Origin: Aspidapion aeneum
Taxonomy: Eukaryota; Arthropoda; Insecta; Coleoptera; Brentidae
Assembly: GCA_963576565.1 (NCBI GenBank)
Contig: OY755038.1
Coordinates: 175,450,907 to 175,514,906 of the forward strand
Reading direction: 5' to 3'
DNA length: 64,000 nucleotides
Shown here: one piece after another, positions 1-64,000 of the stretch
How the letters are laid out: every line of letters begins with the position of its first letter
How positions within the stretch are numbered: the first letter of the stretch is position 1
The notes under the pieces: model-generated
Told to the model about the DNA's origin: nothing
Database searches by the model: none
Seen by the model: the letters and a program-made list of their open reading frames with translations, nothing else
Position numbers and translations under genes: made by a program

Positions 1-229
1 CCTCCTTTGTTAATAATATAATAATATAATATAAAAACAAACTTAAAATGAACTAATTATAATTATTCCTGAAATCTTAAGAGTTTGCTAACAACGCGTA
101 TCGATCGTGTTGTATAAGAATCATTATTATTATCGCACAATATTTTCATTATTATTAAGTTTGAGACAAATCGGTTTAAAAATAAAGAAATCCGCCATTG
201 TTGTAATAAAAAACTTAAATTAAAGTGTT

Positions 230-1306
230 CCCAGCAAACATCGACCTGCTGGTACTATACTAATATTGTACTTTAACTGCTGGCAACGATGTGCATTATT
301 TTTATTATTTTGCAGTGAAAAAAATGCAATATTTTAGTACTTTATTTTTAGTACAACGAAAAGTAATACTTTATTTATGAAAAATACCAAGTGCAGTCAG
401 GGTTAATGGCAAAAAAGCATTTTAAAAGTATATTTTAACAGTTGCTTTTAGAGCACTTTATTTTAGTACAAAAAAACTAAATATTTTACTGTGAAAATAA
501 AATATTTACAAAAAAACATTTTAATAACATTTTGAAGAAGGTACTCTTAAAGTACATTTAATTTTTTAATAAAAGTTTAAAAGTTTTGCTGCAAAATTAA
601 TATAAAAGTGAAAAAACATTTCAAAAGTATTTTTAAATGGTTGCTTTTAAAGCACTTTATTTTAGTACAAAAAAATTAAATATTTTACTGTGAAAATAAA
701 GTATTTACAAAAAAACGTGTTTGCTGGCCTGGCCGCTAGATGGCAAACACTAGTCAACATTTTACAGGTACACTGAAGAATGTCAAGCTTAAGAATGTGA
801 ATAATTTTATTTATTTTTAAATTGGTGTGAAATGTTCTATAATCTTTGGAAATATCCTCATCTGATATGAAAAGGAATATTAAAGATCATTATACAAGAT
901 CAAATAATTCTTTCCGTAAATATGAGACGTGAGTAGCACGTAATGTCCTTACAATATTTACAACAAATGTAGTTTTTTTGTACTAAAAAAATTAATAAAA
1001 TACATTGCTTTAAAACTACAGGTTTTTTTTAAAGTTTAAAAAAATCAGTTTTTTTTTGTACTAAAAATATAAAGAAAATACATTATTTTAAAAGTACATG
1101 CTTTTGTGTACAAAAAAGTTTAAAAAAATGCATTGCTTTAAAAGTACAGTGTTTTTTGTATTAAAATATATACTTGCTGGCCTGATGCCGGCCGTTGTTC
1201 CAAATCAATACAAATTAAGTACTTCCTACTTAGTACTTTGCCGTTATGGCGTGCAGCGAAAGCCAGTACTTAAAAAGTACTTTTTTTGTAACCCATGTTT
1301 GCTGGG
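230..1306. mobile_element. AT-rich TIR element (uncertain class)
   Basis: A perfect 12-bp inverted repeat, cccagcaaacat at 230-241 and atgtttgctggg at 1295-1306, bounds an AT-rich block without a plausible gene. Inside, about 120 bp is repeated directly with a period near 199 bp (412-532 and 610-720; shared segments include the stretch around agcactttattttagtac). The segment 960-1160 carries related poly-T/gtactaaaa units in the other orientation, so the block is partly palindromic. A second internal tgtttgctgg at about 717-726 could be an alternative right end. No target duplication could be assigned, so the superfamily is unknown. Confidence 0.4.
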
Positions 1307-1490
1307 TTACCAGGTAACCAACCACTACACCTACCAAATTTCAGCACTCGACTTAATGGATTTAACTTTACTTAACAAAACCAAATTTCAAGAAAATTGC
1401 GTAAAGGATTTTTTAAAGATATTTTTGTATAAATCTATTTTGTTTTTCATCTGCACATTTTATCGAAAAAAGTTTTTTTAGTCCAGCGCT

Positions 1491-1542
1491 GAGTTGGCTC
1501 GGCGCCCAGTTGGCGTCGTCGAGTTGGCCCGGCGCCCAGTTG
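1491..1542. repeat. GC-rich 22-bp direct repeat pair
   Basis: Two 22-bp copies of gagttggcycggcgcccagttg lie 30 bp apart (1491-1512 and 1521-1542) and differ at one base. They form a small GC-rich island in otherwise AT-rich DNA. No function is evident. Confidence 0.6.
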
Positions 1543-1559
1543 TCCTAGAACGCTTTTCA

Positions 1560-2055
1560 ACAATGAGAATATTATTCACCCACTCTGTAGGTTCTTCAAC
1601 TTAGAAATGATACGTCTACACTCGTGTAGGGCATCCTTTAGCCTCGATTTTAAAGCATCTGGGCCCGGCACATTTATCAACTGTCAGTTACAGATTCGAA
1701 GGCCACTTGCTGCCGCTGTTGCCAATTGATTGTTCCCAAGAAAAAGTAGCAGAGTTTGTTTTTTAAGTTTTAATTATGTTTCCGAAAATATGATTACGAA
1801 AAACTGTTACAACGTGACGTGTAAGATCGTACCTAAGGGGGGATCAATCTCCCCCGAAATTTTTAGGAATAAAAAATAATCAAACATTTAGTAGTGATAA
1901 GTAGTAGAGATATGGATTATTCGCATTTTTTATGGTAGAATTGATTCTGATTTTTTAGATTTTTACTTATAATATACTCAAACCAAAGTTTGGTTAGTCT
2001 ATTTTTAAAAAAATCTAAATCTTAAACGTATTTTTTTTATACTTAAATGCATGCA
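1560..2055. other. Non-coding stretch, nothing recognised
   Basis: About 500 bp of AT-rich sequence without a convincing reading frame, terminal repeats or tandem structure that I can identify. Confidence 0.4.
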
Positions 2056-2059
2056 AAGT

Positions 2060-2745
2060 GAGTGGAAAAATATATCTTTCTCGAATGGCTTTTTGTTTAA
2101 AGAAATCTTTTTCAAATCGCATTTTATTTAAATGGCGTTTTGTTCGAAAACTTAGCTCTTCTGTCCTCTTTCTGGCAGATCGAAATCGGTGTTACCCTAA
2201 CCTTTGTCAATTGATCGCAAACTTATCCCAACCTGTTAACTCAACCCTGGTCATTAATTTGATCGTAAACATCCCCTAACCGATCAATTGAGGATATTTT
2301 TTTTGGTGGAAAAGGTGTGTCTGCACAGGGTAGGATAGGATACGACGCACGAAACATCGAAACATCAAATGTCAAAAGTACGAAATTTCGAAATTATAAA
2401 ATGTCGAATTGCAAAATGTCGAAAGTTTAAAATGTAGAAATTATATTTAGTGTTGATGTTTCGTCCGTCATCCCAATTGACAAAGGTTAGGTTTACAGAC
2501 AGGTTTGGAGTAGGTTTGCAATCACTTGACAAATGTTAGGGTAACATTTTTCAATTCAAGTCTTTCCTTCAAGGAAAATGTTTTGAAACAAATATTTTTT
2601 GAACAAAATGCTATTGAACACCATGCTTTCAAACAAAATGTGATTCGAAAAAGATGTTTTCGAAAAAAGTGCCATTCGAGAAAGATGCCATTCGAACAAA
2701 ATGCCATTCGAAAACTATATTTTTAAACAAAATGCTTTGCAATTT
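2060..2745. mobile_element. Degenerate foldback element
   Basis: The outer arms hold ttcgaa-rich short repeats in opposite orientation (about 2080-2150 and 2560-2735). The inner arms carry a motif family read as gaaatcggtgttaccctaac at about 2179 and, inverted, around 2526-2545. The same inner motif recurs at about 6760-6890 and 11110-11260, which makes this an old copy of a dispersed palindromic family. Short reading frames on both strands are by-products of the repeats. About 2365-2435 contains a diverged 16-bp repeat of the aaaatgtcgaa type. Confidence 0.5.
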
Positions 2746-2749
2746 TCAA

Positions 2750-3150
2750 ACAGGTTACATCGACCTATTACAACACCCTGTGAACGTTCTGGCACGTCCC
2801 CTACGACATTCCAAGAATGTTCTTTAAAAGTTCTTTAAGCATGTCCAGGGGAGGTTCTCAATTGTCAATTCCCAAGACATTTCCGGACCGGATAGTAGAA
2901 CCTAATAAGTTAAGAAGACCACGCGGCAGATCATCGACCTATTTTTATGAAAGAAAATGTAATTTTCTATAAGCTTTATTCGTTATGAGTTTCTTACTTT
3001 GACCACTTTTGTCCCCCTCTCCACCCTAGATGTAGGTTGTAGTTGACAATGTGGCAAACAAGTAAAACTACATTCCAATAGCAACAAAAATCTATCTATC
3101 TGTCGGGAAATCCCATATAGGGGGAAGGTATAACCTATGACGACCTTCGG
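2750..3150. other. Non-coding stretch, nothing recognised
   Basis: Intermediate-GC, AT-rich sequence without a supported gene or a clear repeat boundary. Confidence 0.35.
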
Positions 3151-3159
3151 TCTAATCAT

Positions 3160-3760
3160 TTAAAAGAAAATTTTATTGTCTATAACGTAGTATAATTAAA
3201 ATTTATACACCGTTAGAAATAATTATAAATGATACATTGCTAAAAAAGAAATTTGGTCTTCCTAATAAAGTGTAATATCAGTGTTTTCTAGCAGCACTTA
3301 GTTTTTATGACAATTGCAAAATTTCAAAATTAAAAAGATTTTTTTGCAACGCTAATGAAATGTTATCCGTAATATTGACCAAATTATGTTATACTTTATC
3401 TGAAAATAAATTTTTTTTTGAAAGAGCTTTTTTGTTGAAAATTGAATGAAAATGTAAAAAATCAATAGATTTTTTGAGGATTTCTGTAAATCGCCCACAT
3501 TGATGGATGCCACTGGCTCGTTAGGAGTGAAATTGTCTCTATTTGATTATCAATTGTTGGAACGCAAATTTAATTTTCCTAATAAATTATTAAATACATT
3601 TCAGAAAATTGTAAAAACAAAAAATATTTGTAGTGATTTTTAAAAAAGTTCTTAGTTTACGGACGCCAATGAAGTATTACCCACAATCTGCACTGAGAGA
3701 TATATGATTTAAATCAATATTTTGTTGTAAATTATATACTATAGTTTTAGATGTACCGTA
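3160..3760 (+). repeat. Dispersed satellite-like repeat S, copy 1
   Basis: This stretch shares ordered motifs with 55060-55790: gatttctgtaaatc, acggacgccaatgaa-like segments, and aatattgaccaaattatgtt with variants. Within each copy the motifs recur about every 170-200 bp, so the family looks like a short degenerate tandem array found at both ends of the window in the same orientation. It does not code. Confidence 0.45.
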
Positions 3761-4019
3761 AGAAGGCTTAGCTAATCCATCATTGTTGTTTTATGTGAGC
3801 AACAAGGACTTAATCGCGATTAAGTGACTAATCCAAGAAATGTGCTTACGGTGCATCTAGGGTTTAGTGTCCAACAAGATTAGTTAAATTTAAAAATGTT
3901 AGTTGCTTTGTTTTGAATAAAATGTGCAAACAATCGTTTTGAAGATGTTTAAGGATTCGTATCTTTGTAACAGTATAGTACCCAGGTAGCTTCAATATAT
4001 CTTGTTTGTTGAGTCTCGA

Positions 4020-4137
4020 AGGGCCGGTTTCTCAATAGAGGGTTAGCCCTGACCCGTGGGTTAAAATGCCAAAAAAAAGACAGCTATTAAAGATAACCCA
4101 CGGGTCAGGGGTAATCCTCTATTAAGAAACCGGCCCC
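4020..4137. mobile_element. Short palindromic MITE
   Basis: About 118 bp, almost entirely palindromic. The left arm begins gggccggtttctcaatagag and contains gacccgtgggtta; the right arm is the inverse, taacccacgggtc through ctctattaagaaaccggccc. The two arms are separated by a short A-rich loop. No clear target duplication is visible, so the superfamily cannot be assigned. Confidence 0.6.
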
Positions 4138-4479
4138 TAATGTTCTCTGCATATTTCGTCAAAAATAAGTTTTTTCTTGTCTTGGATTTACATTTTAAAA
4201 ATCTATATTTAAAAAAAAAATTATTGTTATTATTATATCACTCAAATCAAACCTATTGTCGTTGGTGGCCTTGTTTCGCAGGTGGACCGATTATTAATTA
4301 TAATAATATATAATAATAGGGGGAATAGTGTTAATTTTAATAGATTATTATTTTTCAAGCAAATTAATAAGATTCACGCATGTCGCCGTAAGTTGTATTG
4401 TGTTAAATCAGATTAAAATTATGCCAATGCCTTATTTGAATTCTACATTGCATTGTATCGTATTTATCCTTAGAAAGTT

Positions 4480-5510
4480 GATGCAATGTTGTCAAGATTT
4501 AAGGTTAAATTCTGGCATGTCAAATTGTGTCAGATTTTTTCAAATTGTGAAGAATCGCCCCCAATATTTGAAATTATTTGACTTTTCCATAAACCCGGTA
4601 AAACTATAACGGTGGCAACAGCGTGGAGCAAATTCTGTAGCGACCCTTTCACGCACCTTCCACGACATGAACTTAGTGCCTCTTTGTTAATTTTGCCGTG
4701 AAAAACAAAGAAGGAAAGTAAAATTAGCTGACCTCATAAAGAAAACGAATAGAAATTACAAATCTGAAAAAATTTGGCGATATTTGAAATGTCAATTTCT
4801 AGTGAGAGTGTGAATTTATTTCCAATTTTTAAATTAAAAATTTACAACGACTAAGGTATTTTTGCTAAAAAAAAAAAATATATCGTGATGCTGCATCCAA
4901 CAAAAAGTGGAAAATTGCCTTGTAGGTAAGTTTTTAAGTTTAAAAAGTGCCTTTTAAACGAGAAATCTTAACCGCCAAATTGGGGGCAATTCTTTACATT
5001 TCAAAAAATCTGCCGAAATTTGAAAAAATGTGACATAATCTGGCGCTTAAGATTTCTCGTTTAAAAGGCAATTTTTATACTTAAAAACTTACCTAAAAGG
5101 CCATTTCCTACTTTTTGATAGCTGCGGCTTCACGATATAATATTTGTTTTTAATTAAAAACCCGTAATTTGTTGAAAATTTTTAATTTAAAAATTGTAAA
5201 TAAATTCAAAGCAGAAGACCATTAACCACACAAACTGAAATGTCAGATTTCGTCACATTTCGTCACATTTCTTTCAAATTTATGAGTGCTATTCATTTTC
5301 TTTATGAGGTCAGCTAAGTTTACTTTCTTTCTTTGTTTTTCACGGTAAAATTAACAAAGAGGGACTAACTGCATGTCGTGGAAGGGTCGCTACAAAATTA
5401 GCTCTACGCTGTTGCCACCGTTATATTTGAACGGATTTTTAAGGGAATGTCAAATTATTTCTTTAAAATCTGCCAGAAAAATCTGACTAAGTGAGGATCC
5501 TGGTCAAATT
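4480..5510. mobile_element. Long foldback (inverted-repeat) element, about 1 kb
   Basis: Arms of roughly 450 bp face each other. The left arm reads tataacggtggcaacagcg (from about 4607), the Thr/Phe-free non-coding block with tgacctcataaagaaaacga, and inner cgagaaatcttaa. The right arm mirrors these as ttaagatttctcg, tctttatgaggtcagct and cgctgttgccaccgttata. The inner centre lies near 4990-5035. Outer motifs such as tgtcaaattatttc extend the pairing to about 5510. The 93-residue frame at 4328-4609 overlaps the left arm and is not a credible gene. Confidence 0.6.
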
Positions 5511-5523
5511 ATTGAAGTGGTGA

Positions 5524-6300
5524 TTATTTTTTTACTTTCGTTATCAAAGCTAGGCACGTATATAGTTTTTTATTCTGGGGGGTCCTCCCATATAGAAACT
5601 GCTGTTCTTCAGTGACGGCCCATGACACAGCCTTCGTAAACCAGAGAGAAAATAATAAATTGTCTCTGTCGTAAACTAACACGAAGGCTGCGTCCATAAG
5701 GTTTTGGATCGGGTAATTAGAAATACTAGGGTCACTGCATCCTGGAAGCCTAGCGTCTCCCAGGGGTATCGACACGAGTGTCAAAACCGTACTCAAAATT
5801 CCATAGACGTTCGTGAAAAATACTCATTTTTATACATTCTGAGAAAAGAAAAATGTTTTAATAAAACTTAAAAAGAACTCGTTTTTATACAGCTTAAGAA
5901 ATAAAAAATATGTTCCTTGAGTTTTTGGGTTATGAATATTTATTGTAGGTATTATTGTTAAAAATCATTTTCATTTAAATATTATTTCTGTTTTTGTATA
6001 AAAATAATACGTAATAAATAAACAAACAGGACAGAAATACATTTCTATGTTAAAAGTTTATTAATAGTATATAATATATCAAGGGATAAAATGAAACTTT
6101 TATCACGATGTTTATACGCTATTTTTCGCACTGTTTGATTTATTTTCCAAGGTTTTTTCCCATTTTTTTGGGTATTTTTGGTATTGTGGTTTTTTTTAGT
6201 ACCTTTTTATTCCGAATTTTACATTTTATCAAAATACAAAAAATGCCCAAATACAGTTCAAGTTTTCGTAAGGTTCGGCTTAATTATTTATAATTTTATA
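5524..6300. other. Non-coding, shares a motif with 10.7-11.4 kb
   Basis: A minus-strand frame at 5524-5796 begins with a segment translating as GDARLPGCSDP. A near-identical peptide segment, GNARLSGCSDP, is encoded on the plus strand near 11355-11390, inside an inverted repeat. The DNA around cctgggagacg at 5755-5770 and 10760 is the same family. I therefore read it as transposon DNA, not a gene. The rest to 6300 is AT-rich and featureless. Confidence 0.4.
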
Positions 6301-6329
6301 GTACATTTCATATAAATATCGTAATATTA

Positions 6330-7700
6330 TTGTTCGAAAGCATAAACTTCGAAAATCATTTTCTTCAAACCAAAAATTGTTTTAAAACATATTCTTCGAA
6401 CAAAAGATTGTTCGAAAACGTTTTCTACAAACAGAAATTTTTCGAAATCATTTTCTTCGAACAGAAATGTGTTCGAAAACATTTTCTTTAAACGGAAATT
6501 TGTTCAAAAATATTTTTTTAAAATGAAAATATGTTCAAAAACATTTTTTCGAAACAAAATATTTGACCTGGCTTGCCAAACTTAACACAACTCATATAGT
6601 TCGACTAATGGGGTTTTTTTCTAACAATTTTTGGAAACAAAAACTTCCCTGACTTCTTTCCCGGGATCCTAGAGGGTGTGAAACCAAACCGAACCAACCG
6701 AGACCTATTGTCGAAAAATGATTTCCCTAAATTAGCTTTCCGGTCCTCATTTTGGAAGGTTGAAATCGGTGTTACTCAAACCTTTCTTAATTGAGCACAT
6801 CAGGAGGTATCTGGACCGGTTCGGATACGTTTGCGATCAATTGACAAAGTTTAGGAAAATACCAATTTCGACCTACCAAAAGGAGGAAAGTAGACAAATT
6901 TCAAACAAGTTTCATGGCTAATCGGGCAAAAAGGAGTTTTTTGTTTCCCTTATATTTTTCCATGGGTAGCTTGAAAGCTTAACCTCACGGGGGTCCAAGA
7001 TCTAATGGACACCTAATAAGTGTTGACAGTTAACCGTTTCGTCCTTATGGGAGTATCTCGGTAGATGGCGCCTCTTGCTATAGTTCGCTCACTAATTACG
7101 TTTAATTAGAGACAAAACCGTCTGATTAACTTCGCAAGATTTGTCACTTGACCAGCAGTGTTCTGAGGAGTCCCATAAGGACGAAACGGTTAACTGTCAA
7201 CACTTATTAGGTGTCCATTAGATCTTGGACCCCCGTGAGGTTAAGCTTTCAAGCTACCCACGGAAAAATATAAGGGAAACAAAAAACTCCTTTTTGCCCG
7301 ATTAGCCATGAAACTTGTTTGATTTTTAAATTCACGGGTATGAAATTTCACGTTTGTTAGACAAATTTTCAGAATGTTTACGATCCCGGGAAAGAAGTCA
7401 GGGTTTTTTTGAAAAAATATGTTAAAAAGACCTTGCCGTAGTTAAACTATATGAATTGTGTTAGGTTTGGAAATCCAGGTCTAGAGCGTCTTTTATCGAA
7501 AAACTTGGTTTCGAAGAAAATGATTTCTATTCGAAGAAAATGTTTTTGAACAACTATTACTTACGAACAAATTTCCGTTCAAAGAATTGGTGTTCGAATA
7601 AATTTCTGTTTAAAAAAAATGTTTTCGAACAAATTTCCATTAGAAGAAATTGTTTTCATAAAAATTTCCGTTCGAAGAAAATGTTTTCGAACAAAGTTCT
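6330..7700. mobile_element. Long foldback element with 150-bp near-perfect inner stem
   Basis: Inner arms 6900-7052 and 7171-7325 are inverse copies with about one mismatch seen by eye, around an unpaired centre of about 118 bp. Pairing is lost for some distance and resumes with cttctttcccgggatc (about 6653) against gatcccgggaaagaag (7381). The outermost arms, 6330-6560 and 7500-7700, are arrays of an about 31-bp unit of the type aaaacattttcttcgaacag in opposite orientation. The left arm includes a copy of the gaaatcggtgtta palindrome (about 6735-6895), which has no partner on the right and so was probably inserted later. Confidence 0.65.
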
Positions 7701-7864
7701 GCGACCCGTCGTCTTGCTACCTTGAGTTTTTATTGGATGTTGATTTTTTAAAAACTTTTCTATGAGTGTGTGTGTGTACCTGTGTGTCTCTTAATTCTAC
7801 TTTGTTTTGCAATCATTACAGTGTAGCTACTTTCGATCTTTGTTTGAACCTTTTGTTTTTCAAT

Positions 7865-7928
7865 CTTTTGTATTTTCGACCTTTTGTACTTTCGAACTTT
7901 TGTATTTTTGACTTTTTGTATTTTCGAC
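7865..7928 (+). repeat. 16-bp tandem repeat, four copies
   Basis: Four consecutive copies of cttttgtattttcgac with one to two substitutions each. It explains the overlapping low-complexity frames seen on both strands here. Confidence 0.75.
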
Positions 7929-8266
7929 CTTTTCTTCGCTGCCCGCTTTTTTTTGAACAATAATAAAAATAATAGTAGGTATATTATAAACCTGGGGCGT
8001 GCAGTGTTTACTTTTAATACCATGGCGGGAATTTTCATGCTTGACCGGAAGAAGGGCTATAATTTGCTAAGTGACTAAAAGGGACTTTAATGCCAAGGTT
8101 TATTTTTATATACTAAAAATAATAATAATCATCATAAACTAAATAAATAGGTATTAAACCACTTACCGTACTGTAGTTTTAGCATGTCAAGTATATAAAA
8201 AAACAGTGGGCAGTGATAGTTGTCATGGCATTACATTAAACAAAAGTCAGTCAGATGCTAACAAAC

Positions 8267-8320
8267 TAAGGTCACTCATCGTCAAGCAAGGTAAAGCTTG
8301 CTTGACGATGAGTGACCTTA
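8267..8320. repeat. Perfect 24-bp inverted repeat (hairpin)
   Basis: taaggtcactcatcgtcaag and its exact inverse form a 24-bp stem (8267-8290 with 8297-8320) around a 6-nt loop, gtaaag. No T-run follows and there is no evidence of a microRNA-type imperfect stem, so it is most simply a residue of a palindromic element. Confidence 0.8.
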
Positions 8321-8329
8321 TAAGAAACA

Positions 8330-10735
8330 ATGTTGTAGCGTTTTTTACACGGCTAACATAGCTACGGTAGCTGTTCGCCGGAGAGCACTGTGGGATTTGA
8401 ATAAAGTGGTACAAAAATTAACATAGAAGATAATTGAAAATATGAATTATTTACTTTAACGAAAATGTTGAGCGCCACCCAATTTTATGTATATAAATAT
8501 CTCGGGAACTAAAGATCATATCTGGTAAAATTAGGAAACCCAGTATTATTTAATTTGATTGGATGGTCATTATGTTCTCGAGATTATTGTAATCTGGTGA
8601 TATTTAATTAACCGAAGTCAGTTAAATATCTCCAGAACCAAAATATATTAAATACTGACGGTGTAGGTAGGTAATGGATATTTTATAAATTAAAATAAAT
8701 GTGATTATATGACAATTTCTAAATTTATTGTCTAAAACCTAAAAAGATTTTACAAAAGTAACAATAGTTTATTCTAGTCTTTCCCTAAGTTTTAACCTAG
8801 AAAATAACAAAAAAAATTAAATCTAAGATGATTTTGACGTGTTATCATCACCGCAATTTACGTAACGCAAGCAGAGGCAACCTGTAAAAATTCATGAATT
8901 TTAAGTAGGCGCAGCGCAGATTTTAAACCGTATTTTTTATCAAAATCATCTCTAAAAAAAATAGAGATTCTATAAAATAATAGCGAAAATTTACACATCT
9001 GTGCGTGACTTATTTCTTTATAAAAACCTGCAAAACCATAACTTCTTCAAGCTCCATGTAGTGGAAGTAGCTGTATTTCTGCCGCGTACTGGTGACAGAA
9101 GTAATCTGGTCATGCAATGACCCGTTTCATAATGACGTAACTTTTGACTACGAGGTTTTACTCTAAACTTTGACTTCTATCTGGCAAGACAAACATTGAC
9201 TCTTGACACGTATCTTGTGACTAAGCTTTGACTCGTACCTGGCACCCTCAACCTTGAGGGTAACTCCTAAAGATAAGCTCTCCACATAGTTTTAATATCG
9301 AGGAAGTTGTTGGGAAAATAAATCGCTTTCTGGCAGCAACAGGTAAAATTGATTTTGCAACACAGCAACCAAGACAGCAACACCGCTGCGCTCATTGATA
9401 CCAAGATAGCATAATTTCAGATAATCCTTCACTCAACACAAAAACAGAATATGGTTTTAACTAAATACAGCTCATCAGAACTTTCAATGGAAATCACTTA
9501 AATGTGAGCTGTGAGAAAATCTGCCGGTGGCGATTTGAAAATCACACATATAGTTGGCCGATATTTCCCACACTCAAACCTTTGTCTCCGTGCAGCAAGT
9601 TTGCCCCCAGATCTCCAAACTCAGGAGCAAAAAATGTCCTCGCATTTGTTCGATGTAGATGCACCATGTATTTTCTCGATATTTGAAAACCGTGACCAGT
9701 GGCTCCTAACAAGTTTTATTATTTTAAATTAAATTTTGCCAGTGACCGTCAAAAGGTTTTGCACATTTAATGATCATGATGAAATGTTGCAGATTAAATT
9801 TAATGAATTATATAAGACATCTCGTCTTTACTACTATAAAAAAAATATACAAATTATTATAAAATTATTTATGATAATAAAATGTTTTTAAATAAAATTT
9901 AATGTACTAAAAATAATCGAATGTAGCATTTTTAAGAAAATAAGGGCTGGGAAATAAAAATGCTACAATGTGGAAAAAATATTATTTATTTCATAACAAA
10001 CTAATTAAGTTTAGTCGAGAAAAAGTTCGAATTACATTTCTCGAAGATGAAAAATAAAGCATATTCTTACTTTGAGATGGGCATGGAAATGATGCAATAA
10101 ACAGAATTTCGAAAATTTCACAGTTTCCTGGTTTACAGCCTGGAGAAGTCTAGAAAGTTAAATGCTTCGTTTATATGGAAGCAATATTCTATGCCTAAGG
10201 ACACAATAACGATCAAAACGAACCAAGCCATCGGCAAAGTACAGTAAGCTTACGGCAAGCTGGAACAAAATAATCGGTATCGTGTATATATTCCTTTTTG
10301 TTTTTTGTATTATGATAAAATAAAATAATCCAAAAACCTATATTTTGCCTTTATGGTTTTAAAGAAATTACTTTCAATCACTGGGGACACGAAATACTAC
10401 CTTAGCCCATGAAAAAAAGGGATTAAACGTACACCTTTATTCCGTAGAGAGCATAAAAAATTTATTAAATGATACAAAACCCAACATAATAGTTGTCTAT
10501 ATTTTAGAATATATATAAAACATGCAAACTATATTTTTGGTTTCCTTCGCTGTGTGGGTCCTAACACAGGGTCCTAATAAATTTGAAATCATAAAAAACT
10601 TAGTTTTTTTAGGTTTATTTATTTGGACAGTAAAATTTATATACCGGATGTGACGGACAGTTCTTTAGGTAACATTTGTAAACCATTTAATTTTTTTAAA
10701 CATAAAAAAGCTACGTTCCTGACAGTGTCAGATTT
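8330..10735. other. 2.4-kb AT-rich stretch, no gene supported
   Basis: I see no convincing coding region. Two overlapping frames at 9504-9732 are short and mutually exclusive. The sequence around 8880-9280 (for example acttttgacta and ctttgactcgtac) has loose internal repetition of ttgactc-type words, but no clean period. Confidence 0.35.
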
Positions 10736-10739
10736 GCGG

Positions 10740-11400
10740 TTTTCGTAAATGAGGTGTGTCGCTACCCCTGGGAGACGTGAGCAGCTAGTTCACAACTTGC
10801 ATTCCGTTTGCTATTGGTCGAAATAGTCAGATGACTTTTTGATGTTGAACGTTGCCGTTTAAGACTATTATTATATTATATTAAGAGATGGTGCCACCAG
10901 TCAAGCATTTAACAAACTTTATGTTTACAGCTTTCGGCGTAAAATACGAATATATACTAGTTGTAAGTGACTAAAAAGTGTAGTGGTTTGTGCAGTACAT
11001 ACCTATTGAATTTAACTAAATCTATGCATATGCCGATGAGTTTTTTTTTTATTGTTTTTTAAAAACATATTATATTTTTTTTTAATTAGCTTCCCTATCC
11101 TGTTTTCCTGTCGAAATCGGTGTTAACCTAACCCTGATAAATTATTCGACAACGTATCCTAACCTGTCCAGACACGTCCCGGTTAGGATACGTTTCCCAC
11201 CAATTGACCACGGTTAGGTTTTGTTTCAGTTTGGTTTAACACCGATTTCAACCTCCCAAAACGAGGACAGGAGAGTTTTAATTTTAAAAATCCCGCCTGA
11301 CTATGTCAACCAATAGCAAATAGAATGCAAGTTGTGAACTATCCGCTCGTTGGGAAACGCCAGGCTTTCAGGATGCAGTGACCCTAAGAATATTTGCTAC
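10740..11400. mobile_element. Inverted-repeat element containing a palindromic MITE
   Basis: Outer arms are inverse copies: gttcacaacttgcattc near 10790-10806 matches gaatgcaagttgtgaac near 11323-11339, with flanking ctattggt/accaatag. Within lies a palindrome of about 185 bp (11088-11275) with ends tcctgttttcctgtcgaaat and the inverse gatttcaacctcccaaaacg. Its core cggtgttaacctaacc faces ggttaggtt. It is the best-preserved copy of the family also seen near 2.1-2.6 and 6.7-6.9 kb. Confidence 0.55.
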
Positions 11401-11699
11401 AGTCGCCACCTGACGAAAATAAGTCGAAGGCGGAATTTTTCAGGGGTGCCACGACCACGTGGTCACATTGTGCAAGGAAAACTTAAGTTTGCGACACGCT
11501 CCCTAGAGGGAGCTGCACATATAGGCAGACAACTGCGTACAGCCGACCTGAAAATAGATTTCAAAATATGAATAAAATGAACCGGACCCAAGAAAAAAAC
11601 CCTTAAAACATAAATTTCAAACTTTCTATAAATTCGTATAATTAAAAATAATGTTTGTATAATTATGTAAAATTTCTTGTGTGCCTAATATTATAGATT

Positions 11700-12520
11700 T
11701 GTTAAAAAATTCTAATTTTCTACTTAGCAATAAAAAGTTGAAAATAGCCCCAAAAAACTACTATTTACGGATTAGATCAAATTTTGGTCCAGGAGGTGAG
11801 TTACAGGGTGATATCGAAAATAGTAGTAAATCTTAATAAAAATCACATTTTTAAAAAACTACTCTGTCAGGAGTTTTAGTTAGCAAATAAGAGTAAGAAA
11901 TACATTAAAAAATGTATCATGAACTTATTGTATTATTTTTAGATCCAGGACGTGGACACCTACAGGGTGATATCGAAATTAGAAGCGTAATTTTCTAAAA
12001 AACAAATTTATAAAAAACAATATTGTCAAGAGCTTTCGTTAGCAGAAAATTATTTGAAACCCGTTACACAATCATACCATTATGAGATTTTATCACCTTC
12101 AAGTCCAGGAATTGAGCTACATGGTGATATAGAAATTATTAGTGTGTGTAAATTTTCTAAAAATCACATTTTTAAAAAGCAAGGTTGTCCGGAGCTTTTG
12201 TTAGCAAAGTATAGTTAGGAATACGTTAAACAATCATACCATTAACTGACTGTATCACCGTTAGGTCCAGGAAGTGAGGTACAGGGTGATATCGAAATTA
12301 GTAATAAAATTTCGTAAAAATCACATTTTTAAAAAACAACGTTGTCAGGAGCGTTTGTTAGCAAAAAATAGTTAGGAACACGTTAAGCAATCATACCACT
12401 TACTAAATTTCATTTACTTCCAGTAGGTAAGCTGCAGGGTAATATCTAAATAGCAGTAAAGATTTTGAAAAATCACGTTTTTAAAAAACAAGGGAGGTGA
12501 GCTACGGGGTGAAATGAATA
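11700..12520 (+). repeat. Tandem array, about 155-160-bp unit, five to six copies
   Basis: Successive copies are marked by gtccaggaggtgagttacag (about 11788) and variants at about 11942, 12103, 12265, 12418 and 12485. Each is followed by gggtgatatcgaaattag and then aaatcacatttttaaaaaac. Copies are clearly diverged, so the array is old. No reading frame is conserved between units. Confidence 0.65.
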
Positions 12521-12529
12521 AATAAATCC

Positions 12530-13400
12530 AAAAATATTCACATATATTTACGTGAAAAACTTTTACTATTTATTTGACAAATTTACAAGTTAATATGATA
12601 AAATTTTTACATTAAAACTTATTAGTTAATATAACCAAATCAACCTAAGCCTCTAACTAACCTTGGTCAAAATAAAAGTTTACAAATACACATAAGAAAT
12701 CCAAAAATCCCTACATTTATTTACGTAACAACATCTTGGTTCGTTGTTCTTTTACAAATTCACAAGTTAGTTTGAAAAAATCATGGCTTTATAATACATA
12801 TCAAGTATAACCAAACCGAACCAAACCCATATAAATAAGGTTGGTCAATATAAAAATGTACAATAATTATTTACAGAAAAACCTGCCTGCCTTCGTTGTT
12901 AATTCACAAATTTACATGCTTATTTGACAAAAAATTTTCTTCGAAAATATACAATTAATAGAATCAAACCGAACCAGTTTGTCAATATAAAAATTAACAA
13001 ATACAAATAGTAAACCAACATTTTTTTACAAAATATTTTACATTTGTTTGATTTATTAATTAACAAATTTACAAGATATTTTAGAATCTTGGCCCTAAAA
13101 TATATATTTAATGTAACAAAACGAAAGCCTTCACTAGGCTTGCCTAATGTAAACATTTACAAACATACACGATAAATATAAAAATCTGCACATTTATTTA
13201 CAGGAAAAAACTGTCTTCGTTGTTATTTCACAAATTTGCTTGTTTTTTAGGCAACAATTTGACACCCAAGTTATCTATTTAACATAACCAAACCGAGCAA
13301 AATCAAATCCTTATAATTATTAAGCTTGCTCAATATAAAAATGTACAAATACACATAATAAATATAATATTTATTTGCATTGACAAACAACAACCTGCAC
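12530..13400 (+). repeat. Second tandem array, about 165-bp unit, about five copies
   Basis: Recurring words are acatttatttacg, cttcgttgtt, tcacaaatttacaag, taaccaaaccgaac and aatataaaaatgtacaaata, spaced about 160-170 bp apart. The array directly follows the previous one but shares no obvious unit with it. A 78-residue minus-strand frame at 12920-13156 is a by-product. Confidence 0.6.
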
Positions 13401-15400
13401 ACATATATTTTTGTCCCGTACGTCGTTCTTAGTTTTATTTAATTACTTGTATATAGACTTCTTCCAAAGTGAAGCGACACAATATTTTGCATTTCTTTCA
13501 AAAAATCTGTTAATACATGTACCGCTACATAGCTATTTGGTTGTCTGATAAAGGGATATATTTCTTTACTTCTTTAGCTATTTTTACTGAAAACTCCAAA
13601 TCAACAAAAGCAGCAGTTTCATCCCACTTAAGGTCTTTTATCTTTAAATTTTAAATATCTTTTACATAAATATTTTTTTGTATCGCTTAGGCTTTTAATT
13701 GTTTGTACAATAGTTATTTACCTAACAAGTGCGGAAAGAGGTACTTTTCCGCACGCGACGACACTTGCACAAACGACGCGGAGCGTAGTTCGGGCAAGCC
13801 GTCAAGGATGGAAAAGATAGTTTCGGCAAGAATTAGGTACAATGTTTTTCCTACGAGTGTTTTTGTCCATCTTCTTTATCAAAAAACATGTTTTAATTCG
13901 CAAAGATTTTATAATAATGCTAGAAAATGATACGTAAGACAGAATAGTTACATAAATCATTTAATGAGTCCTAAATAAAAAAAAATATTGCCGCCAATAA
14001 TATAACCTGTCTGATAAACAAAACAAAAGAAAATATAAATAATTAGCAGATTAATGTCGGGTTTCGTTTTTAATTTTGAGCCGTTTGTTTTCCTGATGTG
14101 CTTGAATTCTTGTTTTTTGTTGTTCCAATGTACGATCTAGTCTGAAGGGTGAGTACGGAATTTTAAATATTTTAACAGTCCTTTTTAAATTTTAACATAG
14201 GTTTATAATGTGTACATTGTTGTTATTTTCTACATGGTATTATGGCTTGCTACAGGTTTTATGTGTTATTGTTGTTTTTATATGAATAGCTGATTGATCT
14301 CTTTGTGCGTATTTTATTGAGCCACCCATCAGTTACTATAGTGACAAAAAATTTTTTTTGAACCTTTGTATAAAAAATGTTATATATGTATATTAAAAAA
14401 AAAGGAAGAAAAATAAACCATAATTATTTCTTTATATAAATAAATAAAAAAATCAGTTACATATACATTAAAAAGGAAAAAAATATTTAGGAACAAAATA
14501 ATATATTGTCAATAAGGTCATTTTTAACTGTTATTTATTGGGAAAAGAATAATAATTTTTAATTGGTGATGTATTAATGTGCCGTATTTTGTATTATCTT
14601 ACTAATGAGTTGTAACCTTTTTAGTCTGATGAAGACAGAAACCATTGTCGAAACGTTACCGATGGATTAAAACGTATATTTACCAGAACAACAGTGTCCT
14701 TATTCCCACTAAATTTACCTATAGTTGCATTGCAAGGACGTGATAAGTTTACCAAATTTAAAACAAATGTTGCTGGACGGGTGTGACATATACAGAGTCG
14801 GAGTAAAGGGGGGTTTTCATTAATAATACTAAATTAAAAAAATCTAAAAAGATGTGTGGAGGTATGTGGATTTCTTAGACGTAACGATATTTTCAAAAAA
14901 TATATATCAAATAAAAGGTACTTAGTGCTGAAAATTCAAATAACTCTAGATGCGTCAAATAAACATTTCATTGCAATCACTATATTCTCCTATATAAACC
15001 ATTTATTGGACTTTATTATTGTAATAAGCGCTACATTATTACTATTTTCTGAACGCATACATGAAGCGACAACAACTTTTACTATTTTTTTACATTATTT
15101 ATTTTAGCTACTGCGTTAATAAGAATTTTGCAATGAAACTTGGCACAATGTGTCAGCTTATTACAGGCTATGACACAAAGATTGATGTTTATGTAATTTT
15201 GTAATGTGTTGAAAGATACAAGGTGATATTTAAAAAATCATGTAGTAGTTTTAAACTTTGGTTCATACCGGTTACGCAGTTTAATATACCTTCTTAATTT
15301 TACTACTTTTTAAAACTAGAAAAACGCCTTTTTCACATGGTGTACATTGTTTAATTTAGCTTTGTAATTGTTCTTTTGTTCCCTCTCTTGTTCTTTTGTA
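13400..15400. other. 2-kb AT-rich stretch with possible element fragments
   Basis: The minus strand of about 13490-13640 translates to a short coding-like patch (DLKWDETAAFVDLEFSVKIA) followed by stops; I do not recognise it. Near 14620-14700, tctgatgaagacagaaacc is followed by tgtcgaaacgttac, a pattern often seen near the 3' ends of invertebrate retroelements. No intact gene is supported. The 75- and 83-residue frames at 13703 and 14856 have no recognisable features. Confidence 0.3.
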
Positions 15401-15412
15401 CATGTCATGTAT

Positions 15413-16708
15413 TAAACAACAAAAATTTAACACAATGGGCAACAGTCCGTCTTTTCTTCTTTGATACAAGGTGTTCTGCAATTATTTCCGTTGGTGGTAT
15501 GACTTTTGGGTAAAGATTTAAAATGGCCAACCCAGTAATTCCCTCTTGGCCACAGACAGACTGCTTATAGCTTTTGAGTCTAGTTTAAGTGGAAAAAGAT
15601 CTCTCGCCCTCGCAAGTTATTACAGGCAATGTGCAAAGAATTTTTAAAAGCGTATACACATGCGGAAAAATGTGTTATTGCACTTTTTTAATAATTCTAG
15701 TGCTGTGAGATTCCCTTTAATTTTATCTGCCACATTGCAACTTCTGCCAGAAATGTTTCTTGTGGTTCTACCAAGTCTTGTTCATATATATGATACAAGA
15801 ACAACAGCTGTTCTAGAAAAAAACATTCTTGAGTAGGTTTTGTTAAAATCGAAAAACTATTCAAAATATGGTTTTACAAATCTGCTTTGCAAGTAATTGA
15901 TGAACGAAACAAAATAAGGAATGAAAGCAGTTATTTTGTAATACTGTTCTACAGAATCATCTTTTATGTTGGGTCGAGTCGTCTGTCGGCCAACAATTCT
16001 TGGCATTTTTACATCGACGTCAAAACTTGCGGCTCTCTCGCTGGCACTTTTAAAAATTGCAGAAAAGACGTTATTTACATTGTGACGTTCAGATTGCAAT
16101 TGATCTTTCAGAATTCCAGCATGATTTACTGCTTGGCTTAGATCAATTGATGATTTTTGTAAATATTTGCAAAGGCCAATGGAAAACGGAAAAACGTGTT
16201 TAAAAATTTCTATAGCTATAAAAAATTCAAACTTGATGATTGCGGCATGTAAATTATGTGCTTGAACAGCGGTATCCCTATCTTTCCAAGTGGATATATC
16301 CGCTAGTAACCAGGCTGTAACTCATTTCAAAAATATTTGGAATTTTCGGAGTATTAAAAAAAACATAAATCTGGCGAATATTCTCTAAGCAATGGCTGAG
16401 GATTGGCAGCTCACATGACTTTGCCACAGCTAGATTGAGAGAGTGAGCTGAGCAATGAACGTAAAGTGCTGAAGGGACTACTTTTTTATGTGTGCTTGGA
16501 CCCCATTTTGCTCCCCGCGCATTGCCACAGCTCCGTCATAAACTTGTCCTCTTAATTTGGAACTATCCAGTTTACAATCCTTTAAAAAAGTTATTATTGA
16601 GTTAGCCATGCCCTTCCCAGATACGTCAGTAATATTTACGTAAAATTGTAAAAAACATTCATTAATTTCAAAAGTATTTGAATACAGGTATCTAGCACAT
16701 ATGGACAT
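15413..16708 (-). pseudogene. hAT transposase fossil (ZMYM1/DUF4371 type)
   Basis: Three hallmarks of the hAT-type transposase related to ZMYM1 and 52-kDa-repressor-like proteins occur in order on the minus strand. First is LRGQVYDGAVAMRG (about 16500-16550), where the family has a Y-D-G-A segment of the catalytic core. Second is SALYVHCSAHSLNLAV (about 16430-16475), the conserved CxxH region. Third is the C-terminal dimerisation motif ILCTLPVITCEGERSFS (about 15600-15650). Family members are usually 600 residues or more. This copy lacks the N-terminal zinc finger and is cut by frameshifts and stop codons, including a stop directly after the SFST segment. It is therefore dead. No terminal inverted repeats were found around it. 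Family assignment rests on motif recognition without a database search. Confidence 0.8.
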
Positions 16709-16879
16709 CTGTTACTTATTAGCTATTACTGAGAAGAAATCACTTTGCCTTATTTAGTCTAGAAGTAATAATAATAACTAATGATATCGTTTTGAATTTT
16801 GATTTGATCGCTTTGCCATTTTTCATCAAAAGGTTATCACAAACCAACTAATTAAAAAATAGATTTATAACCACATACG

Positions 16880-18449
16880 CCACCCAAACAACGTATGATC
16901 AAATACTGCTCCCCTTTTATTAATCCTTATATCACTTGTATACTTAATTCTTGTATTGAACAGGGCTACTTTCCGCAAAAATGGCGAGTAGCTGTGGGCA
17001 AACCTTTGCCCAAGAAAAATAGTCTTGAGGAATTTTTGGATCTGCGCATAATCAGTATCCTACCAGCTATTTCTACTCTATAATTACTTTGAAACGGTGA
17101 AAAATATTCTTCCCGATTTTCAATGCGGATTCAGAAAGGGATACTCCACAGCAACAGCCCTTGCAACAGTATTAAGTGACGTGATAGAGGCTTACGATAA
17201 GGGTGAAGTTACGGCAATAATCTTGTTGGATTTTTCCAAAGCGTTTGACACCATGATCATAGGCTAATGTTAGCCAAACTTAAATATTATGGGTTTGACG
17301 ATCTTGCCCTGAGTTTGTCAAAGTCTTACTGAAATAATAGGTTTCAACGCATAACTTGCAACGGCTGGTGTTCCTCAAGGTAGCGTCCTAGGGCCTCTCT
17401 TCTTTTTAATTTACACAACAAGTATTTTAAAGGCAATAGAATACTGTAAGGCCCAGGCCTACGTTGATGATGGCCAGCTATATGGTCATTTTGATGTAAG
17501 TGGTGCGAAGAACGCCGAAGGACTAATTAATAAGGACCTAAACAAAATTCACAAGCTTTCTTTAGAACATAACCTAAAATTAAATGCCAGTAAGTCATGT
17601 GTCCTCTTCTTTGGGACGAGGGATAAAGTAACAATTTTAAAACAGCAGCTTAATTTGCAAATTGATAACATTCCTCTAAATGTCGTTAATTCTGCCAGGA
17701 ATGAAACGAAATTTCGTGAACATGTTAAAAAGTTAATACAAAAATCATTGTTATGTCCTAAACTTCTTTATTCAAACAAATATTTTCTTGATAAAACATT
17801 AAAACGCGATTTATGTGAAAGTTTGATCTTGTCGAATTTCAACTATCGTGATTTTATCTATGGCACATGTCTAGATGTAGCGTGCAAAAAACGGGAATAC
17901 GAACAATCCAAAATAGTTGCTGCAGACTTATTTTCAACCTTAAAAAATATGATCGTGTCTCTGAAAAAATAAAGAAGCTTTCCTGGTTAAAAATGGACAA
18001 GCGCATGAAACTTCATTTGGTTAATTTTACCCACAAGGTTTTACAAAGTACCCATTCTACCCCCCTTAAAGCTAAGTTTATAACACGTCAAAATGACCGT
18101 ATATCAATTCCTAAATATCGAACTGCCCTTTTTAAAAGAAGTTATGTGTAGAATGGTATAATGTTATACAACTCGTTGCCCAGTGCATTGAAGAGTCTAA
18201 CAATAATAAAGTTTAAAAAAGAAGTAAAAAAATTTCTGTTTGCTCACTGTTTTTTTTTCTCCTTATCAATACTATATAGATTTTTTTATTTTTTTTGTTG
18301 ATATACTTGATCAGCTTTTTTTGTCTTCTACTGGTTACGTAGCATAGCTAATAGCTAGACTTCGCCACACTAAAGCCTATTTGTTTGAGATTTGTAATTT
18401 ATTTTTTTAATTAATAAAAGTCGTTTTTATTTATTTATTTATTTATTTA
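16880..18449 (+). pseudogene. Non-LTR retrotransposon (CR1/Jockey-like), 5'-truncated and dead
   Basis: Reverse transcriptase blocks appear in order but in shifting frames. The conserved block around FRKGYSTATALATVLSDVIE is at about 17128-17190, LLDFSKAFDT at about 17224-17253, GVPQGSVLGPLLFLIYTT near 17367-17420, and the catalytic YVDD at about 17459-17470. The C-terminal part typical of the CR1/Jockey group follows (about 18160-18245, LPSALKSLTIIKFKKEVKKF). A 3' tail then contains aataaaag and ends in (TTTA)n at 18427-18449. Endonuclease and N-terminal RT are missing, as expected from 5' truncation. A second copy of the tail alone sits at 29656-29743. Several frameshifts and stops make it non-functional. 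Confidence 0.85.
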
Positions 18450-19123
18450 AACACCTGATCAGCCTGATCGCACCTCTGCCCTGCTTGGCAAAACTCCCGT
18501 ATTTAAAAAAAAAATGCGATTTTAAACTAATGTAAAAATCTACTAAAAATATTTAAAAACTTATTTACAAATTTCCTTTTGCTATATGTATTTACAAATT
18601 TTAAAAACTTTAATCACGTTTTTTTTAGTTTCAGAAAAAAATCAAATACGGTGGTTTACTTAGGCAGAGCTGACCTGTTGACTCTTGCCGGCAGGTATGT
18701 TTTTTCAATTTATAAGCTAAATAGCTATAAGCTTAAAGAAACAAAAATTGTACGCAAAACTAGTTTTATATTTAATTGATAAATCTTTCCTGTCCCACCT
18801 CAAGTATGCCCGTGTATCTTGGCCCTGCACTGAGTTTCATCGAGCACCACTTCTAGAATGGCATTTCTAGGTGTCTGCTACCTCTGTGCAAAATTTCGTT
18901 ACGGTACGCGAAAATGTAGACAAGCCCCTAAATTTCCGTCTTAGGCCATGAACTAAGACGCAAATCAAAAAAAAAGTGTTTTTAATTACTTATCTACTTT
19001 ATGGACAGGGTTGTTGTTGTTTTGTTTTTAAAAATCGGAGCAGCCAAGGCGCATCCAATTTTTTTTTTAACTGAAAAATTTTGTGGCCCCAATCGGATTT
19101 TGAATCAATATTAATTAATTAAA
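18450..19123. other. AT-rich spacer, no gene
   Basis: About 670 bp between the LINE tail and the first hAT MITE. Short frames (for example 18579-18779) have no recognisable features. Confidence 0.35.
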
Positions 19124-19131
19124 TTAGGAGC

Positions 19132-19328
19132 CAGTGCCGTATATAGGGGGGGGGGGCTGGGAGGCCCGCCCCCCCCCCCCCCCCAAAGCTAAGATTTTTT
19201 TGGATATTTTCCACATATTTCATGAATACAAACATAAAATAGCATAAAATACAGCTTCATGAGGCTCGGCCCCCCCCCCCAAAACTGTCTCGGGCCCACC
19301 CCGAAACTTTTTTCTATATACGCCACTG
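19132..19328. mobile_element. hAT-type MITE, 197 bp, with 8-bp target duplication
   Basis: The ends are imperfect inverted repeats of the hAT type: cagtgccgtatatagg at the left and ctatatacgccactg at the right (CAGTGsCGTATATA). Exact 8-bp direct repeats, ttaggagc, flank it at 19124-19131 and 19329-19336, matching the 8-bp duplication that hAT transposases make. The interior has G and C homopolymer runs and no coding potential, so it is non-autonomous. The preserved duplication suggests it is not very old. Confidence 0.88.
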
Positions 19329-19361
19329 TTAGGAGCTATCGTGTTACGGACATAAATAATA

Positions 19362-19515
19362 TACACACACACAGACACACAGACGATATCACGACGATAT
19401 TGCTAGGATAGGTCAAAATACATCTAGATAACACATTTTTGGCGTGATTAAAAAAAAAATCGTCGAAAATAATACCTTTTCTAGCTATTGCTACGCGGTC
19501 TAGGAACGTAAAAAT
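19362..19515 (-). repeat. Dispersed repeat R, partial inverted copy
   Basis: Reading the minus strand, gcgtagcaatagctagaaaa, then aataccttttctagc context, gacctatcctagcaatatcg and a (TGTG)n-like tract match the order seen at 33197-33404. This is the 5' part of the R family described at 33.2 and 53.2 kb. Confidence 0.6.
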
Positions 19516-19560
19516 ATTTGGATAGGGGCGGCGAAGATTGTTAGCTCAGAGCGGCATCTA

Positions 19561-19719
19561 TGGACGCATTCAGGGAACGGACCTTGGGGCCCAGGCCCCC
19601 TCAAGCTCAAGATTTTTTAGATATTTTCAACGTACATATTTTATGAATAAAAAAATAAAATACGACATCATGGGTCTCGTCCCTCAACCCCGCAAAATAT
19701 ATTCCTGGGTGCGCCACTG
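19561..19719. mobile_element. Second hAT-type MITE, about 159 bp
   Basis: The right end, tgggtgcgccactg, is a hAT-type terminus. The left end, tggacgcattcaggga, pairs with it imperfectly and appears to have lost the first three bases. Exact 8-bp direct repeats ggcatcta flank the element (19553-19560 and 19720-19727). A half copy of the same subfamily starts at 33113 with cagtggcgcaccca. The short frame over it is a chance translation. Confidence 0.72.
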
Positions 19720-19849
19720 GGCATCTAAATCGCTAAACTGATGTTTCACGTAAAATAGTGTACAATACAATCCTCTAAAAAGCTGACTAGATTTTGGTCT
19801 TAATACATTGATGCAGTTTTTGACAGTTTAAAAATTCGCATCGCATAGA

Positions 19850-20000
19850 CATGCGGTTTTAAAACATAGTAGGACATATTTTTCTCAATAATTTGCGTTA
19901 TAACCAAAAACTTTGCAGGAGATATTTACAAAAACTGTTTTCAAGGCTGATAGCTTACTTGAAGTGTGCTAATGGGCTAGAGATGATCCACTTATTATAA
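19850..20000 (+). repeat. Dispersed repeat R, partial copy (3' part)
   Basis: The order catgcggttttaa, ctcaataatttgcgttataa, gagatatttacaaaaactgt, ttcaaggctgatag and cttgaagtgtgctaatgggc matches 53310-53450 (plus) and 41270-41420 (minus). Non-coding. Confidence 0.6.
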
Positions 20001-20424
20001 ATTGCAAACGTTTTTGCTTTACACATTGTTAATGCTACACTCTTGTACGTACATAGTAGTAACATAATAAAGGAAATACCCAACTGCTAAATTTACTTGT
20101 AAGTACTAGTCGCAGTTAAGTACAAAATTAATAGGTACACCTATAATGTACGACATGCTTCAACGTTTTGTTTTGATGCCAAATGTGCATTTACAAAATT
20201 ATACAGTTTTGTATTTTTATGAATCAGGTTATTGGGTAATTTTGCATCCAACTGCGACTAGTAGTTACAATTAAATTTAGTAGTTGGGTGTTTTTTTTCC
20301 AACTTTTAGGTTTAATTCTTGTTCAGCCTTATAAAAAGCACTATGCATTTCCAATTAATTTAGCTTTACCCAAAAAGTACGTGTAGATTTTCTACGGACG
20401 CGTTGTTACTTTCCAATAAGTGAA

Positions 20425-20945
20425 GGTGGGGGAGGAGGGAACTAGTAAAATGGTGTCGAAAAAAATCTTAAAGCGTGTGCCGAAAGAATTTTTGAAATCG
20501 CTCTAAATTTGTGAAATGTATCGCTACAATTATTAGTAATAGGGAGGGCGGGAAGAAAAGAGGTTGAGGAAGGCGGAAACTAGTAAAATGATGTTGGAAA
20601 AAAAGTCTTAAAGCGTGTGCAGAAAGAATTTTTTAAATCGCTCTATACTTGTGAAAGGTATAGCTACAACTATTACTAAGAAGGAGGGAAGGGAGAAAAA
20701 AGGGAGGGGGAAACTAGTAAAAGTTGGAAAAAAGTCTTCAAGTGTGTGCAGAAAGAAATTTGGAAATCGCTGTATATTTGTAAAAGTTATAGCTATAACT
20801 ATTACTAATTAGGATAGCACGAGGAGAGAGGGAGAGAGGGAGAGGCGGGGAGGGGGAGGGGATCTAGTAAAATGGTGTTGAAAAAAAAACTGAAAGCGTA
20901 TGCAGGAAGAATTTTTGAAACTGCTCTATATTTGATAAAATTTTG
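20425..20945 (+). repeat. Tandem array, about 140-bp unit, four copies, purine-rich
   Basis: Four units each contain aactagtaaaatggtgt-like, aaagcgtgtgcagaaagaat and atcgctctatatttg, followed by a purine-rich (ggga)n-type stretch that varies in length (longest at about 20820-20865). The units are 80-90% alike by eye. The 65-residue frame here is a by-product. Confidence 0.75.
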
Positions 20946-20959
20946 CGAATATAGCAGGG

Positions 20960-21236
20960 AGGACTAAAAGTAACTACAGCAAATTAGAGGACATTTGCAA
21001 TGGCTAATCAAAGGAATTTCAATAAAATTGCCTGAAATTTAGATAATTTGTATGCCCTATAGCCTACATCATGTGACAAAATGGCGTCTGAAGACCGCCA
21101 TGTTGATTCCTGTTTAAAAAAATATAGCCTACAGCACCTTAGGGATCAGTAGCAATTCAACGACACATTTTTTGTCAAAATCGGTTCAGCCGTTTAGCCT
21201 TTAGCGTGACACAAACATATTTACTTACATACATAC
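20960..21236. other. Old repeat that received the BEL/Pao insertion
   Basis: The block contains caaaatggcgtctgaagacc and then tcaaaatcggttcagccgtt, words found in the foldback family near 57.2-57.7 kb and in other repeats here. It is interrupted at 21236 by the LTR element and continues after 28051. Confidence 0.4.
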
Positions 21237-21707
21237 TGTTAGCTCCCGCTAAATTTCGCGGTTGTTGATTTATTTTTAAAATCACACAATTGTATGAAGG
21301 ACAGAGCGCATTTCGCGTATTTGGACATGCGCGCCAACAACCAGTGAGATCCTTGTCGACCGCCTCGAGAAAATGGCGTGTAAATTTTCGTTCTCCAACT
21401 ATTTCAAATTTCTACACCTGAAAGTGCTCGATTTTGGTGTACTGAAGCATAGAACTAGAAACTTCAGCCCTTCAGCTACGTGGTGACATCATTAGATCCA
21501 TTCAGGGGCCCCTTGGAACGTGGAGAAATTGGCTGCAACTGGTGAGTGCCTTTGTTCTGATTACCGTTGTGTGACACAAATAATATTACCTATGGACGTT
21601 TGATTATTTCGTAATTTCATATCAATATATTTATGTTTGCTCGCGCTTTCATTAATTAAAGTATACAGTCCATTGCATTTATCGTTTTTCTTACTGCGGG
21701 CATAACA
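21237..21707 (+). repeat. 5' LTR of the BEL/Pao element
   Basis: 471 bp, starting tgttagctcccgctaaattt and ending at about gcgggcataaca. It matches the 3' LTR over its whole length with scattered substitutions (for example gtgagtgcc against gtgaatgcc) and small differences at the very end. Confidence 0.92.
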
Positions 21708-22089
21708 TAAGTGTTCCTTGCGAGCCGAATTATTTTAAATTAAATCCATACGACGGTATTAATAGGTCGGCCACTACTTTCAAGCCGAAAAACAAGGCGG
21801 CCTTGAATTTTTCGCATCGTATCGAAACGAGAGAAAGGTGTTGGCGCAGTACCTGTTTTCGCGTACCGCGTGGTATAAACAAAGCGAAGGAATCAAAACA
21901 AAACAAACAACAACATTTCTCATTTATGTGTTAGGGTGTTTCATATCATTTCGATATTTAAAACAATTTTCATCAATTGCGATAAATTAGTGCATATTTT
22001 CGACAATTCGTCATTTTTCTATTTCAGAAGCATTAATTTAGCGTTAATTGTATATTTACCGACAATTTCGTCATTTCAAAGGTAAAATC

Positions 22090-22835
22090 ATGTCTGTCAA
22101 AAGAGCCGCGCAAAAACGCAAGGGTTTTTTATCTGCGATCACCGAGTGTTATGTGTTGTCACAGACCGCGGAAAAGGATGAAAAAGCGAGAAACGAGTTT
22201 CAAGTGAGGTATTCCGATTTGGATGAAACCTTCGATAAATGCATGCTGGCACATAATGACGTCATTATGTTGATAGACGACTCGGACGACGAGGAGTTTA
22301 AAACACAGGATGCGATCCTTTCAGATGCTCGTAAATATTTTTATGCGTGTAAGGGGGTTTACTCTAAAATATTTCCGGTTGAGGCCCCAACCCTTTCGGG
22401 ATCATATGTTCGACAAAACGAATCTAAAACTCCAAAACTCAAAGAGTTAGGTATTCCCATATTCCGAGGTGATAAAAATTATGGCCAAGCTTTTTCGATC
22501 TTTTTAATAACATTATAGATCAAAATCAAAGTCTAAGTAACGTCCGAAAACTTCAATATTTATTTTCATATCTCGAGGATGAGCCTTTAAAATTGATATC
22601 AGGGATTAGCTTATCTGATCAAAATTATAAAATTGCTTATGACAAATTAGTCAATAGATATCAAAACAAGCGAGATCTCGCAAATGATGCTTTAAGCTCA
22701 ATTATGAACTCCACCTTAAAAAACGAGTCAGCTAAAGAATTGCGTAATTTAATTGACACCTTTTCTGAATCCCTAGAAATTTTAAAATCACTTAGCTTTG
22801 ACGTTGACAGTTGAGACTTTATTATTTTTTTCATT
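22090..22835 (+). pseudogene. gag: Gag region of BEL/Pao element (broken)
   Basis: Translation probably begins at the ATG at 22090 (MSVKRAAQKRKGF), which is preceded by a short A-rich leader; the in-frame upstream codons to 22048 look non-coding. The first part reads to a stop at 22518. Codons typical of Pao gag continue in another frame from about 22490, so one base has been lost near 22488-22495. The second frame runs to a TGA at 22812-22814, after which the same frame continues as a gag-like sequence. At that position the family normally has tryptophan, so TGA is most simply a TGG to TGA change. The product would be the capsid-forming part of the polyprotein. It is not translatable as it stands. 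Confidence 0.85.
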
Positions 22836-25800
22836 TTGTTAGAAAAATTGGATATTCCGACGCGTTCAAATTTCGAAATGAGTCACGCCAATACTAATAC
22901 CGAAATTCCCACTTTTCAGTCACTTTTTCAATTTCTAGAAAAAAGATGTAAAGTTTTGGAATCACTTCCTCAATCAACAGCACCCAAAAAGGTGCCTATC
23001 TATCAAAAATCAAATTCTATGCAAAATCAGTCTGGGCAAAAGCCTACCTATCAAAATTCAAATTCTATGCGAAATCAGTTTGGGCAAAAGCCTACCTATA
23101 AATCATCCAATTCGCCTTTTATAGGACTGGCTGGCACCTCAACTAATTCAAGTACGGGAATAAAATGTTTCCGGTGTAATCAAGGTCACGTGCTTTCGAA
23201 ATGTCAAACATTTCTTGATCTCTCACCTATCGATCGCCTATCTTTCGTCAAGCAGGAAAAATTATGTCTAGCGTGTTTTCATCCCTTGCATGGTGTAGAT
23301 ACGTGCAAATCAAAATATTCATGCAGGACTTGCAATAGTAAAAGGCACCACACTTTAACTCATATCTTAGAAACTAATCAAGAGTCTGGAAGCCAAGATA
23401 CTAGTCCTGTCATTCACACACCACCTGTCAATAATCTTCATGTGTCATTAAATGCCTCAGGACCTTCAGGTACCTTTCTTTTATGCACCGCCATAATAGA
23501 TGTTATGGACGGTTGCGGAAATTTTCAACCTGTAAGGGCACTGCTTGATTCTGGATCACAGACAGGATTCATCAGTGAAAAGTGTATTCAGCGTCTTAAT
23601 CTTCCTAGGCGAAGTTACACCACTGAAATATTCGGATTAAATCAGATGTCTTCTTTTACTTCCAAAGGGCTCGTTCAATGTCACATTAAGCCACAAGGAC
23701 AAGTCACTCCTTTACTTAATTTCGAAGCAATTGTTGTTCCACAACTATGTTCCAATATGCCTACATTCTCTTTGAACGATAATCAGTGGAAACACTTGGA
23801 AAACCTTAAACTTGCCGACCCATCTTATTTCAAATCTAGACCTGTGGACCTAGTTATTGGTTGCGAGCTATTCGCACAGATATTCAAGGAGGGCAGGGTC
23901 CTTGGACAAATAGGGCAACCTTCAGCCCTTGAAACTATCTTTGGTTGGGTCGTCATGGAAAAGGTTGACGAAGTAGGTAGTCTTACGGAACGAACCAGTT
24001 GTTTTTTAACGAGTCATTCACCTCCTTTAGAGGTCATTCTCCCTAGGTTTTGGGAAATCGAATATTTGCCTAAAAAACAAATCTTATCAAAGGAAGAAAA
24101 ACAAGCAGAATCAATTTTTACTGCTAGTGTATTACGGCAACCGAGCGGTAGATTCATGGTAGATCTTCCGTTTAAAGATAAAATAAACCCTGACCTAGGA
24201 AATACTTATCCGCAAGCTTATCGTAGATTTTTACTTCTAGAAAATAGAATAATCAAAAATCCTGATCTGTACACTGCCTATTCAAGTTTCATGCAAGACT
24301 ATATCGATTCTAATCATATGAGTTTAGTTTTATCTAGTCAACCAAAGGTCGACGTATCGTGTTTTTTAGCACATCATTGCGTACTAAAGCCGGAAAGCTT
24401 AAGTACAAAATTAAGGGTAGTCTGGGATTGTTCGGCAGTCACCCCAAAAAATATTAGTCTCAATGACACATTGTTATCTGGACCGAAACTTCAAAAGGAT
24501 ATTGCTTCTTTACTCCTTACGTTTCGTCTTAATCCTATTGCCTACATTGCTGATATCAAACAGATGTTCCGTCAAGTCCTTATCAATCCTTATCACCGTC
24601 CTTATCAAAGGATATTGGGGAGGTTTTCTCCACAGGACCCACTTTCAGTGTGGGAACTTTCTACTGTCACTTTTGGCATGACATGCTCACCTTTTCTAGC
24701 CATGCGTACCTTAAATGAGCTGGCAGAGAGAGAAAAGGAACGTTTTCCTATGGTTAGTACTGTTCTAAAAACGTCAATTTATATCGACGATATCTTGGGA
24801 ACTAGCCCTTCGCTTTCTGAAGCTCTCTCCCTTCAAACAGAACTCAATGATTTGTTGAAGTCGGGAGGATTTGAACTTAAAAAATGGGCAAGCAATTGTC
24901 CTGAGTTATTGGCAACATTGCCAGAGTCCGATCGTCAAATGCCTCTCTCTTTCGACAAGGAGGAACCCCACTTTATCAAAGTTTTAGGACTTCAATGACA
25001 TCCAAAAAACGGCATTTTTTCTTATCAATGCCGAATGAAGGACAAACCCCCAACCAAACGTTCTATTTTATCTATCATAGGGACAATCTTCGATCCCTTA
25101 GGTTTTCTTTGTCCCTTGTTGCTACAAGCAAAATTTATTTTGCAACAGTTGTGGATATCGAAAATAGGCTGGGACGAAGAACCAGATTCTTCTATCATCG
25201 ACTCTTGGAACAAACTTCGTTTTGAATTCCCGCTTCTTTCCAATTTTCAATTACCCCGACAAATCAAACTGTCAAAAACCAATACCTGTCAAATCATCGG
25301 CTTCTGTGACGCTTCAGTTCGAGGCTACGCATGCGTCGTATATTTTCGTGTAGAAGAGGAAAACAATATATCTGTTTCTCTCATATCTGCAAAATCTAGG
25401 GTCGCGCCTACAAAGTCACAAACTTTGGCTAGGCTAGAACTCCTAGGCGCATTTCTTTTAAGCGAATTAATTGACTTCGTTTTATCTAGCTATGAAGGAA
25501 AAATAACTTTTACAAATATCGTTACTTTATGCGATTCGCAAGTCGTATTGCACTGGCTTTCATCCCCTCCTAATCGCTGGCAAACCTTTGTTGGAAATCG
25601 AGTCAGTAGAATCCAAGAAATCATTCCCTCAAACTCGTGGCGCTACATTCCTTCTGCTTTGAATGCAGCCGATATTGCGTCACGAGGGGCCACCCCTTCA
25701 CAGCTCATGTCACATGACATGTGGTGGAACGCACCGTCGTTTTTGTGGTCTCCCGAAAACGAATGGCCCGATTTTCATAAATCAAAAATGCCGATTGATT

Positions 25801-27349
25801 TCGGAGATATTAATCTGGAGGAAAAGCCAAAAGTCTGTTGCAATGCGATAATTGATGTCAACTTCTTAGATCAGCTTCTTATCAAATATTCATCTATATC
25901 AAAAATTCAACGTAACATTTGTTATGTCCTTCGAATAGTTAACCTTTTTCAAAACCATTCCTATCAAAAACCCACTAAGCCGCCGGACCAAAAAGTTATT
26001 TTTGAGAATATTGTTTTTCCTAGCACCGGTGAGATGCAAAGTGCGTTACACCTTCTTATCAAACGCGTTCAAGGTTCTTGTTTTTCTGAGCTTTTTTCCG
26101 CGTTATCTAAGGATAAACCAATATCGAAACCTTCACGAAAACTTTCACCTTTTCTTGATGAAAATAATATCATTAGAGTCGGTGGCAGATTACAAAAATC
26201 TGACCTTTTGTCTTATTCTGCAAAACACCCCGTCTTACTTTCGAGTAACCATCGTTTAACTACTCTTCTTATCGAGTCCGCTCATCGACAATACCTTCAT
26301 CCTGGGTTTAAAACATTACATAATCTGCTTTTACAGCAATTTTGGATATTATCTGCCAGACGGGCAATTCAAAGAACCATATCCAAGTGCTTGCAATGTT
26401 TTAGAATCAACCCTAAACCCTATAGACCGCCCATAATGAGTTCACTTCCCGCTCATCGAATCAATCAACTTAAACCTTTTTCGAGTGTAGCTATCGACTT
26501 TTGTGGACCTTTCTTTGTGATTCCTCATCGTTACCCTGGTTGTAAAGCTTTCAAATCGTATGTCTGTGTGTTTGTCTGTACGGCCACACATTGCGTGCAT
26601 TTGGAATTAACCATGGAACTGTCCACCGAAGGGTTCGTAGATGCATTCCATCGATTCATTTCCAGACGCGGAAGCGTGACGCAATGCTGGTCAGATCAAG
26701 GCAGTAATTTTATAGGGTTTCGTAACCAATTACTTGATTACGCAAGAAGTGCTGCCACCAGACTTTCTATTCGTTGGCATCTGGGACCTCCTCTCAGTTC
26801 ACATTTCAATGGCCTGGCAGAAGCTGGCGTCAAAAGTTTTAAAACTCACTTTGTTCGAGTTGTCGGCGACCAAAAGTTGTCTATCATGGAGATGTCCACC
26901 CTTACCTGTCGCATAGAAGCCGTACTTAATAGTCGCCCGTTATCTCCTGCCTCTTCAGACCCACACGATCTTCAACCTCTTACCCCTGGGCATTTTTTGA
27001 CACTTGAACCCCTTAATTCAGAAATTCCGGAGTCAGATTTGTCCGAGGTTCCCCTAAATCGGCTCTCGAGATGGCAACTAATCCAAAAACTACATAATGA
27101 TTTTTGGAAACGGTATTCTATAGAGTATTTGCATACGCTACAACAGCGACACAAGTGGACTGATTCGTCCCCAAATATCAAATTAAATGATTTGGTTATC
27201 ATAACAAGTGATCACCTTTGAAATGGCCGGTCGGTCGGGTCATCGAACTGCATCCCGGCGGGGACGGTCAGGTGCGTGTTGCGACGATACAAACGGTTAC
27301 CGGTGTTTATAAGCGGCCAGTTGTAAAACTGTGCCTCTTGCCAAATTAG
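22836..27349 (+). pseudogene. pol: Pol region of BEL/Pao element (protease, RT, RNase H, integrase)
   Basis: The zinc knuckle CFRCNQGHVLSKC (about 23167) is followed by the extended Cys/His region usual in Pao. The A17-type protease active site is in LLDSGSQTGFIS (about 23545-23580). RT has IADIKQMFRQVL (about 24550) and the catalytic YIDD (about 24780-24791). RNase H-like features include FCDASVRGYACVVYF and LCDSQVVLHWL. Integrase has an HHCC zinc site (HRQYLHPGFKTLH to CLQC) and the D, D, E catalytic residues in IDFCGPF, WSDQGSNF and FNGLAEAG. The frame is interrupted by TGA at 24996-24998 (again where relatives have tryptophan) and by a small deletion near 27205-27215. After that the C-terminal DUF5641-like segment (WPVGRVIELHPGG) continues in another frame to the stop at 27347-27349. 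All catalytic residues survive. Confidence 0.92.
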
Positions 27350-27575
27350 AAGTAATTTTAATTTTCTACCTTTTACCGGGTATTACAATAGGTTTTTTAT
27401 TTTTTTCTTTGAATTTTTGTTTGTTTGTTTTGCCTTTTTCGGGATTTCGTTATCTCAAAATAAACTTACGATACTTATCTGTTTTCATTCATTTATATTT
27501 ATCGGTCGATCCTTTTTCTTATATCTATATCTGTCCGGTTGAGATTCTAAAATTGTGTGTTTTGGAGGGCAGTTA
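27350..27575 (+). other. Untranslated 3' part of the BEL/Pao element
   Basis: T-rich sequence between the pol stop and the 3' LTR, ending with the probable polypurine tract ttggagggca. The 86-residue frame covering it and part of the LTR is not credible as a gene. Confidence 0.6.
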
Positions 27576-28046
27576 TGTTAGCTCCCGCTAAATTTCGCGG
27601 TTGTTTATTTATTTTTAAAATCACACAATTGTATGAAGGACAGAGCGCATTTCGCGTATTTGGACATGCGCGCCAACAACCAGTGAGATCCTTGTCGACC
27701 GCCTCGAGAAAATGGCGTGTTAATTTTCGTTCTCCAACTATTTCAAATTTCTACACCTGAAAGTGCTCGATTTTGGTGTACTGAAGCATAGAACTAGAAA
27801 CTTCAGCCCTTCAGCTACGTGGTGACATCATTAGATCCATTCAGGGGCCCCTTGGAACGTGGAGAAATTGGCTGCAACTGGTGAATGCCTTTGTTCTGAT
27901 TACCGTTGTGTGACACAAATAATTTTACCTATGGACGTTTGATTATTTCGTAATTTCATATCAATATATTTATGTTTGCTCGCGCTTTCATTAATTAAAT
28001 ATTTACAGTCCATTGCATTTATCGTTTTTCTTACCGCGGGCTAGCA
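27576..28046 (+). repeat. 3' LTR of the BEL/Pao element
   Basis: 471 bp, starting tgttagctcccgctaaattt and ending ccgcgggctagca. The target duplication catac follows immediately. Differences from the 5' LTR include gttgtttat for gttgttgat and taattttacc for taatattacc. Confidence 0.92.
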
Positions 28047-28226
28047 CATACAACAATCAAAAAACATTAGGTTTGTTGTGCTGCAGTTGGGTAAAAATAT
28101 ATTATAAACCTAAAGCATAAACTCGAAATGGTTGTGCATTGGTACTTCATATTATCGTTTGGATTATGTCACAATTGTCAGGTGTTATTTCTTATGTCAA
28201 ACTTTCCTAAGTTAAAAATCGGTTCG

Positions 28227-29259
28227 GCAAATGTTGCTAGGGCTTTAGTTTCTAAGATATTTAAAACGATATTATATTATGACCTTTAAGCTACAAATAA
28301 TTTAAGCAATCGCCTTCTCTTTACACAAAATTTAAAAAATATTGTGTAGCATAGGCTGCACAGGACAAAATATATTAAACTTAGGTATGATTTTTTTTAG
28401 CTCACACATATACTATACTATAGTAGTGTGAGCTATGGTGATCCTAATTTTTTCGAGAAAAAAAAAGTTGCTCCGATTTCAAAAATTTTTATATATCTTT
28501 GCGTTTCAGATGATTTTGAAACTTTTTTGTTGCGACGTCTGTCTGTCTGTCTGTCTGTCTGTATGTCTGTCTGTCTGTCTGTCTGTCTGTATGTCTGTCT
28601 GTAACGACCAACGCGCATAACTCAAAAACCGCTTGGCCGATTTTAATGAAATTCGGTACCTAGGCTGGGTTTTGGGCCGAGATGGTCCCATTTAAATATG
28701 AACAAAATCCACCGAACACAAACCAAATAAAAGGGTGGGGGTAGATTTCAAAAATTAGAGTTTAAGTGAAAATATGTTGTGTGTGATATCAAACGAAAGG
28801 TAATTGAGTCTGGAGTTAAACAAAATACATTTTAATTTATTTAAAAAAAAGGGTGGGGGTATATTTCAAAAATTAGAGTTTAAGTGAAAATATGGCGTGT
28901 GTGATATCAAACGAAAGGTAATTGAGTCTGGAGTTAAACAAAATACATTTTAATTTATTTAAAAAAAAGGGTGGGGGTAGATTTAAAAAATTAGAGTTTA
29001 AGTCAAAACATGGCTTGTGTGGAATCAAACAAAAGGTAATTTAGTCTGGAGTTGAATAAAATATATTTTAGTTTTTAGTTATATTAGCTCACACGTACAC
29101 TATAACTATAGTACCTAGTGTGAGCTTAGGGGCCCATATATTGGCAGAGTATTTACTTTTTAATCCAAACATGCTCTCTCCCGAAAGCGACTGTAACTAG
29201 TCTCTGGATCCTAAGCTAACATGATTAAGATAATAAACATATGTAACTAATCTACGTTT
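28227..29259 (+). repeat. Triplicated segment, copy A (split by an insertion)
   Basis: The left part, 28227-28398 (gcaaatgttgctagggcttt through taggtatgatttttttt), and the right part, 29152-29259 (tactttttaatccaaacatg through taatctacgttt), together equal the uninterrupted copies B and C. The intervening 28399-29151 is the hairpin-ended element. The right part runs directly into a (GGTTC)n array. Confidence 0.85.
28399..29151 (+). mobile_element. Hairpin-ended (CTGT)n element, copy H1
   Basis: The 5' end is a hairpin, agctcacac...gtgtgagct. Next come atggtgatcctaattttttc and a T-rich stretch, then a (CTGT)n microsatellite (about 28541-28603) and a conserved block with actcaaaaaccgcttggccg. 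Three tandem units of about 118 bp (from about 28731, 28850 and 28968) each begin agggtgggggta. The 3' end is a second hairpin, tagctcacac...gtgtgagctt, plus a tail cccatatattggcagagta. There is no coding sequence. The insertion splits a T-run in copy A. The layout (subterminal repeats, internal microsatellite, 3' hairpin, insertion in T-rich sites) resembles non-autonomous Helentron/DINE-type elements, but I regard that as inference. Confidence 0.8.
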
Positions 29260-29260
29260 C

Positions 29261-29320
29261 GGTTCGGTTCGGTTCGGTTCGGTTCGGTTCGGTTCGGTTC
29301 GGTTCGGTTCGGTTCGGTTC
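29261..29320 (+). repeat. (GGTTC)12 microsatellite
   Basis: Twelve perfect copies of ggttc between triplicated copies A and B. It is not the insect telomere unit TTAGG. Confidence 0.95.
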
Positions 29321-29323
29321 ATG

Positions 29324-29650
29324 AACGAAATTGACGTTTACAGTGACTGACGAGAACACTATTTACCTGGCAAGTTCATTTTTACTGCAAATGTTGCCAG
29401 GGCTTTAGTTTCTAAGATATTTAGAACGATATTATATTATGACCTTTAAATTACAAATAATTTAAGCAATCGCCTTCTCTCTACACAAAATTTAAAAAAT
29501 ATTGTTTAGCATAGGCTGCACAGGAAAAAATAGATTAAACTTAGGATGATTTTTTTTTACTTTTTAATCTAAACATGCTCCCTCCCGAAAGCGACTGTCA
29601 CTAGTCTCTGGATCCTAAGCTAACTAAAGCTTAAGATATTAAACATATGT
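29324..29650 (+). repeat. Triplicated segment, copy B
   Basis: It starts aacgaaattgacgtttacag and matches copy C through cttaagatattaaacatatg. It stops where the LINE tail has been inserted. The segment has no open frame of its own on either strand. Confidence 0.85.
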
Positions 29651-29655
29651 ATTAT

Positions 29656-29743
29656 TTCGCCACACTGAAGCCTGGTGGTTTGAGATTTGTAATTTATTTT
29701 TTCAAATTAATAAAAGTCGTTTTTATTTATTTATTTATTTATA
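29656..29743 (+). mobile_element. 5'-truncated LINE tail, second copy
   Basis: ttcgccacactgaagcc...aataaaagtcgtttttattt matches the 3' tail of the LINE at 18361-18449 almost base for base, including the (TTTA)n end. Only about 90 bp were copied, typical of extreme 5' truncation in target-primed reverse transcription. Confidence 0.88.
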
Positions 29744-30735
29744 AATTAAATCGACCTATATTGGTGTTTTTTAAAATTTTTAGTTGTTCTCGGCACTATA
29801 GTATTTTGAATAAAATCAACATATATAATCTCCAGTTTATCACAAGAGTACAATTAAAATTGATAATTTTTTAAATATTCAAAAAACTCTATAATTTCAG
29901 ACATTTTTTAATAACTTACAACTTTTAATTTTCAAGCACCAAAGTTATCGAAATGCGATTACGACATAGCTATTAGGATGTTTTTGGTCAGCACATCCAT
30001 TACTACAACCGTAGTTATCGTTATTCTGGGTCGACGCAGTAGCGACCTGTCATACCGTTATGTTTGCTAACTATAACGGACGTGACTATTAACGGAGATT
30101 GCTTTGTAAGTCACGCAGCAGGAAGGAAGAGCTGTAGGAAGGGCTGTAGGGATGGAATTACCTGCGTGACATTGATCGGAAAGAAAGGGTGAAAGTTATG
30201 TTATAAGGAAATCTACAACTGCTTATTTCTAGGGCACTTACCTAGTCGATTTAGTTGCTGCTTCTCTGCAGGGCCCTGTTCACAACATCACCATTATCAA
30301 GTTGATTGTAGGTAGCCCTATTTGGTTATTTGGTCAAGTTTAAAACACCGGAAAAAATGTCACTTTTGTTGAAAGTAAAAAAGAACAGGAAATTATGTTT
30401 TCTTTTTAAGAAAGCAGAAATTTTGAAAATCTCATGATTCTGCGCATTGCATTGAATGTGCCCAAATATATTTAGAAAGTTGCAGGTAAGAAGGAAATGC
30501 GCGGGAGGGAATTAAAAATAGGAAAAAAATTAAAATTAAAGGGAAATGCTTGTGCGTAAACAAGTTATGATATTGATATTTGCAATAAATAACAAGATGA
30601 ATGTGTTCCAAATTTATATGTTTTTTATGTTTTGGAGAGCTACGATTATTTTTATAATTGTTTTTGCAAGTTTAGAATTATTATTTTTGTCGACAAAAAC
30701 TTGTTTTTATTAACGGCAAATATAACCACAACTAT
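29744..30735. other. Non-coding spacer between copies B and C
   Basis: About 1 kb of AT-rich sequence without a supported gene. A short GC-richer patch around 30020-30190 has no recognisable features. Confidence 0.4.
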
Positions 30736-31079
30736 AACGAAATTGACGTTTACAGTGACTGACGAGAACATTATTTACTTGGCAAGTTCATTTTTACTGC
30801 AAATGTTGCCAGGGCTTTAGTTTCTGAGATATTTACAACGATATTATATTATGACCTTTAAACTACAAATAATTTAAGCAATCGCCTTCTCTCTACACAA
30901 AATTAAAAAATATTGTGTAGCATAGGCTGCACAGGAAAAAATATATTAAACTTAGGTATGATTTTTTTTTTACTTTTTAATATAAACATGCTCCCTCCCC
31001 AAAGCGACTGTCACTAGTCTCTGGATCCTAAGCTAACTAAAGCCTAAGATATTAAACATATGTAACTAATCTACGTTTC
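30736..31079 (+). repeat. Triplicated segment, copy C
   Basis: It runs from aacgaaattgacgtttacag to taatctacgttt and is the most complete copy. Its right end overlaps the last nine or so codons and the stop of the minus-strand reading frame at 31052-31719. In copies A and B no related coding sequence follows. Confidence 0.85.
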
Positions 31080-31719
31080 TTGTTAATAGTTCTTGCACCA
31101 GTACAACTCAAATTTGTTCTTGCGTTGTTCATTACACAATTATGTTGGATTGGTTGTCTAATAATACTAAGTTCTCTCGATTTTACTCCGTGGACTAAAA
31201 CTGGTGATGAGGTGAAATGATGCTTGCAAGTAGTAGTAACTGATGGTAAGGGTGGCGAGGGTCTGCCAGCCATGAGATAATGGCGAGTAATATTGTTATT
31301 GTTTAGTTCAGATAGTTGGGTGACATCAGTCATTGGGCCATCCCACGGCTCTGACTGAAAGCGCCTTTGAGGTAGCTGCCTTCGTATGGGAGATAACGTG
31401 GGTATATTAACAGCTGATTGTCGGGGATGGTAGTTTCTTCTTTGTGAGAAAATTCTAGTTTCTATATCGGGAAACTTTAGATTTACTTGCGAATTTTCTT
31501 CATTTGATTCTGCTACAAAATCATAACCTACTTTGTTTGAAACGACTGGAACAATCGGTGAAAACAAATGTTCCAATTTTGCTTTAAATGTTCTGCGGAA
31601 ACCAGGAGATTCTTGATCAATATTTCCTCCTGGTACTCCAAGTTGCTGAGTTCGGGTGCGTCTTTCGTACTCTTGCAGTTCATTTAATCTTGCTATAATG
31701 GTCTTAAGACTGCCACGAT
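31052..31719 (-). CDS. Unidentified membrane protein, C-terminal exon
   Basis: Minus-strand open frame of about 222 codons ending with a TAA at 31052-31054. A splice acceptor, gtattttag before ATCGTGG, lies at 31720-31722, and using it keeps phase 1 with the donor of the upstream exon. The product is basic and rich in Pro, Arg, Ser and Asn (for example SPIRRQLPQRRFQSEP), with no predicted fold I recognise. It would be the region after the membrane segment encoded by the upstream exon, possibly a cytoplasmic tail. Its last residues, about KKRRLVTYV, lie in the repeated segment C, so the stop codon is repeat-derived or the repeat came from this gene. The longer open frame to 31771 includes what I take to be intron. 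Confidence 0.5.
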
Positions 31720-32073
31720 CTAAAATACATGAATTATACAGGGCCTGAATAGAGATGGACATCATGGACATTTATATTCAGGGCACTAGATCGTTAAATG
31801 TTCATACATATACACACGATATTGTAAGAATATAAAATAAAATATTTTGTGCTATCTGGAAAACAAATCCGAGCATATACTAACAAACTTTAAAGAGGTA
31901 CAGAAATTCGGAAAACAAACTGCTAAAGCAACAATTGTAACAACAAATGACAACAAAAGTGATAAAAACCAACTAGAAAATTATTTTTTCAATTTTATTT
32001 CAGTTGTGTAAAGGCGGATATTATTTTAAACTATATTTTATTTTCGATGTTTTATAAACTCAGCATTACTTAC
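31720..32073 (-). other. Predicted GT-AG intron, 354 bp
   Basis: Donor GTAAGT (complement at 32068-32073) and acceptor TTTTAG (complement at 31720-31725) join two open frames in phase. It is AT-rich and has stop codons in the relevant frame. Confidence 0.5.
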
Positions 32074-32347
32074 TTCGTTGATTTTTCTGTTTATTAGAAT
32101 AAATCATATACAAGGTAATAATAACGCCAACAATTATGACAACCCCAACAACAATCAATATTTCATTAGTGTGCTGATGATGCGGTGGAGGTGGTTTTCG
32201 TCGTGAATCGCATGGTTTAGGAGGTCTATTATTTGGTCCGGGTTTATCAAAATGTCTTTGAATAAAAAGTTGTTTTAAATTCCTGTCTGAGTTATTACCA
32301 TCTCCTTTTTTAGGCTTTGTATCGCATGGCGGTAACATATTTTGTTG
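32074..32347 (-). CDS. Unidentified membrane protein, exon with transmembrane segment
   Basis: The exon is bounded by a good acceptor (tttctcttttag before CAACAAAATATG, start at 32347) and a strong donor (GTAAGT after 32074). It encodes about 91 codons in phase 0. The N-terminal half is polar and Lys/Asn/Pro-rich with a proline-histidine run (RRKPPPPHHQH). It is followed by a clear membrane segment, ILIVVGVVIIVGVIITLYMI, and a short basic stretch, as expected of a type I single-pass protein. An in-frame ATG at 32338 is possible, but the acceptor suggests that earlier exons (perhaps a signal peptide) lie further upstream on the minus strand, possibly beyond the giant insertion that starts at 33405. 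Function unknown. Confidence 0.5.
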
Positions 32348-32469
32348 CTAAAAGAGAAAAATGTAATGTTGTGTGCCATTATGTAAAGGAATGTACAAAA
32401 TAGGGAGAAAACAAAAAATATCTTGAATTTTTGACACTTACATTGCATGTATTCAACCGATTTTACACA

Positions 32470-32850
32470 ACAAACTGCGCTTTAAGCAAAGGTATTTTGT
32501 TATCCGCCCTCTTAAATTCTATGACGGCGGACAGAATTAAACTTGACCCTTTAAAAAAGCTCGTTAATTCTTAAATTTTAACAAGCTTTTAGAATTTTTT
32601 TAAGGTCATAGAAAAGTCCTATTTTTGCCAACAGTCAATCAAACCAAGCACGAATTATTGAAATCGGTTCAGTGGTTCCCAAAATAATATTTGTCTTAAT
32701 AAAATACATGATTTTGGTTAAATAAGAAGAAAGTTGCCCTATTCCAAGCCCATCCAGATGCTGTCTGGATTAATATTAAAAATATCTCCAGAGGTTTTCA
32801 AAATACCGGGCAAAAACTAAAAATTGTCTTTTTGAAAAAATTTAAATATC
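32470..32850 (+). repeat. Diverged copy of the foldback family near 57 kb
   Basis: Words such as tatccgccctcttaaattct, acggcggacagaattaaact, aaagctcgttaattctt and gaaatcggttcagtggttcc occur in the same order as at 57168-57345. No gene is visible here; the 61-residue minus-strand frame at 32885-33070 lies beyond it and has no features. Confidence 0.5.
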
Positions 32851-33112
32851 TTCACCATCGTAAAACCAATCTTATAAAATGTTGTTATTTTCTATTAGCG
32901 ACCATAACCAATCGATTTTTTCTAGGCTTTCTAGTTTTTTTGGAATAGCCAACTTTGTTATTTCTGATTCCCGCCATATGGGATTTATACATTATTAAAT
33001 AGAGCATTTGGATCACGGATAATTCGATTTTATTAAAAAACAGTATTTCGTTTAGTTGTCTGTGAAACAAATATAGTGATTTTATTTTTTGCCATAACTA
33101 CATAAGTAATTA

Positions 33113-33196
33113 CAGTGGCGCACCCAAAAATATGTCTTGGGGGTGGCCGATAGTTATGGAGGGGAGCAAGACCCCATGATAACGTATTTTATGCTA
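33113..33196 (+). mobile_element. Truncated hAT-type MITE (second subfamily)
   Basis: It begins cagtggcgcacccaaaaata, matching the inverse of the 19561-19719 element, and continues through gaccccatgataacgtattt. The other terminus is absent; repeat R follows directly. Confidence 0.6.
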
Positions 33197-33400
33197 CTAT
33201 ATTTTTACCTTTCTAATCCGCGTACCGATGGCTAGAGAAGGTATTAGTTTCGACGAAAACATTTTTTTTGAGATAACGCCGAAAATGTGTTATTTGGGTG
33301 TATTTTGACCTATCTTAGCAATATTGTCGTGATGTCTCTCTGTGTGTGTGTAGGTGTGTGTGTATGTGTATACTTTTACGAGCTGATAAGATTAAAGTTC
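33197..33400 (+). repeat. Dispersed repeat R, 5' half (left flank of the giant element)
   Basis: Contains taatccgcgtaccgatggct, gacctatcttagcaatattg, a (TGTG)n tract and acgagctgataagattaaag. The family continues on the far side of the giant element at 53226, and an uninterrupted, diverged copy lies at 41270-41706 on the minus strand. Confidence 0.7.
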
Positions 33401-33404
33401 ATTA

Positions 33405-35727
33405 TGTAGCAGATTTCATTTAGTGAATTTTGCAGAACTAAATCGTTTTCTTATTCTAATAGTGTTATTTCCCGTCGGTTTGGTTTTACAAGACTATGAA
33501 ACATTTGGGGTGTTTTAACAAGTATATAATCGTAAAACTTCTATTAAAAATTTATGGTGCTTGTCAGCCCGTTTCCAAAAATCTGTTTTCTTAAATAAAT
33601 TGTTTAGTTATAAAAAATAAGGTTTTGTGAGAAACATCTTTTGGGTATAATAAAATTATTGTCGGCAATCCTTTTTAAGACTTCATAAAGCACATGTTGT
33701 ATTCTCCTAAGATACAGTTATGTTCAAATGTTTTGTTTAAACTGTCAAATAATCAGATTACGGTTTGCACCATTGAACCGTACGAAATTTTGCAAAAAAA
33801 CTGATACCTAACAAGACAGAGTTTTCACTAATTAGCATATATGCGTATCTACCTTCTTCGTTGAACTCACTGACCACGCTGAGTTATATGGAGAAAATTT
33901 ATCTATTTTCAATCTAGCCACTGTCGACGGCGAAAAATGTATCTTCCATATGATCAGAATGCGTAACTACATTTTTCTTTTTGTGTGGAAAAACTTGTTC
34001 ATTTATAATATATAGTAGCATTTGTCTTTTGACGATGTTAATTAGTTCCATCGAAATACGGGAACCAAGTGTGCAAAATTAAAAGAAATCTGCAACTTTG
34101 TACTTTAAGGAAATTAGGAACGATTGGCGTCTAGATTTAATATGTTTTATAATATAGGTTCAACGTCGTTTTTTTAGTCTAAGGAGGTCTTTAAAAAATA
34201 ATTTTCTTGTTTATAATTTTGACAAAGCCAATCCATTTTCAGATCTCAAAGGCCTATATATAAAGGCATTTTCAAAATATATTTTAATTGGCAAGGCAAT
34301 TTTCTTTTGTAATTAAGTAAATTTTGTTTGGCCATTCATTTAAGATTCTTTCCTTTAGAGGGTAATATTGGGTGACTTTTGGTTTTTCTATTCTTCTCTT
34401 GTAAAATTTTTAAGATAAGTTCATTTTCACATCACTTTCTAGTACCATTTTAAGTAAAGATGTACAGATACCAATGTTGATCTAAGCCTCTCCATTTTGA
34501 TTGGTTTAAGAGATCTTGCTGATCAAGGGTCAATGGTACCCGCCCTTTTTGTTTAAGCCAAGCCTATTCATTTAAGGGCCATTTTAAAGAAGGGTGGGAA
34601 AAAAGTTTCTTTTTTGGAATACGAAATATCAAAGTTGAGTTTCGATTTTGACACGACAAAAGTGAGTTTTGGTTAGAAAGTCACATTTTTCGAGTTGCGA
34701 GAGTTTTATCCCCATTTTTGAATGTAAGTTTTTCTTCCGGCAAAGAAATGCTTGTCATTTCTTTGTCATCCATCTTCTTTAAAATGGCTAAAACAAATAC
34801 AACAACTTTGTATATGTCCTTAATGAACTTATACATTATAAGATTTTCTTTTGTTTATTTAAAAGAAAACCTTTACTTTTGTTTTTAAAATTTGTCGAGT
34901 TCTTTACAGATTTATCAAAGTTAGTTCAAAGAAAATCAGATTTTAAATTAAATAAATGCATAGAGAATAATGTAAATTTTTAAAGTTGTGATTAACAATA
35001 ACTATCAAATTTAGTAATACGATTATTGCATCGTTTACAAAATCATTTGTAACCTTTGAAATTGTAATGAAATTCATCATTTTTTTTTTAAATAAAATAT
35101 AAACCTTGTGTAAACCAGAAACAATCTCTTTTTATTAAAACAGGAAATAATTAAGGCTATAAACCAACATAAAAACCAAGTTAAGTTGTGTCAAGAAGTC
35201 TCTTTAGCTAACTTTGGGTATTAATTAGTTTTGTTCATTTAATATAGTTGCAATTTACAACTTAGCTTGATTAAACTTGGAAAACTTTAATTCAGCATCT
35301 AAATGAAACTATAAAAGTAAATAAATAATTCTAAATGAAAATAAAAACCTTATCTTTAAAAAAATAACTGTTATATTTTCTTATTGTTCAAAATAGTAAA
35401 CTTTAACATTTCTACATTTCATAAATAAAATAAAAAAAAAAAACAAAAGAATTCAAGTAAAAAAACTTTACATACACGATATGTGCGAGAAAATACATGA
35501 AAGATGATTTGTTTGGTAAGTGATATATTTAGTTTACTAATAAGGTGATCCAGCCAAGAAAGAATCAACGTTCCTGGGATACTTCTGCAGTTGTCGATCC
35601 GTATCCACTTTTGTTGTCTACCAGTTCCACTTGAGATCTTAATTAGGTAGTTCAAACAAATTTACACCTAGTTATGCTTCGCAGAAGTCAGCCTTTTATC
35701 ATTAGTATATCCGCTCGCCACGTTACA
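33405..35727 (+). repeat. Left LTR of the giant element (2323 bp)
   Basis: Begins tgtagcagatttcatttagt and ends cgctcgccacgttaca. By eye it is about 96% identical to the right LTR over the first few hundred bases. It lacks about 95 bp that the right LTR has around 52340-52505. It holds no credible gene; the short minus-strand frame at 35419-35655 is not conserved in the right copy. Confidence 0.9.
34255..34265 (+). promoter_or_regulatory. Possible TATA box in left LTR
   Basis: tatatataaag in a GC-richer local context (ggcc before it), conserved in the right LTR at about 51659. Plausible as the U3 promoter but untested; many TA-rich strings occur in this DNA. Confidence 0.3.
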
Positions 35728-35730
35728 ATT

Positions 35731-35742
35731 TGGAGTCAGGCA
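35731..35742 (+). promoter_or_regulatory. Candidate primer-binding site
   Basis: tggagtcaggca lies 3 bp after the left LTR. It starts with TGG, the complement of the CCA end of tRNAs. The tRNA species was not identified. Confidence 0.45.
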
Positions 35743-36612
35743 TTTAGGGTTTTTAAATTTTTGCCAACAAAGTTATTTTTTCTCTTATTTCAATTCACTT
35801 TTCTTTTCTGCTAGCTACTTTTCTTGCTGAGGTTATTCTGTTAACCTATATTTTAATTTTTTTTCTTTGAGGTTATTTCGTTAACCTAGGTTATAGTTTC
35901 ATTATTGAGGTTATACAGTTAACCCGTCATTTGGTTTTCATATTTTTTTAAAGTAATTTTCATTGTCATTATAGTTTATTTTAATTAAAATAGAAAATTG
36001 GTACAGTTGGCAATTTTTAAAATATTGGTTGGTTTACTTTATAAAGAGTTCAATTAATGAATACAGATGTATATAGCTGAGTTCATAGCATTTTCTTTAT
36101 ATCAGTAGTAACTTCAAGACTACAGAAAATCATCAGTTTTCCAGGAAAGCATGAAGGCAAGGAGGATAGAAGAAAATTCTGCATGTTTTGTGTGTATTTT
36201 TTTTCAGCACTAACCATTTTTATTTGAACGAGCTAAACAAAATAATTTAGAAAATTTTTTTATAGCGAATATTGCGGGAATTAGTTTTGGATAAATCGAA
36301 ACTCCTAACTAAAAATAATTTAGTTAGAATATTCAAGCTAAGTTAATGATCTCTATTTCTGACCATTGTTTTCTTTTGTTTTAATCATGTAACGTAACTT
36401 TTTCACTAAGGAGTACAAATTTTTTGTTTAAAAACAAATGAATCAAAAGTTGGTATTGTAAGTTACGTTTGAAATTATTAGTCATCACAGAGGTTCATTA
36501 ATTTAGTTTATTTTGAGTCTATTACGTGTGGTAATATTAATTATGCTCTCGAATCATGGGTAAAAGTCATATAAGTAAACATTGGTATTTTTTCTTTTAT
36601 GTTATACTTTTT

Positions 36613-37160
<548 letters not shown>

Positions 37161-37315
37161 AGTTTTCTTTGAATAACGGAGAAGGTTGATTGTAATTTTT
37201 TTTTTTTTCATTTTTTTCCCCACTAGGAAAAATAAATGTGTCGCATTAGTATCTACGTGTTAATTACGTTATATTCATGTTCATTTGCTGTACGTAACGC
37301 GGAATGAAAAATAGA

Positions 37316-38360
37316 TAGAACTCAAAATTTTTCTACGTTGTCCGACGCCTATTCTCCACCTCCTTCGATCCTGACAGTCATCTTCGGCCAGGTTTTTTTT
37401 TGGCTCATTGATTTTTGGATTGACTGTTGCCATTCCAGTTTAGGACGCCCTCTTTTTCTGTGCCCTACTGGTTACCATTCTAGGACCTGCTTTGGTAATC
37501 TTTCGTCGCTCATCCGTTGTACATGGCCGAACCATATCAGTTGCCTTTTTGTGATGTCATCCCTTATGCTTCCCTCTTCCCATTCTTTCTTTTATGAACT
37601 CATTTTTTATAAGATCTGTTCTAGATATTCTCATTGATCTTCTTGTTGCATCCATTTCGACACTTTTCATTTTTGCTTTATATTTTTCTGTTACGCGACA
37701 AGTCTCTATTCCATACAACAGCGTGCTTTTCACCATTGTTTCATATATGTTAAATTTTACATTCTTTTTTATCTCTCTGCTTCATAAAATACTGTTAAGA
37801 CAACCAATAACCTTTTTTGCTTTTACTATTCTTTTTTTCAGTTCGTTACAGTCTGTTCCCGTCTTATCAAATGTGACACCCAAGTATACATACTCATTAC
37901 ATGGAGATATTATTTGTTCATTTTCTAGTTCTAATTCACTTGATTCGTTTCCAATACATAAGTACTGTGTCTTGTCCACGTTCACTGTTAACCCCCACTT
38001 TTGGTATTCTTCCGTTAACTTTCTCATCATATACTCCATGTCTTCTTTATCATTAGCTACAATTACTTGGTCGTCAGCAAACTGTAGTGTGTATATGGTA
38101 AATCGGTTGTTAAGTTGTATTCCCATGCCGTGTACTTTGCGTTTCCAGTTTTTTAGAGCTACTGTGATATATATTTTAAAAGAGTTGGAGAGATACAACA
38201 TCCCTGTCTTAAGCCTTTCGTCACCAGGAATTCTTTTGAAAGTCGATTTCCAATTTTAATTTTAGATTTTGACCCTTTGTATAGTTCTTTTATCGCTTTT
38301 ATGTATGTATGATTGATATTAGTCTGCTCTAACAGTGTCCATAATTTTTCTACTGCAAAA
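37316..38360 (-). pseudogene. Non-LTR retrotransposon fragment, antisense, 5'-truncated
   Basis: On the minus strand the RT blocks are in order: KGLRQGCCISPT (about 38180-38215), then in a shifted frame FKIYITVALKNW, the catalytic LQFADDQVIVAND (about 38060-38100) and GLTVNVDKTQYLCIG. Downstream is a C-terminal region with VEMDATRRSMRISR (about 37620-37665) and IWFGHVQRM (about 37512-37540), a layout common in insect LINEs of the RTE/BovB-like and related groups. Frameshifts (for example at about 38180) and stops make it dead. It inserted into the giant element in antisense, so it is not that element's pol. Clade assignment is tentative. Confidence 0.82.
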
Positions 38361-38369
38361 TAACGCGAA

Positions 38370-41265
38370 ATATTTTTGCGCCATTCAAATGTACAATGTT
38401 CTTTTTTCTCTTTAGTTTTTTTTTTAATTTTGGGTAAATATTTGCTCGTTTTTTTTACAGAAAAGCAAGTCTTCTAATTTTTTTTTTGTAAAGTAATGCA
38501 AGTTTTATATCACAAAATGGTAGTTTCGCTCATATAAAAAAACCAAGTAATTCGTAAGTCTAACTGTATAAGATTACTTATACGTGAATATAGGTAATTT
38601 TCAGTCTATAATCAAATAAGTATGTGCATACTACTCGTTTTACTTATTTCTTCTTTCAGGAAATAGCTTTCATAACCATGTTTATTTAGGTTTTTACAAT
38701 TAGTCATTGCCATATTGCAGAAAAATCTTAAAAATATTTTAATTAGGTCGCGATTAATTTCTTTTCTCTGTAAAAAAGTATGCACTGGAAAATACTGCAT
38801 GTTTAAGCCAAACTACTAACAAACCGTTGAATAATTTTTTTGTGGTACATAACACAACATTGGGCCATGAGCCATTACATTATTGTGAAATTTTCTATTA
38901 TTGTTCTAATAGGTATATAGTCATCAACATTTACATCTTTTATCCACACGGATATATAACAAAAAAAAAACATTTTTATAGCGCATCTAGGATAACAGAA
39001 AACCTTTTTATATTTTCAAGAGCCTTGAACAATGCAAAACTCTAACCAATGTTTTTATTGTTAGATGTCAAAACTTATGTCATGTTGTTACCTGGTTTAT
39101 CCTAAAACAAATAACATTTTTAAAGTTAAATAAAGTACATCAAAATATTAAAAAAGAAAATCAAATGCTTAATTTCTCTATAAATGCAGTAGTAACAAAC
39201 ATAAATGTAATTAATAAATTAAACTAAACTATTAAAAGGAAAAGCACCTAAGCAGAAAAGTTTAAGCATTGCTTTTCTTGAAAATCTATAATTTTTCATA
39301 ACCTAAACTATAGCATACTCTTGTTTTTTTTTTATAGAAGAAGTAAAATTACTTTAAGGAAAAATATATCTAGAATATGGCATAAATTATTTTAATTGAT
39401 TATTAATTTTTAAATTGCCAATATAATTTTAAATTAAAATAATAAAAATAATATTAGATTAATCAGAGATAATAAATAATAATAAAATTAATATTAACAA
39501 AAAGATAATCTGTAAACATATTTTGGAAATATTGGAAAAGGAATAAGATCCTTTACTCCACACTTTGGGAATTCTTTATACTTTTGACAAAAGAAAAACT
39601 ATCCAAAGATTGCTTAATGGTTTATTTCATAAAATGATTCCAGACCGGTTTCGAGCCTCTGCTCATATTCAAGGGTATATTACTAGTATTTTGGCGATAA
39701 CAGGAAAGCAACAACTAAATACTGGTTCAGTACATAGAGATTTTTTTTTAGAAAAAAAGAGAAAAATCTGTAAACATGTTGACGCCTAATTTTCTTGTGA
39801 AAAGAAATGAAAAATTATTCCAAATTTTATAAATCTAATTAATTAAGTAATTAATAAAGCAACAATATAAAATTATATGCGAAAAGATTCACCTTTTAAC
39901 GTTTAACTAAAAATGCATCTATTAAAATTAATTTGAAAATAAACAAAACAGGTCAAAATTATTAACTATTGCTAAAAGACAATGAAGAGTTTATTTGGAA
40001 TCAATTTTCGAAAAGAAAGGCATAGATTGTCAAAGTCAATTCTTTCTTTTCGTAATAAAAAACACAACAATTATCAACAGGTTAACTGAAATTGCTAAAT
40101 CCTTTTTTGTTGTTTTGTTGTTCACTAAATTTTGCTGAATTTCATTTTATGTTAAAGAATAGGAAGTGTTTAAGTTAGTATTAGACCTTTGATACTGGAA
40201 ATGTTTGTACATGTTTGAAGAAGTAATTTGAGTAATGATAGTCTGTCCTGAGTTACTAAAGTGAAAAATCACGGTTGTTACTTTTAATAGTAAAAATTTT
40301 GTGTCCTGCTGCATATATTTGAAAGATCAAAATTTGTTTCAGATTATTGTATTTTTTTTTGTTTTGTTTTATAAGATTTTCTGTTTCACAGTTTATTTGT
40401 TGTGTAAGTTCTTAACGAAAAACATTAATACAACTTTCATGATTTTAAAGTTTCCATAAAAACTAAAATTATTCCATAGATTAAGTAGTAGACTTATTTA
40501 CATAGCAAAATAAGTTAAATGATTAAAACTATTGCAAAACTATACTAGTACGGCAAGAGCCAGGCGTATGCTTTATTACATCGTTAATTATATTCCATGC
40601 ATTGTTTTCTTTAATTTGGTCATTTTTGTTTGTTGTTCTCTTCTATCAATATAAAAAGTAAAAAAAGTTGTCTCTCAATGTTTCATGTCAGGTTTAGACC
40701 TACAAGTCGTTTCATTTGTTTTAAGAGCATTATTACTAATTTTAATATAAATACAGATTTTTACAGTATCGGTATCATTGAAATAGGCTATGTAAAATTT
40801 TAATAACCGAATACTTACAATTAATTTAAAAAAAAAATAGCCCAGAAAAACAGACATACAAACTACATAAGTCATTAAAATTCACAAATCAAGGTGTAAG
40901 TTGATGTGCCTGTGATTGTGACTTTGATAAGTTTTTGCTCATGCTCTCATTATTGGTTTCAGCCACAGCTTTGCGCAAGAGATGTCTCTGTGAAGATCTT
41001 TGGCAAAAAGTCTGCGAAGATGGTTCGGATGCTAATGTTTTCAAGTTTTTTTTTATTATTATGTCAGTCTACAGCTTTTCACATATTTATTAGTATATTA
41101 ACCATGCTTCAAACACTACTAATTTCTGGAAAAAATCGATATCACATAGCAGTATTTTTATGTTCAGTTTAAGGTTTTAATGTTTTTTTATCAACAATTA
41201 CAGACCTATGGTAAATTAAGCCAAAACAAAAATTCATGGAAAACAAGTAAATCCATGACGAATCT
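38370..41265. other. 2.9-kb AT-rich interior of the giant element, no gene
   Basis: Very AT-rich. Several frames of 60-90 codons have low-complexity, Phe/Ile/Lys/Asn-rich translations with no motif. No gag or pol signature could be found on either strand. Confidence 0.45.
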
Positions 41266-41269
41266 GATA

Positions 41270-41706
41270 CCTTCCTAAACCATTAGGACATTCACAGTGG
41301 ACTTTATGCTTTATCAGCTATGAAAACAGTTTTTTGTAAATATCTCAGAAACGAAAGCTCCTATGAAATTTTCGGTTATAACACAAATTATTGACAAAAA
41401 TATATTCTACTAAAAACAAACCTTCATTAGTGTAAATGAATTTTGACTCAAATCTAATCAGCTCGTGACAGTTTTCAATACTGTTTTATCTAAAACTCTC
41501 ATGAAAATCGGTTCAGCAGTTTAGGACCTGTCGTTTTACAGATACACATAAAGACAGACGTAAAGCCGATACTGCTAAGATAGGACCAAATACTCCAAAG
41601 TAACACTCTTTCGGCATTATCTCAAAAAAAATCAATTAAAAATTTCCGCCAAAACATTAATTTTCTTTTTAACAATTGCTATGCTGGTTAGGAAGATAAA
41701 AATGTA
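41270..41706 (-). repeat. Dispersed repeat R, nearly full copy, inverted
   Basis: On the minus strand it runs from atttttatcttcctaaccag through gtcctatcttagcagtatcg, cgagctgattagatttgagt and caataatttgtgttataacc to gctgataaagcataaagtcc. This is the same order as 33197-33404 followed by 53226-53480, which lets the interrupted copy be pieced together. Confidence 0.7.
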
Positions 41707-41738
41707 AATCTATGGTTTTTTTTTGTTCATTTAACAAA

Positions 41739-41739
<1 letters not shown>

Positions 41740-41787
<48 letters not shown>
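41740..41787. repeat. (AT)n microsatellite
   Basis: About 48 bp of AT dinucleotides adjacent to the end of repeat R. Confidence 0.92.
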
Positions 41788-41788
<1 letters not shown>

Positions 41789-41789
41789 C

Positions 41790-42583
41790 AATAAACAATT
41801 GCTGTTCAGTTCACAATTGTTTCAGCAAAAACAAAAGCAACTGGTCTTGTATAATTTTGCCCTGCTGATTTCAAAAATGCCTTCCGTTTTTTTTTCCTCG
41901 TATCCGCTCTAGTTTTTAGAAAAAAAAAATTGAATTAAAATTTTTCTTTACCCCGATAACTGTATATTGAAAATATCTTTATATTTTTGTTGCAATGCGC
42001 TTGATGTAAGAACATGCCTCTTATTCGTCATCATCAAGTTTATTTGTTTTAAGGTTTTTAGAGATTTTTTTAACCAAAATTGTGTTATATTCCCTATTTT
42101 TCTTTTTCACATTCGACTCGCTAAAGGGACTATTTTCCATACAACAATTTTTATGTAACGTATCAGACTATTTAATTTCGTAGGCAAAATTGACATATTA
42201 CCTCCACTTCACTCTCACTGGCGGCACAAACAATAGTCATATGTGTTGCAAATACAGTGGCGGCCAACAATCTAAGATTACTAAAACAACCAAGATTAGC
42301 TAAAAACATTAAAAAATTGTGAGGCACCAAAATGTGTTTTGATCAGTGTAATTAGTATTATTCGTCAAAAGTTATTTTTTAATTTGAAGGACAATTAATA
42401 AGTTTTGGTTTAAGTCATTTTTAATAAAACAGAAACAATTTTGAGTTTTTTTTTAAATAAATTAAGTACTTTTCCTTAAGCACAAAATTAACGCTTTGGT
42501 ACAGCTAATTTCAATGTTTTATTAACCCAAACGAATTTCGAGTATCTATCCACAATTGAACAAATCTCGGTTGCTAATATTGG
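41790..42583. other. AT-rich spacer inside the giant element
   Basis: No gene, terminal repeat or array could be supported. The 63-codon frame at 41967-42158 is hydrophobic but without recognisable features. Confidence 0.35.
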
Positions 42584-42619
42584 TTTTTCCCGAGGGGTCA
42601 TCAGCTTTCAACAGTACTG

Positions 42620-42990
42620 TACAAATTTCACAACAGTACCCGACAGTACCACGACAGGATCCAACAGTACTCGACAGTACACGACAGTACCCAACAGTAC
42701 TCGACAGTACCACGACAGGACCCAACAGTACTCGACAGTACACGACAGTACCCAACAGTACTCAACAGTACACGACAGGACCCAACAGTACCCGACAGTA
42801 CACGACAGTACCCAACAGTACACGACAGGACCCAACAGTACCCGACAGTACACGACAGTACCCAACAGTACTCGACAGTACACGACAGGACCCAACAGTA
42901 CTCGACAGTACACGACAGTACCCAACAGTACACGACAGTACGTAACAGTACTCAACAGTACACGATAGAATCCAACAGGACACGACAGTA
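42620..42990 (+). repeat. Minisatellite, about 11-bp unit cracagtacmc
   Basis: More than thirty copies of an about 11-bp unit (cgacagtacac, caacagtaccc and variants). All frames stay open across it, giving DST/NST/VPT-rich or YCRVL-rich translations that should not be taken for proteins. Confidence 0.92.
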
Positions 42991-43019
42991 CTCGACACAA
43001 TCCTCTTACCCGAAACAGT

Positions 43020-43392
43020 GGCGTAGATGCGAAAAGACAGGATGACCTTTTTTTTTTTGTTTTTTGGTCGCAAGTTTTTTGAGTGCGCGCTAAGGCCTTG
43101 TCGGCGTTCCCCAAACAGGATGACCTTTTTTGTTTTTGTGGGCGCACGAGTTGTGAGCGCGGCGCGGTTCCCCAAAGATGATGACCTTTTTTTTTTTTTT
43201 TTTTGGTCGCCAGTGTTTTGAGGACGCGCTAAGGCCCTACGGGCCTTCCCCAGGATGCGCTTTTTTTGTTTTGGTCGTAAGATTTGTGAGCGCGGCGCGG
43301 TTCCCCAAAGATGATAAGATGATGAGCTTTTTTTTTTTTTTTTTGCTCGCATGTTTTTTGAGGGCGCGCTTTGTCCGCACCCCCCAAGGCAC
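43020..43392 (+). repeat. GC-richer imperfect repeats with poly-T tracts
   Basis: Alternating versions of gatgacctttt(T)n, ggtcgccagtgttttgagga, gcgcgctaaggcc and gtgagcgcggcgcggttccc recur three to four times at roughly 60-120-bp intervals. They lie between the two minisatellite blocks of the TIR element. Confidence 0.75.
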
Positions 43393-43394
43393 GA

Positions 43395-43560
43395 CGACAG
43401 TACTCAACAGGACCCAACAGTACTCGACAGTACACGACAGTACCCAACAGTACACCGACAGGACCCAACAGTACTCGACAATACACGACAGTACCCAACA
43501 GTACTCGACAGTACGCGACAGTACCCAACAGTACTCAACAGGACCCAACAGTACACGTCA
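43395..43560 (+). repeat. Minisatellite, second block
   Basis: The same 11-bp unit as at 42620-42990, about fifteen copies. The two blocks are in the same orientation, so they are not arms of a palindrome. Confidence 0.9.
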
Positions 43561-44280
43561 GGACCCAAGTCCTGTTGGACGCTGTACAAAATTTTAGGGT
43601 GCCGATGACCCCTCGGTTTTTCCTCTATCTCTGTCTGAGAATTTCCGTAATTATTAGTTGTTTGATATACAGATATGCTTGTTTAGATCGCTAAAAGTTC
43701 GCAATTTTGATTGTATATGTATTTACAGTGCAATACCTAGTAAAATTTTTGTTGTTGTATTTATTGTTGTACAGTTGTTTAAATAAAACATGACTAAGCT
43801 ACTTATTCAATTTTCAGTTGTAAAATGAGGGGTTCAGCAAAAAATTTGGTAGATGTTTTAAGAATTTTTGTCGAATTGATTGTCTTTTTGTAATTTTTTT
43901 TGTGAATAGTTGAGAAGGAGGATTTAGCAATCAGTTTTTTTTGTGATTCCTGAATATGAATTAAATAGGTTTTTTTTTTGTTCACAGGATACATATGAAT
44001 TTGGATCACGATTCTACAGTCTTATTCCTACTCCATAAAATGTTTTATTTAGTTCGTACTTATTTCAAATAGTTAATTAATTGGTAGTTAGTTTCACTAA
44101 TAAGTAGATTAAAACAGTAGATTAGTCAGTAGATACAATTGTAGATCAGCTAATAAATAATGAGTACTATCCTGTGTTTGTGGTTTGACAAATAATTTAG
44201 AAATAATTATAATAATATTTAATGAGCATGGAAAAGAGAGTTTGTCTAAAGGTTGATTTGTCACTGTCGCTTTAGTCAGA

Positions 44281-44612
44281 GAGTTATAAATTAAGAGAGA
44301 GAGAGAGATAAATATTTATGAAGAAAAAAATGTAAGAGAGAAATAAAGATATATGGAAAAATAATTAGAGAGAGTTATTAATTGAACGAGAGAGATAAAT
44401 ATATATGAAGAAAAAAATGTATGTACAGAGAGTTATAAATTGATAGAGAGAAATAAAGATATATGAAAAAATAATTAGAGAGAGTTATTAATTGAACGAG
44501 AGAGATAAACATATATGAAGAAAAAATACATTTACAGAGATTTATAAATTGATATGTATATTGAGAGAGAGATAAATATATATAAAAAAGTATTTACAGA
44601 GAGTTATAAAAA
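44281..44612 (+). repeat. Degenerate (AG)n-rich tandem repeat
   Basis: Units of about 115-125 bp contain agagagttataaattgatag, gagagataaatatatatgaa and aaaaataattagagagag. About three copies, imperfect. Confidence 0.7.
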
Positions 44613-44639
44613 AAAAGTTAGTTTTAGTTTTTTTAAATT

Positions 44640-45300
44640 TCTCCTAATAGGTACTACAACTAAATCCTAGTCTACCGGTTGAACTCGCCATTCAACCGGC
44701 GGCACATAGTTCATTAAGTTGTCATTGGTAAAAAAGCGACAGATGATAAAAATGTTAAGTTTGTAAATAGTAGCTCATCCCCAGATAGGTTTAGTTTATA
44801 TACAGAAGAACAAGCTAGGAAGCTTGTCTAAGTATACCGAAAAAAGAGTAAAACCAGTCTGCTAACCGTTACTGAGGTTGTAATGTCCTTAGATAGTTTA
44901 AAAAATAGCCTAGATAGTAGTAGATAGTGCGTATAATGTTAAGGTTAGTGTGAAGCCGTTTTCAAAAGACAAAGAGTCAGAGAGTGCTAATGCCCCTGTC
45001 GCCCGTCTTCAAGAATTCTTGGAGATACCACCTTATAGTGGCTGCGATATCTTAGCTTCAGTGAATAGACGTATTCCTGCAGGCAGTAAGATCGCAGAGC
45101 CTTTACAACTTCCAAAGAGATTAATTTAGAGGTGTCTTCCTCAATACAGTCCCTTCTAAAAAAAATACTTGTAAACTTAGCGGATCTGACAGAGGATTTA
45201 GAAGAAAGCTTCAGACGAGAGCAGCTTGAAAGAGTAAAAACCTTGTAAGGATGTGGGACACGAAACAACAAAACATCTACATGGTATAGTCGAAAAATGG
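44640..45300 (+). other. Coding-like remnant, possible gag relic
   Basis: This 660-bp stretch is less AT-rich than its surroundings. The plus strand has two open pieces in different frames: one includes VARLQEFLEIPPYSGCDIL (about 44996-45055), and one near 45110-45247 ends in NLADLTEDLEESFRREQLER and a stop. The minus strand is also open from 45271 to 44987 (94 codons). The acidic/basic helical pattern of the plus-strand piece would fit a gag or other structural protein. I recognise no family, and the strand cannot be decided from sequence alone. Confidence 0.3.
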
Positions 45301-45309
45301 TGTAATTTT

Positions 45310-47780
45310 TTGTAAGTATTAGAATATTTTAGAACTAGGAGACAAACCACTAATGCAAACTTTAGTTCAACACAGAATAGAAACTAATAATTCACATCTG
45401 ATAGCTAGAGCACCTATAATGTAATTATTAAAGTATTATAAGTTAAAAAAGAAATAAGAAACGTTGTGCAAATTGTTTATTTCTACGAAATATTTAATAT
45501 AAGAAAAATTATTGATATATAAATAAGAAAATTTATTTTTAAATTAATTTTCAAGTTAGAATTATGTTTTTTTTAAAATATTTTTTAATTTTTTTTACAA
45601 TAAAATATATTTTGTTCAAACAAGAGTGTGCTAATCAGTGCACAATGTGATAGAATAGAGATATTTTGGCCATAAACAAGAAAAAACCGATAGGCATGCA
45701 GTCCTTTGTTTTTATCAATCAAAATTAAAAGGTATATTTTTAAAACAAAAATTAAGCATATTTGAGTAAAAAACTCATGTCACTTTAAAAATTAATTCTG
45801 AATCAACTCATTCGAGTGCAATGGAATCAATAGCAAATCTTCAAAAAAATCAGTCTATGTTATCGCAAGCCTCGCCTTCTACACTTGTCATATTTATATC
45901 CTGATGATTGTATGGGTCAAGAAGATTTTTTTTAACCTCAATAGTTAAATTCTTGAGTTTTAGTTTTTGTTTTCGTGATCTAACTGAAAATGTTGAACTT
46001 ACCGGATCAAATGTATCAATTACTCTATTAAAAACATCTGTAATAGTAATAGTTCTACTGTTCTTTTATTTTTCCTAAAACATAATAAGATCTTCTGCTC
46101 GTTAAACGAAATATGCGTGCCGAGTTTCAATAAAATCGAATAAACCCTTTTCGAGTTATGCTTAAAAATAGAGTAATCAACACATACATACACACACAAC
46201 TACATAAAACATGTGCAACCCTACTTTTTTGAATTTTATAATTATTCTATGTGACACAAATTTGACAAAACAAGAAAAAGTTGAATTTTAGGTCTATATA
46301 TTCTATTGTTTTTATAGGACAAAGCAATATAGTTTGTTTATACTTTTGCAACTTATGTTATATTTACGCCTAAAAATGGAATTTCGCAATTTTTCGCAAA
46401 AGTTACTTTGTGCTATTTGAGGTGATATTCCAGGGCATTGTGAAATACTATTCTAATATCAATCATTTGCAATCAATTTTTATTTTGTTTTTGGCTCTAA
46501 GTAAAAAGAAATATGAAATAATTTATTTAAGCCATAAAAGTGCTTTATTGGTTTAAATTTTGAATTATAAAATTTTTAGTACGTACCCTCATTATTGCTC
46601 TCCATCAAAAAAAAAAAAAAATGTTGACTAGACTACTATCCAAGGGAGTGTGCGCAGTTTTGGCTAATTCCATTTTTTTGACCTTTTGATTGGACGACAT
46701 GATTAAATGGAGATTTATATAAATTTAATAACTATTTTGAAAGTCGCAGCCGTGATCTGAAATTTTGCCTATAATGGCCAAAATTAAATGGATTTATCCC
46801 ATAGTGCAGTGTGCTAATTAATTTCCGTTTTGTATATTTTGGCAAATATATACACATCATTGTCTTCTATACAGGGCCTTATACAACTCAATGACACACA
46901 TATATATTTTTTTTTGTTTCGGGATTGTAATACCTATTACACATTAGTTAAGTTCCTAGTAAACCTAGGTATATTATTAGATATAAGTAGTAGAAGTTAG
47001 AATAACATTTTAAACATAAGATAACCCCGTTAAATTGGCAGACAAGGGCAAATAGCCCTTAAATCAATTTAAAGAGTGTTAGTATTAGATCTCAACATCC
47101 CACTAACTTGTAAATACTAAGAATGTAATTTCTGTTCAATAAATCAAATCAACTCAAAAACTTTATTGATTTTTTTTTGTTTTAAGCTTTTATTTAGCAA
47201 TTTTGCTACAATGTTTTCTTAAATTAACGTAAAATTATATTCAAATTTATAAAATAAATAAATAAGTATAAACTAACACTATATTAATAAAATTTATTAA
47301 CCAGCTATTGAAAATAAATAAACTTTTAATTTTTTTTTTAATTTTCTTAAGTTTGGTTCATTTTTAACTGACACTTTTAATTTATTGTATTCACTCAAGC
47401 CTTTTGAAAATATAGATTTTTTTTTGAACAACTAATTTTGATGTGGTGCTTAAGTGAAAATCTTCGTTAGACCGGGTATTGTAAGTGTAATATTTAGATT
47501 TAAAATTGTTTTAATGATTATGGTAGCAATTATTAATTTTACAAATAAAAATACAAACATTATAAAATAATAAATTTTTTTACATTATTTAGCCAGTTTA
47601 ACTTCTTTAACATTGTTTTTATTTTGATATATCTATCTTCATTTAATTAAATTTGTAATTTTTCCAGAATGTCTTCATTAGCTAAGTATATAATAGTTGA
47701 GCAATCTAAAAAAAATAAGGAAAAATTATTGTGTTGTATACACAGTTTTTTTTTGAGAAAAATTATAAATGATAACTTAT
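45310..47780. other. 2.5-kb AT-rich interior of the giant element, no gene
   Basis: No reading frame of note. About 46085-46200 has taaacgaaatatgcgtgccg and gagtttcaataaaatcgaat followed by an (ACAC)n-type tract, like the word-plus-microsatellite pattern in repeat R, so it may be another repeat fragment. Confidence 0.35.
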
Positions 47781-47789
47781 TCTTTCTAA

Positions 47790-48180
47790 ATATCCAATTT
47801 TTGCTGCTATTATGTAGATGATATTTTCGTCGTATAAATTAAACTTTTATTTTGAGTCTACTAGAATCCCTAGTTATTTGAATGAATCCACAATTTTCAA
47901 TTTTTCATTGTTTATTTTAATTTCCAAATTTAATCGATTACTTTTCAAATTTATTGTCATGCATTTCGTTTTATTAACATTTAACTTTAATTTGTTTGTA
48001 TTTAACCAATTTAAAACTAATTTTAAGTCAGAATTCTTCCTTTTAAATAAATTAACGTATCATCTGCAAACATCTGAATACAACGATTTTTTTAAATGAA
48101 TGGTAAATTGTTTATCTAAAGAATAAATAATAATGGCCCAAATTTACTTCCCTGAGGTACCCCAATTTTGATTATTTTTT
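47790..48180 (-). pseudogene. LINE reverse transcriptase fossil (CR1/Jockey-like), antisense
   Basis: The minus strand encodes KIGVPQGSKFGPLLFI (about 48130-48175) and, after frameshifts, MFADDTLIYLKGR (about 48035-48075), the two most conserved RT blocks, followed by a Lys/Asn-rich segment resembling the region after the FADD box. Many frameshifts are present. It is a short, old fragment within the giant element and antisense to env. Confidence 0.7.
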
Positions 48181-48534
48181 TTTTAATGATAATGTGTTTA
48201 TTATTATAGTACCTTGTTTTCTGTTAAATTAATAATTTTTAAACCATTTTATGAGTTCCCATAAAACAAAAAAATTTTTAGAGAACAAATTGATAACACA
48301 TGCCTAAATGCTTGAGTATTGTGTTTTAATTTTACCACTATAAAGAAAAACAATTGAAAAATTGTTCAGTTGCATTTTGTTTTTTTTTCTTGATTATTCT
48401 TCTTTTGTTTGTTTCATGTAACATTGCGTTATTAAGTCGCATTTCTTTTTGTTTTTTTAAAAGATTTACCTATAAAGAGCAATTGTTATTGATTTCCCCC
48501 CTATTTGTTGTTATTAAACTATACTGCGAGTAAT

Positions 48535-48545
48535 CTTTATTCCAG
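48535..48545 (+). promoter_or_regulatory. Splice-acceptor-like site before env
   Basis: tctttattccag immediately precedes gaagATG at 48546-48552. A pyrimidine-rich tract ending in CAG just before the env ATG is what a spliced subgenomic env mRNA would use, as known for retroviruses and insect errantiviruses. The matching donor was not identified. Confidence 0.45.
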
Positions 48546-48549
48546 GAAG

Positions 48550-50540
48550 ATGACACTACTGCCGTTTCTTTCTTTTCCCTATATACTGAGCAGCCTCTCA
48601 ACGAACACAACCGATATCATAGCATATAATTGTCAAGACAAAACTACGGAGCTAACGAAACTGTCGCTGTTAGGAGTCGTTCCCTGCCGTGACCCGAAAA
48701 ACGCAACTTCATCGGTTTCACCAAGAGTTCAATTGATCCAGAAGAGTGAACATGTGTCAGTCCACACATATAATTGTTTAGTGATGGTACAACAATTGGT
48801 CCAAAGATGTGGTATGTCCTCACATACGAGTGCTGTTCCTGGTGGTTTCATGAAAGTTGTTCAAACTGTCAACAGAGAAGCACGCATTAAAGCTCATAAA
48901 TTCAGCACCTTAAATCTAAAAGGAATAGGTGCTGGGCTCGTTACGCAATTAAGTCTTAATGGCACCACAGAAATATCAACAACCATTCATGGACATGACA
49001 GTCCTGATGGAACTTGCCAAGGCGAAAAATATACAGTAGGAGAAACCGTATTCGAGAACGTAATAGTCAATGCTGCGATTAGAATTAAGCTTTTTGACTA
49101 TCAAACGACAGCTAACGAAGATCGAAATATAATACACCTTAAATCTGGTACTATTTGTTCCTTTAATGATGACTACTGTTTTGCCGATCAAGTAGGAGAG
49201 GATGTATGGGAACAAAACTATGAAGAAATGTGTCATTCCCGTGGAGTCAACGTACTATTCGAAGGAAATGCAACCATCTTAACAGTTAGTAAAAATCCCA
49301 TCGTTCGTTATGTAGTTGTGGATACTGAAGATACAGTGTTTGCACTTAAGTTAACAAAAACAGAAGAGTTATGCCATCAGAGAGCATGGCAGACGGAGCA
49401 AAACCGGCTATTTATTATCGTAGAAGACGAGTTGGGCTTCTCCTACAAAAAGTCACTACTTTTAGCCGAAAACACTGAGCTGATGGCTCACGTTTTAAGC
49501 AAGCTCCTATTCCTAGAAATTGCTGTTAAAAAACATATGGCAGAACTAGTTTATGACGCCATAGTGAACTAAGAGAGGCTTTGCTATCTAACCGCATAGC
49601 TCTTGCCCAACAATCACCTGAATTGATTGGTAACTTAATCAAAGAATCTTCGGGATATATTGGACGCGTCATGGGAGAGGTCCTTTATATTGCCCGATGC
49701 AAACCTGTGATAGTAGATTTTCGGCGAACCAAATCATGTTATCAAGAGTTGCCGATAGTTTTTCAAAACAAGTCGATGTTCAGGACACCTATAACGCACA
49801 TAATAACCGAATTTGGAACCGAAGTAGATTGCCAGAGTTTACTTCCCGCAATGTTTTATCTTGAAGGTGGTTGGGTCGAGCTATCACCAAAATTGAGAAG
49901 AACAGAGTCAGCGTTAGTTCTCGATGTCAATGTAGAACAAGATACCATAACTCTATCAAACATTTCGCCAATTAGTTCACATGGTATTTACACAATGGAG
50001 GAGACGAAACTGTTCCAAAATACCCTACTTTTCCCAAATGAAAAGAGATCAATTAATAATGAGGTGGCTCGTCGAATTACAGGGCGAAGCACAGAGTTTA
50101 ACAAATTATATATGCCAAACTTATTTAATAAAAATGAATTTAAAAATATTGCAACAACGGCTGCCGCAGAAGTTTGGGGTTTTTTGTCCTACATGGGAAA
50201 CCTGTTTTCGATATTCGGATTTCTACTAACACTTTTCCATTTATGCAGCTATGCAGCCAGCCTTATACTTAACTACTTTACCATAAAGAAAGTGACCAAA
50301 AACCATCCAAAGAGAAGACGATACCTCTGGGCAAGTTTCTGGAACTCTTTGACACACAGATACATCTACAAATTGCATAGTGAGTGGGTGAAACAAGAAA
50401 AAGAACTTGAACGGGAACGTTCCAATGATTTGGAATTGGGCGTAGTTGCGTGTAGCAATACAGAAAATTCGGCTAGTGAAAATAAACAAGAGACATTGTA
50501 CCCCAAAGTGTGCCATAACCCAAACTGTATAAACCCATAG
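48550..50540 (+). pseudogene. env: Envelope glycoprotein gene, chuvirus-like, one frameshift
   Basis: Two consecutive frames make one gene. The first starts at the ATG at 48550 (an upstream in-frame start at 48505 lies before the acceptor-like site) and runs to a stop at 49570-49572. The second is open in another frame from about 49563 to 50540, so a one-base indel near 49563 is the only break. The first part has a hydrophobic N-terminus like a signal peptide (TLLPFLSFPYILSSL), a Cys-rich ectodomain start, CGMSSH at about residue 87, NxT/NxS sites and CFADQVGEDVWE. The second part has a membrane segment (about residues 208-232 of that part, GFLLTLFHLCSYAASLI) and a basic tail of about 85 residues. 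Size and motif order match the class III fusion glycoproteins of chuviruses, which have been reported as captured env genes of insect LTR elements. The assignment is from recognition only. It would mediate membrane attachment and fusion; in this copy it cannot be made as one chain. Confidence 0.72.
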
Positions 50541-50787
50541 ACTAGTGTGCTCTAGTGTTAAGTTAATAGAATTAATGCTTGATTAATGTCTAATTCAGTT
50601 ATGATTAAGTTTCATAGCACATTAACGCGGCGCAACCGCAAACGAGTCTAAAATTGTGGTTAAATGATGTAGTGACCTTAATTTAATTTACAGTAGTTTA
50701 GAATTAGGATAATCAGACGCTGATTGTTTGTCGTGATGAATTTTATTTCCAAAATATGAATATTTTGAAAAAAATTAATCAGTTTCT
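50541..50787 (+). other. 3' untranslated part of the giant element
   Basis: AT-rich stretch between the env stop and the polypurine tract, without open frames. Confidence 0.5.
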
Positions 50788-50788
50788 T

Positions 50789-50800
50789 TGAAGGAGGGAG
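50789..50800 (+). promoter_or_regulatory. Polypurine tract
   Basis: gaaggagggagg, 7 bp before the right LTR, in the place and of the composition expected for plus-strand priming of an LTR element. Confidence 0.7.
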
Positions 50801-50807
50801 GTATATA

Positions 50808-53225
50808 TGTAGCAGATTTCATTTAGTGAATTTTGCAGAACTAAATCGTTTTCTTATTCTAATAGTGTTATTTCCCGTTTGGTTTGGTTTTACAAGTCTA
50901 TGAAACATTTGGGGTGTTTTAACAAGGATATAATCGTAAAATTTCTATTCAAAATTTATGGTGCTTGTCCGCCCGTTTCCAAAAATCTGTTTTCTTAAAT
51001 AAATTGTTTGCTTATAAAAAATAAGGTTTAGTGAGAAACAACTTTTGGGTATAATAAAATTATTGTCGGCAATCCTTTTTAAGACTTCATAAAGCACATG
51101 TTGTATTCTCCTAAGATACAGTTATGTTCAAATGTATTGTTTAAACTGTCAAATAATCAGATTACGGTTTGCATCATTGAAACGTACAAAATTTTGCAAA
51201 AAAACTGAGACCTAACAAGACAGAGTTTTAACTAATTAGCATATATGCGTATCTACCTTCTTCCTTGAACTCACTGACCACGCTGAATTATATGGAGAAA
51301 ATTTATCTATTTTCAATCTAGCCACTGTCGACGGCGAAAAATGTATCTTCCATATGATCAGAATGTGTAACTACATTTTCCTTGTTGTGTGGAAAAACTT
51401 GTTCATTTATCATATATAGTAGCATTTGTCTTTTGATGATGTTAATTAGTTCCATCGAAATACGGGAACTAAGTGTGCAAAATTAAAAGAAATCTGCAAC
51501 TTTGTACTTTAAGGAAATTAGGAACGATTGGCGTCTAGATTTAATATGTTTTATAATATATGTTCAACGTCGTTTTTTTAGTCTAAGGAAGTCTTTACAA
51601 AATAATTTTCTGGTTTATAATTTTGACAAAGCCAATCCATTTTCAGATCTCAAAGGCCTATATATAAAGGCATTTTCAAAATATATTTTAATTGGCAAGG
51701 AAATTTTCTTTTGTAATTAAGTAAATTTTGTTTGGCCATTCGTTTAAGATTCTTTCCTCTAGAGGGTAATATTGGGTGACTCTTAGTTTTTCTATTCTTC
51801 TCTTGTAAAATTTTTAAGATAAGTTCATTTTCTATCACTTTCTAGTACCATTTTAAGTAAAGATGTACAGATACCAATGTTGATCTAAGCCTCTCCATTT
51901 TGATTGGTTTAAGAGATCTTGCTGATCAAGGGTCAATGGTACCCGCCCTTTTTGTTTAAGCCAAGCCTATTCATTTAAGGGTCATTTTAAAGAAGGGTGG
52001 GAAAAAAGTTTCTTTTTTGGAATACGAAATATCAAAGTTGAGTTTCGATTTTGACACGACAAAAGTGAGTTTTGGTTAAAAAGTCACATTTTTCGAGTTG
52101 CGAGAGTTTTATCCCCATTTTTGAATGTAAGTTTTTCTTCCGGCAAATAAATGCTTGTCATTTCTTTGTCATCCATCTTCTTTAAAATGGCTAAAACAAA
52201 TACAACAACTTTGTATATTTCCTTAATGAACTTATACATTATAAGATTTTCTTTTGTTTATTTAAAAGAAAACCTTTACTTTTGTTTTTAAAATTTGTCG
52301 AGTTCTTTACAGATTTATCAAAGTTAGTTCAAAGAAAAATAATTTTGTTTTTAATTGATAATCAGATTTTAAACTAGATAAATCAAATACATACAGAAGA
52401 ATGTAAATTTTCAAAGTTGTAATTAACAATAACTATCAAATTTATGTAAAATTAACTAAATAATATATTCTTTGTAAATCAATGTATAACTCCTAAAATT
52501 TAATGTAATACGATTATTGCATCGTTAACAAAATCATTTGTAACCTTTGAAATTGTAATGAAATTCATCATTTTTTTTTTAAATAAAATATAAACCTTGT
52601 GTAAACCAGAAACAATCTCTTTTTATTAAAACACGAAAGAATTAAGGCTATAAACCAACATAAAAATCAAGTTAAGTTGTGTCAAGAAGTCTCTTTAGCT
52701 AACTTTGGGTATTAATTATTTTTGTTCATTTAATATAGTTGCAATTTACAACTTAGCTTGACTAAACTTGGAAAACTTTAATTCAGCATCTAAATGAAAC
52801 TATAAAAGTAAATAAATAATTCTAAATGACTCTAAAATAAAAATCTTATCTTTAAAAAAATAACTGTTATATTTTCTTATTGTTCAAAATAGTAAACTTT
52901 AACATTTCTACATTTCATAAATAAAATTAAAAAAAAAAAAACAAAATATTTCAAGTAAAAAAACTTTACATACACGATATGTGCGAGAAAATACATGAAA
53001 GATGATTTATTTGGTAAGTGATATATTTAGTTTACTAATAAGGTGATCCAGCCAAGAAAGAATCAACGTTCCTGAGATACTTCTGCAGTTGTCGATCCGT
53101 ATCCACTTTTGTTGTCTACCAGTTCCACTTGAGATCTTAATTAGGTAGTTCAAACAAATTTACACCTAGTTATGCTTAGCAGAAGTCAGCCTTATATCAT
53201 TAGTATATCCGCTCGCCACGTTACA
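50808..53225 (+). repeat. Right LTR of the giant element (2418 bp)
   Basis: Starts tgtagcagatttcatttagt and ends gctcgccacgttaca, then the duplicated ATTA. Compared with the left LTR it has extra sequence around 52340-52500 (including aaataatatattctttgtaa) and scattered substitutions, so either the left copy lost or the right copy gained about 95 bp. Confidence 0.9.
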
Positions 53226-53229
53226 ATTA

Positions 53230-53490
53230 ATGCTAATGTCCGTTTTTTGACAATAAAGAATTAAAAAATGCTAACTTTTTAATGGAGCGTCGTAACAATA
53301 TGCGGTTTTCGGAATATTGTAGACTACATTTGGTCAATAATTTGTGTTTTAAAAACTTCGTAAGTGTTGTAGTTTCTAAGATATTAACAAAAAACTGTTT
53401 TTAAGGCTGATATATCATGGCTTTACTTGAATTGTGCTAATAGGCTAGCTAGGAAGATATCAGATCCTTGATGGATCCATTTATTTTATT
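53230..53490 (+). repeat. Dispersed repeat R, 3' half (right flank of the giant element)
   Basis: atgctaatgtccg, atgcggttttcggaatattg, gtcaataatttgtgttttaa, ctaagatattaacaaaaaac, aaggctgatatatcatggct and gtgctaataggctagc follow the same order as at 19850-20000 and on the minus strand of 41270-41420. It completes the half copy that ends at 33404. Confidence 0.7.
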
Positions 53491-54050
53491 TATGCAATGC
53501 GTGTGCCCATGGTACTTATATGTCAAAACATTGCCCATTAATGTGAACCTGTTAAGACCTTTATTTTTTAACTTATATTTTTTTACCTTTGGCCATAAAA
53601 CTAATAGTCCTTAGTACATCAGTGACGTAAAACCAAACCGATGACAATTAAATTGAATGAATGAAACCCTTCCATCTTAAATTTAATTGGCAGTGTAACT
53701 TAAAAAATATCACACTTATTCGAGATCAAAGATTATAGAATATAATACTCTATATAATATATATTAATATTGAGATACTTTAAAATTCTTAACATAAATT
53801 GAAATAATTGGCAAACCTTTGACAGAAACCCAATTACGGCGTTTGTTTAATAGGCAACTGAGTAATAACTGTTTTTTGATAACTTTCCATTTTCCGTCAT
53901 CCAAAAATATGCTTGTTATACACCGATGAAAAGGTCTTTTTATGTTCTATTTAACGACGTATAAATCTAATATGGCGACCATTAGTACAGGAAAGTTAGG
54001 GGTTTATTGGAAACTAAATAACATAAAGCTGCGACTGCGATAGCCCTTAG
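53491..54050. other. AT-rich spacer, no gene
   Basis: Nothing beyond short chance frames. Confidence 0.35.
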
Positions 54051-54054
54051 CTTC

Positions 54055-54400
54055 CCAACCTTGTCAAAAGGTTTTGTTTGTTTCTTAATAACATTTAAAG
54101 TGAAGCTTTTTCAAAAAAACTCTGTGGATACAAAAGTTATAGACAAATAAAAAGTTCATCAAATGGTACTACTTGGATAGTTGTGGTTAAAATTGTTTTC
54201 AAAATAAGGAATTTTAAATGTATTTTGTAAAATGTTTGCTTTTTTTTTGTTTTTTCGCAATAACTTCTAAAGTAAAGCTTTTTTGAAAAAGTTTCAATTA
54301 CAGACAATTGAAAATTGCACCAAACGGTGCTATTTTGGAAGTTCTAGCTTAAATGGTTTTAAAGATAGGAAATCTTAAATTTATTCAATTTTGTTAAAAA
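54055..54400 (+). repeat. Imperfect tandem duplication, about 175-bp unit
   Basis: Two units share taacatttaaagtgaagctt / taacttctaaagtaaagctt, then acaaatgg/accaaacgg and gtgctattttggaagttct-like words. Highly diverged. A following stretch (54480-54620) contains aaaatggcgccaccatcttg, a word type also seen in the foldback family. Confidence 0.5.
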
Positions 54401-54409
54401 AATAGTCTA

Positions 54410-55055
54410 GTTTTTTTTAATTAAAAAAATGAAAAATCAAGACTAGGTAAAATAAATAGCTTTTAGGGTCCCATAAAATGAAATTATAGCCCTGACCTCT
54501 TTCCTGTCAGGAACATTGTCAAAATGGCGCCACCATCTTGGATTTTTGACTATTTTTCCCTTATTAGCCTTTTACTTAAAAGTACTTATTTTTTGAAAAA
54601 TAAAATTTAAAGCTCATCAAAAGACCTATTAAATCAGATGCTTTGGAGCTGCGTCGTTAGAACTCATGCCAAGATACGTATCCTTAAGTACCCTCAATAT
54701 GCTGATTTCTAGCACATTTGATTTAAATTAAACATATCAAAATTTTTAAGTTTCTCCAATTTCCTTAAAGAAAAAACCAGTTTTGGTGAAAAAAGTATAT
54801 TATACAATAGACAATAAAATTACCGTTAAAATCATATACCTTATGAAGTACAGAGTGTAAGTAAAACTCATATACGTTTCCTATATGGTAAAAGTCCAGT
54901 GGATTCGTATACAGGAATCCTCTTTTAAAATTCAATTTTTTATACTCTAATTGCAATTTTTGTAAAAACTAAGCATTTTTCAAAAACATATGTATAAAAC
55001 ATTACTAAGAGGACAAAATTGTATTTTTAGTTATGTATTACTTGGAAGAATTATA
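54410..55055. other. AT-rich spacer, no gene
   Basis: No supported feature; the 63-codon minus-strand frame at 54765-54956 is Phe/Tyr/Asn-rich and unrecognised. Confidence 0.35.
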
Positions 55056-55059
55056 TTTA

Positions 55060-55790
55060 TAAAAAATGGTACAGTGACGTCTATATATGGAGGATATTTA
55101 AAGAAATCGTCAAAAATTTTATAAATAGTTTGCCGTTTTTTTCCGCACTTTATTGTCTATGACGATTCATAAACCTTTTTTATCCAGGATACGTCATGTT
55201 TAAGAAAATTGTTTATAAACTTATATTTAAATTAGATTTTCGCCGATTGTAAATAACCTCAATTTATGGACGCCACTGTGTCTTTAGTAGTAAACTTGAT
55301 CTCACTGAGTGATACACTGATACACTGTTAAAATAGATATTTTAACTTCTTCATAAAATGTCCTACATAAATTTTCCTAAAGAGCTTAGTTTTTATGCAA
55401 ATTGCAAAACAAGCAATACCTACAATTTTTTTTAATATTTTTAAATAATTACAGTTTAAGGACGTCAATAAAATGTTTACTGGAATATTGATTAGGTTAT
55501 GTTATACATCGTCAAAAAGGAAATTTAAGGTTCAAATAAGGGACATATAACTTTTTTCCTAAAGAGGTTTCCTTTTAAGAAAATTGGATAAAATTATAAA
55601 AATTTAATATATTTTTGACGATTTCTGTAAATCAACCATATTTTTGGGTGACATTGGGCTGGCAATAAACCATTCCTCACTAAGTTATACATCATTGAAA
55701 ATAAAATTTTGTTTTCTTAATAGTTTTTACCTATTTTTGCTAAAAATGATTAGTTTTTACGGAAATTGCAGAAGTCCTATAATATCTGTA
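55060..55790 (+). repeat. Dispersed satellite-like repeat S, copy 2
   Basis: Related to 3160-3760. Internal units are marked by cagtgacgtctatatatgga, atttatggacgccactgtgt, agtttaaggacgtcaataaa and tttctgtaaatcaaccatat, spaced about 170-200 bp apart, alternating with ttatgttatacatcgtcaaa-like words. Old and non-coding. Confidence 0.45.
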
Positions 55791-55810
55791 TTTTAACTTA
55801 AAAATGTAAT

Positions 55811-57102
55811 AGCTCACACCACTACTATACTATAGTAGTGTGAGCTATGGTGATCCTAATTTTTTCGAGAAAAAAAAGTTGCTCCGATTTAAAAAAAATT
55901 TATATATCTTTGTGTTTCAGATAATTTTGAAACTTTTTTGTCTCGCCTTCTGTCTGTCTGTATGTCTGTCTGTATGTCTGTCTGTATGTCTGTCTGTATG
56001 TCTGTCTGTATGTCTGTCTGTATGTCTGTCTGTATGTCTGTCTGTATGTCTGTCTGTATGTCTGTCTGTATGTCTGTCTGTATGTCTGTCTGTATGTCTG
56101 TCTGTATGTCTGTCTGTATGTCTGTCTGTATGTCTGTCTGTATGTCTGTCTGTCTGTCTGTATGTCTGTATGTCTGTCTGTATGTCTGTCTGTATGTATG
56201 TCTGTCTGTATGTCTGTATGTCTGTCTGTATGTCTGTCTGTATGTCTGTCTGTATGTCTGTCTGTATGTCTGTCTGTATGTCTGTCTGTATGTCTGTCTG
56301 TATGTCTGTCTGTATGTCTGTCTGTATGTCTGTCTGTATGTCTGTCTGTATGTCTGTCTGTATGTCTGTCTGTATGTCTGTCTGTATGTCTGTCTGTATG
56401 TCTGTCTGTATGTCTGTCTGTATGTCTGTCTGTATGTCTGTCTGTATGTCTGTCTGTATGTCTGTCTGTATGTCTGTCTGTATGTCTGTCTGTATGTCTG
56501 TCTGTATGTCTGTCTGTATGTCTGTCTGTATGTCTGTCTGTATGTCTGTCTGTAACGTCCAACCCGCATAACTCAAAAACCCCTTGTCCGATTTAAATGA
56601 AATTTGGTACCTAGGCTTGGTCTTTGGCCGTGGTGGTCCCATTTCAAAATGAACGAAATCCACCGAACGCAAGCCACAAAAAAGGGTGGGGGTAGATTTC
56701 AAAAATGAGAGTTTATGTGAAAATATGGCGTGTGTGATATCAAACGAAAGGTAATTATGTCTGAAGTTAAACAAAATGAATTTTAAGTTATTTAAAAAAA
56801 ATGGTGGGGGTAAATGTCAAAAATTAGAGTTTAAGTGAAAATATGGCGTGTGTGATATCAAACGAAAGGTAATTGAGTCCGGAGTTTAACAAAATATATT
56901 TTAGTTTTTGTTTTTTTAAGGGTGGGGGTAGATTTCAAAAATTTGAGTTTAAATCAAAACATGGCTTGTGTGGTATCAAACAAAAGGTAATTTAGTCTGG
57001 AGTTGAATAAAATATATTTTAGTTTTTAGTTATATTAGCGCATACGTACACTATAACTATAGTACCTAGTGTGAGCTTAGGGGCCCATATATTGGCAGAG
57101 TA
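55811..57102 (+). mobile_element. Hairpin-ended (CTGT)n element, copy H2 (expanded)
   Basis: It has the same layout as H1: 5' hairpin agctcacaccactactatac, the atggtgatcctaattttttc block, microsatellite, cataactcaaaaacc block, three units of about 118 bp and 3' hairpin plus tail ggcagagta. The microsatellite is about 600 bp here (55950-56552), making this the longest copy. Large frames on all six phases across it are translations of the repeat. Confidence 0.85.
55950..56552 (+). repeat. (CTGTCTGTATGT)n microsatellite, about 600 bp
   Basis: A 12-bp higher-order unit, ctgtctgtatgt, repeated about 50 times with a short irregular stretch near 56140-56225. Other copies of the element have plain (CTGT)n of 60-130 bp, so a 12-bp variant has been amplified in this copy. 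Confidence 0.95.
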
Positions 57103-57754
57103 TTTTTTTGCTATAGCTTTTGAACTATACAATCGATATTGATGGGGCAAACTGAATATTTTTTGTCCGCCATCTCAAAATCCAAGATGGCGGACGAAAT
57201 TAAATTGTACCCTTCAAAGATGCTCATTTATTCTTGTGTTGCGAACATGTTTTAATTACCTTTTTAAATTAGTGAAAAAGCTGCATTCTTGCTATGCACA
57301 AGATATGAACTAGCAAAATCGGTTCAGTGGTTCTAAAAAGGAATATTTTTGTTTCAACCATTGTTTTGCATATTATACGATTGCCTTGTCAATCATGTCT
57401 GCATTTATTTCCTTATAACTTCATTACTATTAAACCGATTTTGATTAAATAAAATATATTCGTTTTAAAGATCATGATCAAAATTTATCGCCATCTTAAA
57501 ATTTAAGATGGCGGACCGCATCATACTTGATTCTTCAAAATGGCGTGTTTATTCTTATTTTCCGAAAATGTTTGGTCTTTTTTTTAATTTATAGAAAATC
57601 ACACATTAAGAAAGCAATCAATTTTTACCAGGACGTCTTTTACTTCATCAAAATCGGTTTAGCAGTAATGAATTTATAAGGAAATAAATGCAGACATGAT
57701 TGGCAAGGCAATTGTATAATATGCAAAACAATGGTTGAAACAAAAATATTTTTT

Positions 57755-57887
57755 AGCTCACACATATACTATAGTAGTGTGAGCTATGGTGATCCTAATT
57801 TTTTCGAGAAAAAAAAAGTTGCTCCGATTTCAAAATTTTTTATATATCTTTGCGTTTCAGATGATTTTGAAACTTTTTTGTTGCGCC

Positions 57888-57931
<44 letters not shown>

Positions 57932-57947
57932 GTATGTCTGTCTGTCG

Positions 57948-57985
<38 letters not shown>

Positions 57986-58544
57986 ATGTCTGTAACGACC
58001 AACGCGCATAACTCAAAAACCGGTTGGCCGATTTTAATGAAATTTGGTACCTAGGCTGGGTCTTGGGTCGAGATGGTGCCATTTAAAAATGAACAAAATC
58101 CACCGAATAGAAACCAAATAAAAGGGTGGGGGTAGATTTCAAAAATTAGAGTTTATGTAAAAATATGGCGTGTGTGATATCAAACGAAAGGTAATTGAGT
58201 CTGCAGTTAAACAAAATACATTTTAATTTATTTTAAAAAAAGGGTGGGGGTATATTTTAAAAATTACAGTTTAAGTGAAAATATGGCGTGTGTGATATCA
58301 AACGAAAGGTAATTGAGTCCGGAGTTTAACAAAATACATTTTAGTTTTTTGTTTTTTTTAAGGGTGGGGGTAGATTTCAAAAATTTGAGTTTAAGTCAAA
58401 ACATGGCTTGTGTGGTATCAAACAAAAGGTAATTTAGTCTGGAGTTAAATAAAATATATTTCAGTTTTTAGTTATATTAGCTCACACGTACACTATAACT
58501 ATAGTACCTAGTGTGAGCTTAGGGGCCCATATATTGGCAGAGTA
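57755..58544 (+). mobile_element. Hairpin-ended (CTGT)n element, copy H3
   Basis: 5' hairpin agctcacacatatactatag, microsatellite at about 57889-57994 with a few variants (ctctctgt, tcggtctg), the actcaaaaaccggttggccg block, three units of about 118 bp, 3' hairpin and tail ggcagagta. It lies in a T-rich site in the right arm of foldback element F. Confidence 0.85.
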
Positions 58545-58725
58545 TTTTTAGAAACATCGAACCCATTTTGCTGGTTTGTACCTTGCTGTGCGTGGTAACA
58601 ACGCAGATTTTTAATGATTTTAATAAATAATTAAAACATATTCGCAACACAAGAATAAACGAGCATCTTTGAAGGGTATAATTTAACTTCGTTCGCCATC
58701 TTGGATTTTCAGATGGCGGATAAAA

Positions 58726-59324
58726 TACTCTGCCAATCTATGGGCACCTAAGCTCACACTGGGTACTATAGTTATAGTGTATCTACGTGAAAGCTAATAT
58801 AACTAAAAACTGAAGTATATTTTATTGAACTCCAGACTCAATTACCTTTCGTTTGATACTACACAATAGCGATGTTTTGACTTAAACTCTAATTTTTCAA
58901 ATCTACCCCCACCCTTTTTTTAAAAACTAAAATGTATTTTGTTTAACTCCAGACTCAATTACCTTTCTTTTGATATCACACACGCCATATTTCCACTTAA
59001 ACACTAATTTTTGAAATTTACCCCCACCATTTTTTTTTAAATAAACTAAAATGTATTTTGTTTAACTCCAGACTCAATTACCTTTCGTTTGATATCACAC
59101 ACGCCATATTTTTACATAAACTCTAATTTTTGAAATCTACCCCCACTCTTTTATTTGGCTTGTGTTCGGTGGATTTTGTTCGTTTTTAAATAGGACCATC
59201 TCTACCCAAAACCCAACCTGGGTACCAAATTTCATTAAAATCGGGAAAGCCGTTTTTCAGTTATGCGCGTTGGTCGTTACAGACAGACATACAGACATAC
59301 ACAGACAGACAGACAGACACACAT

Positions 59325-59358
<34 letters not shown>

Positions 59359-59505
59359 GGACAGACAGACAGACAGACGGACAGACAGACAGACAGACAA
59401 ACAGACAGTATATAAAAAAAAATTAAATCGGAGCAACTTTTTTTTTCTCGAAAAAATTAGGATCACCATAGCTCACACTACTATAGTATAGTAGTAGTGT
59501 GAGCT
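58726..59505 (-). mobile_element. Hairpin-ended (CTGT)n element, copy H4 (inverted)
   Basis: Read on the minus strand it has the complete layout: 5' hairpin at about 59470-59505, microsatellite at 59280-59408 (seen as acag on the plus strand), conserved block, three units of about 118 bp, 3' hairpin and tail starting tactctgcca at 58726. Orientation is opposite to H2 and H3. Confidence 0.85.
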
Positions 59506-59571
59506 AAACACTACTATAGTATAGTAGTAGTGTGAGCTAAACACTACTATAGTATAGTAGTAGTGTGAGCT
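59470..59571. repeat. Terminal hairpin repeated three times in tandem
   Basis: agctcacactactatagtat...gtgtgagctaa occurs three times with a period near 33 bp: the end of H4 plus two further copies. Each unit is itself palindromic (agctcacac/gtgtgagct with ctatagtatag in the middle). Confidence 0.85.
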
Positions 59572-59684
59572 AAAAATATATTTAGTCAAAACTATGAAAA
59601 ATTCTCTGTCAAGTGCAGTTGGTCTCATTAAAATCGATGGTAAAGTTCAAAAGTTATAATGAAAAAAATTGTCCGGTTTTTTTT

Positions 59685-59815
59685 GGCCCAGCCGGTAGTT
59701 GAATTCGTTTTTTTCAATATTGTATGTTATTACTTAAAACTTTATAGGATCTTCCGCTTTTTACAAAAACTGTTTTCAGGGCTGATATAGAGTGGAGTTC
59801 ACTTGGAGTGCGTAA
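59685..59815 (+). repeat. Dispersed repeat R, short 3' fragment
   Basis: tttttcaatattgtatgtta, ttacaaaaactgttttcagg and ctgatatagagtgg followed by cttggagtgcg resemble 19905-19985. The fragment ends where H5 begins. Confidence 0.45.
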
Positions 59816-59822
59816 ACTCACA

Positions 59823-60107
59823 TTTTTTTAATCTACCCCCACCCTTTTATTTGGCTTGTGTCCGGTGGATTTTGTTAATTTTTAAATGGGACCATCTCGA
59901 CCCAAGACCCAGCCTAGGTACCGAATTTCATTAAAATCGGCCAAGCGGTTTTTGAGTTATGCGCGTTGGTCGTTACAGACATACATACAGACAGGCAGAC
60001 AGACAGACAGACGGCGCAACAAAAAAGTTTCAAAATCATCTTTTTTTTTCTAGAAAAAATTAGGATCACCATAGCTCACACTACTATAGTATAGTATATG
60101 TTGTAGC
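59823..60107 (-). mobile_element. Hairpin-ended (CTGT)n element, copy H5 (truncated)
   Basis: Minus strand. The 5' hairpin near 60070-60107, short microsatellite (about 59978-60014) and the conserved gccgattttaatgaaattcg block are present. The copy stops after the first agggtgggggta unit, so the 3' two thirds are missing. Confidence 0.8.
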
Positions 60108-60109
60108 TA

Positions 60110-60860
60110 AAAACATTTAATGGAAAAAAAATCAAAGAAAAATTTTGGAAGAAATACTTTTGTTAGAAAGAGATTTAGTAGATAGAACAACATTTGATCA
60201 TCGAACATATATGTTCAAAGATTTGATAGAATATAGGTAGGTATTTTGTTAAAAAATATTTTTTACAAACATAAACATTTGGTGAAAAATAAATTTGATA
60301 CTTGTTGTAAAATTAGAAACAAACATGTTAATTGAAAGATAACTTGACATTATTTAGGTTCAAAATTGTAAGAAACATACTTCGAGCCTAGTTAAATTTT
60401 CTAAGGGATCATATTATCGCAATTAAACTAAATTTGTGCAATAAATACATCCAATTTATTTGGTTTCCTACCTTTCTGATTATTATCCATGCTAAAATAT
60501 AGTTTCAGTTAGCTAAAAACTAAAAAGAAATTCACAAGCCATAGTCTTTGGTAACAAATTTTTGAAATATGCCGGATTAAATTTATGATTTATATTAACA
60601 AAAAACTTTGCAGATTTATTCGCTGATTAAATTCCTCAGATTTAGAGTATTTACTTATTACAGAATTGTTGTATTTTTAATGATAAGATAAATTAAAATG
60701 AGAGATTAGATTTCCTAAACTCCCTATACTGGGTATTTGTTTTGAAATTCCGTGTACTAATAATGAAGGATTGCCACGCTTTATAAGGAACATTTTTAAA
60801 ATATATCCAATTGAAATTAAGATGATTGTACAGTGACATTGTGTAGCTTTAGGATTTGTA
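60110..60860. other. AT-rich spacer, no gene
   Basis: No reading frame or repeat boundary recognised. Confidence 0.35.
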
Positions 60861-60879
60861 GCTCTATTTCACTTGAGAC

Positions 60880-61600
60880 TCTTCATTGTTAGAGTAGAGG
60901 AGATAAAGGGGCCTTATTTTCAGACGGGACTTATGTCACGGCACTTGCAATAAGGCAGAAGGAATGTTAAAGTGACTTACAACCAGACTAGTGCTATATT
61001 AGTACGAGTAAAAGAGAGATGAATGTACTAAAGGTGCACTTGGGCGACCAAAAGAATTACGCATTCCTGAAAAATGTGGTTATGTCTGGAATGTTTATGA
61101 TCTGGAATTTTCATAAACATTCTCGATGTTTCAATGACGATATATAAAGCGGCATGCAGAGCCCACTCAGCCAGTTCTAGAAATAAAAGTGAGCTATAAA
61201 AACATCAAATACGCATGCGCTAACCACAGCACGCACGCTGGCATGCAACATTATTAGAAATGGCCTAGTGACGACTCTCGTGCTGGCGTTCGTGTCGGCC
61301 CGCAAACACGAATAGAAATGTCGCTTAAGTCGGAAATAAGTACTCGCAACCAGACTAGGCACTTGCTATGAGTTTTGGGTAAAAGACCTATAACCAGACG
61401 AAGCGCCTGCTATAGGTGTAAGTAAGAAGTATATAAGAACCAGACGGTGCACTTCCTACTATAAAGAATAATTGCCAGAAAGCAGTCTCACACTCTTCTA
61501 GCAGGTATGCTAGGCCGAAAATAGACTTGGGCACAATCGTCTCTTTATTTATACAATAAATGCTTATTAAGCTAAATTCAATTTGCGTCATTAACACTGT
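60880..61600 (+). promoter_or_regulatory. Possible LTR-like promoter region
   Basis: Contains gatatataaagcggcatgca (about 61138-61158) followed 25-30 bp later by ccactcagccagttc, then aataaaagtgagc, repeated ccagacgaagcgcctgc-like segments, and a second stretch with tctctttatttatacaataa ending gcgtcattaaca. A TATA box, a plausible initiator and poly(A) signals in this order resemble an LTR. I could not find matching ends, a target duplication or a partner LTR, so this is tentative. Confidence 0.3.
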
Positions 61601-61654
61601 TTGATATATCGTATTTACAATAAAGGATCAGGCACACCTCTTATGGGATTTCTG

Positions 61655-62175
61655 TAATCCGTCAAACTTCATGAAATTTTGGCATGTTGTAGACTGAACC
61701 TTTCTTATCAAAATTTCTCATGGGCTCAACTCAAATTAATGACCAGTTTTTGAAATACAGGGTGTTGAAAGTGATAATGTCTAAGAAGCATAATAGCTCT
61801 CTAGACGGGCTTTCCAAACATAAACGCAATGTTTTTATTACACATATTTACGATTTATTTATTTTTTTTAAATCTGTACCTTTAAAACATTATCTACAGG
61901 ATGTTTAAGTAAATATCAGTCGAATGTTTTAATGAGAATCAAGCTGCAGTGTGCTGCAGAATAAACCTTGCTCATCAGAAGTTTTCATAGGCCCAACTTA
62001 AATTAATTTCCAGTTTTTGAAATACAGAGTGTTGAAGGTGATAATGTTCAAGAAGCATAATAGCTCTTTAGACGACATATACGAAATGTTACTATTATAT
62101 ATAGAGTATTTATTAGTTTTCTAATGATTCTTTTAATGATAAAGCTGAACTTATTAAGTAATTAATACAAGGTGT
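61655..62175 (+). repeat. Tandem duplication, about 290-bp unit
   Basis: Two copies share ggcccaacttaaattaattt / gggctcaactcaaattaatg, agtttttgaaatacagggtg, ttgaaagtgataatgtctaa and agaagcataatagctct (about 61730-61800 and 61990-62070). The word acagggtgtt is common at the edges of insect repeats. Non-coding. Confidence 0.7.
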
Positions 62176-62589
62176 TTCGACAAATATAATTTTTTAAATA
62201 CTAATTAAAGGTCTATGTATTGTATATATACTTGAGCATCTTATATTAACACAGGGCTTTTAGCGAAATTGTGCTGCAAAAAAAGTGAAAAGGGACCAAA
62301 TTGTAAAGAAACCGGAACTTTTTCTTAAAATTCTCTATCAAAATAACGGATGAAAAATATTAAATAACGTAATAAAATTACTTTTTAATCATTTCTTGTT
62401 TGGATAACCCGCTATAATGCTTCTTGGACATTATCACTTGCACAACGGGATTTATAAATTGGATTTTCGTATGTCAATTTTGAAAGAGCATCTGTCAGTT
62501 TTCAATGGAAAACTGTCAGAATTGAGCCCGACACTAATATTGCCTGGACTTATTGCAATACGTCCCTATTATTAACTTATTGAAACTAT

Positions 62590-62946
62590 GTGGTTTTCAC
62601 TTTTGGAACGTCGATCATTGTGCCTGCAGATTGTCAAAACATGGTGTCCAACAACGCTTATTTATATCCTTTTGATCGGCGTTGGAAAAGTTGTAATCTA
62701 CATAGTTTGAGTAAGCTCACAACGAAAGCATTAAACCAACAGATTATAATGTCTGTATGGCTAATTTCCCTGGTAGTAGCTCTTTTTATTGGTCTCACAC
62801 AGCTGACCCAAGAGAGCCGAAACAAGTCGTTGATTGGCATGTATCATGCAGCCTGCAGCTTCACACGACGTTTTCCAAACAAGGATAGAAAATATCCTTG
62901 TGATCAACTTTTTAAAAAAATAAAAATCACATTTACTTTACAGTAA
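62590..62946 (+). CDS. Unidentified small ORF with a membrane segment
   Basis: Open frame of 118 codons whose first ATG is at 62641 (MVSNNAYLYPFDRR) if the non-ATG start is discounted. An acceptor-like ttgtgcctgcag lies at about 62618-62629, so it could be an exon. A hydrophobic stretch, VWLISLVVALFIGLTQL, lies mid-protein, flanked by basic segments. Amino-acid composition is less skewed than in the chance frames nearby, but I recognise no family and there is no supporting context. Could be a chance ORF. Confidence 0.25.
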   Translation: MVFTFGTSIIVPADCQNMVSNNAYLYPFDRRWKSCNLHSLSKLTTKALNQQIIMSVWLISLVVALFIGLTQLTQESRNKSLIGMYHAACSFTRRFPNKDRKYPCDQLFKKIKITFTLQ

Positions 62947-63043
62947 TAGGATTGTTTTTAAGTTCAAGTAATTCTTTGTCTAATTTTAAGAATAGCTTTT
63001 CTTTAGGTAAAACAATATATTCAAGAAAACACTTATATTGGCT

Positions 63044-63105
63044 AGAGACCCTGTATGTATGACATATTTTAAATATAAAAATATGTCATACATACAGGGT
63101 CTCTA
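63044..63105. repeat. 62-bp near-perfect palindrome with 9-bp flanking direct repeats
   Basis: A 27-bp perfect stem (63044-63070, starting agagaccctgtatgtatgac, and 63078-63104) encloses a 7-nt loop, aaatata. Exact 9-bp direct repeats, atattggct, flank it (63035-63043 and 63106-63114). This is what a tiny palindromic insertion with target duplication would leave. Confidence 0.8.
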
Positions 63106-63119
63106 ATATTGGCTATTTA

Positions 63120-64000
63120 AGTAGCCGAGCGGATTGATATACATATAAAACACAAAATTAAAAGTCAATCTCTATCTCTATCTAAGTACGATTGGTACCT
63201 ATTTTGAGTTTAAGATTTAGTTGGGCCTATATGGGGTGATTTCTAAATAGGAAAAATATAATTAGATCAAGGCTTTGTTATCGGCATTTATTTTTTGTTG
63301 TTGTTTTCAGTTAGAGCATAAATATTGTTTCAGTTGTTAACTTATCAGTAGGAATACAAAGACTAGATCAAAAATTATACTGAATTTTTGATAAAAAATT
63401 ATCCTTAATTTTTTAGAAATTTGCTCCAATGCATTTTAATTTAAAAAAGAGCACAAGTGTGTCTAAATACCGATTAATTTTTAATGCAAAAAATGCATTT
63501 TATTAGAGAATTTCTTGAATCAAATTTTAAATCATTAAAAGCATAACTGTTAAGGTGACCTTAGAATGTCAAAAAAATAACAAGATATAGTGTAGGCGCT
63601 GTAGGTACAGTCTACATTATTTTTGAGATACCTTTTTTCACATGATAGCATAACAAGGCAAACATCAAAAAATTGCTTGCTTTGGTTAGGAGAGAATTGT
63701 TTATCTTGAATAGCTTCATAAAAAAAGACAATGCGGTATACAGTTTCAATGCGCTAATAAAGATAAACATATACATGTGGTATATTGGTTTCAATATAAC
63801 TACACTGATCCAGTGAATTAATGCGATTGATAGCATGCGAGCAGCCAGTGCTTGTCAAAAGAGATGGATCACGGCAGTGAGATAATCCGGTGCTAAATCT
63901 ATAAAGTATGGGATTAATCCACGTTGGTGAATATCTTAAAGACAAGTCCATATTTATTTATTTTGCTCTTTTGTTTATTTGAGATTTTTGTATAAACAAG
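63120..64000. other. AT-rich end of window, no gene supported
   Basis: Two overlapping minus-strand frames (63612-63951) are hydrophobic and short, with no recognisable features. Confidence 0.35.

Follow-up and report, generated by a model that had tools for sequence, protein, structure and literature searches.

Can an LTR element that carries an envelope gene but no gag-pol spread as a lineage? This question is raised by positions 33405-53225 of the window, the whole 64,000-nt stretch of Aspidapion aeneum DNA analysed here. The locus is an LTR retrotransposon insertion, with TG..CA ends, paired LTRs and a target duplication (Table 1). An earlier note on this DNA had described the paired LTRs with their TGTA/TACA ends, the ATTA duplication and a purine tract, all of which were borne out as parts of a single insertion; the tract reads GAAGGAGGGAGG, and the 3' LTR begins six bases on. 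The two LTRs are separated by a K2P distance of 2.5% (0.0254), corresponding to 58 substitutions in 2,322 aligned columns plus 7 indel events. The candidate primer site TTTGGAGTCAGGCATTTAGGG lies directly 3' of the 5' LTR, and the 64,000-nt window contains no tRNA with which to compare it. The first 400 bp 3' of the LTR are 94-96% conserved in five of the 20 LTR copies examined.

Table 1. Features of the insertion, with positions counted from the first base of the window.
Feature	Position	Strand	Remarks
Target site duplication, left copy	33401..33404	.	4 bp, ATTA
5' LTR	33405..35727	+	2,323 bp, TGTA..TACA
Conserved interior start	35728..36127	+	includes candidate primer site TTTGGAGTCAGGCATTTAGGG
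Non-coding interior without gag or pol	35728..48549	+	mobile with the LTRs
236-bp tandem duplication	36613..37084	+	both halves match one stretch in the copies compared
LINE reverse transcriptase fragment, antisense	37782..38473	-	found in other copies
Short repeat	39526..39735	.	the one portion of 38500-41200 with hits at other genomic sites among the matches listed
Host repeat copy within interior	41240..41706	-	
Nested insertion	42590..43616	.	short inverted ends CCGAGGGGTCATC, TTTTTC duplication, minisatellite core
env frame 1, N-terminal half	48550..49572	+	chuvirus-type fusion glycoprotein, PF24664, E 4.4e-75
env frame 2, C-terminal half	49557..50540	+	PF24664, E 1.4e-62
3' cis region	50723..50819	+	purine tract 50790-50801 and first bases of 3' LTR
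3' LTR	50808..53225	+	2,418 bp
Target site duplication, right copy	53226..53229	.	ATTA

The glycoprotein frame reported just upstream of the 3' LTR is confirmed at 48550-50540 and identified as a chuvirus-type glycoprotein (Pfam Monjiviricetes_fusion, PF24664) with one frame break. Its two overlapping frames cover profile positions 18-330 and 339-650 of 653, and a full-length Monjiviricetes fusion domain is present, split over the two frames. The first frame matches a Phaedon cochleariae protein at 59%. Viral contigs yielded neither an env relative nor an LTR match, and phage records yielded no match. Among solved structures there was none for the first half of env and one unconvincing match (E 0.1) for the second.

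The absence of gag-pol was likewise upheld. A six-frame Pfam search of 35700-48502 found none at E 0.1 or better, the sole polymerase-type match being one antisense LINE RVT_1. Decayed pol in sense orientation, which had been named as a finding that would count against the element being pol-less, was thus looked for by Pfam profiles in the interior and not found. Searched in the same way, the BEL element at 21.7-27.6 kb showed seven gag-pol families in one frame, with no rve match. A stretch at 44.6-45.4 kb was considered as decayed gag and rejected, because neither Pfam nor tblastn against the presumed gag of an intact relative gave a match. The earlier description of the 15-kb interior as antisense LINE scraps and AT-rich DNA holds, with the addition that it is part of what the copies of a mobile family have in common. 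The LINE piece was captured before the family spread, since it is present in other copies. The nested insertion is missing from two of these (E3 and E4) at the corresponding point.

Several lines of evidence indicate that the pol-less interior has moved together with its LTRs. Genome-wide, at least 52 LTR matches were found from 40 scored of 127 candidates, and the 2.7-kb segment 38500-41200 occurs whole or in part at at least ten loci (40 of 81 interior candidates scored); with scoring limited to these candidates, a complete parental element bearing these LTRs may be missed. Besides the window's own insertion (W), six copies are distinguished (E2-E7). Most of the interior aligns collinearly with E2, E3 and E4, and parts of it with E5, E6 and E7. 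The two stretches of E6, some 43 kb from each other, are counted as one copy, its status as a single insertion being putative. All four copies in which both outer ends could be read have separate 4-bp duplications (ATTA, TTAC, CCAT and ATGG). When nine 400-bp flanks were compared, none was common to different copies, and the sole match was between E3's own two flanks. In a tree of 23 LTRs, the LTR pairs were sisters (100/98 to 100/99) in all three copies with both LTRs, and their K2P distances of 0.0125, 0.0254 (window copy) and 0.0454 indicate different ages. An interior match was absent in five of 20 neighbouring stretches (L028, L029, L037, L038 and L040), and one of the 20 LTR copies examined (L020) was left unclassified, its end being incomplete.

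Wherever the envelope gene was read (five copies: W, E2, E3, E4 and E6), it is present at least in part, with the second half gone from E4, and same-strand env matches lie 6 and 16 kb from two additional interior loci. The earlier note had proposed searching for several pol-less copies with env, and these were found, with at least ten interior loci and four separate duplications. The pol scan of the copies covered the extra 6.2 kb of E4 in sense frames only, with 5,000 bases of E3 lying outside it, and took in at most part of the additional DNA of E6 and of the loci C2:63.31 and C1:146.52. Two candidates for a parental gag-pol were rejected: the 6.8-kb extra DNA of E2 is a nested Gypsy element with its own 413-bp LTRs, and the gag-pol at C2:132.48 belongs to an old nested Gypsy element whose LTRs are 87% alike.

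Because the interior is common to separate insertions and the LTR pairs are of three ages, a pol-less, env-bearing lineage has really moved. The locus thus very probably represents a family of large non-autonomous LTR retroelements that is pol-less, bears an envelope gene and moved with proteins from other elements; the earlier reading of a non-autonomous env-bearing element is supported by the pol-less interior in separate insertions. Given its repeated movement without pol, the element probably relied for its copying on the proteins of a related, complete element, and the family was presumably packaged in trans. Under this proposal, an envelope-carrying Ty3/Gypsy source copy would have lost gag-pol by deletion and taken in some 11-12 kb of unrelated DNA, namely the antisense LINE piece, the host repeat and AT-rich DNA. 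It would have retained both LTRs, the 3' purine tract and a putatively intact envelope gene. RNA made from the LTR would then have been packaged, reverse transcribed and integrated by Gag, reverse transcriptase and integrase from other elements.

The likeliest supplier of these proteins, judging from sequence similarity, would be an intact Ty3/Gypsy family with a chuvirus-type envelope in the same genome, which is the most likely candidate helper. In this related env family, 24 env matches have a frame of 690-692 aa, which is free of inner stops in 23. For instance, the intact env at C2:47.31 is preceded by RT, RNase H, H2C2 and rve in Ty3/Gypsy domain order, and its second half is 69% identical to that of the window env. 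The purine-tract region is common to the window element and the intact relative, the 3' cis region being 85% identical over 99 columns. Beyond the first bases, the LTR of the candidate helper does not match that of the window element. The relative's presumed gag, a 605-aa frame with no more than a weak zinc-knuckle match (E 0.015), precedes an aspartyl protease frame.

Other explanations would place the loss of pol, or the spread of the copies, elsewhere. That an ordinary defective provirus inserted with gag-pol and lost it later, while other DNA entered, is very unlikely. Nested insertions do occur in the window copy (42590-43616) and in others, but insertions that differ in duplication and flanks have this pol-less interior in collinear order, and LTRs merely 2.5% apart leave little time for pol to decay unrecognisably. 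The high interior identity between copies (about 82-98% in the main blocks) would suit genomic segmental duplication without retrotransposition, a reading made extremely improbable by the 4-bp duplication that each copy has of its own at the LTR ends and by the unrelated flanks. Similarly, it is barely plausible that the element is autonomous, with unrecognised replication genes in its interior. Repeated mobility is the one point in its favour; the longest sense frames upstream of env (234 aa opposite the LINE piece and up to 158 aa in the minisatellite) have no Pfam family match, nor do the remaining sense frames, and nothing in the interior matches the intact relative's presumed gag.

The earlier note had also raised an assembly error joining unrelated LTRs, which was not borne out, because the two LTRs of 33405-53225 are each other's sisters (100/99). 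A false join of two unrelated LTR copies, or their recombination around host DNA, is accordingly highly improbable. Some observations would fit it: one patch of the LTR pair holds 9 events in 60 columns, a clustering reached by 54 of 5000 random draws, against 273-277 of 5000 for windows of 80-120 and 196 to 3548 of 5000 on substitutions alone. Moreover, 12 of the 20 LTR copies examined are solo LTRs with a perfect duplication, and the ATTT directly 3' of the 5' LTR is close to the ATTA duplication. However, ATTT also stands 3' of the other five 5' LTRs, and the outer target duplication matches. Another copy of the host repeat of 41240..41706 appears to be interrupted by the insertion; once joined, the flanks match one host-repeat copy collinearly (487 columns, 65%), weakly so near the junction.

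Past selection on env, as also suggested earlier, is not supported within the lineage. No env stop position is common to E2, E3, E4 and E6, as would be expected had the source carried an intact env. Changes found in only one of four copies altered the protein in a share of 0.713, where the non-coding spectrum predicts 0.750 (P 0.20; P 0.59 for the first half of env and 0.09 for the second), and they numbered 122 in all, with 130 expected. Env changes since the copies split thus fit neutrality and lend no support to selection. It is therefore unlikely that env was retained because it is functional, with selection maintaining the element's own envelope on helper-built particles. This would agree with a source that had lost pol but seemingly still had an intact env, with pairwise dN/dS of 0.56-0.87 in nine of ten pairs (1.05 in the other; three of the ten intervals lie below 1) against 0.83-1.40 in a +1-frame control, and with 4 new stops where 8.1 were expected. 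However, seven of the ten pairwise intervals include 1, and values in a control on the small LINE fragment range from 0.45 to 4.54. A satellite endogenous retrovirus with its own chuvirus-type Env, to which a Ty3/Gypsy helper would give Gag and Pol, can be put forward only tentatively. If true, helper-built particles, even from an env-less helper, could leave the cell that helper and satellite share.

Non-autonomous LTR elements are usually thought to retain just packaging and priming signals. A pol-less lineage with env that moved at least three times indicates that envelope and replication genes are separable, and that the envelope part of endogenous retroviruses can keep spreading without replication genes. 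Since the genome also holds an intact related family, the proposed trans-mobilisation is directly testable. Large retrotransposon derivatives (LARDs) reportedly have long LTRs and a long conserved interior without gag-pol, and are said to be moved in trans. The window family resembles them in its long LTRs and in a long gag-pol-less interior conserved between copies. LARDs are not known to have a coding gene, whereas this family retains env (PF24664).

Ty3/Gypsy elements with type III fusion glycoprotein envelopes are described as metazoan errantiviruses (Chary and Hayashi 2025, as cited in PMC13172572). Like such env-carrying elements, the window element has a chuvirus-type env just before the 3' LTR, a 4-bp duplication and TG..CA ends, and its intact relative shows the RT-RNaseH-H2C2-rve order; unlike them, it has non-coding DNA in place of gag-pol. 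Anakin elements, mosquito BEL/Pao elements with a chuvirus glycoprotein, also use such a protein as env, and the defective elements reported among them either have Pao domains remaining or are solo glycoproteins without LTRs (PMC7642597). Here, the relative is Ty3/Gypsy rather than Pao, and the window element is without any pol. Jingchuvirales glycoprotein EVEs occur in insects, including Coleoptera, with Gypsy fragments nearby; the study describing them reports no clear Gypsy capture, and two cases within complete transposon boundaries, in Bemisia tabaci (unclassified) and Anakin (PMC10084718). The present gene is of the same glycoprotein kind and also from a beetle host, but it lies within an LTR pair and has a related copy behind a Gypsy pol, which places a chuvirus-type envelope inside a Ty3/Gypsy-related LTR pair in a beetle.

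An LTR element, W, lies at 33405-53225 as the earlier note had claimed, with paired LTRs and their matching ends, the ATTA target duplication at both outer flanks and a polypurine tract at 50790-50801. The glycoprotein frame described before the 3' LTR is likewise present, as matches to PF24664, the Pfam Monjiviricetes fusion glycoprotein profile, in two overlapping frames. This envelope is the chuvirus-type glycoprotein, with one frame break in the W copy. Compared with relatives bearing a species name, it stands at 59% against Phaedon cochleariae and 39-52% against Ceutorhynchus assimilis, both beetles, so the host is probably one too. In PMC13172572, the chuvirus-type glycoprotein is named a type III fusion glycoprotein.

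Features of W and of the other copies of its family (E2-E7; C, assembly contig, positions in Mb)
Feature	Location	Strand	Detail	4-bp duplication	LTR-pair K2P (differences)
W	33405-53225		interior 15,080 bp	ATTA	0.0254 (58)
W 5' LTR	33405-35727		2,323 bp, TGTA..TACA		
W 3' LTR	50808-53225		2,418 bp, TGTA..TACA		
W env frame 1	48493-49572	+	PF24664, E 4.4e-75, profile positions 18-330 of 653		
W env frame 2	49557-50540	+	PF24664, E 1.4e-62, profile positions 339-650 of 653		
E2	C1:114.79-114.82		collinear with most of W interior, 12,132/15,080 bases aligned	TTAC	0.0125 (29)
E3	C6:91.91-91.94		collinear with most of W interior, 12,868/15,080	CCAT	0.0454 (103)
E4	C3:74.29-74.31		collinear with most of W interior, 12,064/15,080	ATGG	
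E5	C4:14.49		collinear with part of W interior, 4,667/15,080		
E6	C6:79.37-79.43		collinear with part of W interior, 10,210/15,080		
E7	C2:132.48		collinear with part of W interior, 2,777/15,080		

Gag-pol was indeed undetectable in W. In a six-frame Pfam scan of 35700-48502 (stops as X, cut-off E 0.1), the three sense frames gave no match to gag, protease, RT, RNase H or integrase, so the decayed sense pol that the note had named as its refuting case was sought by profile and not found; the sole match was a minus-strand RVT_1 of a LINE (E 1.6e-10). As a method control, a single frame of the BEL element at 21.7-27.6 kb matched seven gag-pol families, rve not among them. The LTRs of W have diverged by just 2.5%, so any pol carried in at insertion should remain easily visible; it was thus either absent when W inserted or removed whole. 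The sense frames of 44700-45350, where the extra 6.2 kb of E4 sits, faintly resemble decayed coding sequence, with no match there to Pfam or to the presumed gag of an intact relative. The BEL/Pao element itself (21237-28041) has LTRs of 465/466 bp, 98.3% alike and unrelated to those of W, and gag-pol in two long frames with no env seen.

In the assembly (1.286 Gb, 149 contigs; window at C1:175450907-175514906), the 3' LTR of W has at least 52 matches (40 of 127 candidates scored). Among 20 LTR copies examined, solo LTRs flanked by perfect 4-bp duplications account for 12; five are 5' LTRs followed by a W-like interior start (94-96% over 400 bp), two are 3' LTRs preceded by a W-like env tail (98%), and one has a truncated end. 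Comparison of the W interior with 20 stretches adjoining LTR copies left five without a match. The piece 38500-41200 occurs, whole or partial, at 10 or more loci including W (40 of 81 candidates scored), the remaining matches listed being a ~200-bp repeat inside it (39526-39735). Several pol-less copies were found, with env present at least in part in W, E2, E3, E4 and E6, where the note's check had asked for multiple copies with intact env; by these alignments the pol-less interior moves as a unit. The antisense LINE piece and a host-repeat copy (41240-41706) are common to W and other copies, so their entry predates the spread of the family. A nested element at 42590-43616 is missing at the same point in E3 and E4; it has short inverted ends CCGAGGGGTCATC, a TTTTTC duplication and a 10/30-bp minisatellite core. 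In the copies compared, both halves of a 236-bp duplication of W map to one stretch.

These copies also differ in losses and in extra DNA. E4 keeps both outer ends, but its env is missing the second half and most of its 3' LTR is gone; E6 comprises two stretches ~43 kb apart, perhaps separate insertions, its 5' LTR lacking the first 416 bp. The 6.8 kb extra in E2, with gag-pol frames at a TA repeat, was considered and set aside as a nested Gypsy, because it is bounded by its own 413-bp LTRs (98.8% alike); the E2 env is also split by ~3 kb that includes LINE-like sequence. E7 contains an old nested Gypsy, and in E5 BEL pol sits at a point where the matches to the window have 7 bases in common, the pattern of a nested insertion. 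E3, read except for 5,000 bases, has an RT-bearing 1.4-kb insertion at ~40.5 kb, and the extra 6.2 kb of E4 has no domain in the sense frames scanned. At C1:146.51 env and interior matches lie ~6.1 kb apart, near the 6.4 kb expected without gag-pol, with another 4.8 kb of extra DNA at that locus; at C2:63.31 the spacing measured between the matches is ~8 kb longer.

The perfect duplications of W, E2, E3 and E4 all differ, and among nine 400-bp flanks the only match was between the two flanks of E3. In a 23-LTR tree, mostly unresolved and nearly star-like elsewhere, the LTRs of each element are sisters in W (100/99), E2 (100/99) and E3 (100/98), and the false join of unrelated LTRs that could have undone the note's reading was not seen. 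The three pairs have three ages. In W, 2,264 of 2,322 aligned columns are identical, with 7 indel events. Nine differences fall in 60 columns (reached by 54 of 5000 random draws; 273-277 in wider windows; 196 to 3548 for substitutions alone), which hints at local exchange, leaving the LTR tree undisturbed. The two flanks of W, once joined, match a single host-repeat copy collinearly (487 columns, 65%, weak beside the junction); a second copy (19.4-20.0 kb), matched by the two halves in opposite orientations, is no help. Repeated-block families, mostly 83-96% alike and in both orientations, occupy 28227-31079 and 55810-60113, either side of W.

Past selection on env, which the note had also raised, was not borne out since the copies split. 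Stops number two in E2, none in E3, one in E4 and three in E6, with no position in common, as expected if the source env was intact. Pairwise dN/dS was 0.56-0.87 in nine of ten pairs and 1.05 in the other (three of ten intervals below 1), against 0.83-1.40 in the +1 frame and 0.45-4.54 in a small LINE fragment. A stricter test counted changes private to one of W, E2, E3 or E6 and took its expectation from the mutation spectrum seen in non-coding interior DNA. There were 122 such changes where 130 were expected; the share altering the protein was 0.713 (expected 0.750; P 0.20, by half 0.59 and 0.09), and new stops numbered four against 8.1. Since their split, the copies have therefore accumulated env changes about as expected under neutrality. 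Neutral decay would also leave an env as near to intact as that of W (no stops and one frameshift, against ~1.1 stops and 2-3 frameshifts expected if neutral).

PF24664 has at least 69 genome matches (68 of 228 candidates scored). The frame is 690-692 aa long in at least 24 of them, 23 of which lack inner stops; among the 12 best matches, 11 have a frame of 713-744 aa, nine of these lacking inner stops. Both groups have long open frames and many near-equal scores, which suggests recent activity. In one 692-aa copy, env is preceded by RT, RNase H, H2C2 and rve, arranged as in Gypsy (L042); the env of this copy is 69% identical to the second half of the W env, and identity over 99 columns around the purine tract is 85%, the LTR beginning TGTAACAG against TGTAGCAG (L043). 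The one 713-744-aa copy read, 31% identical, also follows Gypsy pol. A further 692-aa copy yielded a piece in which a 605-aa frame, placed as gag would be and with a weak zinc-knuckle match (E 0.015, below cut-off), precedes an aspartyl protease frame; neither frame matches the interior of W. Ty3/Gypsy elements with a chuvirus-type envelope are thus present, with frames open in the pieces read, and we infer that they mobilise the pol-less family. The string CAGGCATTTA, common to window 35737, just after the 5' LTR, and L042:2767, between pol and env of the intact relative, may be shared by chance. Near C2:132.5 Mb, two long frames of 864 aa (+) and 532 aa (-) that share weak, below-cut-off Endonuclease_7 and zf-MYST matches may belong to another mobile element.

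Among the literature matches listed (chuvirus, errantivirus and non-autonomous elements, with few subscription papers covered), no env-bearing pol-less family was recognised, which is no proof of absence. W differs from env-carrying Gypsy elements in lacking gag-pol, from Anakin, the mosquito BEL/Pao element with a chuvirus glycoprotein, in lacking Pao pol, and from large retrotransposon derivatives (LARDs), which are not known to have a coding gene, in carrying an env, and is therefore a full member of no family tested. By analogy, its family would work like a LARD or another non-autonomous LTR element of that sort, mobilised in trans.
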